The position numbers were made by a program, and so were the translations under genes. This document shows, piece after piece, positions 1-64,000 of a stretch of DNA of 64,000 bases. The first letter of the stretch is position 1. Every line of letters begins with the position of its first letter. The notes beneath the pieces were generated by a model. It was not told where the DNA came from. It saw only the letters and a program-made list of their open reading frames with translations, and searched no databases. Source of the DNA: Schistocephalus solidus. Lineage: Eukaryota > Platyhelminthes > Cestoda > Diphyllobothriidea > Diphyllobothriidae. The DNA is taken from positions 124,001 to 188,000 of the forward strand of contig WEDG01000242.1 in assembly GCA_017591395.1 (NCBI GenBank), read 5' to 3'.

Positions 1-1060
1 CATTCAGGCTTACTAAAGGTTGACTGCTACATCCTAGCACCCTCACTTATGACTCGGTCATCTCCACATGTTCGCCTATCTTAGGGTGACTGTCATACTA
101 CGTGATGGCTTCACCGTTTTCGAATCCCAGGACCTCTTGAGGCGACTGTGGTCCATGGACCACAAACCAGGACCCTGTTTTGGCCAGATGACCTTCTGCC
201 TCCTAAACAATGCCATCGCAATCTGCAGGATGAATTCTAGGAAGGGTGACTGCAACTTAGTCGGGATACACTTTTCAACCAACGTCTACCGTTTACAGAC
301 GTTCATCCAGTCGGTACAACTAAATATTATTTAGGGTAGAATTAACAAAATAAACCTTCATAGTTTGTTTTATGTGATAACTTTAGCAATTTGTAAATTT
401 GATGGGCTTTTCAGGTCAGCAGTAAAACATCTCAGAGTGGGCGGGTATGTACGATCGGTTATTATGTGGCAAATTTTATATAGACATTCGACCCATTAAC
501 CCTGACAACGGAATCTGCTCAGTCTGCACGAAAACCTTTTGCTCGAACAGAACCGAAGTGCACTGCCAGACTGTTGTGCAACCGTTCGTGAATAGGGGAC
601 GTAACGGTAAATATTTTTATGGTTGTCCGGCATTGTAAGCTGCCTGGTAGGCCTCCTGTCTGCAAAGTTACTGGTTTCCTACAGATATGCAAGGATTCAG
701 GTGTTGAACGATTTCCTTCGAGCTTTGTTTAGCCATACTGGCAGATATAATTCTGTCCTTGTAAGCAAAGCGCTGACTATTTCGGTCAGTGTACTCCAAG
801 AGAATTCATAGAAGGCGTAAATTCATGTTCGTGCGCTTTGAATTGACAGTTTTCTTTCTTCAGTATATGTGGAAAGCGTTCGTACGCCGATCCGTGTCCC
901 GAACCAGGTAATTATACTTTTACGGCGATAAGTGAGGCAAACCAAAATGAAGAGGAAGAACCGATTAAGGCAAAATCCATTGACTGCAGCACAAAGAAAC
1001 CCCTACCTTCTGGTTGCTACCCTTCCTCACCTAGACGGGTAGAGAAACCGGATGTTCGAT
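1..1060. other. No gene recognised
   Basis: Only short open frames of 60-90 codons occur here, the length expected by chance. No tRNA boxes, repeat family or protein domain seen elsewhere in the window was recognised. A host intergenic or intronic stretch is possible. Confidence 0.5.
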
Positions 1061-1074
1061 CCCTACAATGCAAA

Positions 1075-1260
1075 GAACCTTAGGCACCTCACCACCAGTG
1101 CTGCTATCACGATCTGTGGGAGGGTCAAAACACTACTATTTTGGACTCTAATAACGACAGTTCGACCTCCGATTCTGACAACGTCCATTGTCTGATCCAC
1201 AGCGTGGGAATGCCGCGATAGTAACTTGCTATCGCAGCCAGCCAAATCCAATTCCAAGAT
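1075..1260 (-). repeat. 5'-truncated LINE 3'-end relic
   Basis: Read on the minus strand, this ends in the same terminal block (GTGGAC..., then ACGGTCGAACT-like sequence) that closes the LINE at 58.9 kb and several short copies in the window. It is strongly diverged and has no coding part. It is most simply a dead 5'-truncated insertion. Confidence 0.5.
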
Positions 1261-1261
1261 T

Positions 1262-1400
1262 TAGAGACGCGGGCTTAGAAACGCGGAAGCTTGGGGGATT
1301 GAAAGTAAAGTAATTTAACGTCCAGCTACTGAGCTACCAGCGCCTTTTCCGGTCGGATTTAACTGGTCATCAATGGCCAATAAGCTAAAAAATCACCATC
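1262..1400 (-). mobile_element. tRNA-derived SINE, second family, copy 1
   Basis: On the minus strand a Pol III box A-like TAGCTCAGTAGCTGG is followed by an AT-rich linker and CCAAGCTTCCGCGTT. The same order occurs at about 6335-6420 on the plus strand, where an intact box B (GCGTTCGAATCCC) follows. Two copies with the same tRNA-like head support a SINE family distinct from the 305-bp ribozyme family. Confidence 0.5.
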
Positions 1401-2198
1401 CTGATATCCAATTGCTTTGTCTTTAATGTCATTCGGCCTATGTAAATAGTGCAATGCGGCTGCTGGTGGGGCTCGTGAGCAAGCATAAGACGAAACGCGA
1501 AGATTGATTCCCTTAACCAGTCGGTGAGCTTCTGTCCACCAATATATATATATATATATATATCAACAGAATCACAGGCAAGAAGTCAAACTGTTCGCGG
1601 TCGCGAGCAAACGCATAACAAGCCAGAACACATGCCTGGGTGAACCTATGCAACACACCAACACATTTGATGTGATAACCGCGGAGAACACGAACCAGCA
1701 AGACCTCCGCTCAGGCATGAACGTGGACCCAGGTGAACTTAGTTTGCGTACGAACACCGTTGATGGGCGTCTCCAACCCGATAGGAACGGAGACACCGGC
1801 AACGACTCAGCAACCACCGATGAGACGTGCACGAACAGATGCAAACGAGGCACGAGAAACAGACATGCGGGTCCGGGACAACAAACGCGGGCAATGCAGA
1901 CGAGGTCAATGACACTTGCCATCCCGACACAGCCCCCAGGCGAGGCGAGGGAGAAACAAATCAATGATCAGTAGGACAGCCATTAACTCCCCCACCCCCC
2001 TGCAGTGCACCCTGCACGAATAGCTGTAGAGTCAGCATGTTCAGAACCCATAAATAATGTGAGGCGACGTACTGAACCTACCTCCGACGATGGAATCTTG
2101 TTTGATTTTGAAACGTCAGGATATTAAACCTATTGTTCCCGTGATCGCCTCTTCTTCTGATTTATGCCCGGGGACGCGCATTTTCGCTTCAATTAGCA

Positions 2199-2200
<2 letters not shown>
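1401..2200. other. No gene recognised; contains a short TA tract
   Basis: A (TA)n run lies at about 1543-1563. A 108-codon open frame at 1648-1974 has no recognisable domain, and an antisense frame of similar length overlaps it. I treat both as chance. Confidence 0.45.

Positions 2201-2260
<60 letters not shown>
2201..2260. repeat. (TA)n microsatellite at the edge of the ribozyme SINE array
   Basis: About 60 bp of uninterrupted AT dinucleotide directly precede the first unit of the 305-bp array. A second TA tract closes the array at about 4717-4738. Confidence 0.95.
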
Positions 2261-2261
<1 letters not shown>

Positions 2262-2290
2262 GATAAGGCGGAACCGACAAAGACAAGGTA

Positions 2291-2335
2291 GACCGGAATG
2301 GCCATTTCTGGCTTATTAGCCGTCATCAGCCAGTC
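2291..2335 (-). ncRNA. Hammerhead-like core, unit 1
   Basis: Minus strand order: GACTGG, CTGATGA, a stem II (GGCT, loop AATA, AGCC), GAA, the palindrome ATGGCCAT, T, then CCGGTC. GACTGG pairs with CCGGTC (one G-U) as stem I, and cleavage would follow the ATT triplet. The closing pair of stem II is a C-A mismatch, which may weaken activity. Confidence 0.6.
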
Positions 2336-2594
2336 ATACCCAATCCCAAGTGTGGAACACCTGGGATTCAAACCCGCGACCATTTGTATTTGAGTCAAAC
2401 AATCTACATTGAGCCACGGGCTCGTTGCTATGTCGGTTGTGATCGGGAATATGATGATAGTGTGCGGCTCACCAATCTGATTAAGAAACACTTATGTTCC
2501 GTTGTGCCCTGGAGCGCAGACTAGAGCCCTCACAGACGGTCGAATAGCGACGTGTAGAATATTTTGATAATGTGGAACCGACAAAGACAAGGGA

Positions 2595-2639
2595 GACCGG
2601 AATGGCCATTTCTGGTTTATTAGCCGTCATCAGACAGTT
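2595..2639 (-). ncRNA. Hammerhead-like core, unit 2
   Basis: CTGATGA, GAAA and the ATGGCCAT palindrome are kept. The bases before CTGATGA (AACTGT) pair less well with CCGGTC, and stem II has GGCT against AACC, so folding looks poorer than in unit 1. Confidence 0.5.
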
Positions 2640-2898
2640 ATACCCAATCCCAAGAGTGGAACACCTGGGATTCGAACCCGCAACCTTTGGTAATTGAGTC
2701 AAACGCTCTACCATTAAGCCACGGGCTCATTGCTTTGTCGGTTGCGATCAGGAATATGATGATAGTGGCGGCTCACCGATCTGCTTAAGGAACATTTATG
2801 TTCCGTTGTGCCCTGGAACGGAGACTAGAGGCCTCAAAGGCGGTCGCATAGCGACGTGTAGCATATTTCGATAATGTGGAAACGACAAAGACAAGGGA

Positions 2899-2943
2899 GA
2901 CTGGAATGGACATTTCTGGCTAATTAGCCGTCATCAGCCTGTC
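2899..2943 (-). ncRNA. Hammerhead-like core, unit 3
   Basis: CTGATGA and GAAA are intact and stem II keeps GGCT/AGCC. The stem III palindrome is altered (ATGTCCAT) and stem I has one mismatch (GACAGG against CCAGTC). Confidence 0.5.
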
Positions 2944-3203
2944 ATACCCAATCCCAAGTGTGGAACATCTGGGATTCGAATCCACGACCTTTGGTAATTG
3001 AGTCAAACGCTCTACCATTGAGCCACGGGCTCGTTGCTTTGTCGGTTGCGATCGTGAATATGATAATAGTGTGTGGCTCACCGATCTGCTTAAGGGACAT
3101 GTATGTTCCGTTGTGCCCTGGAACGAAGACTAGAGCCCTCACAGGCGGTCGCATAGCGACGTGTAGCATATTTCGATAATGTGGAAACGACAAAGACAAG
3201 GGA

Positions 3204-3248
3204 GACTGGAATGGCCATTTCTGGCTTATTCGTCGTCATCAGCCAGTC
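3204..3248 (-). ncRNA. Hammerhead-like core, unit 4
   Basis: Stem I (GACTGG/CCAGTC), CTGATGA, GAAA and ATGGCCAT are perfect. Stem II reads GACG...AGCC and is disrupted, so this copy is probably inactive. Confidence 0.5.
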
Positions 3249-3508
3249 ATACCCAATCCCAAGTGTGGAACACCTGGGATTCGAACCCGCGACCATTTTT
3301 AAGTGAGTAAAACGCTTTACCATTGAGCCACGGGCTCGTTGCTTTGTCGGTTTCGATTAAGAATATGATGATAGTGTGCGGCTCACCGATCTGCTTAAGG
3401 AACATTTATGTTCCGTTGTGCCCTGGAACGGAGACTAGAGGCCTCAAAGGCGGTCGCATAGCGACGTGTAGCATATTTCGATAATTTGGAAACGACAAAG
3501 ACAAGGGA

Positions 3509-3553
3509 GACTGGAATGGCCATTTCTGGCTTATTCGTCGTCATCAGCCAGTC
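3509..3553 (-). ncRNA. Hammerhead-like core, unit 5
   Basis: Identical core to unit 4, including the same disrupted stem II. Units 4 and 5 therefore probably arose by recent local duplication. Confidence 0.5.
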
Positions 3554-3813
3554 ATACCCAATCTCAAGTGTGGAACACCTGGGATTCGAACCCGCGACCA
3601 TTGTTAAGTGAGTCAAACGCTTTACCATTGAGCCACGGGCTCGTTGCTTTGTCGATTGCGATCAAGAATATGATGATAGTGTGCGGCTCACCGATTTGCT
3701 TAAGGAACACTTATGTTCCGTTGTGCCCTGGAACTCAGATTAGAGCCCTCACAGGCGGTCGTATGGCGACGTGTAGCATATTTCGATAATGTGGAAACGA
3801 CAAAGACAAGGGA

Positions 3814-3858
3814 GACTGGAATGGCCATTTCTGGCTTATTAGCCGTCATCAGCCAGTC
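3814..3858 (-). ncRNA. Hammerhead-like core, unit 6 (best copy of the array)
   Basis: A 45-nt core with perfect 6-bp stem I (GACTGG/CCAGTC), CTGATGA, 4-bp stem II GGCT/AGCC with AATA loop, GAAA, and stem III formed by the self-complementary ATGGCCAT. The triplet before the predicted cut is ATT, which fits NUH. The only departure from the consensus is the C-A apposition closing stem II. Such a short palindromic stem III is known from hammerheads that act as dimers, for example newt satellite 2. Confidence 0.65.
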
Positions 3859-4237
3859 ATACCCTATCCCAAGTGTGGAACATCTGTGATCCGAATCCAT
3901 GACCTTTTGTAATTGAGTCAAGCGCTCTACCATTGAGCCACGGGCTCGTTGCTTTGTCGGTTGCGATCGGGAATATGACGATAGTATGCGACTCACCGAT
4001 CTGCTTAAGGAATATTTATGTTCCGTTGTGCCCTGGAACTCAGACTAAAACCCTCACAGGCGGTCGTATGGCGACGTATAGCATATTTTGATAAGGTGAA
4101 ACCGACAAGGACATAGGAGACCGGAATGGCCATTTCCGACAAAGCAACGAGCCCTTGGCTCAATGGTACAACGTTTGACTCAATTACCAAAGGTCGCAGG
4201 TTTGAATCCCAGGCTTTCCTCTCTTGGGATTTGGTAT

Positions 4238-4282
4238 GACTGGCTGATGACGGCTAATAAATCAAAAATGGCCATTCCGGTT
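4238..4282 (+). ncRNA. Hammerhead-like core, unit 8 (decayed)
   Basis: Plus-strand copy with intact CTGATGA and palindrome, but GAAA is replaced by AAAA and stem II is weakened (GGCT against AATC). Probably inactive. Confidence 0.5.
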
Positions 4283-4541
4283 CCCCTTGTCTTTGTCAGT
4301 TCCATATTATCAAAATATACTACACGTCGCTATGCGACTGCCTGTGAGGGCTCTAGTCTGCGTTCCAGGGCACAACGGAACATAAATGTTCCTTAAGCAG
4401 ATCAGTGAGCCGCACACTATCACCATATTCCCGATCGCAACCGACAAAGCAACGAGCCCGTGGCTCAATGGTAGTGCATTTGGCTCAATTACCAAAGGTC
4501 GCGGGTTTGAATACCAGGTGTTCCCACACTTGGGATTGAAT

Positions 4542-4585
4542 GACTGGCTGATGATTTGCTATTGCCAGAAATGGCCATTCCGGTC
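4542..4585 (+). ncRNA. Hammerhead-like core, unit 9 (decayed)
   Basis: CTGATGA, GAAA, ATGGCCAT and stem I are present. The stem II segment is rewritten and one base shorter, giving a 44-nt core. Confidence 0.45.
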
Positions 4586-4716
4586 TCCCTTGTCTTTGTC
4601 GGTTCCACAAATATGCTACACGTCGCTATGCGACCGCCTGTGAGGGCTCTAGTGTGAGTTCCAGGACACAACGGAACATAAATGTTCCTTAAGCAGATCG
4701 TTGAGCCGCACACTAT

Positions 4717-4738
4717 CTTATATATATATATATATATA
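4717..4738. repeat. (TA)n microsatellite closing the array
   Basis: The short TA run directly follows CACACTATC of the last unit, mirroring the TA tract at the left edge of the array. Confidence 0.9.
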
Positions 4739-4970
4739 GGTAATGGGGCGCTCACCGATCGGTTACAGGACTCACTCGTCCCGTTGTGCCTTGGGGCTAA
4801 CTCTCAAGCCCCGCCAGCAGCCGTAAGGCAGCTTAGTACATAGGCAGAATAACATAACCGACAAAGACAAGGGAGACTGGAATGGCCATTCCTGGCTTAT
4901 TAGCCGTCATCAGCCAGCCATACCCAAACCCAGGCGCTGCGGCGCTCGAGCCTCGAACTCGCCTCGGAAA
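4739..4970 (-). mobile_element. Ribozyme-type SINE, dispersed subfamily copy
   Basis: On the minus strand the hammerhead-like core at 4875-4919 is followed by GACAAAGACAAGGG-type sequence in complement, then GGCTGCTGGCGGGGCTTGAG and CACTCACCGATCG-type end blocks. The body differs from the 305-bp array units but shares the core, and related copies lie at 13.6, 14.0, 18.5, 49.3 and 63.8 kb. Noncoding. Confidence 0.7.
4875..4919 (-). ncRNA. Hammerhead-like core in dispersed SINE
   Basis: CTGATGA, stem II GGCT/AGCC and the ATTCCAGTC cut region are kept. GAAA is changed to GGAA and stem I has one change (GGCTGG against CCAGTC, allowing a G-U-type end). Confidence 0.5.
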
Positions 4971-5118
4971 TAATTTCTGAAATTATTAAGTGCAGGACAT
5001 GGAGTCAGTTGTTTCGGACATGATGTTTTAGGGTCAGACCCGAAATTTAAATGAGCATTTTGGTCGAAGACATTCAACCATTGTGGAATATCCACGTAAT
5101 GCCCATTCTACAAACAAA
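4971..5118 (-). repeat. Retrozyme body relic
   Basis: The reverse complement matches 11155-11308 almost base for base, from TGTTTGTAGAATGGGC to AATTTCAGAAATTATTTC. That segment is the body of the ribozyme-bounded unit at 11.1-11.4 kb. This copy has lost both ribozyme ends. Confidence 0.85.
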
Positions 5119-5173
5119 GTATTATTACAAGTAGTATATATATATATTGGATGGAGTATACCGACGAGAACTG

Positions 5174-6042
5174 TACAATAGATTCCACATATCATTGAAT
5201 GCCAACTGGAATTCTGAAATGGGTTTTTGATTCAAAAAATTACTAATCCCTACATGTATTGTCCACGTTAGGATAACGGCTTTTGATTGAGCCTTTTTTT
5301 GACCACGCGCAAAAATTATACAATTTAAAAATGCCTACTTAAGTAGTATGTAATTTTCTTAAAGCTTTTCGATACTTGAGGAAACGGTATCTTTAGGTTG
5401 GAAAAACGATTCTTAAAATGAGATTTTGAAAGACCTTGAAATCTTCATCCATAATACATCGTATCCATTCATTTATTAATGTTTGTTACAATATGTAGAA
5501 CGCAATCCAAATCCAGTACTGCATTTTATGAGAACCATGGGACCTCTTATTTATACCATACAGAAATAGGAGATTTTTCCTTACACAGAATGTATACAGC
5601 ACGTATTTTGGAAACCTCGAATTCAAGTGTGACGATCGATAGGTTCAAAATTATTCAGCAATTAAGAAACTTTTCGCAAAAACCGAAAGTTATCTTTTAT
5701 TTTAGTACAAAATTTGAAGAGGACCTAGTTTCCTATCAAACAAGTAAATGGAATAATATTTTGTGCGTTTTTTCTGTTAAAGGTATTTACTTTAATAAAA
5801 TTATCGCAAATCATTGAGAAAATCGCATACTACTTAAGTAGCCATTTTTTTTACAGAGTATACATTTTGTGGGCGGGCAAGAATAGGCTTGTTCAAAAGC
5901 CGGCATCCTACCATGACTGAAATATCTTGGAACTAGACTGCATGGTAATCAATATGACCATCCTAATGAAATTATTTGTTTGAATTGAAAACCCATTTTG
6001 GAATTTCGGTTGACATTTCATGAGATAGGGAATCTTCTGTAT
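5174..6042. mobile_element. ~0.87-kb element with long terminal inverted repeats, copy 1
   Basis: The left end (AATAGATTCCACATATCATT..., about 180 bp) is matched by the inverted right end (...ATTTCATGAGATAGGGAATC). Both arms carry the palindrome CTACTTAAGTAG at their inner edge. The AT-rich middle aligns with the middle of the second copy at 51.2-52.2 kb in opposite orientation. A 112-codon frame (5479-5817) lies in the middle, but the matching stretch of the second copy does not keep it, so I do not call it a gene. It is best described as a MITE-like or foldback DNA element of unknown superfamily. Confidence 0.8.
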
Positions 6043-6279
6043 ATAAGGTAGCAGAAGCTTTGGCCGTTCCGACTACCTGACATACTTATCCGGTTATGCC
6101 TTGAGTTTCATTCCATACCCTTGTGGGCACTGGCATAGTGATTAGTAGCATATGCGGATAAGGGGGTGCACTTGTCACGTGACTCACCAAGCTGACAGAA
6201 AAGGTACCAGATGAAAACCCCCACAGTATTTCGCCGATATTTTGCGCTCCATGGCACAGGTGGTTGTACCAGGATATCG

Positions 6280-6480
6280 TGATGGTCATTTATGGCTTAC
6301 TGGCCATCCTCGACCGGCTATACCCGACAGGAAACCGGGCTGGTGTCTCAGTAGGCGGACGGTGAATTAATTTACTTTCAATCGCCAAAGCTTCCGCGTT
6401 CGAATCCCACGTCTTTATATCTTGGTATTGAATTTGGTTTGGCTGACGACGTCTAGTTAGCCAGAACTGATCGTCACAGC
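6280..6480 (+). mobile_element. SINE mosaic, second tRNA-derived family, copy 2
   Basis: A tRNA-like head with GTCTCAGTAGGCGG (box A-like) and GCGTTCGAATCCC (box B) is followed by TTGGCTGACGACGTCTAG, a degenerate ribozyme-SINE core. A minus-strand core relic (ATGGCTTACTGGCCATCCTC) lies just upstream. Several short elements seem nested or recombined here. Confidence 0.5.
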
Positions 6481-6664
6481 CGTATTTACGTTTGTTGGCA
6501 TCTGCTTAACTGCCTATCTACACATCTGGATTTTAGTCCCGCACATTTTACCATGAATACCAGCGCCAATACATGCTTTTGTAAAATAATAGCTCGTCCG
6601 CCTTGTCATTGGCAGTCACACGAACACATTGGGTTAACAGATGCGCATGCTCCATAATTATTTT

Positions 6665-6790
6665 AAGTGGATGAGGTGTATTCGCCAGTCACCTGCTCTT
6701 AACCCCACCTCTGGTCTTCTTGACTCTACCTTGACACCGAGCACAGGTGGGTGAGAGAAGAGATAGTGCGGTAGCTGCCGCGCAGTAGTG
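6665..6790 (+). repeat. LINE 3'-end relic
   Basis: TCTGGTCTTCTTGACTCTAC, then GGTGGGTGAG and AGTGCGGTAGCTGC, match the closing part of the LINE 3' region at 58.72-58.80 kb. The segment is truncated on both sides. Confidence 0.6.
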
Positions 6791-6925
6791 CAGCGGGTTC
6801 AAACCTTGAGTGGGACACTACCTGGGATTGGGTATGGCTAACTGATGACAGCTATTAAACCAATAATGGCCATTCCAGTCTCCGTTGTCTTTGTCAGTTA
6901 TGTCATTCTGCCTATTATATACGTA
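6791..6925 (+). mobile_element. Ribozyme-type SINE fragment
   Basis: GGGTTCAAACC (box B-like) is followed by GGGTATGGCTAA, CTGATGA, ATGGCCATTCCAGTC and a CTTTGTC end. GAAA of the core reads AATA and stem II is disrupted, so this is a decayed ribozyme copy. Confidence 0.65.
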
Positions 6926-9184
6926 TATATCCAATAAGTTGTTTCTGTTTATCTGTATATGTATTCCAAATCAGTCCCTTCGTTAAATTAAATCTGTCCG
7001 GCAAATAAAACTTGAAAATTGAGAAGTTAGATATGTCTTTTCGATGCTCCTATTTTGTACTTAATGGACGGATTGAAAAACTTTTCAGCCGCATGCCAAA
7101 ATATGAACAGGATCAATATTTGTCTTTTTAGGCAACCATTTTCCTTTTTGACTTGAGCAACTATATGGCCGTTCGTTGCGAGAGCCCTTCAATTTTATTT
7201 TTTCCACAGAACCAGTTACCTACGTCGTAGAGCAGACGGATTGTTGCGGGCAGATGTGCGGCCATACGAGTAAGCCGGCAGAACTTACGGGGCATACATT
7301 CATACAAATAATTTTTCCTCGTTTTCTTCGTTAGGCCATGAGAATGATGTAGTGACGGAGATACGGATCTAATGACGCCGTCCGCCACGATCAACTATAT
7401 CAAGTCGTATACTTGCGGCACATTCGGTCAGGCGCTGACCATCATGGTTCTGTCTGCGTAGATCCTTTACTTGTATCGTAAATAGAGACGGTATTGTAAA
7501 ATTTACCACACATGAAAACTGTCGAACCCAGTGAACTCAGTGAATTCGCCTCACAACTTTGAACAAATTAGAGTATCTAGGAAGTATAATCTCAAGAAGC
7601 ATATAAGTCAACGAAGGAATTTCGGAGCGGAATTTTATAATCCGCGAGATTTCAGAATGTTTGCAGCGTTCAGTTGGAAATGTTTGGTATGCACAGCCAT
7701 AGTAATCAAGAAAAACAAAACGCACATCCTGACGAATATGGGGTTAAACAGGCTCTCATCGCTGACCTCCTGGTGTCATGCCGTGTGTGCTGCATCCGAC
7801 AGCATGGTATCGAATTCGGACATAGTGACCATGCAACTATCTTTCGTCTGCATACAGTACATCTGCCTTGCTTTCTCACTGGTCAGAATGCATAATAGTC
7901 CCTCATCCTATGGAGAGATGGGGGGTGTTGACTGCACACATTGCTGACAGGAGAGCCCGCCATAACTCAGAGGCAGATCACCAGGCGTGAAATCGACAGA
8001 TCATTGGTTTGATTAGATTTGTCGGCGCAGCACCTCTCCCGTATGATTACTCGCAGTTCTCAGCCTTTGCTATGAAGAGAAAATATTCCACGTGTTTCGC
8101 AGAATCATCTGCAGAGTCAGTTGCACTCATTAAGACCCGTTATACACTTGAATAAGTAGATTTTTAGTAAGCTTCTGCTGGATCATCTCAGTGCAGGAGT
8201 TAGGGGTTCGCCAATTCTGATTGTGAGGGCTCAGCGATGCCATTAAGTATACGCACTTCGTATGAACCCGTTTGCAAGCAAATCTTTGATCGCCGTCACT
8301 CTCCTTGGGTTCACAAAGCGGTATTTCCATCAGCCCAGGAACAGTCGACGTTGGAAGCTAACATTCTAATAAAGTTATTACTGGATTCTCCATTTTCCTA
8401 GCCCTCTCAAACTGATGCGAGTGTCGTCTTCGGTACGTATCCTAGTCATCCCTCTGAGCCACCTTCATATACTCCTGAATTTTAATGAATCATCAGTTTA
8501 TATGTGCACAAGCAGGCACATGTATGCAGAGAACAAACTAGAAGTGGGCATGAGTTCAGATTAGTCAGCTTCCCCTGATATTTTCCCGCAAAAAAGAGGT
8601 GTTCCTACCAGTACCTCACCCTCGTGACCATTGCTTGCATTGTCTGTCTCTGAACAGCTATCTTGTCCTCACTATGAGGATTTTAAACTGACTGAATCTT
8701 AACGGGAGTGCTATCCCGCCAATCAATCATCATCCCGATTCACTGACAGAGCCCGATCATGCCTGTTTTTTATGTATGGTCGGCCAAATTTTCGCAAGTA
8801 TGTCAGCATGTGTCACGTGGCATCTGCGAAACCCACGATGGTGGCTTCTGCTGTCTTTTTTAACTGCTTACGTTCTGCCGTTCAGGGTAAAAGATTGCAT
8901 TTAAGGAAGCTCTGCAGAAAGTAGCTTTCTCGTGCAGATGTCGGAGCCGTGCGTTACTTGTCCAGTAAGGTGTTACGGGAAGGAGCATATAAAGTGTGAC
9001 CAACACCGAGAAGAATTTAGCAGTACTTTGAGTTTTTACCAGCCGCTTCCACCACATTATATTTATAGACACTCGCGCTGCTCTTATTTCTCGCAAACAG
9101 TTACGCACTCCACATATATCACATTGACGCTCAGAGTTTTGCTAGGCGAATCTTATGACGTGGGTTGCATAATTGGCAGATGAG
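6926..9184. other. No gene recognised
   Basis: Overlapping frames of 138 and 73 codons at 7531-7947 have no identifiable domain, and antisense frames of similar length coexist. At about 8085-8110 a minus-strand GCGAAACACGTGG resembles part of the retrozyme ribozyme, but the rest of the core is missing. Confidence 0.45.
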
Positions 9185-9335
9185 CACTGCCGTCAAAGAC
9201 AAGGAAGACTGGATTGCCAGCCATACCCAACTCTAGTCGTTGCACCACCCGAGGTTCAAACACACGACCTATTGACCAGAAGTCTAACGGTCTAATCCAC
9301 TGCGCCACGGGCTTGTTGTCTTGCCAGTTTGGAGG
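9185..9335 (-). mobile_element. Ribozyme-type SINE lacking the ribozyme core
   Basis: Read on the minus strand: AAGCCCGTGGCGCAGTGG (box A), GGTCGTGTGTTTGAACC (box B-like), GGGTATGGCTGG, and then directly CAATCCAGTCTTCC. The stretch from CTGATGA through GAAATGGC is missing, while both flanking stem I strands remain. Confidence 0.7.
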
Positions 9336-9339
9336 TCGT

Positions 9340-10115
9340 TATGATAGCGGCGGTGTTCGGGGGTGGGGGGAAGGGCAGTCACAACTGTCCTTGGTATCCG
9401 AGCGGTGGTTCAATTCTGATGGGATGAATGTCGATCCCTGCAAAAGGGGCGTAAGACGCGTAGCTGCAATTATGAAAGGTGAAGTGTTGACTTTCGAAAT
9501 GTTGCGAGTGCTTTTGATGACGTTTAAATCGACGAGAGTTGAGTTGAGCTGGCTGTCATAAGAGTGCATCTTGAGGTGCCCGACAAGTCCAATCCGCACC
9601 TTGAATGTCAGTTTACCATACGGGCAAGTTAGCAGAGGTTGGGTTTTTTCGCTGATTCGCAGCATGGGCCTTTTTATTCTTCTTTACCTTCCATGTGCGC
9701 TGAGCTACTGCTGCCCCTCCTGCGACAGTATGTCGGACCTGCCAGTTCTCTATGAGGTCTTCCCAGGTCTCAGAATATTCTTCAGCTGATCGAGTAAGGA
9801 TCGCAGTTTGCTCCTTATCCTTATCCTTATCTATGGATAGCTTCTTTGACGGATGTTCATCTTCCAGCCTCACGACATGGTCACATGAGCACAATTGCAT
9901 CTGATTCAGTATGGCACACATACGAAGAATGCAAGTTATTTCTGGGATTTCGGCGCTGGGAGACCGTTCCTACGGTCTCAACTTGAATTATCTCAGCTTG
10001 AATGGAAGTGGTTTAGCATTTGTGCTTGGCTTCTGTAAACCGTCCATATCTCCGTCCCGCATAGGAATGTAATCAAGCACACAGTCTTGTACCTCTTTAG
10101 TTTTGTGTGTAGATT
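9340..10115 (-). pseudogene. LINE C-terminal relic (RT tail plus finger)
   Basis: Three minus-strand frames follow each other in the order of the LINE at 53.7-58.9 kb. About 10110-9993 encodes GINLHTKLKRYKTV... and LNHFHSS, matching [14 protein letters not shown]...LNHFHLN of the post-RT region. About 9921-9700 has VVRLEDEHPSKKL and TWEDLIENW, a linker type known between RT and fingers in this LINE clade. About 9640-9570 has CPYG...RIGLVGHLKMHS, a finger whose second cysteine is lost. Frames are shifted and interrupted, so the copy is dead. Confidence 0.75.
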
Positions 10116-10369
10116 GATGCCGCGGCAGGTACCCCATCCTCTCGCTGCTTGTTGGCTTTCGACATTTGTTTGACGATTTCTCAATGTTTCTTCTTTCGGT
10201 GCTTCGATAATAATTGCATTTGCCCGCAGAACGATCCGATTTCCATTTTTATTGAGCTTAGTCTCCTTGTTCTGAGCAGGAGGCGTCGTTTTGATACATT
10301 CGACAGCTTTAGGGTTAGAGTCAGTCAGGTGTAAAATCCTTTGGACGTCAAATTCGGTCCGTGCAGTCG
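10116..10369 (-). other. Open frame upstream of the LINE relic, unassigned
   Basis: The minus-strand frame that ends in the RT-tail phrase extends upstream for about 80 codons with no similarity to the LINE proteins in this window. It may be a chance fusion or foreign sequence. Confidence 0.3.
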
Positions 10370-10570
10370 TCTGCACCCGCTCCCTCCTTCGACCTTCTTG
10401 ACTTGTTCATGTCACTGGACTCAGGTACGGGAGGAGGAGAGAGTGCGGTAGATGCAGCGCAAGTGTACTACCACAGTAAACTAAATCACACGCAAGTCAC
10501 CGCCTCTGCGCCAACATGCGGTGAGGCAGACGGTGGACATCGTAGAAATTGACGGTCGAACGGTTATATT
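10370..10570 (+). repeat. 5'-truncated LINE 3' end
   Basis: GACTCAGGTACGGGAGGAGG, AGAGTGCGGTAGATGCAGCG and the end block ATTGACGGTCGAACGG match the last about 150 bp of the LINE 3' region at 58.7-58.9 kb. This short copy shares the family's 3' terminus. Confidence 0.75.
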
Positions 10571-11061
<491 letters not shown>

Positions 11062-11476
11062 GCAGAAACCGGCGAAACACGTGTCTGGGCTTTTAGCTAG
11101 TACCTATGTCGGAAGTACGGTATAACGTCTTTGCCATATAAGATTCATACTACTTGTTTGTAGAATGGGCATTACGTGGTTATTCCACAGTGGTTGATTG
11201 TCTTCGACCCAAATGTTCATTGAAATTTCGGGTCTGACCCTTAAAAGTCATGTCCGAAGCACCTGACTCCATGTCCTGCACTTAATAATTTCAGAAATTA
11301 TTTCCCCGATTATTCTCTGGAGTCCATATACCAGAAACCGCACAGAGAACGCTGGGGGACCCACTGAGGAGCCGAACCCCTCGTTGCTGTGTCACGCAGC
11401 AGCAGAAACATCGGTGAAACACGTGTCTGGGCTTTTAGCTAGTACCTATGTCGGAAGTACGGTATAACGTCTTTGT

Positions 11477-11480
<4 letters not shown>
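11062..11480 (+). mobile_element. Retrozyme-like unit bounded by hammerhead ribozymes
   Basis: The segment GCGAAACACGTGTCTGGGC...GTACGGTATAACGTCTTTG occurs twice (11072-11145 and 11415-11480). The predicted self-cleavage points, after C11085 and C11427, are 342 bp apart. The left copy keeps only the 3' half of the ribozyme because a TA tract replaces its 5' part; the right copy is a full type I hammerhead. The 342-bp body (11086-11427) is noncoding. Its middle recurs inverted at 4971-5118. A noncoding body between two type I hammerheads in direct orientation is the layout described for animal retrozymes, which are thought to form small circular RNAs and spread using other elements' enzymes. 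The last about 50 bp begin a second unit that is cut off by another TA tract. Confidence 0.85.
11351..11439 (+). ncRNA. Type I hammerhead ribozyme (complete)
   Basis: Core: CTGAGGA (11364-11370, fits CUGANGA), stem II GCCGA/TCGGT with an extended inner hairpin (GCTG/CAGC), GAAA (11416-11419), and a palindromic stem III ACACGTGT ending in the preferred GTC triplet at 11425-11427. Stem I pairs TGGGC and TTTTAGC after the cut with GCTGGGGG and ACCCA before the core, about 12 pairs with one bulged A and several G-U pairs. All invariant core positions are present. A zero-loop palindromic stem III suggests action as a dimer or in concatemers. Confidence 0.85.
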
Positions 11481-11509
<29 letters not shown>

Positions 11510-11529
11510 GATATATATATATATATATG
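11478..11529. repeat. (TA)n tracts after the retrozyme unit
   Basis: Two TA runs (about 11478-11502 and 11511-11528) are separated by a short unrelated spacer. Confidence 0.9.
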
Positions 11530-11612
11530 ACAGTGTGCGGCTCACCGATCTGCTTCAGGAGCATGTATGTTCCGTTGTGCCTGGAGCTCAAACTAGTGCC
11601 CTCGCAAGCCCT
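11530..11612 (-). repeat. Fragment of a 305-bp ribozyme SINE unit
   Basis: GTGTGCGGCTCACCGATCTG, then GGAGCATGTATGTTCCGTTG and a CCTGGAGC block, match the body of the units at 2.3-4.7 kb. The tRNA head and ribozyme are missing. Confidence 0.7.
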
Positions 11613-12435
11613 CGGCATCCCAAAAACTTTAATTAAATTAAGTTGAAGTTCTTTGGGACCAAAATAATTTTATTGTTTAAATTTTCGAATCTGTTACCCC
11701 AGTTCGTCTTCAGACAAATGGGAATGTCTTAAACAATACCTAACACAAGATTCTATATTTGACTAAAGTTTAAGCCAAAAGATGTCCAGAGTTTTAATTT
11801 ATCCGGTCGATAGTTGCTGTTTTCACTTCCACTTACCTTGAGAAATATGTAATTGGCATCTAAATGGATATGCCTGTTAATGCATGCCTCGTCTGAGTGC
11901 AGTAATAGGAATTTTGCGGCCCTTCCTAGTTGGGCAGGGCCACAAATTTCTGGAGGCAAACTGATAGTGTCTGTTTAACCCTGGCTAATCTGCTGTCGTT
12001 TTCTTGAAGTGGAATCGCAGACTCCAAACAACACACGAGCTCAGGGAGTGGCAGATTATCGTAAAATGATTTATAATGAAACTTATCCAAGTGCAGGATG
12101 CTTCGGTTGTTAAGAAACTCATCGGGTAGTAGAGATGACAATAAGTCGCCCGTATTCTAGCGATGTTTTCTTTTAAACACCGAGTTCTCCTCATTAGCAT
12201 ACAATTGCAATGGTCTGTCAGAGTGCAATTCAATACACTGGTGAACTGAGTCCTAAAACCTTGTCGCTGATGGCCGAAATTAAAATGTTACTGGTCAATA
12301 TATATTTTCAGTAAATTTTCAGACCAGCACCGTTGTTAATCAACTAACCAAATACGGAAATAAGCTACCTTATAAAGTTTTCAGAAATAATGGCATCTCT
12401 TAGTTTCTGTCGTTATCCGTAACATTTATTTACGT
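11613..12435. other. No sure gene; possible exon on the minus strand
   Basis: On the minus strand a stop-free frame (about 11960-11837) encodes PPEICGPAQLGRAAKFLL and HIHLDANYIFLK, ending exactly at AAG/GTAAGT, a textbook splice donor. A second frame just upstream (12130-11938) encodes LLPDEFLNNRSILHL and similar, but in a different phase. I do not recognise the protein, and neither boundary has a clear pyrimidine tract, so this stays a weak candidate. Confidence 0.3.
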
Positions 12436-12518
12436 AGCCTCGTAGCTCAGTTGGCTAGAGCGTTGGCTGTACTAAAGCCTTCCCCTTGCTGGCGTGGGTT
12501 CGAATCCCACCAAGACCG
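12436..12518 (+). repeat. tRNA-like sequence, copy 1 (tRNA-derived element)
   Basis: Contains box A TAGCTCAGTTGG and box B GGTTCGAATCC in tRNA spacing, with a T arm GTGGG/CCCAC and a D arm GCTC/GAGC. The acceptor stem is damaged (AGCCTCG against CAAGACC). An anticodon loop GTACTAA can be drawn, but the arm has only four pairs and the identity is unclear. Copy 2 lies 304 bp downstream with a shared 3' flank, so a SINE or tRNA-pseudogene repeat fits better than a working tRNA gene. Confidence 0.6.
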
Positions 12519-12739
12519 CCGAGTTTTTCACAAGTGGGTCAAAGGAATTATTCAAATCTGCCAAAATCTTCTACTAATTAATTGTGCCTGGTAGTCATCT
12601 GGTGGATTCTAGATTGATTGCTTAGGAAATCCTGCTTGGGCAGTCAGCTTGCTGTATCAGAATTGGTGGATTCCATACGTTGCAGTAGGCTGGGCGGGTA
12701 ACTTGACCCAAGTGTGATTAAACTCACGGCTCCCGGTGG

Positions 12740-12822
12740 GGCCTCATAGCTCATTTGGCTAGAGCGTTGGTTGTACTAAAGCCTTCCCCTTGCTGGCGTG
12801 GGTTCGAATCCCACCGAGGCCG
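12740..12822 (+). tRNA. tRNA-like sequence, copy 2 (possibly intact; identity uncertain)
   Basis: The acceptor GGCCTCA pairs with CGAGGCC (six pairs). The D arm (GCTC/GAGC), T arm (GTGGG-TTCGAAT-CCCAC) and box B are perfect. The anticodon arm is weak (GGTT/AGCC) with loop GTACTAA, and the variable region TTCCCCTTGCTGGC is long, as in class II tRNAs. The anticodon would read ACT if the loop is drawn with T33. The first 30 bases after the tRNA are shared with copy 1, which suggests a tRNA-derived SINE. Confidence 0.4.
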
Positions 12823-13582
12823 CCGAGATTTTCACAAGTGGGTCAAAGGAATTATCACTTTCTGTTTACTTTTTACGGAATCTATTCTTGAAGATGTTAC
12901 AAGTGTGCGATAAGTCTTTTAAAAAGTATATAAAAATTGTCCCTTTTTGGTTTGAAAATAGAACTCCGCGCCAATTAATCCACAAAAATGCTGGCATACT
13001 CAATCACAAAACTGTAGAGTCCACTTCACTGGGGTCGTGCTTTGCCGTTTTCTGTGATGTGGTTCAGTTACCGTGTCGTCTCAAAGAGTGCCGGGGTAAG
13101 TGCTGTTCCAATACCATAAGCAAAGGCAACTCTATCCATCCGACCGTTGGTTCTTATGACCCCAGATCAGTTTTAACTTCAAAATTTCCGCATTCTCATT
13201 CAACAACTCTGCGGAGCTTGACTTCTAAAGGTGACCGAAAGGGTCACAGAGCCTGTTGCGTGCAATCTAATGCACTTACAGGGATGTGTACTTTAGTAGT
13301 CGCAAAAGAAGTCTGCTTAATAAAGAACGAAATAAAGCTGAAGCAGTAATTTTCCGTTTGTGGATAGGGGCGTCGTACAAGCCCTATAGTCCAGTTGGGT
13401 TGGCATTTTCGTAGTTCTACATTACGCATTAAGCCACGAGTATGAGGCCTGGAAAGCAACAGCTGGGTCAGTTATCAAAGTACCCCTCCCACCTAAAAGT
13501 TAATCCACTTGAGTTAGAGCGTCAGTCTGGCTGTTGCCCTGTTGATAACGATAATTTCGAGCATAACAGCATTCGTTGATCA
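12823..13582 (+). other. No gene recognised; 183-codon open frame without known domain
   Basis: The frame at 12798-13349 is the longest outside the LINEs. It starts inside the tRNA-like copy at a GTG, shows no domain, and its length is near what chance gives in 64 kb. Annotated as noncoding pending evidence. Confidence 0.4.
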
Positions 13583-13645
13583 ACGCCCACCGATCGCTAA
13601 CGGAATTCACCCGTCATGATCTGCCTTGACGCTCACTCTCGAGCA

Positions 13646-13673
13646 CCACCAGCAGCTGCACAGCTGCTGGTGG
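13646..13673. repeat. 13-bp perfect inverted repeat with 2-nt spacer
   Basis: CCACCAGCAGCTG, CA, CAGCTGCTGGTGG lies within the SINE body, where other copies read GCCAGCAGCC and do not form this palindrome. Confidence 0.9.
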
Positions 13674-13712
13674 CAGAATAGGTGGATGAATATTGCCTAC
13701 ACAGGCAAAGGA

Positions 13713-13757
13713 GACTGGAATGGCCATTTCTGGCTTATTAGCCGTCCTCAGCCAGCC
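13713..13757 (-). ncRNA. Hammerhead-like core in dispersed SINE
   Basis: CTGAGGA (still CUGANGA), stem II GGCT/AGCC, GAAA, ATGGCCAT and the cut region ATT/CCAGTC are present. Stem I is GGCTGG against CCAGTC. Confidence 0.55.
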
Positions 13758-13850
13758 ACACCCAACCCCAGGTGATGCACCGCCCGAGGATCGAACCTGT
13801 GACCCGTTGATCAGTATTCCAATACTCTAACCCGCTTATTCTACTACCAG

Positions 13851-14125
13851 CCACTGTCCGGCTGCTGTTGGGGTTCGAGAGTGAACCTCAAGGCAGAGCG
13901 GAACGAGTGAGTTCCGTTGGCGATCGGTTAGATTTTATCAACGAATGCAGTCAATATTCTCGATGTAAACTGCAAGACAACGAGCCCGTGGCTCAATGGT
14001 TAGAGCATTGGAGCTCTGATCAATGGTGCACCACCTGTAGTTGAGTATAGCTGCCTGACGACGACTAATAATCCAGAAATGGAAATTCCAGGCTGCCTTC
14101 TCTTTGTCGGCAATATTAACCTGTG
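13851..14125 (+). mobile_element. Ribozyme-type SINE, plus copy of the inverted pair
   Basis: GGCTGCTGTTGGGGTTCGAG, AAGGCAGAGCGGAACGAG, AGCCCGTGGCTCAATGG (box A) and a decayed core (CTGACGA, stem II GACT, GAAATGG) precede a CTTTGTCGG end. Box B is lost by a small deletion. Together with the preceding copy it forms a head-to-head inverted arrangement. Confidence 0.7.
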
Positions 14126-15109
14126 AGATTAACACTTCACGCGGTCGTGTTGTAGGCTTTGTCAATAAAGAATTTTCAGTAACTTTGCCCTATGTCTTGG
14201 GAGTTCGTAACTCTCTGTAGTCAACGTATTCTCTTTTGGTGGAATGGAAAGTCAAGAGTTCTCAGTAAAATGGTTTAAACCCTAATAAATTATCAATCTT
14301 TTTATCGTACCAAGTCCGTAGGAGCTAATCCAGACAAAGCAATGGCAAAAAAACGTAGTCCTTTGCAGAGATAGTGTAGTGAATTGAAAATGTGAGATGC
14401 TCGCCGCTTAAGAAATGAACGGTTCAAATAATTCTTTGGGTGTATACTTCGGTTTCAACGGCGACTGCATAATGTTTTAAAACCGAGAGCTGTTTTTAAC
14501 CCAGAAATTCACGGTTCGTAATTGCAAACACTATGACGTTGGTCGTTTTCTAAGTCTTTCAATATGTGAGTTTCAGGCGATACAGTTTTCGAATCATTTC
14601 GGAGTTAATAGTTCTCCCGGAAGAAGAAGAAGTAGTAAAATACCTGCATTACAGTTGGAAATTCCAGGTTACTTAATCTATCCTTTCATGTTGACCACAG
14701 CGAAGACACGGGTGGCACGTACCACGATGGAATGGGAGACAGTTTGATACAACCAGTGAACATTGACGTTTCGAGGTATCACGTCATGCATAATGAGCAT
14801 CCATTTCCTTCACCATATTACGGGGTTTCACAGGCTCTGAGTATGGGAAAGCGAAATCAATATTTGAAATTGCAGAAATCCATCCCACTCCCAGCGTTGA
14901 ACACCTCTTCTTCTCTTCACCGACACACAATTGGGTCGCGTTATTTTATCACTGGCTCCAATACTCCTAGGTCTCAATGTCGCATTTGCCAAATTTTACC
15001 AAGAATAAGTATTTATTCGACCATTTTTGACTATGATATTAACATGTCCACGAGAAATCCATTTGCTCTAGTCGTCATGATAATATACGGTAATAGGAAC
15101 TTCCCGTAG
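14126..15109. other. No gene recognised
   Basis: A 125-codon plus-strand frame (14732-15109) has no recognisable domain. Several frames of this length are expected by chance in the window. Confidence 0.4.
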
Positions 15110-15250
15110 CACTGATGGCCTAAGGGTGAAGGTTTGTTTTAGGGTTAGCACACGGGAAAAGGTACCATTCCCATAATTTATCTCAAGGCCACCTGTATGG
15201 GGTTCCCGTTCCCTTGGCTTACCGTACCCGACAGACATCAATTTGGGGAG
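15110..15250 (+). repeat. Telomere-like-tail repeat, diverged copy
   Basis: AATTTATCTCAAGGCCACCT and GGTTCCCGTTCCC resemble the conserved tail of the repeats at 33.2, 40.8 and 44.2 kb. The upstream hexamer tract is short and reads TTAGGG rather than CCCTAA. Confidence 0.4.
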
Positions 15251-15529
15251 CAGAGCCCCTTACTTTGTGAATGCCTACATTCGATAGTACTTTTAGGGAC
15301 TTTTCCTGGCCCTAGCGTGGGTTTAAACGAGTTCGAATTGTCAGGCAAGTAAAGTCCAAGAAATTGAGTCTCTATTTCAGAAGTTGACGTCATCTACTGA
15401 CGTCTCTTAGTTGACGAAGGCACTTGTAGTCTTTTTCTACAGAGCCCGGCTTTTGCTGTTAGGGAGTGTCATAAATGGTTTTTTTGGTCTCTATTGGACC
15501 GAATCTTCGTCGCGCGACCACCAGACACT

Positions 15530-16510
15530 AACCACCAATAGTTCGACCGTCGATTTCGACGAGGTCCACCGTATGCTCCACGGAAGGGTGGTGCAGGGAC
15601 GGTGACATACGCGTGAGTTAGTTTAAATGGATAGCAGATTTGTGCTGCATCTACCACACTTTCTCCTCATCCCCCCCGCCTGAGCTGTGTGTCATGACAG
15701 ATTCAAGAAGACCGGAGATGGGATAGGTCGCAGGTGGCTGGCGCGGCCGGAGCCGCCCCTGGGCGTACCACCACACCTGGCTCGGATCCCATGGAGTGGG
15801 AGTGCCATAAAGGCCACATTAAGAAGGAGCCATTGCAGCCTGACCCTCAGTCCACCAGTCAGCCACTCCACACAAAACGCATATTGGACTGACCATGCGG
15901 TCCGAGTTATCCCGTCAGTTGGCAACCTTCCAAGCCACGGCTTTCAGCGCACCGTGATAGTTTCAAGCGCGTCAGATTGTTCATAGTGAGGACAGTGCGC
16001 TGAGCCGTCAACCTCACTCTCTCCCCCACCCCCACAATCAGACCACTGTCCGAGCCGGTCAGTTGTCTTATGCGGAAGTGTGCGCTGCTGCTGGTGACCT
16101 CGTCTACGTGTACAACGTACACGACCTGTTCCCCCACACACAAGCACTAGGATTTCACACAACAGGGGGTTGAACTGTCCACATCTCACACGTCGCCAGA
16201 GGTCGCATTAAGAAGGAACCATCGCAGCCTGACTCTCAGACCACCAGTCAGCCACTCCACATAACACACATTGAACTAACTGAGAGGTCTGAGTGTAATT
16301 GTCAGTTGGCAACCTTCCAACCCACGGCACTTATTGTTACCACACTCTCTACTCCTCCTCCTCCACCTGAGCCCGGTGTCATGACAGAGTCAAGAAGACC
16401 GGAGATGGGAGAGGTCGCAGGTGGCTGGCGCGGCCGGAGCCACCCCTGGGCGTCCCACCACACCTGGCTCGGATCCCACTGAGTGGGAGTGCCATAAAGG
16501 CACTGACCAC
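15530..16510 (-). repeat. LINE 3'-region copies, minus strand, partly duplicated
   Basis: Minus-strand order matches the LINE 3' region at 58.14-58.90 kb: the end block CGACGGTCGAACTATT (complement at 15530-15552), the GTGCGGTAGATGCAGC block, the GGTCTTCTTGAATCTG block and the TATGGCACTCCCACTCC block. Part of it (15692-15825) is repeated at 16380-16505, so the locus holds a tandem or nested copy. Frames of 60-99 codons here are by-products. Confidence 0.8.
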
Positions 16511-19500
16511 CACCAGACAGGTAACAGCCCGAGTGCACTATTAGGCACGCGGTCGGAAGACATAATCTGCATTTGGCGTCCGATGCAAATAGGATGCAGC
16601 CCTACAGTCTAAGTCTAGTGCTATTTCTTTTTCCATCTGACCATCTTCGATTTATGTCCGGTAGCCCGGCGCTTATTGTTAATCGATGCAGGAGAAGAAT
16701 AACTTACTGGCTGAGATGCAAATTTGTTTTCGCTTCGCGGACTGCGATGCACTGGTTAGAGAAATGCTTTCGAACTTTCATTTACATGCTTATTAGCCCA
16801 TTCTTCTATCAAGGCGTATTATATGGGTATCGCTATGCAAGCTTTCTTTGGCAATTTATCTAGATACGTTTCAGTACATTCAAGGAAGCGAACCTAGGCT
16901 ACTCGTAATTATTTTCCAACAGAATCCGCTCTGGATCAATAGAGTGCGGCATTTGGCTAGCTTGAAGTTTATGGCTACTCCTTAGTAGTAATACTCAAGC
17001 GATTAAAGTCCCAGGCCATTTAGTACGCGTTAACGAATTTTCATCAGCCTAATGAAATCGAACAACGCCTTTCAAGCCATAGGATGATGTAGAACGATTA
17101 CCATGATTAGCAATCTTTGCTTGTGTATGATTCAACCCTCAAGCACGAACATTGCAAAAGCAACAAACGGCGAACAAAAGAAAAGGAATTCATTTAGCTG
17201 TACTTAGCCAATTTTTTTTCATTTAGGCATGAATAGAAGCAGAAGGTAGTGTATTTATCACTCATTTAGCCGCACTAGGAAAGTAAAAGGAAATATGGGA
17301 GCTTTTGGACCGTCCATGCACACATCTCGAGAAAATATGAAACAATAGAGGTCTGCTGTGCAATTTTCTGGTTTCGTATTAACACATCAACCAGCACGCC
17401 GTAAGCGGTTGAGAGCTAATTGCGACGTGGGAATGACGTTCACCATTTGGGTTTTATTGCAGGGCGCAATGCGGGGACTCCGTTATGAGTATAGCTTCCA
17501 TCTTTTCCCAAAGCCCACAGCCTTTTCATTCCTACTTTGCCGATACTTCTACCAGTCAGTACAGCGAACAGCTGGATAGATGCATTGACAAAGACTTAAT
17601 GCGTCGTCGGTCATAGTTACAAAATTGTCACATAATTTGACCGTCTATGAATACTTTCTCTAACAGCTAAGGGAATTTTAGTTTGACCACAAATGGTAAT
17701 TATTTTAGTTACTTTTAATTGGAGAACCTGTATGTATTGGGTGTAAGGCCGACTTACGGTAAACATAAAACCGAAACAGTAGGCAAACCAATTGACTTTT
17801 AAGCAGTATCTTTCGATATGTTATTTAGGGTGAGACCACCTGCTTCTCGTCTTATTAAATCGGGGAGTGATGGCGTCAGGCACTTTGTGCGAGGAAACTG
17901 CCATCAGTCCATAAACTGTAAGGTTACCCTATACTATACGAGGGCTTGTCTCACAGGTCCGATTTTGGAGGTCACAAGGTCAGTCCTGGAATAGGTCATT
18001 AATGTCGGACAACAGACGCTATATCCGCTATCGTTGTCTTCGAACCAGCAAAGAGCCTTCCATAATTTTCCTCTGATGTAGTTAGTCTTCTATCTGCAGC
18101 CAACTTTTGTCTTTCGTGTAGTCTTGTCCAGAAGTGTAAAACTTATTTACGTTCTTGGACCGTCTGAACGGTCGGACCTGCCGTTTGTTCTTGACAGGCG
18201 GCATGTTAATGATGTCACCAACACGTTTCGGTATCTTTCATTCTGTACTTAACTTGGCGCGAACGGACTTACGTACAAAGATGAAATAGGTATTTTTAAT
18301 GAGTTGAATTTATACTGGGCGAGTCAAATAGATAAATAGTTCGTTGTCATTGTAATTGCCTTATCTGTGACACACGAACCTATGATCAGTGATGTCGTAC
18401 ACCAAGCCGGCTCTCATCAATAAGTGTTCAAGAGTGAAATTATTGGTAAACGGGCGCTCCCCGATCGCTTACGGGATTCACTTATCCAGTTGTGCCTTGG
18501 GGCTCACTCTCGAGCTCCGCATAGTGGCTAGTATTAGGGGCAGAAGAGTGAGCTTCGAGGCGGAACGGGACGCGGGTATCCCGTCACCGATCGGTGAGCG
18601 CCTATTCACTAATGTTAATATTCTCGATCGAAATCAGCAAGACAACAAGCCCGTGACTCAGTGATTAGAGCTTTAGACTTCTACTCAACAGGTTGTGAGT
18701 ACGAGCAACACCTGAGGTTGGATCTGGCTGGCTGATAACGGTGAATAAGGCAGAAGTAGTCAGTTCAGTCTCCTTGTCTTTCCGGTAACGTTCTTCAGCA
18801 AAATTATATTTAACTTCTCCAGAAACGCCTATGGAAAGTAAAATGTTTTAGAACCTTTTCCCTGCTGTCCTGGCTTGCCATTATCTCGTCGAAAGCGCTG
18901 ACGGGTTTCATTAATTATTCTTCTCAGACGTGGATCTCATTTTCGGTATTCATTACCGATTTTGTTCGGTAGAGTAGAGGCTTTTATAATGGTCAGTCTT
19001 AGTAGCCTCGCACGGTTCATTTTTCAGGTGACTATTCTGAGGAAAGATCTTCTTTATTCCAGTTCCACTGAACCGTTTTTGTTGCGAAACTCGATGTTTG
19101 TTCATGATACTGACATTTACCTTTTCTTGAACTGACATCTTGAACGAAAGTAATAAGCGGAACTTCGTGGGGGTTACGTTCCTAGATCACCGTGCATTTT
19201 GAAAATGTGCGATTTTTCGACGGACAACTAACAACTACCACTAAATACCTGTCTTAATTGGGAAGACGCTATATTTTTTCTAAGAGCACTTCAACTTTAT
19301 TTAGAAGTTGATGTTTCAATGTGTATTATTTTGAAAATTTTACAGGTAGAAGTAAAAATATATAGTACTGGATTGTAAAGTACATCAGTAAGGAACTGTA
19401 CATACTGTGAGTGCATGTTCTTCTATTGTCAGCTACCTCGTGTCGGCCCGCATCTTTGCTAAGACGCTACAGTCTCATGAGCGCATTTTGCAAGACATAG

Positions 19501-22500
19501 AATTTTATGATAGCAATTTTCCTATAACCGTAAGCACTAAGGAAACTCTTACATAAGGTTAGAATTTTGAAGTTGATAATAATAAATACAATATCAATGA
19601 ATACAGTAAATAGAACATTAGTTGTACATTATGTGAAATTGTATACCAGCATAAGCCTCGGTCAGCTGATTCTGGAAGGTAATTAAAAAAATGCGCATGA
19701 ACTCTGTTTGTATCGCCTAGTACGAGAGCAATATATGATGATAAGAAATGCAGCCGCATTGCACAATGTAGGTAAAACATTATTTTCATGAAATAATTTT
19801 GCTTTATTATTCTTAATAAATGAACGCTAAAAAGGATATATACATAGTACCGGTCATTTAACAATCCACAGATTACATCTGCTGGACTCGCGAATTCTAA
19901 GTTTTAGACTCCAAAAAAAGTACACGCATTTTTGAGGCCACAGATTCAAAAGCGCGAATTGTTATGGTATCAAAGTTTAATTCTTTTATGCTTACGCCCC
20001 CTAAAAGTGGAAGGTGGATTTCCAGTTACTTCCATGGACGAACTCTCTGTTTGTCAGAGGGATGGGAGTATATTTTATATTTTTTGCACAAAGTTATGGC
20101 CATGGACGAGCGTTCCGGCCTTCACAAATAAAAGACAGTCGCTAGCGGACAATTTTTTTTATCCAATACAAGCGTCTTATATGCAAAACGAATATTCGGT
20201 ATTTTGCTCAGTTTGGAAGGAGCAAGCGGAAATCTCTTGTCACTTCCGAGTACTCTAATGAAGTCCATTGATAAATGAGCTCTCTGCCCGGAAAGGCGAT
20301 CGACGTGGCTCTTGCCGACTCGGAAATGGACATATGTTGTACCCTGACGTATGCTGTAAGGTCACTCGTAATAGGGAAACGTTAGTAATATGAAATTTTG
20401 ATGAGTGGGAGCGCGATGTTCTTAAGTGGATGAAAAAAAGCATAATTGGGCTAAATGCTTAGTTATAGTATAAAAAAGCCCCTTGAAATAAGGTAGTTCG
20501 ATAGGGTGCACATATCCTTTTCCCAAGATTTGCTGTCTGAGAGTAACAAGCATCCAGGAAAGGATTTCCAAAAGGTTTCTCAAATACCTTTATCAATTCT
20601 GCAACTGCCTTCCACAAAGTGCACAGAAGTAAACTAGACGATTATGAGGAAGAAGTTTAGATGTCTGGACAAGGTAGTGGTCGGAAGAAAACAAAATAAG
20701 AACTGTATGCAGATCTATATGACCACCTCGAATGTCTTTTTGATGACAACTGGTCTAGAGCACAAGCACCTACAAACTCTAGGGCATGAAATATTCGCTG
20801 TTTCCAATGGACTTGGTGAATTTTGGTAAAGTAAGACAGGGTGAGGAATCCTTCCGTGTTGTCGCTTTCGATAAGCCTGGCTCATAATTTAGCCGCAATA
20901 ATGGCTCCCGGACGAGAGAGAGGTATGCGCACCTAGTAACATGCTAGTTTATTTGAAGCTGTAGGTGCATTTATGAGCCCCGGTGAGTGAAATGAGGTAA
21001 GAATAAATAGGACAGGTTTTATTAGCACTCACTATTGTATTCTTGTTTGAAAAGGAACCACACAGGCTCATTAACGCAGCCTAGAACGTATGTAGCTGAA
21101 TACGTGGAAACTTCATAAAATGAAAATGTCTCTTCCACTTAATCGTCCATGAGATGCTCCCCTTGAAGTGTTCAAAAAGCCCTGGTGTGAAACTTTAATT
21201 GGAGGTGGAATAGAGGCAGGGTGCGCTGCGCCACGCTATAATGAAAATATCGCCAAAATAATCCGTCAGGCATATTTCCGTCGTGCACCACCGTAATCGA
21301 GGTAAAAGTGCGTGACGTCACTGCATAATCAAACTGCGACAGTAGGTAGTGTCCGCGAATTAGCATGCCGCGATGAATCACCGAATTTCGTTTCCAACAC
21401 AGCGTTAAGGTGACTGTGTCTGTTTCTCACTGACCTGTCGCAACATTTAAGGCATATTTGACAAATGGAGGAGGCTTGGAAATTTTAGTTGTTTTGTATT
21501 AATCGTTGTGAATGACGTATCAAAATTATTCAAAATATCATCTGGGGTAAACTTCCCGCCTAAGAGTTACTCTAGGGGAAATTCTTCTTAGAATCCTTTC
21601 ATCATTGATCACTTGTAAGGATCTCTAATGCTCTAGTATTGATCGCGAAATGCGTGGACTACTTTTTTAAGAACCATTTATTTCCTGAAATCTAAAAATT
21701 GATTTTGTGGTTTTGTTCAAGTTACCGTCACTATGCATTGTCCTCCTTTAGTTTAAACTCTATTCGTCATCTAGCACGAGGATCCAGAGTTGCTCTGGAG
21801 TAACCTGCAAGTTTGGTACATAAGAGAAGTGGCTATGACACCAGAATTTAGGCATAATGATTTACTCCATTTTTTCCTACAAGTGAAACGAAAATTTCGT
21901 TATCTAAAAATGAATATAACTTGTGACCTACAAATTTCGACACTCATATTTAACATTTATATTACCTGTAAAATTATGGAAAATGTGCCCTACTCAATAA
22001 AAATCACTTAAAGATTAGTACAATTCGCTACACTCTGGGAAAACAAAATATTCAAAATGTTTCGGTTAAGATGATGCATCTATCCTTTCTTTCCTAATGT
22101 GAAGTCAATTATACATGGCTACCTAATGATTCCGCTGTACCATTATGTAAACCGTATTAACCCAGTCTGATTTTGCGTTAAGAAATCACGAACTGAAAAC
22201 CACGTTCATGAACAAAGTGTGGAACCTAAAGGGCGACTCGAATACCTGCACATGAATAATTTATCCTTCTCACCTTTACAAACATGGCTGCAATGTTGAA
22301 GTTAACCATCACCCCAAGAGGTGGATACTGCCTTGATTTGTCGAAGTTTTTTTTACCGAGAGGCAGACTGGAGTTACTTCTACCTCCCTCTCTCCCTCCA
22401 CACTCACAGCCTTCTGGTAAGAGTTGAAACTCAAAACGATCGAAGATGAACGGTTGTCTTGCATGAGCCACACATGACTTCATTTCCCAATTCATCCTCT

Positions 22501-22904
22501 ACCGGGTTTCAGTCGATGGAAGTGTTCTCTGATCTGCGTTACCATTCTCCTGAAATTTTACCGGAAATTCATTTCCGATTATAAACGATTACTCAAATAG
22601 GGTTTTATTAACGAATAGCGTGCAACATAATCCAACAATATTTGAGACAAGCCAAGATGCCATCGTTTGAATGCTTTTTCTGTCGATGTTCAATGTCCTT
22701 AAAAATTCACATATATTTGTAAGAAAAAATGCCCAAAACATATTCTTTCTTGAACTTATTGACAGCAAAACACGTCTTCTATCAGTTGTATACTTAAATA
22801 AAGGGTTCCCTTCTGTTTTAAAAGGCTTGTAGGTATGGCATTTTTAAGATGGTAAAATTTCCATTCGAAGAGTATCGGATATGTCCGTTGATCAATGCTT
22901 CCCA
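16511..22904. other. 6.4 kb with no supported gene; one SINE inside
   Basis: Apart from the SINE at 18450-18790, no repeat block shared with the rest of the window and no protein domain was seen. Open frames stay below 110 codons. This may be intron or intergenic host DNA. Confidence 0.4.
18450..18790 (+). mobile_element. Ribozyme-type SINE, dispersed copy
   Basis: GCGCTCCCCGATCGCTTACG, GTGCCTTGGGGCTCACTC, AAGCCCGTGACTCAGTG (box A-like), a degenerate box B (GAGTACGAGCA) and GGCTGGCTGATAACGG with CTTGTCTTTC at the end. The ribozyme core is damaged (CTGATAA, GAAG). Confidence 0.7.
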
Positions 22905-23090
22905 TGAAACCGCCTACTCCCGCCTCTGGTCTTCTTGATTTAGTCTTGACATCACGCCTATGTAGGGGAGTTGAACAGAGATTGAGGCGGATGCATCGCA
23001 AGTCTGCTGTCACTCTAATTCAGCGTAAGTCACCATCCCTGCTGTGAAGCATAGGGTGGACATCATTGGACTACGACGGTCGAACATGTT
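22905..23090 (+). repeat. 5'-truncated LINE 3' end
   Basis: CCTCTGGTCTTCTTGA, a GATGCATCGCAAGTCTGCTG block and the terminal ACGACGGTCGAAC match the last about 180 bp of the LINE family. Confidence 0.75.
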
Positions 23091-23289
23091 CCCAATGAAG
23101 TACCCAACCTAGTTTGTGCATACTTTCATGAGCACTAAGTGGTAACTTCTTAATTTCGAGGAGGAATATATGCTTGTCCGCGTGCCGAAAACATGTAAAT
23201 TGTAATGTAAACCCTAAACGCAAATACAATGTCAATCGGGCTCAAAGCCTAAATATACTCTTCACTTGAGTAAAAAAATTGAAAAAAAG

Positions 23290-23520
23290 ATCGTTGTACC
23301 TATTTCCTCTAAAGGCCGTTTCGCATTTTTAAGAATATAGAAAATCAACAGGAAAAATAGTTTATACTCCTTAAACAATCATTTTTTACCGTGTGGTTTT
23401 GGGAAGCGACCGAAAAGAAGAGCATTCAAAAACCCGCACTGCATGGCAATCAAAGTGACAACTCCACTTACATTATTCTTTCATAGTTCGGTTAACGTTT
23501 CCCGAGATTGGTTAATGGCG
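23290..23520 (+). repeat. Relic of the inverted-repeat element (right end)
   Basis: CATTCAAAAACCCGCA, CTGCATGGCAATCAAAGTGA and TTCGGTTAACGTTTCCCGAG resemble the right arm at 5885-6042. The left arm was not found, so this is a partial third copy. Confidence 0.5.
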
Positions 23521-24829
23521 GTAAAAGTTAGGGTACCATAATGAACACACTGAAAAGGCACCAGTGCTGGTTGATCCTTAGTTCAGAGTAGATCAGGTCT
23601 AAGTGAATGGCTGTCAGTCTTCCATGAAACGGGCGGACGCGGACATGTGGGATGATAATTTTGTGATAGTCGTTATGCATACACATACATACTACCAACC
23701 ATGTCCATGCGGCTGTACGTCGAGGGTTCTCGATTTGCTTCCTCAGTCGCTTCGCCATTGATTCATATATGACTGGCCGCGCCTATTTGTAAGTTAAATT
23801 TACGGTCGGAATATGGATAATGTTTTACGATGTGTACCTGGCGATGGTTATGGCAGTTGTCCTCTCAGTGCTGGCAATTTTCCCGTAACATTAGGTATGA
23901 CGAGGTCTCATTGGGCTGGAACAAGCTGTCCGGGTGATAGAAGTGTCCCAAGTGAAGATGCTAGCGGTGGTGTTCGACCAGGTAAGGGGTGGATAGGTAA
24001 TGCTGCCAATGAGATTAGTTAGAAAGCATCGAACAATCCTAATCCAGAAATTTGTACAGTGATTAATATCGTTTCGTCATGTTTCTTTGATTCGAATGAC
24101 ATCAATTATGCCTGCGTCAGTCAAAATGGCCGACCACCATGCCCACCTGCCTTTGTGTCAGCACTTCACAGGTCTGCGGATAAAAACACGCTAAAGTTGG
24201 AAAAGCACCAACACCCACCTCTGAGGGGTATGGTTTCGAGTGTGAATCTGGAACCTCAGGTGAATGAATTTATTGATCGAGCGAGCGCACGGCGTTCTTC
24301 CTAACTGCCTCCTGGTACTCCTAGACTTTATTTGGGCTTGACACGTTACAATCGGCCCGACGAAGGAAACGGCCCCGTTATCAGGCTTCTACAAATGCGT
24401 GAATTAATTTCCTGCGCAGGTGTCTCGACAGTAACCTATGGCCAAAATCAAGTTCATACAAGTGCCCTGTAAACGCGAATTTCCAAGATTAGCTTGACAT
24501 TTGTGCTAAGTGCTTCAGTGTTCGGGGTTCAGGACCCGCTCCTGCCACTTAACATGCTCTATCCTTCTGAGAAATGCTAGATGGAAGCGCCTGAGACTTC
24601 CTAGTGTGCTTTGGTAGCTTGTTCACGTCTTAGCACCTTCTCAGCACAACTCTGAGGAAGGTACCGCGGTGATTACGGTCCGGCCACATGCCTGACCGGC
24701 TTTGGAGATTCAGGGCTGTAAATTCCTCGCCAATTCCTATGAGACAGTGCTGTCCAAGAAAGAAAACTGAACTTCCCCTGAAATGTGAGTTCTGTTGACC
24801 GGTGGGGTTGAGGTTTCCGTTGGTTCACT
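23521..24829. other. No gene recognised
   Basis: Part of 24.3-24.8 kb may be the fully decayed 3' continuation of the minus-strand LINE relic, but no aligned motif is convincing. Confidence 0.4.
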
Positions 24830-26660
24830 TTATTCGACAAATGGCACCCGTTGAGCTATGCCTGCTGCATCATCCGTGCTGACGATGGGTTTGAAGTTGT
24901 CGCATCTGGAGACGAAGGCGCCTCGACATCGCTGCATTTCTGATTCATTTTGGTGTTCATTGTGCAGTCGTCTACAATGAGGAGACCATTTATTCAGACA
25001 TTGGAAGCCTCCGCGACTGTTTGCATATGACTTACACAGGTTCTCGTCAGCTGGATATATCAGATGGCCAAGCAGCATCCTGCCGACCTCCAACACGGAT
25101 GACGAAATTTCAGTGGATAACGACACGCATGCCGACCATCCAACAAGTAGCGCCCCAGATCGCAGTAACCATAGATGAAGGGGAGCCGTTAATTGCCATG
25201 GGCATGCAGTAGTATAGTGATTGAATCCTATAAATACTGCAACTCTCTCTGTACGAATTACGCGTATCTGATAATGTCTCTGAAGATGGGTTCGAGTTGG
25301 AATCCGAAATGTCAGGCGAATAAAGCTCTCGGCCCAGCGATCGCATCGGCTTCTTCTGGTTGATCTCTTGTTGGACGTCTACTAGCATTGCGGAGAGCAC
25401 TAGGTCGAAGAGGTTGGACCAAGGATGCGGCCTTGCTGCAGCCCATTTGTCCCCACAATGACCTCCGATTATGATCCGTTGGATGGCACATGCCTCATTG
25501 TGTCATAATGAACCTATCTGACCACCATTATCCGTTCTAGAATACCCAATTTCCTCAGTAATTTCTAGAGGTTAAACTGTATCGAAGGCTATTGAAAGAT
25601 CTAAGAATGTGCAGTAGAGGGTAATTTCCCATTTCTTTTCATTTTTACTGCAGTTCGTCGAGGGAGTGTACATGACCTTTTCTTGTGTTTCAAAAACTGC
25701 AGTCATTCTGATAAATAAACTATTGCTTCAGGTGGGGATTCAGGCAATTGTCTAGTATTTGGAGAAATATTTCACTGGCAATATTGAGAGGGGAGATCCT
25801 GATGATTGCCGCAGGGATTCCATTTTCGTTTGCATTTTCGTAGAGGAAGTTTGCATGCACCCTGAAAATCTTGTGGAATATTTCCTTATAGTCTCATCTT
25901 CTGGAACAATCAGTCAAGCCTTCTATTGAGCAAAAGAACTCCACGTTTAGATACTGCAGCGTACAGGTGGACGTCGGCCGGCCACACCTGCAATGCGGAC
26001 TTTCGCCTCCATTTGACAAGTTATTTTCCACTTTCTTCATCTCTTGTTGCGGTCAGTCTGGTAGCTCTGTTTTGAACTGTGACTGTTAAAATAGTTTCTC
26101 GGAAGTTGATCTTATTGTGAAAATCAGTCATTGTACTCCGTCGTCGTTGTCCTCGAACCAATTCCCTTGAATTACTTGGTGAGCGTGTGGAAGGCTTTCA
26201 ACAGCGTCCAATGTTGAGGTTGAAGTTCGATTTCTGAGACAGTGACCGGGCCAGAATTCAGCAACTTGCTCCATTGGTTGTGAACATGCTCCAGAGCTAT
26301 CTCGCTGCCTGAGGGAAAGGTGATCCGAAAGTTGCCAGTGATGAGATCTAGAGTGGATCCCCTAGTAATATTGACATTAGGCGGTCGATGATTAGTAGGG
26401 TTGGTGAGGGGAAGATTCTGTTCCATCCCCTTCCAATCCAGGGGGACTCCTCGGGGTCCAAGTGATTCTTCGAAGATCACTTAATCTGTACCTTCTCCGA
26501 CGTTAAAGCCATCTAGGACAACCGATTTGCCTGCTTTCGAAGGAACTGCGAGGAGTTGAAAACTTTCTTCGAAATCCTCTTTCATACTGTCATTGCTTGC
26601 CATTGTAGGGGCATACGCGTTAGATTGGTGACGAATTTCTCCTTGTGGAGTGATTGATTC
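24830..26660 (-). pseudogene. Decayed LINE (EN and RT) on the minus strand
   Basis: Endonuclease part: AYAPTMASND (about 26625) and VVLDGFNVGEG (about 26500; the usual GDFN appears as DGFN) match [11 protein letters not shown] and [11 protein letters not shown] of the LINE at 54.6-54.8 kb. RT part: LNIASEIFLQIL (about 25790), the motif A-like LDLSIAFDTV (about 25580), LQQGRILGPTLFDLVLSAML (about 25440-25380) and a DDC remnant of motif C (about 24970) follow in the right order. Stops and frameshifts separate them. The order EN, RT is collinear, so this is one old, near-complete insertion. Its 5' end lies about 620 bp from the satellite array. Confidence 0.8.
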
Positions 26661-27282
26661 ATTGGTATAAAGCAGTCAGTGCTTGCGTAGTTTACACAGG
26701 TCATCTTCCTGTTGGGGTAGTTTATGATGGTGAAGGCATTGCTAGTTCAGCAGCCTTCCTTGTGGCAGCTGCTTCGGACGAATTTTTAATCTGTACGAAA
26801 CTTATTAGACGGTCAGTCATCCGAGATATGGATCAAGCGGAGTGCGACAACGCCCATATTGCAACAAGCCGCTGCGCTTGTGAGCAGAGCAATCCCCATC
26901 TGATAAGTTGGTCACTGAAATATCCAAAAGGACGGACATTCGAGGTTGCTCAAATTAGCCAGGTCACTCTTACTGGAAGGGTAAGCGGTTGGGGAGGATG
27001 TTTTTTTGTTTGTTTAGTGTTTCGAGTGTGCGTTTGGACTTCACGAGGCACGGTTAGCTTTTAGACAGCTTTATTGTCTGTATTTGTTTGATTCAGATTT
27101 TCTGGCCCTTTTTTTCGTAAGTTTCTAAGCAGTGCTCGCTTGAATAAGACTGCCGAAACATCCCCTGTTTCTGCCAAGTTCCATAGCGGATGTCATGCTT
27201 AGTGGAAAACAAGCTGAATTAGTCTGCTGTTAGTCACTCCACAGCACTCTGAATGTTGACAAAGGCAGCGTAGGAGTCAATG
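26661..27282. other. No gene recognised (left flank of the satellite)
   Basis: A 136-codon frame at 26654-27064 starts at a non-ATG codon and has no domain. The final bases show no part of the 205-bp unit upstream of 27283. Confidence 0.4.
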
Positions 27283-30200
27283 AGCTGAGACGGAGCACCA
27301 TAAAGCTTCCGTCAACGCTTTGCATCGCATGGCCAGTTCATCCTTGCTGCCAACTAGGAAGAGCTTCATCGGTTACGCTCATCTGGTGCAACTTGCTAGT
27401 CGAGGCGGTTAATTTTGTGTGGCCGCAGCGTGCTCAGAAATGAAAGCTCTCTGCTCAACCGCCTAACGGATCAATCACCACTTGCGCTGGAGACGGAGCA
27501 CCATAAAGTCGGGTCAACGCTTTGCATCGCATGGCCAGTTCATCCTTTTGCTGCCAACTAGGAAGAGCTTCATCAGTTACCCTCATCTGGTTTAACTTGC
27601 TAGTCGAGGCGGTTACCCAGGTGTGGCCGCAGCGTGCTCAGAAATGAAAGCTTCTCTGCCCGCCAACCGCCTAACGGATCAGTACCACTTTGCGCTGAGA
27701 CGGAGCACCATAAAGCTTCAAGTCAACGCTTTGCATCGCATGGCCAGTTCATCCTTGCTGCCAACTAGGAAGAGCTTCATCAGTTACCCTCATCTGGTTT
27801 AACTTGCTAGTCGAGGCGGTTACCCAGGTGTATGGCCGCAGCGTGCTCGAAATGGCTTCTCTGCCCGCCAACCGCCTAACGGATCAATCACCACTTGCGC
27901 TGAGACGGAGCACCATAAAGCTTCCGTCAACGCTTTGCATCGCATGGCCAGTTCATCCTTGCTGCCAACTAGGAAGAGCTTCATCAGTTACCCTCATCTG
28001 GTTTAACGCTAGTCGAGGCGGTTACGCAGGTGTGGCCGCAGCGTGCTCAGAAATGAAAGCTCTCTGCCCGCCAACCGCCTAACGGATCAATCACCACTTG
28101 CGCTGAGACGGAGCACCATAAAGCTTCCGTCAATGCTTTTGCATCGCATGGCCAGTTCATCCTTGCTGCCAACTAGGAAGAGCTTCATCGGTTACCCTCA
28201 TCTGGTTTAACTTGCTAGTCGATGCGGTTACCCAGGTGTGGCCGCAGCGTGCTCAGAAATGAAAGCTCTGCCGCCAACCGCCTAACGGATCAATCACCAC
28301 TTGCGCTGAGACGGAGCACCATAAAGCTTCCGTCAATGCTTTTGCATCGCATGGCCAGTTCATCCCTTGCTGCCAACTAGGGAAGAGCTTCATCAGTTAC
28401 CCTCATCTGGTTTAACTTGCTAGTCGAGGCGGTTACCCAGGTGTGGCCGCAGCGTGCTCAGAAATGAAAGCTCTCTGCCCGCCAACCGCCTAACGGATCA
28501 ATCACCACTTGCGCTGAGACGGAGCACCATAAAGCTTCCGTCAATGCTTTCGCATCGCATGGCCCAGTTCATCCTTGCTGCCAACTAGGGAAGAGCTTCA
28601 TCGGTTACCCTCATCTGGTTTAACTTGCTAGTCGAGGCGGTTGCAGGTGTGGCCGCAGCGTGCTCAGAAATGAAAGCTCTGCCCGCCAACCGCCTAACGG
28701 ATCAATCACCACTTGCGCTGAGACGGAGCACCATAAAAGCTTCCGTCAATCGCTTTGCATCCGCATGGCCAGTTCATCCTTGCTGCCAACTAGGAAGAGC
28801 TTCATCGGTTACCCTCATCTGGTTTAACTTGCTAGTCGAGGGCGGTTACCCAGGTGTGGCCGCAGCGTGCTCAGAAATGAAAGCTCTCTGCCCGCCAACC
28901 GCCTAACGGATCAATCACCACTTGCGCTGAGACGGAGCACCATAAAGCTTCCGTCAACGCTTTGCATCGCATGGCCAGTTCATCCTTGCTGCCAGCTAGG
29001 AAGAGCTTCATCAGTTACCCTCATCTGGTTTAACTTGCTAGTCGAGGCGGTTACCCGGGTGTGGCCGCAGCGTGCTCCAGAAATGAAAGCTCTCTGCCCG
29101 CCAACCGCCTAACGGATCAATCACCACTTGCGCTGAGACGGAGCACCATAAAGCTTCCGTCAATGCTTTTGCATCGCATGGCCAGTTCATCCTTGCTGCC
29201 AACTAGGAAGAGCTTCATCGGTTACCCTCATCTGGTTTAACTTGCTAGTCGAGGCGGTTACCCAGGTGTGGCCGCTAGCGTGCTCAAGTGAAAGTCTCTG
29301 CCCGCCAACCGCCTAACGGATCAATCACCACTTGCGCTGAGACGGAGCACCATAAAGCTTCCGTCAATGCTTTTTGCATCGCATGGCCAGTTCATCCTTG
29401 CTGCCAACTAGGAAGAGCTTCATCAGTTACCCTCATCTGGTTTTAACTTGCTAGTCGAGGCGGTTACCCGGGTGTGGCCGCAGCGTGCTCAGAAATGAAA
29501 GCTCTCTGCCCGCCAACCGCCTAACGGATCAATCACCACTTGCGCTGAGACGGAGCACCATAAAGCTTCCGTCAATGCTTTTGCATCGCATGGCCAGTTC
29601 ATCCTTGCTGCCAACTAGGAAGAGCTTCATCGGTTACCCTCATCTGGTTTTAACTTGCTGAGTCGAGGCGGTTACCCAGGTGTGGCCGCAGCGTGCTCCA
29701 GAAATGAAAGCTCTCTGCCCGCCAACCGCCTAACGGATCAATCACCACTTGCGCTGAGGACGGAGCACCATAAAGCTTCCGTCAATGCTTTTGCATCGCA
29801 TGGCCAGTTCATCCTTGCTGCCAACTAGGAAGAGCTTCATCGAGTTACCCTCATCTGGTTTAACTTGCTAGTCGAGGCGGTTACCCAGGTGTGTACAGCG
29901 ATGCTCAGAAATGAAAGCTCTCTGCCCGCCAACCGCCTAACGGATCAATCACCACTTGCGCTGAGACGGAGCACCATAAAAGCTTCCGTCAACGCTTTGC
30001 ATCGCATGGCCAGCTCATCCTTGCTGCCAACTAGGAAGAGCTTCATCGGTTACGCTCATCTGGTTTAACTTGCTAGTCGAGGCGGTTACCCAGGTGTGGC
30101 CGCAGCGTGCTCAGAAATGAAAGCTCTCTGCCCGCCAACCGCCTAACGGATCAATCACCACTTGCGCTGAGACGGAGCACCATAAAGCTTCCGTCAATGC

Positions 30201-32428
30201 TTTGCATCGCATGGCCAGTTCATCCTTGCTGCCAACTAGGGAAGAGCTTCATCGGTTACCCTCATCTGGTTTAACTTGCTAGTCGAGGCGGTTACCCAGG
30301 TGTGGCCGCAGCGTGCTCAGAAATGAAAGCTCTCTGCCCGCCAACCGCCTAACGGATCAATCACCACTTGCGCTGAGACGGAGCACCATAAAGCTTCCGT
30401 CAATGCTTTTGCATCGCATGGCCAGTTCATCCTTGCTGCCAACTAGGAAGAGCTTCATCAGTTACCCTCATCTGGTTTTAACTTGCTAGTCGAGGCGGTT
30501 ACCCAGGTGTGGCCGCAGCGTGCTCAGAAATGAAAGCTCTCTGCCCGCCAACCGCCTAACGGATCAATCACCACTTGCGCTGAGACGGAGCACCATAAAG
30601 CTTCCGTCAATGCTTTGCATCGCATGGCCAGTTCATCCTTGCTGCCAACTAGGAAGAGCTTCATCGGTTACCCTCATCTGGTTTAACTTGCTAGTCGAGG
30701 CGGTTACCCAGGTGTGGCCGCAGCGTGCTCAGAAATGAAAGCTCTCTGCCCGCCAACCGCCTAACGGATCAATCACCACTTGCGCTGAGACGGAGCACCA
30801 TAAAGCTTCCGTCAATGCTTTGCATCGCATGGCCAGTTCATCCTTGCTGCCAACTAGGAAGAGCTTCATCGGTTACCCTCATCTGGTTTAACTTGCTAGT
30901 CGAGGCGGTTACCCAGGTGTGGCCGCAGCGTGCTCAGAAATGAAAGCTCTCTGCCCGCCAACCGCCTAACGGATCAATCACCACTTGCGCTGAGACGGAG
31001 CACCATAAAAGCTTCCGTCAATGCTTTGCATCGCATGGCCAGTTCATCCTTGCTGCCAACTAGGAAGAGCTTCATCGGTTACCCTCATCTGGTTTAACTT
31101 GCTAGTCGAGGCGGTTACCCAGGTGTGGCCGCAGCGTGCTCAGAAATGAAAGCTCTCTGCCCGCCAACCGCCTAACGGATCAATCACCACTTGCGCTGAG
31201 ACGGAGCACCATAAAGCTTCCGTCAATGCTTTGCATCGCATGGCCAGTTCATCCTTGCTGCCAACTAGGAAGAGCTTCATCGGTTACCCTCATCTGGTTT
31301 AACTTGCTAGTCGAGGCGGTTACCCAGGTGTGGCCGCAGCGTGCTCAGAAATGAAAGCTCTCTGCCCGCCAACCGCCTAACGGATCAATCACCACTTGCG
31401 CTGAGACGGAGCACCATAAAAGCTTCCGTCAATGCTTTTGCATCGCATGGCCAGTTCATCCTTGCTGCCAACTAGGAAGAGCTTCATCGGTTACCCTCAT
31501 CTGGTTTTAACTTGCTAGTCGAGGCGGTTACCCAGGTGTGGCCGCAGCGTGCTCAGAAATGAAAGCTCTCTGCCCGCCGACCGCCTAACGGATCAATCAC
31601 CACTTGCGCTGAGACGGAGCACCATAAAGCTTCCGTCAATGCTTTGCATCGCATGGCCAGTTCATCCTTGCTGCCAACTAGGAAGAGCTTCATCAGTTAC
31701 CCTCATCTGGTTTAACTTGCTAGTCGAGGCGGTTACCCAGGTGTGGCCGCAGCGTGCTCAGAAATGAAAGCTCTCTGCCCGCCAACCGCCTAACGGATCA
31801 ATCACCACTTGCGCTGAGACGGAGCACCATAAAGCTTCCGTCAATGCTTTGCATCGCATGGCCAGTTCATCCTTGCTGCCAACTAGGAAGAGCTTCATCG
31901 GTTACCCCTCATCTGGTTTAACTTGCTAGTCGAGGCGGTTACCCAGGTGTGGCCGCAGCGTGCTCAGAAATGAAAGCTCTCTGCCCGCCAACCGCCTAAC
32001 GGATCAATCACCACTTGCGCTGAGACGGAGCACCATAAAGCTTCCGTCAATGCTTTGCATCGCATGGCCAGTTCATCCTTGCTGCCAACTAGGAAGAGCT
32101 TCATCAGTTACCCTCATCTGGTTTAACTTGCTAGTCGAGGCGGTTACCCAGGTGTGGCCGCAGCATGCTCAGAAATGAATGCTCTCTGCCCGCCAACCGC
32201 CTAACGGATCAATCACCACTTGCGCTGAGACGGAGCACAATAAAGCTTCCGTCAACGCTTTGCATCGCATGGCCAGTTCATCCTTGCTGCCAACTAGGAA
32301 GAGCTTCATCAGTTACCCTCATCTGGTTTAACTTGCTAGTCGAGGCGGTTACCCAGGTGTGGCCGCAGCGTGCTCAGAAATGAAAGCTCTCTGCCCGCCA
32401 ACCGCCTAACGGATCAATCACCACTTGC
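27283..32428. repeat. 205-bp satellite array, 25 units
   Basis: The block GGAGCACCATAAAG recurs 25 times at about 205-bp steps (27.29 to 32.23 kb). The array begins at GCTGAGACGG and ends at CCACTTGC, which are adjacent in the unit, so it holds a whole number of units. Units at 30.5-32.4 kb are nearly identical; those at 27.3-29.9 kb differ mostly by single-base insertions or deletions in short homopolymers. Each unit contains an 8-bp inverted repeat (AGGCGGTT...AACCGCCT) about 45 nt apart. A 72-codon frame recurs per unit only because units repeat: 205 is not a multiple of three and its start is GTG. No ribozyme, tRNA box or similarity to other repeats here was seen. Confidence 0.97.
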
Positions 32429-33045
32429 CAGAGGAAAAACCTACCACGCCTACAAGGTGGGTATACTGTCTGAACATCCAAAACAATGGTTGGCCTTAGG
32501 TAGTGGAGGCGAAGAAATGTGTCGAACAATTTTTTTCAAATATTACTGCGGCTGACCCTCTGAAAGAGCACTCAGTCTAAGAAGGTTTTAATATCCCATT
32601 TATCTTCGAGAATGCCGAATCGTCCTCTTACCAAACGGAGCTCCAACCGCGGAATCCTTGCTGCATGACATTATCGGTCGCAGTGTCAGAGGTAAACCAA
32701 AAGCAACGGCGGAACGTCTATGCATACAAGGAACGTCGTCTAGGAGTACTGTATGCTTTAAACATAGCCCAAATAAATGTGAAGAAAAAGGTGTTTATGA
32801 AACTCTCCTTGACCTGGTCAGCATTTGGTGATAGTGACGGCGATGAGAACACTCATGATAGGCGCTAAGCTATACAGGCGCGTTCTCTAACCGGGTTGTA
32901 TTTTTGCCTTGTGTGCAAAAGTTGCTTGCCAGTATTCTCGGGTAGGGGTTACTTAGATTGCCCAGACGACAGGACAAGGGAATAGGAGCCTGTCCCAAGT
33001 AATACAGGAGAACTTGCGGTAAGATGCAGAAAGTGAAAATATTTC
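32429..33045. other. No gene recognised (right flank of the satellite)
   Basis: Unique sequence resumes directly after CCACTTGC. Only chance-length frames occur. Confidence 0.4.
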
Positions 33046-33295
33046 TGTGTCCTAACACGAACATTGACATTCTCTCAAACCTTAAACGTGGCCTGTATCT
33101 TATTATTAACCCTACACTAAATTCTGACAATAAACTTAACCCCAGCGTTAGCCATAACCTTACCTTAACCCTATCTATAACTCTGACCTTAATCCAAACC
33201 CTAATTCCCTGAAATTTAGTGCAAATCCTTCCTGGTGGTTCCTGATAACATGTTTTTTCGCGTGGGGCATATAAGTGACTCCTACCCTTTTTTAT
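33046..33295 (+). repeat. Telomere-like hexamer tract with conserved tail, copy 1
   Basis: Degenerate AACCCTA/CCTTAACCCTA units run over about 100 bp, followed by CCTGAAATTTAGTGCAAATC, GTGGTTCCTG and GGGGCATATAAGTGACTCC. The same order (hexamer tract, then ATTTAGTG..CACCT, GGTTCCTG, ATATAAACGACTCC-like) occurs at 40.6-40.9 and 44.1-44.3 kb. Shared non-telomeric tails show a dispersed repeat family, not a telomere. Confidence 0.75.
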
Positions 33296-34189
33296 TTGTA
33301 GCAGCAAGTTTTTTGGATCTTTATGAAACTGTAGAAGGGCTTAAACTTTATGGCCAAATCACCGTAGTTTGACGGGTGCTGTCACAGAATCCAGTCTTTT
33401 AAATTACCCAAGTAATCCCTGAAAGGTGATATTTCGTGTGCCTACATTGGATAAGAAACCTTAGGTCAGTTACAGTGGTGTAGCAGAGTTCAGATTTCAC
33501 CTCATACGTTCTTATAAATTGTGAAAAAGGGTTCTGAATAGTAAATCCATTTTAATTAATTTTTAATGGAATACTATGCGACTTCTGAAAAGTATTAGAA
33601 AACGCGAGAACCGAAGCAAGGCTTTAAAGTACACAAACTCTCTTGTTCTCTGCGCTCACATGCAACGCCGAGCCTTCCAAAGGCTGATCTTGTAGAATGC
33701 CAAGTGCCTTTGTATCGAAGGTATTTTTCGCTACATCTGATGCCAACGCAACGTCTGTAGATTGGCCAACTGCCAGATCAAGCGTATTTCAAGGCCATTG
33801 ACACATACATCTACGTTGAAGAGCCCTTCGTGGACCTGGCTAGATGGCAGGACGAACTGTTGACGTCCCTGTTTTCCTCCGAGCTCCCTTCTCAAACTCT
33901 TTCTGGTATTCAGGGTCTGGAATCAGGGCATGCCCGACTAATGGCAGAATGTAAATTTAATCCAGTCTCTTGAATTTTTATCTATTTTCCGTCTTGATTA
34001 TTAGTTTCTCGTAAATTCCAAACTGGAGGGACAGGGCTCAGAGAAAATAAAGCGGCCCAACAGCAGAGCACGCAGTAGATGCGCTGGGCCGACGCTGAGG
34101 TCAGATTACGCTACGGAAGGCGTTATTGGGGATGCGCAGCCATAACAAATACCACACTTGGGGGGATATTATGATAAGCCTAGGCGCGG
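33296..34189. other. No sure gene; weak exon candidate at 33763-33947
   Basis: A stop-free stretch between a TCTGTAG acceptor-like site and GTAAAT encodes IGQLPDQAYFKAIDT and EEPFVDLARWQDELL. It has no recognised domain and may be chance. Confidence 0.25.
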
Positions 34190-34415
34190 GTTTACGCTGC
34201 CTTAGTCGCTGTCGCCTGATACCACCCCCTGTACTCTTGACCCTATTTCGACAAGAGAATCAGGTGGGTGAGGCAATTCAAAGCTAGGTAGATGTTGCGC
34301 AAGTCCGCTATCACCATAAATTAATTCGCGCGTAAATCCTCGTCCCTGCGGCCACCTTGATGTGGGGTATACGGCGGACGCAGTCGGAAACGACGGTCAA
34401 ACTGTCAGCGGATAT
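34190..34415 (+). repeat. 5'-truncated LINE 3' end
   Basis: CAGGTGGGTGAGGCAATTC, a GCAAGTCCGCTATCACC block and the end AACGACGGTCAAACTGTC follow the LINE terminal region with moderate divergence. Confidence 0.65.
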
Positions 34416-36245
34416 TATTGGTGAACGCCACTAACGAATGACTGTGAATACGTCTGATCGCAGCCGACAGCGCCTGAGGCCCTGGCTCAGTTAGTGAGCC
34501 TTTTAGTCCAAGTAGCATCTGTACGGTATTTCAACTGCAAGATCCTCCTGACTTCAGACCATGCCATAACTGACCACTATCACCAAAGCCTCCTCAAAGA
34601 CAGAGAAATCATCTTTGGAAAAGGAGGTTTATTCTCCTGACGTTTCTGCTTAACACTTGAATTCATAATCAGAGGCGGAATCAGATCTTATCTCCTTCCT
34701 CGCGACTGTTCGCTGAAACTCGCATTTTTGCTTCTAGCGGCGGAAGCCTCCACCGCGTTTTTAGTATTACTTAGTAGCTGTCAATTACATTTTTTAAGTC
34801 TTACAGTTGCACCTTTGGGGACCAAAATTGCTGACGATGCTCTGCCGCATCTACCCGAACCTCAGTTGTATAATATATATGCTAAACTTTCCGCATCTTG
34901 AAAGGCCAGGCAAGGCACGAGGAACATTTTACTCTTACCGCGCGTGCGTTTTTTGTGCCAATAAATTGGTTGACTCAGTTTAATTGTTCGTTAAAATTAG
35001 TATATAACCAGCCAAATTATAAATCCTAGTTGGTGAAAGCAAGGTGGGATACCTTTGTCATTCATTCCACGACCCTATCCGCCTACATGGATATTGATAG
35101 AAAATAAAGGAAGCCCGACTTGAACAGGAAATACAATAGAGGCAATCTGAAGGTCTTTGATTCAAAGCTATTCAGTGCAGTACTTTATAGCCTTAAAATG
35201 CTGAACCTACCGCTTGGACTCGACTTCAAACGGATTTACAAACAAATGATTGAACTATGGCCTAGCCGATCGTGTTAATATGGGTTTTTATCAATAACTT
35301 CCCAGTTAGACGAACTAAACTACCAGGTGTGCCTTAACAGACAGTTATCAGGCCAGTGTCCAGTCAAAAAGAAAGGAAAAGAAATGGAGAGTTATTCTGC
35401 ACAGCTCCTTGACTTGCCGTCTCGTGCGGGTGTCCAGAGCGTCGTAACTGACAGCGAGAGTCTGGGTTGGCACCTGCTGTGGCAGAAAGTTGAAGGATTT
35501 ATGGCGCAGTGTGGCGTGCGCGGGCGTCACATGAGGCAGTTATGACGCAGTGTGCGCTATTTCGAGGTCCAAGTTGTCAATCGGACTGCAAGGTCAGCGA
35601 GTCTGTTTGTATTTAAAATGGATCACCTTGACGTCGTAGAGCGCTGAGCGAAGATGGTGGATGACCCCGTAAGAGCGGTGAGCTGCGCGGTAGTCGATTG
35701 ACGAATTCAACACTCGAATTTCAAACTCCTCTACAGGTTTTCCAAGTCTCGTCTTTGCCCACGTCACTTCTCATGCATGTGAATAGTCTTAAATAAATAA
35801 ATAAATTCAAAAAGACGGGAAAGCACCTCGGACTGGTATTCACTCTCCTCCTAAAGTGCTTTACGTTGGTGGCTGTAAGTAAATATTTTCTGAGTCAGCT
35901 TAGACTACGATTAAAATACTTGTTTTCAGATAACTTATCTTTTTAAGAACAAATGAAACACTCACAAATTGATCTGACTATTTTATTCCAAGTATATTTT
36001 CAGTAAAGATTTTTGAGTCGGAAAAAATTCAATTCTCGTTGACGATATTCTGTAAGACAAGGAAATTAAAGAACTACTTCGGATCTTCCATCTATACGTC
36101 GACGGTTGTCGTCTGAGTCAGATATCGCCCAAGATAGCATACTAGCAATCACATATATAGACGGCTAGCGTCCATTTAGAGCCAATCGGACCCAATCTAG
36201 GGCCCAAGACAGTCGAAGGTAAGAAGGTTAAGTGGCACTCTAGAT
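34416..36245. other. No gene recognised; SINE-like trace and an (AAAT)n tail
   Basis: GAGGCCCTGGCTCAGTTAG near 34480 resembles a SINE head. TAAATAAATAAATAAATT at 35790-35807 looks like the simple tail of a retroelement whose body (35.3-35.8 kb) I do not recognise. The rest is unremarkable. Confidence 0.4.
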
Positions 36246-36859
36246 AGCATTTGGTCACTCCATTGGTCTCGAACAGGTGGTGAATGCTCTTGTGGCCGCC
36301 TCTAACTGGTACCCAACTCTCACCTGTGGCTCCTCGAAGTTGGTTTCTTCCCAGCGGCCACACCCCGGGCAACCGTCACGACCAGCGGGCTAAACCAGGT
36401 GAGCGTCTCTGGTGTTGCGTGTGCCTCCACACCCGGTATGTCTGACTCCCGTACTTCCCACTTCCCCCCTCTCAAAAAGTTTTACTGTGGGGGTGACAGC
36501 AACCCCGTAGACGACAGAGGCTAATTCGGGTCTTTCTCCCACTAAAACAAAACCGTGACCCATAGTGAGTTCGGCAGCCGTCTGGGATGCCCGAGCAACC
36601 CTATTAGGAGACAGCACTGCTTGCCTCCTCGCGGAGGAAGGGGCTAGAAAAGGTGCACTACACAAATGCTGGTTATCACGTCTTCTGCAGCCGGCCGCGG
36701 CTCGCAGATCACAAAATACGCGGTCTTAAAACTAAAAAAACAATTCCCTCCGTCCCAATCCCCCTCGACATACCCTCCAGGCTGCTCGGGTGAGTCCACT
36801 AACACTAGCAGCCTGAAATGTTCGTTCCCTTTTAGACAATCCTAGGAGCAACCGGCCGG

Positions 36860-37574
36860 AATGGAGGACGGCGCTAGTCGCTCGGGAACTGGCGCGCTAC
36901 AAGGTGGGCATTGCTGCTCTCAGCGAGACCCGATTCTCTGAGCAGGGTCAGCTGGAGGAGGCGGGTGCCGGCTACACCTTCTTCTGGAGCGTCCGGCCAA
37001 AGGCAGAGCAACGCGACGCTGGTGTCACCTTTACCATCCACAGGGTATCAATAATCGCCTGATGAGCCTCCGCCTGCCTCTTAGGGGAGACAAGTTAGCC
37101 ACCAGCATCAGCGCCTACGCTCCTCCAATGACAAGCTCTCATGCGGCGAAGGACAAATTCTACGAGGACCTGCATGCCCTGCTGGCCACTGTGCTGAACG
37201 AGGACAAGTTAATTGTCCTTGGTGACTTCAACGCCCGCGTCGGGACGGACCACGCTGCCTGGCAGGGAGTGCTGGGTACCCACGGTCTCGGTAGCTGTAA
37301 CGATAACGGCCTCCTTCTTCTGCGAGCGTGTGCGGAACACCGTCTCCTGCTGACCAACACCTTCTTCCGCCTTCCGATGTGGGAGGAGGCAACGTCGATG
37401 CACCCTGGGTCACGGCGCTGGCAGCTGCTGAACTATGTTCTCGTCAGGAGGCGAGATCGACAGGACGTGCTGGTAACCAAGGCGATCCGCGATGCCGATG
37501 ATTGGACAGATCACCGCCTCGTCATCTCCCAGATGAGGCTCCAACTGCAACCCCGACGAAGGCCCCAAGGCTAG
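36860..37574 (+). pseudogene. LINE endonuclease domain (copy 1)
   Basis: Belongs to the exonuclease/endonuclease/phosphatase family that nicks target DNA for target-primed reverse transcription. Visible: VARELARYKVGIAALSETR with the catalytic Glu motif (SETR), [19 protein letters not shown] (Asp/Asn motif) and WTDHRLVI (Asp-His motif). About 80 bp are deleted near 37045 relative to copy 2, which breaks the frame before 37062, and a TAG follows PRRRPQG at about 37572. The N-terminal WNVRT segment is also cut by a deletion near 36840. Confidence 0.85.
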
Positions 37575-37639
37575 TGGCCACCAGGTAAGTTAAATACTTT
37601 TTTTAACTTTGCCTGCTCACTGTTTTGATTTCAGCAACC

Positions 37640-38716
37640 AAATAACCGAGAAACTGGAGAACCAGATGCCGGCGCCTTTTACAGCAACGGCTGCGGGAGA
37701 TGCAGGATGCCTGGATGATCCGAAAGGCTGAGGAAATCCAGTGGTATGCGGACCGCAATGAAATGAAAAACGTTTTAAAAGCCATCAAGGCCGTCTAAGG
37801 CCCGTGTATCAAGGGGACCGCACCGCTGCTCAGCTCTGATGGCACAACACTGGTGACAGAGAAATCGCAATTGCTGAACTGCTGGGCCGAGCACTTCAGA
37901 AGTGTCCCTACTTGCTCATCAGCCATCTCCGATGCTGCCATTGACCGGCTCCCTCAAGTGGACACGAACAATGACCTGGATCTGCCGCCTTCCCTACCAG
38001 AAACCATCCGGGCCCTGCAACAGATTTCCAGCAATAAAGCACCGGGATCCGACGCAATCCTACCCGAAGTCTACAAGCACGGTGGGCCCCGGCTGATGGC
38101 AGAACTCACAACACTCTTACAGGAGATGTGGCGCCAAGGACAAGTTTCTCTAGATTTCAAAGATCCGACCATCGTCCATCTCTACAAGTGGAAGGGGAAC
38201 CGACAACTCTGTGATAATCACAGAGGCATCTCGTTGCTCAACATCGCCAGGAAGATCTTCGCCCGTATCCTTCTCAATCGCCTGAATGGTCACCTAGAGC
38301 AGGGCCTGCTCCCGGAAAGCCAATGTGGCTTCCGCCGACACCGCGGAACAACCGACATGATCTCTGCCGCCCGCCAGCCACAAGAGAAGTGCCAGGAGAT
38401 GCGAACTCACCTATACACTACTTTCCTGGATCTGACTAAAGCCTTTGACACGGTGAATCGTGACGGACTGTGGAAAGTCATGCAGAAATTTGGCTGTCCT
38501 AAGCGGTTCACGCACATGGTGCGTCAGTTTATGACGGGATGTTGGCGCGCGTCACTGACAACGGGACGGTATCTGAAGCATTCGCAGTGGCCAACGGAGT
38601 GAAGCCGGGCTGCGTATTGGCCCCCACCCTGTTCAGTCTCATGTTCTCTGCTATGCTGATGGACGCCTACCGTGATGAGCAGCCTAGGATCTACATCACC
38701 TACAGAACTGACGGGC
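37640..38716 (+). pseudogene. LINE reverse transcriptase, truncated (copy 1)
   Basis: The open part (37853-38602) carries RT fingers and palm segments: [52 protein letters not shown] and motif [15 protein letters not shown] with its catalytic Asp. A frameshift near 38530 precedes motif B ([19 protein letters not shown]). Motif C (FADD) is absent because of the 1.6-kb deletion, so no polymerase can be made. Confidence 0.88.
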
Positions 38717-39340
38717 ACCAACCTCCACGACAACCTGCGGTAAACCACCGGAGGCTAAGCCACATCAGCGCATAGCATCTACACTAATACATAGACAACA
38801 CCCTCACAATCATCATAATGTACCTGATAAAATCACGGTTTCCTAGAAACCGTGGCTTGGAAGGCTGCCTATCTGACGCTTACACCAGACCACACCGTCG
38901 GCCCAGTGTATGTGCTGTGTGTGTCGAGTGGCTGACCAGTGGACTGGGAGTCAGACGGCGATGGCTCCTCCATATCTCCCGAGTAAGTAAATCCTGGTGC
39001 TTGCATTATGGGGGCCAGGTCATGCTGTGACGCGCGAAGACGGGTACGCCGACTCATCAGCCAATGTGCCCACTCCCACATCAAACCACTGACTGGCTTG
39101 GATGGTGGTCTGATTGTGGGGGTTGGGGAGAGAGTGAGGTGGACAGCTCAGCGCATTTTCCTCACTATAAAGAATCTGACGCGCTTAAAGCTATCATGGT
39201 GCGCTAAAAGCCGTGGCTTGGAAGGTTGCCAACTAATGGGAAACTCGGACCGCGTAGTCAGCCCAATGTGTGTTTTGTATGGAGTGGCTGACTGACGGAC
39301 TGAGAGTCAGGCTGCAATGGCTCCTTTGTAAAGTGGCTTT
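38717..39340 (+). other. LINE 3' untranslated region (copy 1)
   Basis: Collinear with 58010-58620: a GGTTTCCTAGAAACCGTGGC hairpin-like start, GTGTGTCGAGTGGCTGACCA, then the related second module GTGTTTTGTATGGAGTGGCT. It ends near 39340, earlier than copy 2, so the terminal 300 bp are lost or replaced. Confidence 0.85.
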
Positions 39341-39384
39341 TAAGGCTTTGTCGGCATTGTTCATCTGTCTGTAATACTACTAGC

Positions 39385-39465
39385 GGTGCCGATGGGGTTC
39401 GAGAGTGAGCCCCGAGGCAGAATGGGACGAGGGAGTTCTGTTAACGATCGGTGAGTGTTCGTCAA
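39385..39465 (+). repeat. Ribozyme-type SINE fragment (5' body only)
   Basis: GATGGGGTTCGAGAGTGAGC, GAGGCAGAATGGGACGAGG and GATCGGTGAGTGTTCG match the body of copies at 13.86 and 18.53 kb. Confidence 0.65.
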
Positions 39466-40629
39466 TAAGTGAAAACCTGCTTTAACACAGGCACACAACA
39501 GTGCTAACTTTTATTTAAAAAAGGTCTCTTTGAGAGAAGAGTTAAAAAAATAAATTTTGTGACAAACAAAGGTTTTCCTCCTCATAAGATTAGACAGATT
39601 TCAAAGTTTACGTGCAACAAAAGCAAACCGTCTGCCTAGGAAATTGACAAATAACTGTCAATTCCTTGTGGTACGAGTGTTAAACTCACCGAGATGTCTA
39701 AGTACGGCAGAGGGAAGGTGGAAGAAGCAGATTAAAAGGAAAATGAGGAGATGGGAACGACATCAGACTTTAAATCGGAGAACGCCGCTACATAATTTGG
39801 AGCTCAAGAACCGATGAGAAAGGCGCATAGAAAGGTAGAGTCGAAGGGGCACAGACGAAATATGATATTAAGGGCCAAACTGAAAGACAAGAACCCTCTG
39901 AATGACACCGAGAAAAGTGGAAAATGAGAAAAATCCAGAGCTGTGATTGAATAAAATCTACATACAAGAAAGCTAATGTGTAGGTAAAACTGATTTCTGT
40001 AACAGATGAACATAAATCCGTCTTTTTTGGATCTCGATTTTCTCTAAGTAGAAGTAAAGAACAAGCAATAACGTGGAATTTATATTTTTCTGCATTTGTG
40101 TGAAACTTTTCTTTAAAACCTTACACCTACAATTGTAACTGTTTTCTTCTTCTCTCATGAATGCTCGAATAGCTTCCCCTCCGAACGTCCTGTCGAACAC
40201 CCTTTCAAAACTAATAGTTTGCCAGACACCGATTGCCATCCTGTTTGTAATGTAGCAAACATTGAATTGGTGGAAGACAAATGCAACCAGGTAGTTCTAC
40301 CTAATATTTACCATACCAGCTTGCTTCTGGAGTTCTCGCTCTTCTGAGTATTTGGCTAAGACAAATTAGTTATCATAACGTACTTAAAGAAATTTTTTTA
40401 TACTTCACCGTAAAGGCAAGATTAGTTCCATCTAATCTAGCAAAGTTAATTAAAAGTTAAGTGTCTCCTCATGATGAATCTGCTGCAGTGAGTGAATGCA
40501 TTTATAGGTAAGGATGACTTCTATGGCCCCTGAACGAGATAGCGGAACGGGAACGCCGCTCTCAAGTAATAAGGCGGCTCTACGCATAATTACACAAAGG
40601 TAAATTTTCCTGTCCTAATCGTAGTCCCA
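39466..40629. other. No gene recognised; purine-rich segment 39.68-39.96 kb
   Basis: The plus strand is rich in AGAA/GGAA words between 39680 and 39960 without a clear period. No domain in any frame. Confidence 0.4.
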
Positions 40630-40885
40630 AACACAAAACTAACCCTACGCTTATCACTAAGCCTACAGTTAATACTAATTCAAACCTTCACCCTAAACAC
40701 CCTCCAGACTGTAGCTGTAATCTTAACCCTAACCTTAAACCCAACTCTTAACTTAACCCTAACCGTAAGCCTAACCTTTATTTCCGCGGAATTCGGCGTG
40801 AGGTCACCTGTATTGTGTACGGTTCCTGTTCTCACGTGCTGTTTTGGGGACCATATAAATCGTTCTTATCCACCTCTAGTGTCTC
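40630..40885 (+). repeat. Telomere-like hexamer tract with conserved tail, copy 2
   Basis: AACCCTAACC-type units over about 140 bp, then GAATTCGGCGTGAGGTCACC, GGTTCCTGTTCTC and ATATAAATCGTTCTTATCC. Collinear with the copies at 33.05 and 44.1 kb. Confidence 0.75.
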
Positions 40886-41449
40886 GAGTTACCGGTCATA
40901 CCTCTAAGTAGATTGTTGTGAATACTAATTATTATTTAAAGTACCATCTAAAAGCTTGCAGAAACGTTTTTTGCCAAATTCTCAACTCAAAAGTATCTGA
41001 ACAGCGTACTGTTGACATCCTTTTTTGGATTTCAAATAAGGTCATGTATATAGATAACACCTTTTAATTGCTAACATCACGCCCATTTAAACAGCAAAAT
41101 TACGTAAGTTATAGTAAAAATAACGTTTTAGATCTACTTTCAGTAAATTTGGGAGCTGTGAAGAACACAGTCAGACCCCTATAGATGTGAGATTTGCCTA
41201 TCTTCATTTGAATTTTGTTGCATATCCGCCTGCTAATGGGTTTTATTCATTGCCGTTACCATCTGATAAATGTATCAGACCGATAATTAATTATTTGGAA
41301 AATATGAGGGAGGTATAATTTATTGAGAATGTTGGAGGCTCGGATAGAGCAGTCAAGAGGTATGTTAAACATGTCGGATAAACTTCTGACAAATATTATC
41401 TCCACCGAAACTTTCTAGCAATATAATGCAGTATATATGAGGGAGGCAG
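40886..41449. other. No gene recognised
   Basis: AT-rich; no shared repeat block or domain seen. Confidence 0.4.
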
Positions 41450-42640
41450 GCGGAGTCCTCAAGAACCCTTTTGACAGATAAATGCTGGCAAAACATGCAT
41501 ATGCATATGCATTATACCAATCACTGATGTTGACTAAGTTTATGGTTCTCAAGTAAAATTTCATCTTCTTTTGCATGTCTCAACGCTTTCAGCCAGAACC
41601 CCTGAAGTAGGTAGTATGTCCCATTCTTCAGAGGAGAAGTTGGCCCGCACTTCAACGTTGGCGCAGTTTGGCTGCAATTTGTATTGGTGACCATGGAGAT
41701 TTTTTGTTTTGTTAATTTTAAAAATCAGTCATTTGATGAGCAGCCTTTTTCTCTGACGAGTTCGATAACCATGATAAGATCCCCTCTGTATTGCCTACGA
41801 CAGATGAAAATTTTTAAGCCTTTCTTGTCAACCCTCATAGGTTAGACACTCAAATCCGCTGACTAGTTTGGTCGCCCTTCGTTAAAGCTTTCTCCAATAA
41901 AGTGTATTTTTGTTTCATCGAAGGGTGCTCATTCAGGTCCTTTAGCTCGTACCCGTGACCTCCGATGAAGTACTGATATTCAAATCTCATCACCTTTATA
42001 TCACTAGGGTGTAGACGGATGACTTAGCACTTTTTGAATTAACGTTAAGTATTCAATCATCATGCCGTTTTCGTAATCGATCCAATTTGTTTTACAGGCT
42101 CAGCGCATCCTCAAAATTTTCTATCGAATTCCATAGCTTCAGCTCATCAGTGAACATTAATTTCTCGCAGGCGAAGCAATCAAGGCAGTCGTTCACATAA
42201 ATCCGAAACAGAATAGAACCCAGAACGGTCCTCTGTGGAACCCCAACGTGAGCGGTTTCCGATTTGACGCCACAAATGCAAACACGTTTTATTTTTGCCT
42301 GTGAGAGTCGATCAAGCATTTGAGTCGATTTTCAGTTACATCCAGGTTATAAAGATTGGATATCAGCCGTCTGTGTCAAAAGCTTTGCTTTAGTTAATCT
42401 AGACCGCATCGACTGACAAACTCACTTCTAATGGATTCATCCAGCTTCCCATGAATGTGAGCAGCTGAGTGAGGCTGGGTGAACTGCTTCTAAATCAAGG
42501 TTGATTCACACTAAGCAAGCTATTCTTCTCACTATGTCACATCATCTCTGTTATTTTCTCCAATAGTTTGCTGCAAATGCTTTTTGGGACTCGCTGGTGC
42601 TATCTGGAGCTATCTGGTGAGTTTTGTGGACCCAACATAA
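41450..42640 (-). pseudogene. CR1/Jockey-type LINE reverse transcriptase relic
   Basis: Minus-strand order: CSKLLEKITE and NSLLSVNQP (about 42550), SPSLTQLLTFMGSW (about 42460), motif A SKAFDTD (about 42390), motif B GVPQRTVLGSILFRIYVND (about 42240), motif C remnant MFTDELKLW (about 42150; normally FADDLK-like), YRGDLIMVIELV (about 41790) and a GTYYLLQGFW tail (about 41610). These are the conserved landmarks of CR1/Jockey-like RTs. The wording is distinct from the finger-bearing LINEs elsewhere in the window. Many stops and the lost catalytic Asp show a long-dead copy. Confidence 0.75.
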
Positions 42641-44104
42641 CCTGCTACACTGTACGTTATTTGGCTCTGTTCGGGCAGCACTCGAGGTTGTAGAACAGGT
42701 GAAGCCCCTGAAACCTATTGTAAATATGGTTTACACGAGGAACCTGATCTTAGAAAGTTTCATAGCCAAAATAGGTACCATGTTAGAATCGCATTACCGC
42801 CTCCCCTTCCCCCCAGAAATCAAGTCGGGTGCTGTACTTTTTGGGTTATCTACTATCCTTTATTACCTGAGGGATTTTGGGTAGTGATGAGTTCTTTCAG
42901 CTCCTAGTTGATAAGACAACTAAGACCCCTGAAATCAGTTGGAGACAGGATTATTTGACGATCGTCAATTGAGCATATCAGCCAGTTGGACACGGTGCAA
43001 GCTTGCTAGAAAAGAGGAGCTTCGTGAGCAAGTCAGGTAAATGAAGATAGATGGGTTGACAGACAATAAAATCCCGTTCACGCCATCTGATAAAGTCTGG
43101 AGTCTCCATTTAAGTGTATAAATGGAAGCTAAAAAACCGGAACTGAAGATTTTATATCTCTACACGCATCAAAATCCTGCGTCGCCGGCCTTAAATCATG
43201 CAAACTAATAACAGCTTGAGTTCTCTTATATGGGTGGTCATCACAAATTCGGGAATACACCATCCACTCGCGAACATAAAAGATATTGGAAGGACTGGTT
43301 TAGCCAGTTTAGCCTATTTTCCATTCTGGAGGGATTGTTGCAGTAGGATTCTCCTTTGTATTAGATAGAAGCTAGCTAATTGTCCTGGAATTTGCTTCGT
43401 AGTTGCAAGTGGTGCTGCTCACTCCTTTAAACAACTAAAGCAAAAGTTTTTTCGAAGAATCTAAATTACTTGAAATTAAGTTATTTGGGATAGAAGTACA
43501 CAGTTCCGTGATCGCTAGAATTTTTCCTTTTCTTGCCTATAGCCCACTCCCACGGTCTGGGGAGCCGCGACTGCACGTCCCAGCCGGAAGAATTAGTTCA
43601 CATACCTGAATAGTTTGCCCAACAAGTGGGCCGGGGAAGTACTACAGAAAGTTTGTCAGAATAATGACTAGGAACTCTGACGGAAGCCGACAGGTTGAAG
43701 AAAGGAACAGGGGCATAAATGGGAGAAGGGGGCAGGAAGCAAGAAATGGAAGCTACGGGAATAGGATTAAATTTAAGAGGTAGTTGATAATGAGACAATC
43801 CAGTGGCATTCCGAAGAAGATCATTTGAAAGTCAAGGGACTTGAACAGGAAGGAAGACTGGCAACAGGTGATTTGGGCAGGGGGGGGAATGGGTTGAATT
43901 GGAGAAAGTAGGTGAGCAATGAGACACAGACAAACACTGACGCAGAGGCAGTCGAAAAATCAAAACAGGTTGAACCAAGAATGAGGAAGAACAGCTCACT
44001 GACATAAAAGTATGAAATTCGAGTGTCTATATATGTTGGGCGGGAGCGGATCATTAGTGTGCCCCCTTGTTATATAGCTGGCCTTGCACATAATTTTGTG
44101 CCCT
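42641..44104. other. No gene recognised; purine-rich tract 43.65-44.0 kb
   Basis: Plus-strand AGGAAG/GGGG-rich sequence gives proline/serine-rich minus frames (43598-44054) that look like composition by-products. Confidence 0.4.
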
Positions 44105-44320
44105 TATTATAACACTAACTCCATACCGAACCTCAACCTTCCCGTAAACCCTAACCCTAGTCTGAACCTTGCCTTTAAACTAACCCTAAGCTTAGCGCTA
44201 ATTCTAACCGTAAATCCAACCCTTATTTTCCTGGAATTTAGTGTAAAGCTACCTGGATAACGGAGCTTTCCTATGCCTTTGTTCTTCTGGGGGAGGAATT
44301 GCACATAAACGACTGCAACC
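44105..44320 (+). repeat. Telomere-like hexamer tract with conserved tail, copy 3
   Basis: AACCCTAACCCTAG-type units over about 110 bp, then CCTGGAATTTAGTGTAAAGC, TACCTGGATAACGG and CACATAAACGACTGC. Best match is to copy 1. Confidence 0.75.
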
Positions 44321-44639
44321 GGTTTCGAGACCGTAAGCGAAAGAAAAGAGTAGGATTTTATCGCTAATTAGGATGAATGTGCTTTAAAATAATGTGAAGC
44401 CTAAGTCTCCCAACGACCTCGAGTGTCCCCACTAGCTTTGTTCGCCAAAGTCTTACCTCCTGACTTAGATCAATGAGTGCCTCTTCTGTCTATTACTGTC
44501 ACAATTCTAGTCTTTGCCCATTGACCTTCTGCTAGGAAAACGAAGTTGGCGTCGTCTCAGTCCTAAAGTAACGGTGGTGTGATTTTCAGCAACCGTTTGA
44601 TGAAATTAACTAAATCAATTTATGGGTTCACGAACATCC
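44321..44639. other. No gene recognised
   Basis: No repeat or domain seen. Confidence 0.4.
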
Positions 44640-45330
44640 ACCATGTACGATGACGTAATCCACAGCAATCAAAACACCGATCGGTAGACAAAGTGGGCCT
44701 GAAATACACCTGTTCAGATAGTAAAAACACTGGCGCAGAAAGAGATAGGGTATATCAGCATCGCCTTCTACCGAATCGGAGAGCCAGGGAAATGCTGTGT
44801 TCTGTGTTGGTCTGTGGGAGGAGTAGGCCCTTGTTCTTGCAGCGGCTGATCCCCTGGTGACACAGCACTCCCTTCCAGGCAGTGCATTCGCCAAGATCAA
44901 TCAATTTGCTCGCCTTCGGCTCAGGCGTCACGCAGGCGTGCAATTCGTCGTGGTATGCATCCTCCGCAGTGTCGGGACTGGTAGGCGGGGGGAGTGGAGG
45001 GGGGGTGGAGGCATATTTACTGAGGGCGATGGCGAACTTTTTCAGCGGGCTGGCGGTGTCACGGTAATAAGATCCTAGCTGATACCTTGCGGCGGCTACG
45101 AGTGTAATCTCATGACTTTTTTCTTGATGTTGAAGACGAGGCGAATGTGATTCCTCGTCGGCCTATTTTTTGACGTCGTATCAGGAAGAGGATAATCTGA
45201 CGCCTATCTGCTGTAATTGTTCCTGATCACCGAGGCGAGTGTCACAAAGGACTGAAGTCATCAATTTTTTAGTGATCCACCTCCCGGTGACCAGATCAAT
45301 CCAACTCTCCGATCAGTTGACCATTTTGCT
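44640..45330 (-). pseudogene. LINE endonuclease relic
   Basis: The minus-strand frame reads DAYHDELHACVTPEP (about 44950), LGECTAWKGVLCHQG (about 44880) and KNKGLLLPQTNTEHSISL (about 44830). These align with [24 protein letters not shown] and [17 protein letters not shown] of the intact endonucleases. The GDFN motif is lost. The upstream 45070-45330 part is only loosely similar. Confidence 0.65.
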
Positions 45331-45339
45331 GTCTAAATT

Positions 45340-45660
45340 GGACCTAAATTCGAGTCTCCCAGAGTGAGTGGTGTCTATACTCCCATGCCAAGACAATGCC
45401 AGAATGGATGGAGGTGGGCGCTGGTATGGTAGCTGACAAGTCCATCTGCCCCTACAACATCGGACCTGATCCCCACTGTATCTAGAACGAATTTGGATCT
45501 CCCATTGACGAGAGTGTCATTAAAGAGTCATCGCAGTCTGACTCTCATTCCCAGTTTTGACTGAAGCACTACATCAGCTGGCAACCTTTCCGTTTGAGCC
45601 TCTTAACGCCTCGTGATAGACTCAACTGCATCTGATTATAGGGAGGAATTTGTTGGTTTA
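45340..45660 (-). repeat. LINE 3'-region relic, minus strand
   Basis: CATCGCAGTCTGACTCTCA, CAGCTGGCAACCTTTCCG, CCTCGTGATAGACTCAACTG and CATCTGATTATAGGGAGGAA are diverged complements of the LINE 3' modules (compare 15830-15990). Confidence 0.65.
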
Positions 45661-45699
45661 GCTAGTAGGATGGAGTCTTCAGTATTGACCGCATTCTGT

Positions 45700-46610
45700 C
45701 TTCCCTTTCCCATACACCAGTCATCTGTCCCAGTCTGTCAATCAACTGGCGGTGAAATTGGGTGTGACTTTAAAACCTCGGCCCAAAAACTGACACTTGC
45801 GTATACGGCGATAGGTAAGAACCCACGCAGACCTGGGGAAGCCGGGTAGACTCTTAGCAGTGCAACTGACATCGGTGACCTATCCTTGTCCCCGATGCTC
45901 TAACTTCCCAATGTCAAATAATACGTTAACGATAGTTTTAATACGTCAATTGACGCAAAGCAATAACACGCAAAGAACCCTAGATTATTACCGCACGTTG
46001 ATGTACACGGGGAGCATTATCCCAAGAAACATCGGCTGCAACCAGCTCGACAAAAAGACCTCCACAACCAGGCAGACATTCAGCAGGGTACATCAATCAT
46101 CTGGAATCCTCGCGGCCTTCGTCTGAACAGGAAATTGAAAATGCACAAGGTTCTTGTCCTGGAAAGCTAAACTAAAAAGATAAAGCACTTTCCACTCAGC
46201 TGCTTCTATTTGACTGTCTAAACTCTCCATATCCAGCATTATACAACACCCGCGGCACGAGCTCAAACACCACTAGTAGCCTTCCCACCTCAACCGACCC
46301 TACATACCCAGCATATCCTGCCCTCATAACTACTGCAAATGCACGTCACGCACCACTCTGATTGGTCACGTGCGAATCCATCACCCGGAGTCTGGCGAAC
46401 CAGTCCCAGAAGTATTACCTCACTGCGCGCACTGTCCGCGCGTATTCGCTCACTGCATGGGCCTTTTAGTCTACATGTGCTCTCACGGAATCCTGCAGTA
46501 GAACACAGCCGGTCATTCCACATCACCACATCTCTCCTCACCAGCACCTACATTACACATGACCATGCACCACATCACACGCCGCATGGCATATAGCACA
46601 TAAGAAAGGA
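45700..46610 (+). pseudogene. LINE finger-domain relic
   Basis: FKTSAQKLTLAYTAI (about 45770) parallels the pre-finger VKTGSAIYEANRI segment. CPRCSNF...LIRQLTQSNNT (about 45885) is a wrecked first finger. Near 46350-46480 the frame reads TLIGHVRIHHPESGEPVPE and CAHCPRVFAHCMGLLVYM, matching fingers 2 and 3 of the intact LINE, including the GEPVP linker. Frameshifts occur and histidine ligands are changed. It reads into the LINE 3' module that follows on the same strand. Confidence 0.75.
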
Positions 46611-46679
46611 GTGTGTTCCTCGGCTCCTTCTCCATGTGGCTCTTGTGCTGCATATGTGATACTAGTCTCAGATTATCAA

Positions 46680-47080
46680 GGTTAGCTGAGAGCTGTAACT
46701 TGGAAGATTGCCGACTGACGGGATAACTCGGACCGCGCAGTCAGCCCAGTGTGTTTGTGTGGAGTGGCCGACTGGCGGACGGAGAGCCAGGTTGTAGTGA
46801 CTCCTTCTTAGGGTGTCTTTTGTGGCACTCCCACTCTATGGGATCCGAGTCAGGTGTGGCGACAAGCTTAAGGACGACTCCGACCATGCCAGCCACACGC
46901 GCCCCCTCCCACCACTACTCATTTTGACTTGGCCATGACACCGGGCCCAGGTGGGGGAGGAGGACGAGTGTGCGGTAGATGTAACGAAAGTCTACTATGG
47001 TTATAATCTAATAAAACGTCCTTGCGCCACCGTACTGTGGGGCACACGATGAACCTCTTCAAAACCGACGGTCGAAATAT
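46680..47080 (+). repeat. LINE 3' module 2 of the preceding relic
   Basis: CTGACGGGATAACTCGGACC, GTGTGGAGTGGCCGACTGG, CTCCCACTCTATGGGATCC, GGTGGGGGAGGAGG and the end ACCGACGGTCGAAATATC. Collinear with 58.5-58.9 kb. Confidence 0.85.
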
Positions 47081-49304
47081 CATCTTGCCATGAAAGTACT
47101 ATGGTTTTGGAGGAGAGGGATGAAGTTTCAGTGCATTTCTGCGTCATTAGAAACGAATTTATTGGCAATTCAGTGATGTGATTGGTGAGCGTAGCATGAC
47201 GAACATTTTTGGCATTCAATTTTAAATGGTGACTCTTTGCTCCTAATTATTTGATTCCGCTCGAGCAGCACTTGTTTCTTAATTCTGACTTTTATTTGAA
47301 AAATCATCTTCTGGAGTCGCACATGATTGTCTATGTTTGTTTGGTCAGAGAAGTGCTAAAGAGAAAAGTTTTTAGCAGCAAGCCTATTCGATTGACTTGA
47401 CCTTCGGTACTTCTACAAGACGCTTCTACCAGTCTCTTGCTTACATCTATCTAAACTTCAGGAACTCATTTTTTTCTGACATACGTTGCAAACTATTTTT
47501 TTGAGAACGTTATGTGTCCTCTGATTTCCAGGTTTTTCGTAGTTTTAATATTACATTGCATTTTAACAGCTAATCTTTAATAAGCTCTAATGCCATCCCG
47601 AAGAATACCGAACTCCATTAACGATATAAGTAAGAAAATAAATTAGCCACAAGGAGAGCCTGTTTTCCTATAACGACCAAATGTATTGTAGATTTTGGTG
47701 GACTAACCCGAGTAGAAAGACCTGAAGAATTCCAGCATAAAGCAATCTGTTATCGGATATTTCGAATGTTTTGTCCGTATCATATCTGCAGCAGCGTAGG
47801 AGAGGTTGGACGGATTCAAACTTCAAATGTAATTCATCGACTTCGACCGAACTCACAACCCAACCGTCGATGAATACTGATAGGAATAAGTTAAATACAG
47901 GTCTTGTGAAATTTCGTCGAATAAGTTACATTGATTTTGCATCTCACAACCTTCTTCTGATGAATTATTTCAAAAGGGCGTAGTTATATTTACGATCCTT
48001 CCCAACTGTTCTTAGACCGACATACCTCATTATCTTAACGTCATCACACAGCATACTTTTCAAGGGCTCATCATTAACTGCTTGTCATGTCTTCATGGGG
48101 GATAGGCATTCGTACGGGCTTCTGGCTGAAGTTTCGCTTGCCTTTAGTTGTCACTGGCTTCAGTATCTCTAGTGCATGAAGAGCATGTACTTCAAAAATC
48201 TGACCGATTTGAGGCGCTTTCAGTCAATACTGGCTTTGGGGCTATCTGCTATGGTGACAGGTTAATTGAACAAGCATTGTTCTTCGGAGTTCCAATGACC
48301 GGAGAGAGTCAATGCAACTGTAATGACTTTCGGCGACGTAGTTTAAGATGAATTTGTCCACCATTTGACGTTTGCTATACATAAGGTGTCTTAACTCATG
48401 AAATCTGAGTCCACTGCGTCCACCAAAATGTTGCATCAGTAAAGAACCGATCGTTAGGAAATATATGGCTTTTTGTGGTTTATAAATTAACATTACATTG
48501 TCTAGAAATGCTAATTTTTTAGAATAGGTACGGATTACGAAAATGTGAAAAATTGACCTAGTTGAGTAAACTGAGGTTGTAAATGTATAGGAAGCCTGTC
48601 CATGCTATTAAACGAGTGAATAAAGCAGAAAAAACCAAATTACTTTTGAAAATAGTCTTTTTCAGAGTTTTGCACATACATATTTATCTAGATTAAGCGC
48701 AACGTAAAGTATGGCCGTCGTCAAGCCGCCTAACGTGAAAGTGTATATTCCAACACCGTTTCACAAGAATTGGTAGTTTTTCTTCCGTTTGTACATTGTC
48801 TTAGATACGTTTGACCAAGGCAAGCAGATTTTCTCTTCATTGTGTCGATAGGGACGTCACAGGAATATAATATTTCATAAGCTTTCATGTTCACAGGTCG
48901 GTCGATGACTAATAAATTTAAATAAAACCGTCCGGTGCAATCGTAAACGTACCATTTGGTGTATATAAACATATATAGTACATGGTGGGAGAGGAAATTG
49001 AGGTTGGCGTTTGGCAAACATGAAAATAGCATGTCCTTCCTTCACTATATTAATCCTACGGGATTTTGGGTCAGAAAGCCACGTCCAGTGTCAGTTTTAG
49101 AAAGGCTAGCAATGGATGGGAAACCCGGGTCTCATCCGGCCCAGGTTTGGGTTGCATTGGCTCTTTCATGGTGTGACCTTGGTGGTAAATATTGTGTATG
49201 TTACATCCAAGACGTTTTTGCGGAAGCCTGGGTTCCCTATACACTGTGCGCTACCTGCGGTTGTGTCCTTACGTCTCGTGAAATACAGAAAAAGTAAATA
49301 GCTG
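47081..49304. other. No gene recognised
   Basis: Frames up to 113 codons (48956-49297) have no domain. No shared repeats seen. Confidence 0.4.
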
Positions 49305-49645
49305 AGAATGAGTCCCAAGGCAGAACGGGGTGAGTGAGTTCCGTTAGCGATCGTTGAGCGCCTACTTACCATTGTTAATATTGCGGATCGACTCTGGCAT
49401 GACAACGAACCAGTGGCTCAATGGGTAGTGTTGGATATCTCTTCAGCAGGTTGCGGCTTGGAGCCTCGGGTGGGGCACACCTGGCTGATGACGACTAATG
49501 AGCCAGAAACGGCATTCCAATCTCCCTTGAATATGTCGGCATTTCTAATCTGCCTCTACAGCTAGCCGTTGTGTGGCTGTTGGTGGGACCCGATAGTGAG
49601 CCCCAAGGCAGAACGGGAGAAGTGATTTCCGTTAACGATCCATTA
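49305..49645 (+). mobile_element. Ribozyme-type SINE, one copy plus a partial second
   Basis: GAGAATGAGTCCCAAGGCAG, GATCGTTGAGCGCC, GAACCAGTGGCTCAATGG (box A), GGCTGATGACGACTAATGAG and GAAACGGCATTCCAATCTCC form one copy with a damaged stem II. A second body fragment (GCTGTTGGTGGGACCCGATA...GTTAACGATCC) follows at 49565-49645. Confidence 0.7.
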
Positions 49646-51246
49646 ACGTTCATCAGCGAAAGTATATACATCGTAAACTTTGAGATTCGAAGAAATCTAA
49701 AAAAAAAAGCTAGCAATAAGTTTGGGATTGACACTAGAATTTACCGAGTTTGTTGCTAAGTGTGCAACAGGCAAGACGCAGACAGCTATTTCACGTTTAT
49801 TACTGATCATCAGTATGCCGAGTCATATATCGAGGTACTCCAATTTAGAGAGTAATTTAGGAGGAAATTTTAAAGCTAGAGTAGCAATAAGTCTCCAACA
49901 CCCACCGGCCTTCCTTATTTGCCATGGCCCTTCACGTGAGTTTAAATGCCGTATGCCTTATTCAGCTATTCCCACATCAATCATCAATCCAAGACGAACC
50001 TGGCATCCACAAAACTGATAGCAGTTGGCTTAGCGCACCATGCATTTGGTATTGGACGTTTGTCCAACAGATTACATATCTGTCTTCTCTGTCCATTCTC
50101 AAGTTACCTTCTACTCATCAACTGGCAAGATCACCTACTTTTACGATGCAAAACTTCATGGAGGCTCTCGGAAACATACTCTTGATAACCCATAATGGTC
50201 GATCAGATGGGTGGTGGGTGAGACAGTGATTAATTTTGAGGCTTTGCTGGAGGCCTCCCACGTCATTGAAGACAAGAATAAGGAGGTTTGCGACTAATTT
50301 TTGTACCCGCACTATGAGGTGCCGACGAAGGTATTCACTGGGAAACGACTTTCACCATAAATAGAGTATACACGTCTATGGAGCAGTGCTAACCGATTTA
50401 TGTATGTCCTGTCTGAGGCTTGAAGGACCATCGCGAAAATAAACCGGTCATGCCACCTCGACGTTGAGAAATAGGAGATAAGGTTACGATTTGAGATTCC
50501 AAGACGCAACTCATTGGCATAAATAACTATCGCGAGATTCTGTAACAGCATTTCGCCCCCTGGACAATGGAGAACCAAACGTCAGGTGTCACTTGCTCTT
50601 ATCGTTGGTTTGATTTGTGAGCAGTAGTATCATCAAATAGCATAATCTTCAATGGATGTGCCACTACAACAACCTACTTGCAGTACAGAGCCCGCTTATT
50701 CATCTTGGTTTTACGGCCCGAAACAAGAATACTTCCACAGTGAAAATTAAATAACGGTGCATAACTAATGCCGGCAAAGATTAGAGTGAGGTATAAATGA
50801 CCATTTTGAATTTATTTGCGTTCATCTGCCGGGTATTCGCCTGCTGAAGGTTCACTTCTTTCTGTTAGTAGGCACAACTTCTGCAGTTTAATTTTGGTCC
50901 CTCAACAGTCCACTTGAGAGTGTTGTTATACACCTAAGGCAGCCGGATTGTGTACGATTCCACAACACTGCGGGTGATTGCACCGTGAAGATTGCGCTTA
51001 AAACCAAGACTTTATACCCAGTTTTCAGTAAAGTTGGTAAAGGCCCATTGCCCTTAGTTTGGTTGTTTTTACACAACGCTGAAATTCTTGTGGGAACCTA
51101 GGCACATTGTCTCCTGATTATGGTAGTTTGTTTTGTCGTCGAGTTCAAGAAGACAAGCGTATGCTGGGAAAAGTCATTCGTAGTCTGATTCAGTTTGTGG
51201 AACGCTCCGTGCTTTTCGATTAGAAGAGAAATATATCAGCAGCTTC
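49646..51246. other. No gene recognised
   Basis: Overlapping frames of 79-101 codons at 49.72-50.23 kb occur in three phases. None has a recognisable domain. Confidence 0.4.
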
Positions 51247-52187
51247 CAATAGATTCCCTATCTCATAAATGTCAACTGAAATTCGGAAATGTGTTTTCGA
51301 TTCAAACATATCACTGAAATATGGTTGTTATACTGATAACCTTGCAGCCTAAAGCCAAGATAGTCCCGTCACAGTAGGATGTCAGCATTTGAACTTTGAA
51401 AAAACTGACTGCTTATGTAGTTTGTATTTTTCTCATTGATTTTAATTTTCCTTATAAATTCAAATATATTTTATAGACCATTTGCGGAAAGTATCCTTTT
51501 TTATACATGTTTTGTAGCAAATTACGTCTTTTACAAATTCATTCTTGAAAAAGGGTAAATTTCGGTGTTGAAAAAACTTCTAACTTCCTGAACAATTTTG
51601 AACACTACTGGCCATTTCACTTGCATTCAAGTTTTCAAACTACATGCCGTATACATTCTGTGCAAGGAAAATTACGCATTTATCTGCACTATGAGCATAA
51701 GGTCACACATTTCTCATTATATTTTGCAATGGATGTGGATCCTGTTGCTTACACTATAGGCAACATTAATAACTTGTCGGATACGATGTATTATCAATGG
51801 ACATGTCACAATCATAAAAAATCTCCTACATATAAACTTTTTTTTAAAACCGAAAAGTACCGTTTCTTCGAGTATAAAAGTTGACGAAGATTCAATTTGC
51901 TACCAAGTAATATTTTTGAGCACATGTCCTCTAAAATATATTTGAATTTGTAAGGACAGTGAATATCAGTGAGAAAAATACATACTACTTAAGTAGCCAT
52001 TTTTACAAAACATACGTTTGGTAGGCAGTCAGAATGTAGCTCGTTCAAAAGCTGGCATCCTACTGTGATATAAATATCTTGGGATCGGGCTGCACGCCAC
52101 TCAGTATTATAACCCTACGTAAGTAGTTTATCGAATCGAAAGCTGATTTCAGAATTTCAGTTGACGTTTCATAAGATAGGGAATCCA
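51247..52187. mobile_element. ~0.94-kb element with long terminal inverted repeats, copy 2
   Basis: Left arm AATAGATTCCCTATCTCATA... and right arm ...TTTCATAAGATAGGGAATCC are inverted copies over about 180 bp. The middle, read on the minus strand, aligns with 5360-5820 of copy 1 (for example ATAATACATCGTATCC and ACAGAATGTATACGGCATG). An 87-codon plus-strand frame (51621-51884) is not shared with copy 1. No transposase is visible, so both copies look non-autonomous. Confidence 0.8.
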
Positions 52188-52190
52188 CAG

Positions 52191-52714
52191 AAGCTGGCCT
52201 CATTCAGCCTCAATGTCTGCTCACCACAGCTGTCAAATTGTAGTCATTGGCAGCGTTATGGTTATGAAACGTGTTCCGTCCCTCTGCGGAAAACCGACCC
52301 TTAAGTCGGAGAAAAATCAAAAAGCTGGCCTCATTCAGCCTCAATGTCTGCTCACCACAGCTGTCACATTGTAGTCATTGGCAGCGTTATGGTTATGAAA
52401 CGTGTTCCGTCCCTCTGCGGAAAACCGACCCTTAAGTCGGAGAAAAATCAAAAAGCTGGCCTCATTCAGCCTCAATGTCTGCTCACCACAGCTGTCACAT
52501 TGTAGTCATTGGCAGCGTTATGGTTATGAAACGTGTTCCGTCCCTCTGCGGAAAACCGACCCTTAAGTCGGAGAAAAATCAAAAAGCTGGCCTCATTCAG
52601 CCTCAATGTCTGCTCACCACAGCTGTCACATTGTAGTCATTGGCAGCGTTATGGTTATGAAACGTGTTCCGTCCCTATGAGGAAAAGAGACCCTTAAGTC
52701 GGAGAAAAATTAAA
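52191..52714 (+). repeat. 131-bp tandem repeat, four units
   Basis: AAGCTGGCCTCATTCAGC begins at 52191, 52322, 52453 and 52584, exactly 131 bp apart. Units are almost identical. The first three contain the hairpin CCGAC-CCTTAA-GTCGG, and in the fourth the left arm is mutated (AAGAGACCC). The array starts 3 bp after the right arm of the inverted-repeat element. Noncoding. Confidence 0.97.
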
Positions 52715-53736
52715 ATTCCTCGAAAACATAGGAGCAGTTGGTGAGCATACGCGTGCTTTCGTCAGAGCAATGGCGTACAACTTAATTCATGCCCTCAATA
52801 ATGATCGACTTCATATAAGTTAATCGTACTGCCGGCTATTGACCTCAAAATTCCTATTTAAACAAAGGAAAACAATTAATGAAGCATATTACCAAAGCAT
52901 TATGTCCCATTTTTGTAAACTCTAAGTCCTTACTATATTGGGGAGGGCTTTTAATCAGATTATCTACCAGGTACCCGCACACTGCTCTAAAGGCCTACGC
53001 AGACGGGTGTTAGCAACATCTGCGGCAGTAGCGACTCGGCTAGCGAACCCAGCGTTCACACAGTCTGTCTTCCGTGGCCGACTCCAGCTGGAAATCGCAC
53101 GCCACCCCAACACCTTGGTACCAGTCACACGAATTCCACGTGTTTAACGTACAGACAGCCCACCCATAACATCTTCCCTCTCTCCCTCCCTCCCTCCCTC
53201 CTCCGCTGTCAGCTCCACTCCGACTCCGTCATGCAGGCGATCTGTGAACGAGTCGTGCGACTCACCAAGTCCCCTCGCTCTCCCGACACCGATATAACCC
53301 ACGAGGGGGTGAGGGGGATCGAAATTGGTGGAAGAGGATCGAGGAGGGATGTAAAATGACTAATACGGTTGTAGGGGAATGAGAGATAAAAGGATAAATT
53401 GTGGGAAAAGGTGACAAGACGATGAAGGGAGCCAAGCCCAGGAACAGCGCACGTTGATAACCTATGGAAGATCAGTCCTTCATGTAAATATCACTTATTT
53501 TGCATTCTACTTTGTTTTATTCCAAGAATAATCATCGACAAGTCGACAAGTTCCTGATGTAGTCCATGACTCACCGATTTGAAAACAGCATAACTCTCCA
53601 TTTAGCCGGCTCCTTTACCTAGTATCTGACTTGAGAATTTTGATAGCTGCGTGCCAAATTTGCATATCATGAGTATTCTATGACCACTGTAGGGTGTAGG
53701 GGTACTAGTTAGGGGTAGCATCACATAGTTGGGCAT
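52715..53736. other. No gene recognised; short CCCT run
   Basis: A (CCCT)n tract lies near 53177-53206. The purine-rich segment 53.33-53.45 kb has no clear period. No domain seen. Confidence 0.4.
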
Positions 53737-54137
53737 TTGGTTGCTCCATTTGTCTCGTACGGGTGGTGAATGCTCCTGTGGCCGCCTCTAACTGGTACCC
53801 AACTCTCACCTGTGGCTCCTCGAAGTTGGGTTATTCCCAGCGGCCACACCCCGGGCAACCGTCACGACCGGCGGGCTAAACCAGGTGAGGATCTCCGGTG
53901 TTGTGTGTGCCTCCACACCCGGTATGTCTGACTCCCGAACTTCCCACCTCCCCCCTCTCAAAAAGTCCTACGGTGGGGGCGACAGCAACCCCATAGGCGG
54001 CCCAGGCTAACTTGGGTCGTTCTCCCAATAAAACAAAACCGTAACCCATAGTGGAATTCGGCAGCCGTCTCGGATGTCTGAGCAGCCCTATTTAGGGACC
54101 GCACTGCTTGACTCCTCGCTGAGGAAGGGGCTAGAAA
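53737..54137 (+). other. LINE leader (5' UTR, copy 2)
   Basis: GGTGGTGAATGCTCCTGTGG, ACTGGTACCCAACTCTCACC and CCACACCCCGGGCAACCGTC are shared with 36270-36375. An internal promoter would be expected here by LINE biology, but no motif is clear. Confidence 0.75.
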
Positions 54138-55058
54138 ATGTGCCCTAAACAAATGCTGGTTATCACGTCTTCTGCAGCCGACCGTGGCTCGCAGATCGAA
54201 AAATACGCGGTCGTAAAACTCAAACAAACAACAATACCCCCCGTCCCCATCCCCCCTCGCCATACTCTCCAGGCTGCTCGGGTGAGTACACCCACACTAG
54301 CAGCCTGGAATGTACGTACGCTTTTAGACAATCCTAGGAGCAACCGGCTGGAACGGAGGATTATGCTAGTCGCTCGGGAACTGGCACGCTACAAGGTGGA
54401 CATTGCTGCTCTCAGTGAGACCCGACTCTCTGAGCAGGGTCAGCTGGAGGAGGCGGGTGCCGGTTACATCTTCTTCTGGAGCGGCCGGCCAAAGGCAGAG
54501 TGACGCGACGCTGGTGTTGCCTTTGCCATCCGGAACGACATCGTGGGACGTCTGCCCTGTCTGCCGCAGGGTATCAATGATCGCCTGAGGAGCCTCCGCC
54601 TGCCTCTTCGGGGAGACCATTTCGCTACCATCATAAGTGCCTACGCTCCCGCAATGACGAGCTCTGACGCGGCAAAGGACAAATTCTACGAGGACCTGCA
54701 CGCCCTGATGGTGACTCTGCTGAAAGAGGACAAGTTAATTGTCCTTGGTGACATCAACACCCGCGTCGGAAGATACCACGCTGTCTGGCAGGGAGTGCTC
54801 GGTCCCCACGGTCTTGGTAGCTGTAACGATAACGGCCTCCTTCTTCTGCAAACGTTTGTGGAACACCGTCTCCTGCTGACCAACACCTTCCGCCTTCCGA
54901 CGCGGGAGAAGGCCACGTGGATGCACCCTCGGTCGCGGCGCTGGCATCTGCTGGACTATGTTCTCGTCCGGAGACGAGATCGACAGGACGTGCGGGTAAC
55001 CAAGGCGATCCGCGATGCCGATGGTTGGACAGATCACCGCCTCGTCATCCCCAGATGA
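54138..55058 (+). pseudogene. LINE endonuclease domain (copy 2)
   Basis: Target-nicking endonuclease for target-primed reverse transcription. In one frame it shows LAAWNVRTLLD (Asn motif), ALSETRLSEQG (Glu), [25 protein letters not shown] (normally GDFN) and WTDHRLVI (Asp-His). An in-frame TGA at 54501-54503 replaces the CAA seen in copy 1. A one-base loss near 55046 (CATCCCCAG against CATCTCCCAG) ends the frame at 55058. The protein start is taken at the first ATG of the frame (54138); an earlier start is possible. Confidence 0.88.
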
Positions 55059-55410
55059 GGCTCCGACTGCAACCCCGACGAAGGCCCCAAGGTAAGAGGC
55101 CGCCAGGTAAGTTAAATGCTCTTTTGTTAAATTTGCCTGCTCACTGTTTTGATTTCAGCAACCAAATAACCGAGAAACTGGAGGACCTGCATGCTCCAGA
55201 TGATAACGATACCGTGGAGACACGCTGGTGTCAACTGCGAAATGTCAACCAGTCCACCGCCCTCTAAGTCCTCGGACGCGCACGCCGTCAAAACCAGGAT
55301 TGGATTGACGATAATGACGCTGACATCAGTAACTTACTCGCGGAGAAGAATGGACTCCAAAAAGCCTACATGGACCTTCGGACTGACGCCACCAAAGCAG
55401 CCTTCTTCAG
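55059..55410 (+). pseudogene. LINE linker between EN and RT
   Basis: In the shifted frame the sequence reads RRRPQGKRPPGKLNALL, NLPAHCFDFSNQ and VETRWCQLRNVNQSTAL, stops at a TAA near 55265, then continues GRARRQNQDWIDDNDADIS in frame. This linker type is normal for the clade. A GTAAGT...TTTCAG segment inside it looks like an intron but is coding. Confidence 0.75.
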
Positions 55411-57083
55411 ATGCCGGCGCCTTGTACAACAACGGCTGCGGGAGATCAGGACGCCTGGATGATCCGAAAGGCTGAGGAAATCCAGGGGTATGCGGACCGC
55501 AATGAAATGAAAAACGTTTTAAAAGCCATCAAGGCCATCTACGGTCCCTGCATCAAGGGGACCGCACCACTGCTCTGCTCTGACGGCACAACACTGCTGA
55601 CAGAGAAATCACAAATTCTGAAGCGCTGGGCCGAGCACTTCAGAAGTGTCCTTAATTGCTCATCAGACATCTCCGATGCTGCCATTGACCGGCTCCCTCA
55701 AGTGGACACGAACAATGACCTGGATCTGCCGCCTTCCCTGCCAGAAACCATCCGGGCCGTGCAGCAGATTTCCAGCGGTAAAGCACCGGGATCCGACTCA
55801 ATCCCACCGGAAGTCTACAAGCACGGTGGGCCCCGGCAGATGGCAGAACTCACAAAACTCTTCCAGGAGATGTGGCGCCAAGGACAAGTGCCTGAGGATT
55901 CCAAAGAATCGACCACCGCCCATCTCTACAAATGGAAGGGGAACCGGCAACTCTGTGATAATGGCAGAGGCATCTCGTTGCTAAACATCGCCGGGAAGAT
56001 CTTCGCCCGTATCCTCCTCAATCGTCTGAACGGCCATCTAGAGCAGGGCCTGCTTTTGGAAAGCCAATGTGGCTTCCGCCGACACTGCGGAACAACCGAT
56101 ATGACCTTTGCTGCCCGCCAGCTCACCTATATACTACCTTCGTGGATCTGACGAAAGCCTTTGACACAGTGAATCGTGACAAACTGTGGAAATTCATGCA
56201 GAATTTCGGTTGTCCTGAGCGGTTCACGCACATGGTGCGTCAGCTTCATGACGGGATGACGGCACGCGTCACTGACAACGGGACGGTATTTGAAGCACTC
56301 GCAGTGACCAACGGAGTGAAGCAGGGCTGCGTACTGGCCCCCACCCTCTTCAGTCTCATGTTCTCGGCTATGCTGATGGACGCCTACCGTGAAGAGCAGC
56401 CTGGGATCCACATCGCCTACAGAACTGACGGGCACCTTCTGAACAGTCGGCGTATGCAGGCTTCAACGCGCGTGGCTACAACTACAGTTCATGACTTTCT
56501 CTTCGCGGACGACTGCGCCCTTAACACCGTGACGGAAGAGGACATGCAAATGAGCATGGACCTCTTTGCCGCAGGCTGCGCCGATTTTGGATTAACAATC
56601 AGTACGGCCAAAACGGTTATCATACACCAGCCGCCACCCAGCGCGGAATACAATACTCAACTCAAAAACGTGGAAACCTTCGCTTATCTAGGAAGCACGC
56701 TGTCACGCAACACGAGAATCGATGACGAGGTTGCCCAACGGATCTGCAAAGCAAGTCAGGCCTTCGGCCGGCTGCAGGCCTCCTTGTGGAATCACCATGG
56801 TATTCACCTGAACACCAAACTGAAGATGTACAAGGCCGTCGTCTTGACAACACTCCTTTACAGAGCGGAGACCTGGACCATCTACTCGAACCAAGCCAGG
56901 AAGCTGAATCACTTTCATCTCAACTGCCTCCGCAGAATACTGAAGCTGAGATGGCAAGACAAGAATTCGGACACGGAAGTCCTGGAGTGGACCGGAATCC
57001 TCAGCATCCCATGCCATTATGAGGCAACTGCAACTGCGATGGAGCGGCCACCTGGTAAGAATCGACGACGAGTGACTACCTAA
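55411..57083 (+). pseudogene. LINE reverse transcriptase (copy 2)
   Basis: Copies element RNA into DNA at the nick. Visible: [52 protein letters not shown], motif [15 protein letters not shown], motif [20 protein letters not shown], and motif [10 protein letters not shown] near 56500 with both catalytic Asp residues, then [19 protein letters not shown] and [16 protein letters not shown] deletion of about 28 bp near 56121, relative to copy 1, shifts the frame between the motif 2 region and motif A. All catalytic residues remain, so decay is fairly recent. Confidence 0.9.
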
Positions 57084-57120
57084 ACGACTTTTCTACGGAG
57101 ATGTCACTACGAGAAGATCC

Positions 57121-58032
57121 GTGGAGACAGGTTCAGCAATCTATGAGGCTAACCGGATTACCGCCGCCAAGGCCAAAAGAGCGGCACGAAAGTCACCAGC
57201 ACCCCGGACCAACACCGTCGATGCCCAGGCCCTGCCAACATGCCCGAGCTGTCAACGTATCTTCCGCTCGCGAATCGGCCTGGTTGGACATCTTCGGACG
57301 CAATGCACAAACAATCAGACAAATCCACATTGTACGTCAAATTCTGCCAACCCTCCGTCGGAATCCCCCACCCTCACTCCTGGAATCAATTCCATTACTC
57401 CCACCATCATAGAGACCACATCCCCATGCTCATCGCCTCTTACCCGCACCACCACGACCACCACCGCCTTTGCCTTCACTGCCACCATCACCACCATCAG
57501 CGATGGGGACTTTCTCCGAATCTGTCCTGAATGCGACCGCACATTCACCTCACGCATCGGTCTGGTTGGTCACTTGCAAATCCATCATACAGAGCGTGGT
57601 GAACCAGTGCCTGGAGCACCAAAAGACAGCAGAGATCGTCGCCTCCTCTGTCCTCACTGTCCTCGGGCATTCACTCATCGCATGGGCCTATTCGGTTACA
57701 TGCACATCCATGACAGCGGAATTCACCGCAATGCCGACAACACCGATACGTCATGCACACTCTCCGCTTCTGTCATTCTTACCGCCACTGCCATGAATGA
57801 TATCCCCCCAGCCTCTACCGATTTCTCCTGCCAACACTGCGCTTGCAACTTAAACTCACGCATCGGCGTGGTCGGTCACCTGCAAATCCGTCGCATGGAG
57901 GCTGATGAACCAGTATCTGGGGCTCCGACATACAGTCACCACGCCCGCCTCCACTGCCCTTACTGCTCCCGCACATTTACACACCGCATGGGCCTATTAG
58001 GACACATGCGCCTCCACGACAACCTGTGGTAA
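57121..58032 (+). CDS. LINE C-terminal finger domain (open frame)
   Basis: A 303-codon uninterrupted frame, the C-terminal part of the LINE protein, cut from the RT by a deletion near 57065-57120. Five finger-like units: residues 41-62 (CPSC...HLRTQC, a CCHC form), 135-156 (CPEC...HLQIHH), 177-197 (CPHC...YMHIH, one His replaced by Tyr), 237-258 (CQHC...HLQIRR, last ligand lost) and 279-299 (CPYC...HMRLH, complete). Units share RIGLVGH or RMGLLGH and the linker GEPVPGAP. Residues 80-125 form a Thr/Ser-rich spacer. Such tails are presumed to bind nucleic acid. The ATG at 57121 is internal, so it is not an independent gene. Confidence 0.8.
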   Translation: METGSAIYEANRITAAKAKRAARKSPAPRTNTVDAQALPTCPSCQRIFRSRIGLVGHLRTQCTNNQTNPHCTSNSANPPSESPTLTPGINSITPTIIETTSPCSSPLTRTTTTTTAFAFTATITTISDGDFLRICPECDRTFTSRIGLVGHLQIHHTERGEPVPGAPKDSRDRRLLCPHCPRAFTHRMGLFGYMHIHDSGIHRNADNTDTSCTLSASVILTATAMNDIPPASTDFSCQHCACNLNSRIGVVGHLQIRRMEADEPVSGAPTYSHHARLHCPYCSRTFTHRMGLLGHMRLHDNLW

Positions 58033-58900
58033 ATCATCGGAGGCTAAGCCACATCAGCGCACACCATCTACACTAATACATAGACAACATCCTTACAATC
58101 ATTATAATGTACCTGATAAATCACGGTTTCCTAGAAACCGTGGCTTGGAAGGCTGCCAACCTGACGCTTACACCTGACCACGCTGTCGGCCCAGTGTATG
58201 TGCTGTGTGTGTCGAGTGGCTGACCAGTGGACTGGGAGTCAGACGGTGATGGCTCCTCCATATCCCCTGATTTAGTGAATCCTGGTGTGGGCGTTATGGG
58301 GGCCAGGTCGTGCTGTGGCGCGCGAAGACGGTTACGCCGACCCGTCAGCCAATGCACCCACTCCCACATCAGACAACTGACTGGCTCAGATGGTGGTCTG
58401 TTTGTGGGGGTGGGGGAGAGAGTGAGGTCAACAGCTCAGCGTATTTTCCTCACTATAAACAATCTGACGCGCTTGAAACTATCACGGGGCGCTAAAAGCC
58501 GTGCCTTGGAAGGTTGCCATCTGACGGGATAACTCGGACCGCGTGGTCAGCACAATGTGTCTTTTGTGTGGAGTGGCTGACTGGCGGACTGAGAGTCAGG
58601 CTGCAATGGCTCCTTCTTAATGTGGCCTTTACGGCACTCCCACTCCATGGAATCCGAGTCAGGTGTGATGGTACACCCAGGGGCGGCTCCGGCCGCGCCA
58701 GCCACCTGCGCCCTCTCCCATCTCCGGTCTTCTTGACTATGTGTTGACACCTGGCTCAGGTGGGGAAGAGGAGAGAGTGCGGTAGCTGCAGCGCAAGAGT
58801 ACTATCACTTAAAACTAATCCACGTGCAAGTCATTGTCCCTGCACTACCTGGTGTGGAGCATACGGTGGACCTCGTCTAAATCGACGGTTGTACTATTAC
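58033..58900 (+). other. LINE 3' untranslated region with two related modules
   Basis: Module 1 (about 58130-58480) and module 2 (about 58495-58900) share GTGGCTTGGAAGG..GCC, CAGTGT, GAGTGGCTGACC/TGG, GGACTG(G/A)GAGTCAG and GATGGCTCC/AATGGCTCC in the same order about 357 bp apart. Module 2 alone, or its last 150-200 bp, accounts for the short copies at 1.1, 6.7, 10.4, 15.5, 22.9, 34.2 and 46.7 kb. Confidence 0.85.
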
Positions 58901-60604
58901 CACTGTATGCTAACTGTTCGAGAGGAAGTCAACTATGTGCATTTCAATGTACTCCAGATATAACAGTGGAAAATTCGACCGGTAAATGCATGTTTTTGGT
59001 ACTTCATCATCAGGCCACTGTCACTACATGCAGAATGCACTTGACAGTGTTTTTGTGTCTTGGGGGGAGGGGAGGAGGGTTAGTTACACTCTTCGTTCGC
59101 GCACGGCCTACACGCTGACGTAGTCAGCGTGTTGAGTGTGTTGGCGTTTGGGGTGGGGTGGGGGGGAAGTCGAGGTAGGGGGTGAGAGCTGTCCGTATGT
59201 CAAACACGCGGCGTGCGTGTTATCAGGGGGTGGGCCTAGTGGCAAATCAGAAAGTAGAGTAGACCAGGGAAGACAGACCGCTTGGATCAAGGTCCTCTGA
59301 GGACAAAGGGTTCGCTAACCGAGCAGCCACTGTCTCGGCTGGTGCTAGCATCCGTTGGCGTAGGCGGTTAAAGTAGTGCGCTGGTGCTCGGCCACGGCTC
59401 TTTTCTTGTACCAACTGGTACTTTCAGACGCCTTCGCTCGTATTGGGCCGACTTTCAAAGCCCAATTTGGACAATTTCTAAGCAATTACGAAGGTACTAG
59501 ATGCATGCTTTTCCAGAGGAATCCAGAGGGTAGTTAGCCGTTCACCTCTTTATAGTTCAAATGCCAATGAGAAAATTGGGCTACTGTTCTGGTATGTAGT
59601 TAAAATGCGTCGCAAGAATTTATATTAGCAAGGAGTCGTTCTTATATTAATAATCTGTGGTAGTCAGACAGTGAAATCGTCCCCCCTCGCCATCCCGTAA
59701 AAAACGCAGCAAACTGCAAAAGGAATCCAATACGATGACAATATTAACTTATTCCGAATTATAACGAATGACACAGCTCGTCATCGCGAGGCAAAGAACT
59801 CATCCGTAAGGCAGCCTTCGAAAGATTTCCATTTCATTGACTAAAATACAAAAGCTGCAAGCAATGCAGATAGGGTTAAGCAATAGGACAACAGCTTGAA
59901 TAGAATTTTAGAAAATGACTTGGCGACTTCGACGACTCGTTGATTGGAGGTAAATACACGATTTATGTTATCCTTTGCCCCCGGTTAACCTTGGATTCCT
60001 TTGAAAAATGCTGAAAATACGCAATTTTAAATTTTCGGGGGAATTTGAACTACCACGGAGGGTTGGTGTTCTCTTCGTAAGTTTAATAAAGCGACCCTGA
60101 TTGACGAGCGCGAAAGTATGGCGGGGAAGCTGGAGGGGATAACGTGGCGTGGCGTACACTTTAATAATTTGTGTTTTTCTAGCACAACCATTCAGGGATT
60201 CTTCGTTTCGTCCGCATAGGTATCACACACATCTGTGAATTTGTTCACGCTCCTTTTTTTCCCGCTTCAGTGTTACATTAATCGACATTTGACAGTAACA
60301 CATATATCCAATGGGAGAGTAAGCCCACTGTTTCACGAATGCTCCTCATGACGATTTCGTACGTCCCGCAGCCAACGTGGTGAGTTCGAGGTCATTAGGA
60401 TTTCGGCATCACTGCTTTGTAACGATCCTCTCTGAGAAGAACATCCGCGAAAGATGGGTGCCTGCTTTTACACCGATGCCTGCGAATCAATTAATAAAAA
60501 AAATCGTTAGGCAATTAAAGTTGTTGGCATTTTGTGTCATGACGGTAGGGCTACTTCGTGGCCTAAGTGGGACCCTTTGCGCGTATTTGCGACGGCAGGG
60601 GTGG
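58901..60604. other. No gene recognised; G-rich segment and a hairpin
   Basis: 59055-59185 is G-rich (GGGGGGAGGGGAGG and similar). The rest has only short frames. Confidence 0.4.
59110..59132. repeat. 10-bp perfect inverted repeat, 3-nt loop
   Basis: ACACGCTGAC, GTA, GTCAGCGTGT. It is not part of any repeat family noticed elsewhere in the window. Confidence 0.9.
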
Positions 60605-61020
60605 TAGCAGCCGGAGAGTAAATGCAACAATGTAAACCCTTCCCCCGCCCTCCGTCCCACACTGCCCACGCCTCGGGGTGGGCAGTGTGGAGTGCAGAGG
60701 ATGATGTAAGCGCGGTTTGCATGCCCGACCAGGCCACCAGGACGCGCGCTGGTGTTGTCGCAGGGCGGCGCCGCGGCCATGTCTTCTGACGGCGGCACCT
60801 TGGCGAAGCGCAGATTGGTCTGCCGTACAGAGCCAACTGGAAACCGCGCGCTTGTCGAGATTAGACGTGCGCGTGCGTGTGTACGTATGCACCGTCGTGC
60901 GTATTTTGCGCGCACAATGGCGCTGCGGGGGGGCCGGGGAGAGGGGGCCGGGGAGAGGGGGCGGGAAGGTGGGCGGAAAGGACATTGCATTGCACACCAT
61001 AATGTTCCATGGCCGTAACA
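60605..61020. other. GC- and CpG-rich patch
   Basis: About 400 bp rich in CG dinucleotides (GGCGGCGCCGCGGCC, CGCGCGCTTG, GTGCGCGTGCG) stand out from the AT-rich surroundings. Overlapping frames up to 198 codons (minus, 60487-61083) are expected from low stop density in GC-rich DNA and show no domain; the translation is Arg/Pro/Ala-rich in several frames. A promoter-like island, a foreign insert or a CpG-rich repeat are all possible. Confidence 0.6.
60657..60690. repeat. 13-bp perfect inverted repeat, 8-nt loop
   Basis: CCACACTGCCCAC, spacer GCCTCGGG, GTGGGCAGTGTGG at the left side of the GC-rich patch. Confidence 0.95.
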
Positions 61021-63109
61021 GCTAAAAAGGCGGGCAGGAAGATTAATAAGTGTGAGCGTCCACGGGAATATTCTTAGACGCAATAAACAACACTATGAAC
61101 GGAATCATCAATCGCAACTAATAACAGGCATTGAAACACCAGCGAAGTTGCGGTGACAACCTCCCTGGAAAAAAATGCCGTTAATACTAATAAAATAACG
61201 ATAGGTTGCCTAAGATGTGCTGAGTCATATGATTTTTTAAGAAAAAACGGCTTGGTATGAACATATGAATCCCCCCCCCCCCAGTACTACAGTTAGACTT
61301 ATACTAACTTTCGACAGTGGTCAGCGTTATGGTTATAGTTAGTGTTAGGATAAGAAGTAACTCAGAGTTAACTGTAGGGTGAGGAGGGTCAGTGTTTGTT
61401 TTAGATTTGCACGTCGAACACGAACGCAAGGTCGTCTATTTCATTTCATTGTCGTCTAAAGGACAAAAACATTAGTGATTTGTGTTGAGAATGGGCTAGA
61501 CCGCAACTAGTCTACCCTGTGCTGGAAGTACGCAATTATGTAACGTTCATCGTCAAGTAGGGTGGCAGAATAAGCCAGAAATTAGCCCCAGATATTACGA
61601 AGGCGTTCGTTATTGCTCAGTTGAACAGTGAATCGTTGGGCTGTGAAGCAGTGTAATGGCAAAATATAAATATTTTTAAAAGTTATTCTTCTGTAAACAG
61701 CTCATGGTGGCAACAATGTCTGGACACTAAACCTAATTTTGGAAAGATTTGAATGTACTGCGAGATTATTGTGCCAAGGTGAAGGCATTTCAAAAATGGC
61801 ATAGTAAATTTTTAGAATTCACAACTTTATCAGTTTAAATTCCGCCTAGCACAGTAAATTCATAGGTACTGATAAATTGTAAATATGAGCATGCAAAATC
61901 AGGAAAATTCCCCGATTGTGGCCATGTTCTTGGTGACCTTTCTAATTAATTGATAGGGTGTTTTTAAAGAAAGGTGCATAGACTGCTTACATTTCAAGTT
62001 TAAACTAATGTTACCATGCTGTGCAGCCTCAAATTGTTTTTAAGCAGTGCCAAATCGTTTTTGCTTCTAAGGTGGGCTCTAGCTTGACTTCTCTCGATCT
62101 CACTTTACTGATTCGTGAAATGAATTCACTGATGCTGTTTGTTGATGGTGCCTTAGACGTCTTTATATAAGTCTGGGATTAGAAGGCTTGCTTGGTCCCT
62201 ATCGCCTCTTGCGATCGACTCCAGTAATAGGTCGAAAACTCATATTAATTAAGCCCTGATTCCAGCGAGCGAATAACCTTCGTCTTCTTTACTTAGAAGG
62301 CCTTTCGAGCATGAGATGATATAAATTCACGACTGAACTTTCTTTACGCCAATCGCAGGTTAGAAGAATGTAGTTGGATTTTAAGGACCTGCGGTTCAGT
62401 AATATGCTGAAATTGCACGATTCGGCTAACAGGACATGCTGAGGTCTAATTGACGCCTTTAGGTCCCTCGCATATACTTGATTGGTAGGATGCTATACAT
62501 AAACTTTACATCACCACGGGGCCTAAAAGAGACGAAAGAATACCGAGAGTTTATAAGCCGATGAACTGCAGTCGGACTGTTGGAATTTTGTCAGTCAAAC
62601 GACCGCATTGTGCCAAACTATCCACTTGCGTCCAAAGTTTCCTTTTAAGTTCACCAACCTGATGACAATTTATTGAATACGTGTGCAGGCTTGCTGACGA
62701 ATCGCTTGAGTTTTCGGTTGAAATTGTTGCGCATTTGAAGTGACAGAATCTTAATTAGGGCCTACACTAGAAAAATGCATTGCCCTTCTTTAGCGGTTTT
62801 CACTTAATCTTCCTAATGCGACTCGATGAATGGGGTGAGCGCCAGATGTTGTCCATTGTAAGTAAATTTCGGTGCAACTAAATTTTGGTCATAAAACATT
62901 TGAACTAGTTACTGACAATAAGCACCGCATCGACTGGATCGTTTCATGTTTCACGCAACACCAATTGAAAAGGCGGTTGTCATCCACTTTGTCAACAAAG
63001 GATGTGCAACAGAGTCTCGGAAGGATTGTGATGTGGTTTCCAAATTATCAACGCTGCTCAGGAATAGCAACCGACAGCCCTTACTATACTGATGATATCG
63101 CCTTGCAAG
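61021..63109. other. No gene recognised; poly-C run and TTAGGG-like trace
   Basis: A C run of about 13 lies near 61270-61282. GTTATGGTTATAGTTAGTGTTAGG (spread over 61325-61350) is a weak, reversed hexamer tract. A plus-strand frame at 62872-63114 ends in YYTDDIALQA, which only superficially resembles an RT motif. Confidence 0.4.
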
Positions 63110-63800
63110 CATAGGTCTGCCTTTGTGGATAGAAGCGAACAAGCGAGTTCCAGGAAGTAACTCAGAAGAAGAAGAGGCAATCACTGGAGCATGGTGTTTA
63201 TTGGCCTGACGTTTGGATTCTCTCTCGAGTCCATCTTCAGAGACGGTTGCGGAAAAAGGTAATCGGGGCGAAAGTTGTGCAGTATTTATAGGGCGTGGTT
63301 GCCAGGCAACAACAGGCCTGCTCTCGCTGGCAGTCCTCATGTTCATCGCTGGGGTTCATAGTTGATGCGATGATTGCTTCTTGGTCCGTACCCAAGTCAT
63401 TACTTGCCGGGATTTCATCACCGTTGTTGATTTTTGGCGTAAAAATTACTCGGCCATTTGGCTCGCTCTCACCTGGATTGCTGGTCACCCGCATCCTCGT
63501 CGCGTGGCTAACAATTTTGCCCGGACAAAAGCGCAACGCATAATATGGAGCCGCAAGGTCATTGCGCTAATTAATCGACTGCAGGCCAGAGAACAAATGA
63601 CGCATACAGTTCGCGGTTCTCAATATATTCGAAAATTTCGGCCTCGTCAAACTTGAAGGTGTGGCCAGGTCCCGTCGCATTAGCCGTGGCCTGAGAGTTA
63701 GTGTCCTTCATCCTCACTGCTGCCGCGTGCTCGGCCATTCGCGTGCGGAGTAGTCTCACATTTGCTCCAACGTAGGTGCTTCATCCGCAACTGCAGCAGA
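63110..63800 (-). pseudogene. Penelope-like element, 3' part with GIY-YIG endonuclease
   Basis: Minus-strand frames near 63800-63571 read CG-stop-STYVGANVRLLRTRM, AEHAAAVRMKD, then GPGHTFKFDEAEIFEY and ENRELY. This is the C-terminal GIY-YIG nuclease of Penelope-like elements (YVG half of the motif, the conserved Arg and the GH.F.FD block). A stop replaces one residue before STYVG. Downstream frames (63536-63237 and 63346 onward) encode the usual low-conservation tail, including EDGLERESKRQ, which overlaps the ribozyme motif. The RT part should lie beyond 63.8 kb but is replaced there by a SINE, so the copy is truncated. Confidence 0.75.
63203..63244 (-). ncRNA. Penelope-type hammerhead ribozyme, one core base missing
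   Basis: Minus strand: CTGAAGA (63240-63234), stem II TGGA...TCCA around CTCGAGAGAG, then AAACGTC/AGGCC. In Penelope hammerheads stem II is followed by GAAAC and GTC. Here only AAAC is left, so the invariant G12 (or an adjacent A) is deleted. Stem III is the minimal AC/GT and stem I can form about four pairs (AGGC/GTCT). Probably inactive. Confidence 0.7.
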
Positions 63801-63834
63801 TTCGGTAAACGACTCAAGACGTCAGAATTCGTTG

Positions 63835-64000
63835 GTGAACACTCACCGATCGTTAGCGGAAATCATTCGTTCTGCTCTGCCTCGGGGCTCATTCTCGAGC
63901 CCCGCCAGCAGCCGCACGGCAGCTAGTGATATAGGCAGAATAACATAACCGACAAAGACAAGGGAGATTGGAATGGCGCAGTGGGTTATAGCATTGGACT
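63835..64000. mobile_element. Ribozyme-type SINE with an inversion junction, cut by the window end
   Basis: 63835-63975 reads as the minus-strand dispersed SINE (CACTCACCGATCGTTAGCGG, TTCTCGAGCCCCGCCAGCAG, GACAAAGACAAGGGAG). At GGAATGG (about 63976), inside the ribozyme palindrome, it switches to plus-strand head sequence GCAGTGGGTTATAGCATTGG, the box A region. The rest lies outside the window. Confidence 0.65.

Follow-up and report, generated by a model that had tools for sequence, protein, structure and literature searches.

A putative non-LTR retrozyme with a type I hammerhead motif and a neighbouring hammerhead-like SINE family in the tapeworm Schistocephalus solidus

The locus raises the question of whether a short repeat with a hammerhead motif, located in the genome of a tapeworm, belongs to the self-cleaving retroelements known from other animals. 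The window analysed here is a stretch of 64,000 nt from Schistocephalus solidus. We read the element at 11060-11482 as a non-LTR retrozyme of the metazoan type, to which we assign a probability of roughly 0.7: a repeat whose read-through transcript would cut itself, give rise to a 342-nt circle and be reverse-copied into TA-rich DNA.

A 342-nt repeat with one complete hammerhead motif

The whole element (11060..11482, + strand; direct repeat and self-alignment) comprises 423 nt, or 1.24 units; it begins at unit position 317, passes through a complete unit and stops at position 55. Its direct repeats, 11070-11140 and 11412-11482, are 97% identical at a spacing of 342 nt, and the left and right copies agree at 95% over 81 aligned nt in the self-alignment. 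The unit between the two predicted cut sites (11086..11427, + strand) is noncoding: the longest ATG frame on the closed 342-nt circle has 38 aa. With regard to a polypurine tract, which metazoan non-LTR retrozymes do not have, its longest purine run is 6 nt. The RNA shows no unusual overall stability (z = -1.23), and an exact 17-base pattern has 0 matches among viral contigs. With 342 nt and a G+C content of 45.6%, this noncoding unit falls within the 150-450 bp and below the 50% G+C given for animal retrozymes, which are described as repeats with type I motifs (PMC7229834).

The right-hand part of the element contains a complete type I hammerhead motif (11351..11439, + strand), recovered by descriptors, by folding and by a sub-threshold match to the Rfam model RF00163. 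The 5' strand of stem I (11351..11363) folds onto 11428-11439 with 12 pairs, four of them G.U, and one bulged A (A11359). It is followed by a sequence match to the core, CUGAGGA (11364..11370), and by stem II together with its insert (11371..11415), where 11371-11375 folds onto 11411-11415 (GCCGA/UCGGU; the first pair is a G.U) and encloses 35 nt with a hairpin of their own. The remaining segment (11416..11427) consists of GAA (11416-11418), the stem III palindrome ACACGUGU (11419-11426) and C17; positions such as 10.1, 11.1 and 17 follow the standard numbering of hammerheads. The GUC ends at C11427, after which the cut is predicted, and the stretch GAAACACGTGTC occurs twice, at 11074-11085 and 11416-11427. 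As a monomer, stem III is limited to two pairs (AC/GU) closed by the loop ACGU. The same sequence, ACACGTGT, is a perfect 8-nt palindrome, which forms two pairs as a hairpin and eight as a duplex; a 16-nt model piece pairs with a second copy of itself at -11.7 kcal/mol but gives no stable hairpin on its own. The preliminary description had named these same parts, and folding and sequence bear it out on each of them: the intact CUGAGGA, GAA and GUC, the 12-pair stem I, the 5-bp stem II with its inner hairpin and the palindromic stem III.

The left-hand site differs. Alignment and pairing identify the 3' half of a hammerhead only (11062..11097, + strand), which holds the 3' strand of stem II, GAA, stem III, C11085 and the 3' strand of stem I. 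The homology of this copy begins at about 11062, inside the hammerhead, and a search for CUGANGA in 10900-11085 found none. The earlier claim of a body between two hammerhead cut sites is hence correct as to the direct repeats 342 nt apart, but C11085 lies in a 3' half, and the element has a single complete ribozyme. With regard to a tandem array in which each unit carries a hammerhead, the locus offers 1.24 units with one complete ribozyme and one 3' half. The 5' half of the right motif can be paired with the left 3' half, resulting in 12 pairs in stem I and four Watson-Crick pairs in stem II; the first stem II pair is a G-C with the left copy and a G.U with the right copy. From these modelled pairings, it is possible that one catalytic half would cut at both sites sequentially.

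Could the likeness to a hammerhead have arisen by chance in a plain repeat? The Rfam score might be taken that way. RF00163, the type I model, matches 11358-11433 with 18.1 bits against a gathering cut-off of 34, and the hammerhead motif of the 342-nt unit is absent from the whole-window Rfam listing at E up to 10. The covariance-model search suggested earlier therefore has a divided outcome: the score is under the gathering cut-off, but the alignment spans the entire model (1-45), and the core letters fall where expected. The low score is likely caused by the 35-nt insert in stem II. Given this score, the absence from the whole-window listing and the two-pair stem III of the monomer, the motif cannot be called near-ideal, as it had been. 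Other Rfam matches (miRNA, pestivirus, RUF) lie mostly on TA tracts and are all far under their gathering scores.

The descriptors point the other way. A strict hammerhead descriptor has one match when both strands of the window are scored and 0 when 400 first-order Markov windows are scored on a single strand. Since the strict descriptor was tightened after the site at 11351-11439 had been seen, the test with a looser descriptor matters too: it returns four matches in the window, namely the same site and three SINE copies, compared to an average of 0.02 when 100 randomised windows are scored on one strand. Neither descriptor places a hammerhead on the minus strand of the 342-nt unit. Both backgrounds speak against a chance motif, as does its position in a repeat whose unit length is typical of retrozymes, and we discard this explanation as highly improbable.

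Folding energies bear on how readily the motif would form. For 11349-11442, the forced hammerhead has -30.3 kcal/mol, compared to -33.8 kcal/mol for the free fold (a cost of 3.5 kcal/mol). The minimum-energy fold of the circular unit is without a hammerhead (-89.7 versus -84.0 kcal/mol when forced). The 1.24-unit RNA folds freely at -117.5 kcal/mol, at -109.7 kcal/mol with the right hammerhead forced and at -105.3 kcal/mol with the permuted left cut forced, the latter being costlier than the right; neither hammerhead is therefore the predicted ground state. The descriptors and the forced fold nonetheless agree on a type I hammerhead with a complete core, although RF00163 remains below gathering.

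Two copies of the unit are present within the window, one of them partial. The partial copy (4966..5125, - strand; blastn and alignment) is inverted, 91.9% identical over 160 aligned nt, and spans unit positions 62-220 only. The recurrence of the body, previously placed at 4971-5118, is thus genuine, but it concerns an inverted fragment from which the ribozyme is absent, and the presumed mobility of the family rests on two copies, one of them partial. These copies also bear on a further explanation, in which the element is a dead satellite or SINE-like remnant that was once active, no longer cuts in this copy and spreads by DNA-level duplication only. Such decay would account for the single complete ribozyme, for a first stem II pair that is G.U where the left copy would offer G-C, and for the differences between the left and right copies (95% over the 81 aligned nt). 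It fits poorly with core bases that are all intact, with a stem I that keeps its 12 pairs, and with a partial copy that sits elsewhere in inverted orientation and with different flanks. We regard a dead remnant as improbable, though it is the foremost competitor of the retrozyme reading.

A SINE origin of the 342-nt unit was considered and rejected, as its best promoter boxes do not exceed chance and it does not resemble the 305-bp unit of the SINE family described below. Scored with the A and B box consensus of pol III promoters, the best B box of the unit has 4 mismatches (3 or fewer are found in 203 of 300 shuffles) and the best A box has 1 (1 or fewer in 121 of 300 shuffles). Aligned to the 305-nt unit, its score is equalled or exceeded by 47 of 200 shuffles.

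A 305-bp SINE family with a tRNA-type head

A second repeat family in the window consists of 305-bp units. Its main array (2262..4136, - strand; blastn, tandem-repeat and motif model) comprises 6.2 tandem copies with six hammerhead-like motifs, followed by 1.9 further copies in opposite orientation (4136..4717, + strand) with two motifs. The motif at 3804..3864 (- strand; found by the descriptor and a row of motif model R1) is representative, with the sequence GACUGG CUGAUGA ... GAA AUGGCCAU U / CCAGUC and a predicted cut after 3820. A dispersed copy with a CUGAGGA core (13703..13763, - strand), likewise found by the descriptor and a row of the model, has its predicted cut after 13719. Dispersed SINE copies are located, for example, at 6820-6915, 13584-14118, 18446-18799, 49463-49640 and 63842-63977.

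The consensus motif reads GACUGG-CUGAUGA-C-GGCU-AAUA-AGCC-A-GAA-AUGGCCAU-U-CCAGUC and is of type I with the cut triplet AUU. A C.A at the base of stem II is found in 12 of the 13 aligned copies, and the palindromic 8-nt stem III is kept in 10 of them; three of the 13 pass the loose descriptor (H17 at 2297, 3820 and 13719). Model R1, built from 11 copies, has 14 matches at E < 1e-8, and 11 of these are the rows that went into it; at E up to 1 there are 20. Stem cells are paired in 86.0% of cases, compared to 86.4% in shuffles and at most 56.7% in slid versions, for a structure drawn from the same copies that were scored. Among 10 distinct rows, 0 pairs are changed on both sides, so that the SINE motif rests on consensus pairing, on a core kept by most copies and on the palindromic stem III rather than on covariation. 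The Rfam hammerhead models have no match in the two stretches searched.

Upstream of the motif, the same unit carries a tRNA-type head. In one unit the B box, GGTTCGAATCC, is found with 0 mismatches and the A box with 1 mismatch, the latter alone being within chance; three sub-threshold tRNA matches of 20-22 bits lie just upstream of SINE motifs. The 305-bp SINE is thus a candidate, judged from its sequence, for a second hammerhead family and a flatworm counterpart of the schistosome Sm-alpha.

Several further repeats and genes were recorded along the window. Two tRNA-Ser-like genes (12436-12520 and 12740-12824) stand in tandem 304 bp apart, with Rfam tRNA scores of 33.7 and 41.5 bits; their anticodon, act, is an ARAGORN call under the bacterial code. 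An open reading frame at 12780-13349 was rejected as a gene: it has no Pfam match, and the stop-to-stop frame starts inside the tRNA-like stretch. In the array at 27284-32428 a 205-bp unit is repeated about 25 times in tandem (96% matches), and neither the strict nor the looser descriptor finds a hammerhead there; at 52191-52715 a 131-bp unit is repeated four times in tandem (98% matches).

TA tracts and a possible route of insertion

Both families are bordered by TA tracts. To the left of the 342-nt element, the flank 10958-11059 consists of (CT)n followed by (TA)n, with the (TA)n tract at the 5' edge annotated as 10991..11058. At the 3' edge, 11478..11528 holds two (TA)n tracts split by TTTACCCG, of which the first spans 11478-11503; the right-hand one probably represents the tail of a tRNA-type SINE in antisense orientation, whose 3' end (11529..11620, - strand; blastn to SINE copies) adjoins the element. 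A target-site duplication is not readable inside these tracts. The SINE array at 2262-4136 is likewise adjoined at its 3' end by a TA tract (2204-2259).

The partial copy of the 342-nt unit combines both features. On its 5' side (copy 5125-4966) it is bounded by a TA tract, roughly at the unit position where the first copy gives way to TA; on its 3' side it is joined directly to a 5'-truncated SINE (4740..4965, - strand) with a TA tail and a hammerhead-like motif at 4865-4925. The TA tract that ends this SINE is common to a further antisense SINE. By blastn, no 342-nt sequence is found beyond the truncated SINE, which makes a template jump in one insertion a simple explanation of the fusion at 4740-5125. 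Such a jump is possible; the alternative is an old SINE insertion with subsequent loss.

All seven TA tracts of at least 12 nt in the window lie no more than 12 nt from a member of either family, compared to 9.5% of random places within 25 nt of either family. The family intervals derive from blastn with four queries, some of which had been delimited by the tracts themselves, and the tracts are clustered, so that the association is weaker than seven independent events would be. Together with the fusion, it suggests a common insertion machinery for both families.

As to which enzyme might provide this machinery, the window offers one candidate. Two broken LINE copies (36942-39311 and 54504-58600) with endonuclease and reverse transcriptase matches have 3' regions that are about 91% alike; the second is followed by a C2H2 zinc-finger frame. 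Among the best 120 of 2086 relatives, the closest to the reverse transcriptase at 37799-38599 are from Schistocephalus, Spirometra and Sparganum, in keeping with a tapeworm genome. A LINE could be the helper of retrozyme and SINE. Penelope-like elements come into question in two ways, as proposed helpers of animal retrozymes (PMC7229834) and as a source of the element itself, which could be the remnant of a pseudo-LTR, since their terminal repeats are described as carrying minimal type I hammerheads in tandem (PMC7761336). The motifs of these elements are, however, usually without non-conserved helix III bases according to the same source, whereas the 342-nt motif has eight in stem-loop III. 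In nine proteins chosen from the 12 stop-to-stop frames of at least 150 aa, the only matches are to the endonuclease, RVT_1 and zinc finger of a LINE, with no Penelope reverse transcriptase or GIY-YIG among these nine. A Penelope-like origin is a weak contender, which we rate somewhat below the dead remnant.

The retrozyme reading starts from what the sequence directly displays: the unit with its motif, a half-motif on the left, TA tracts along both edges and a second copy that is partial. As no convincing pol III box was found, the unit would be transcribed by read-through. For this transcript, self-cleavage after C11427 is predicted. The palindromic stem III, which has two pairs in the hairpin but eight in the duplex, points to a double hammerhead formed by two RNAs, so that dimeric cutting is predicted. 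The single 5' half may also pair with the left 3' half and cut at C11085, which would release a whole unit. The freed 342-nt RNA would then be closed into a circle by a host RNA ligase and copied by a borrowed reverse transcriptase, presumably primed where a UAUA-rich point (at about unit position 53-60) anneals to a TA tract. Copying that runs more than once round the circle would leave 1.24 units. The adjoining SINEs may use the same machinery.

A wider version of this scheme is tentative, and we think it rather doubtful as a whole. It holds that two ribozyme retroelements of unrelated sequence coexist in this tapeworm, one a 342-nt retrozyme that has no promoter and the other a 305-nt SINE with a tRNA promoter, that both act as double hammerheads with an 8-nt palindromic stem III and insert at TA tracts by means of one reverse transcriptase, and that the fusion at 4740-5125 marks a jump of this enzyme from SINE RNA to retrozyme RNA in the course of a single insertion. 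If true, the class of machinery behind animal retrozymes would be LINE priming on TA tracts and not the proposed Penelope-like elements. A genome in which a retrozyme and a hammerhead SINE share TA edges and are fused makes the question of the moving enzyme testable by sequence alone.

Comparison with known hammerhead repeats

Platyhelminths are named among the phyla with retrozyme-like repeats (PMC7229834). In the open-access literature on hammerheads with cestode, tapeworm or Echinococcus, as far as its accessible text extends, we found no tapeworm hammerhead described.

The closest counterparts of the 342-nt unit are the metazoan non-LTR retrozymes of coral, mussel and axolotl (Cervera and de la Pena 2020, PMC7229834), with which it has in common the type I hammerhead, a noncoding unit of a few hundred bp in partial tandem, a G+C content below 50% and a two-pair stem III; a two-pair stem III with a tetraloop is called similar to invertebrate hammerheads in that paper. 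The layout of animal retrozymes, as previously attributed to the element, thus applies to unit size, G+C content, lack of reading frames, partial tandem and type I motif with short stem III; a complete ribozyme is present once. Unlike the published retrozymes, as they are described there, the tapeworm element has a 35-nt stem II insert, only 1.24 units and TA-tract edges.

Palindromic stem/loop III has been reported for repeat-type hammerheads (PMC3088659), and in hammerheads of this type, those of amphibians included, stem III is described as short and often palindromic and the dimers as more active (PMC7229834, PMC3088659). Newt and axolotl type I repeats resemble the 342-nt unit in their weak stem III, with a palindromic loop in one axolotl family, and axolotl hammerheads are reported to cut weakly as monomers and better as dimers (PMC7229834). 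The resemblance is one of description. Over 120,000 motifs are present in the axolotl genome (PMC7229834), compared to two unit copies in the window. A U.U mismatch is reported for the helix II base in one axolotl family (PMC7229834); since the axolotl ribozymes cut, the C.A at the base of stem II in the tapeworm SINE may be tolerated.

Among flatworms, Sm-alpha of Schistosoma mansoni is a SINE derived from tRNA-Gln with an active type I hammerhead (PMC2770079, PMC8490949). The 305-bp family is likened to Sm-alpha and Sj-alpha by layout, both having a tRNA-type head and a type I motif, and by unit length (305 bp versus 335 bp for W36.2/SMalpha; PMC2770079, PMC8490949). The tapeworm SINE motif differs from Sm-alpha in the C.A at the base of stem II and the cut triplet AUU; the 342-nt unit differs from it in having no tRNA head. 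In S. haematobium, hammerhead-like RNAs are reported to overlap SINE/tRNA repeats (PMC5993326). By description, the 342-nt unit also resembles the W-elements of S. mansoni, satellite-like repeats whose minimal type I hammerheads have a very short stem III (PMC8490949). These are satellites of the W chromosome with some autosomal copies, and three of the five candidates tested cut in vitro (PMC8490949). Animal non-LTR retrozymes as such are already known; the new part would be a tapeworm member and its pairing with a ribozyme-bearing SINE.
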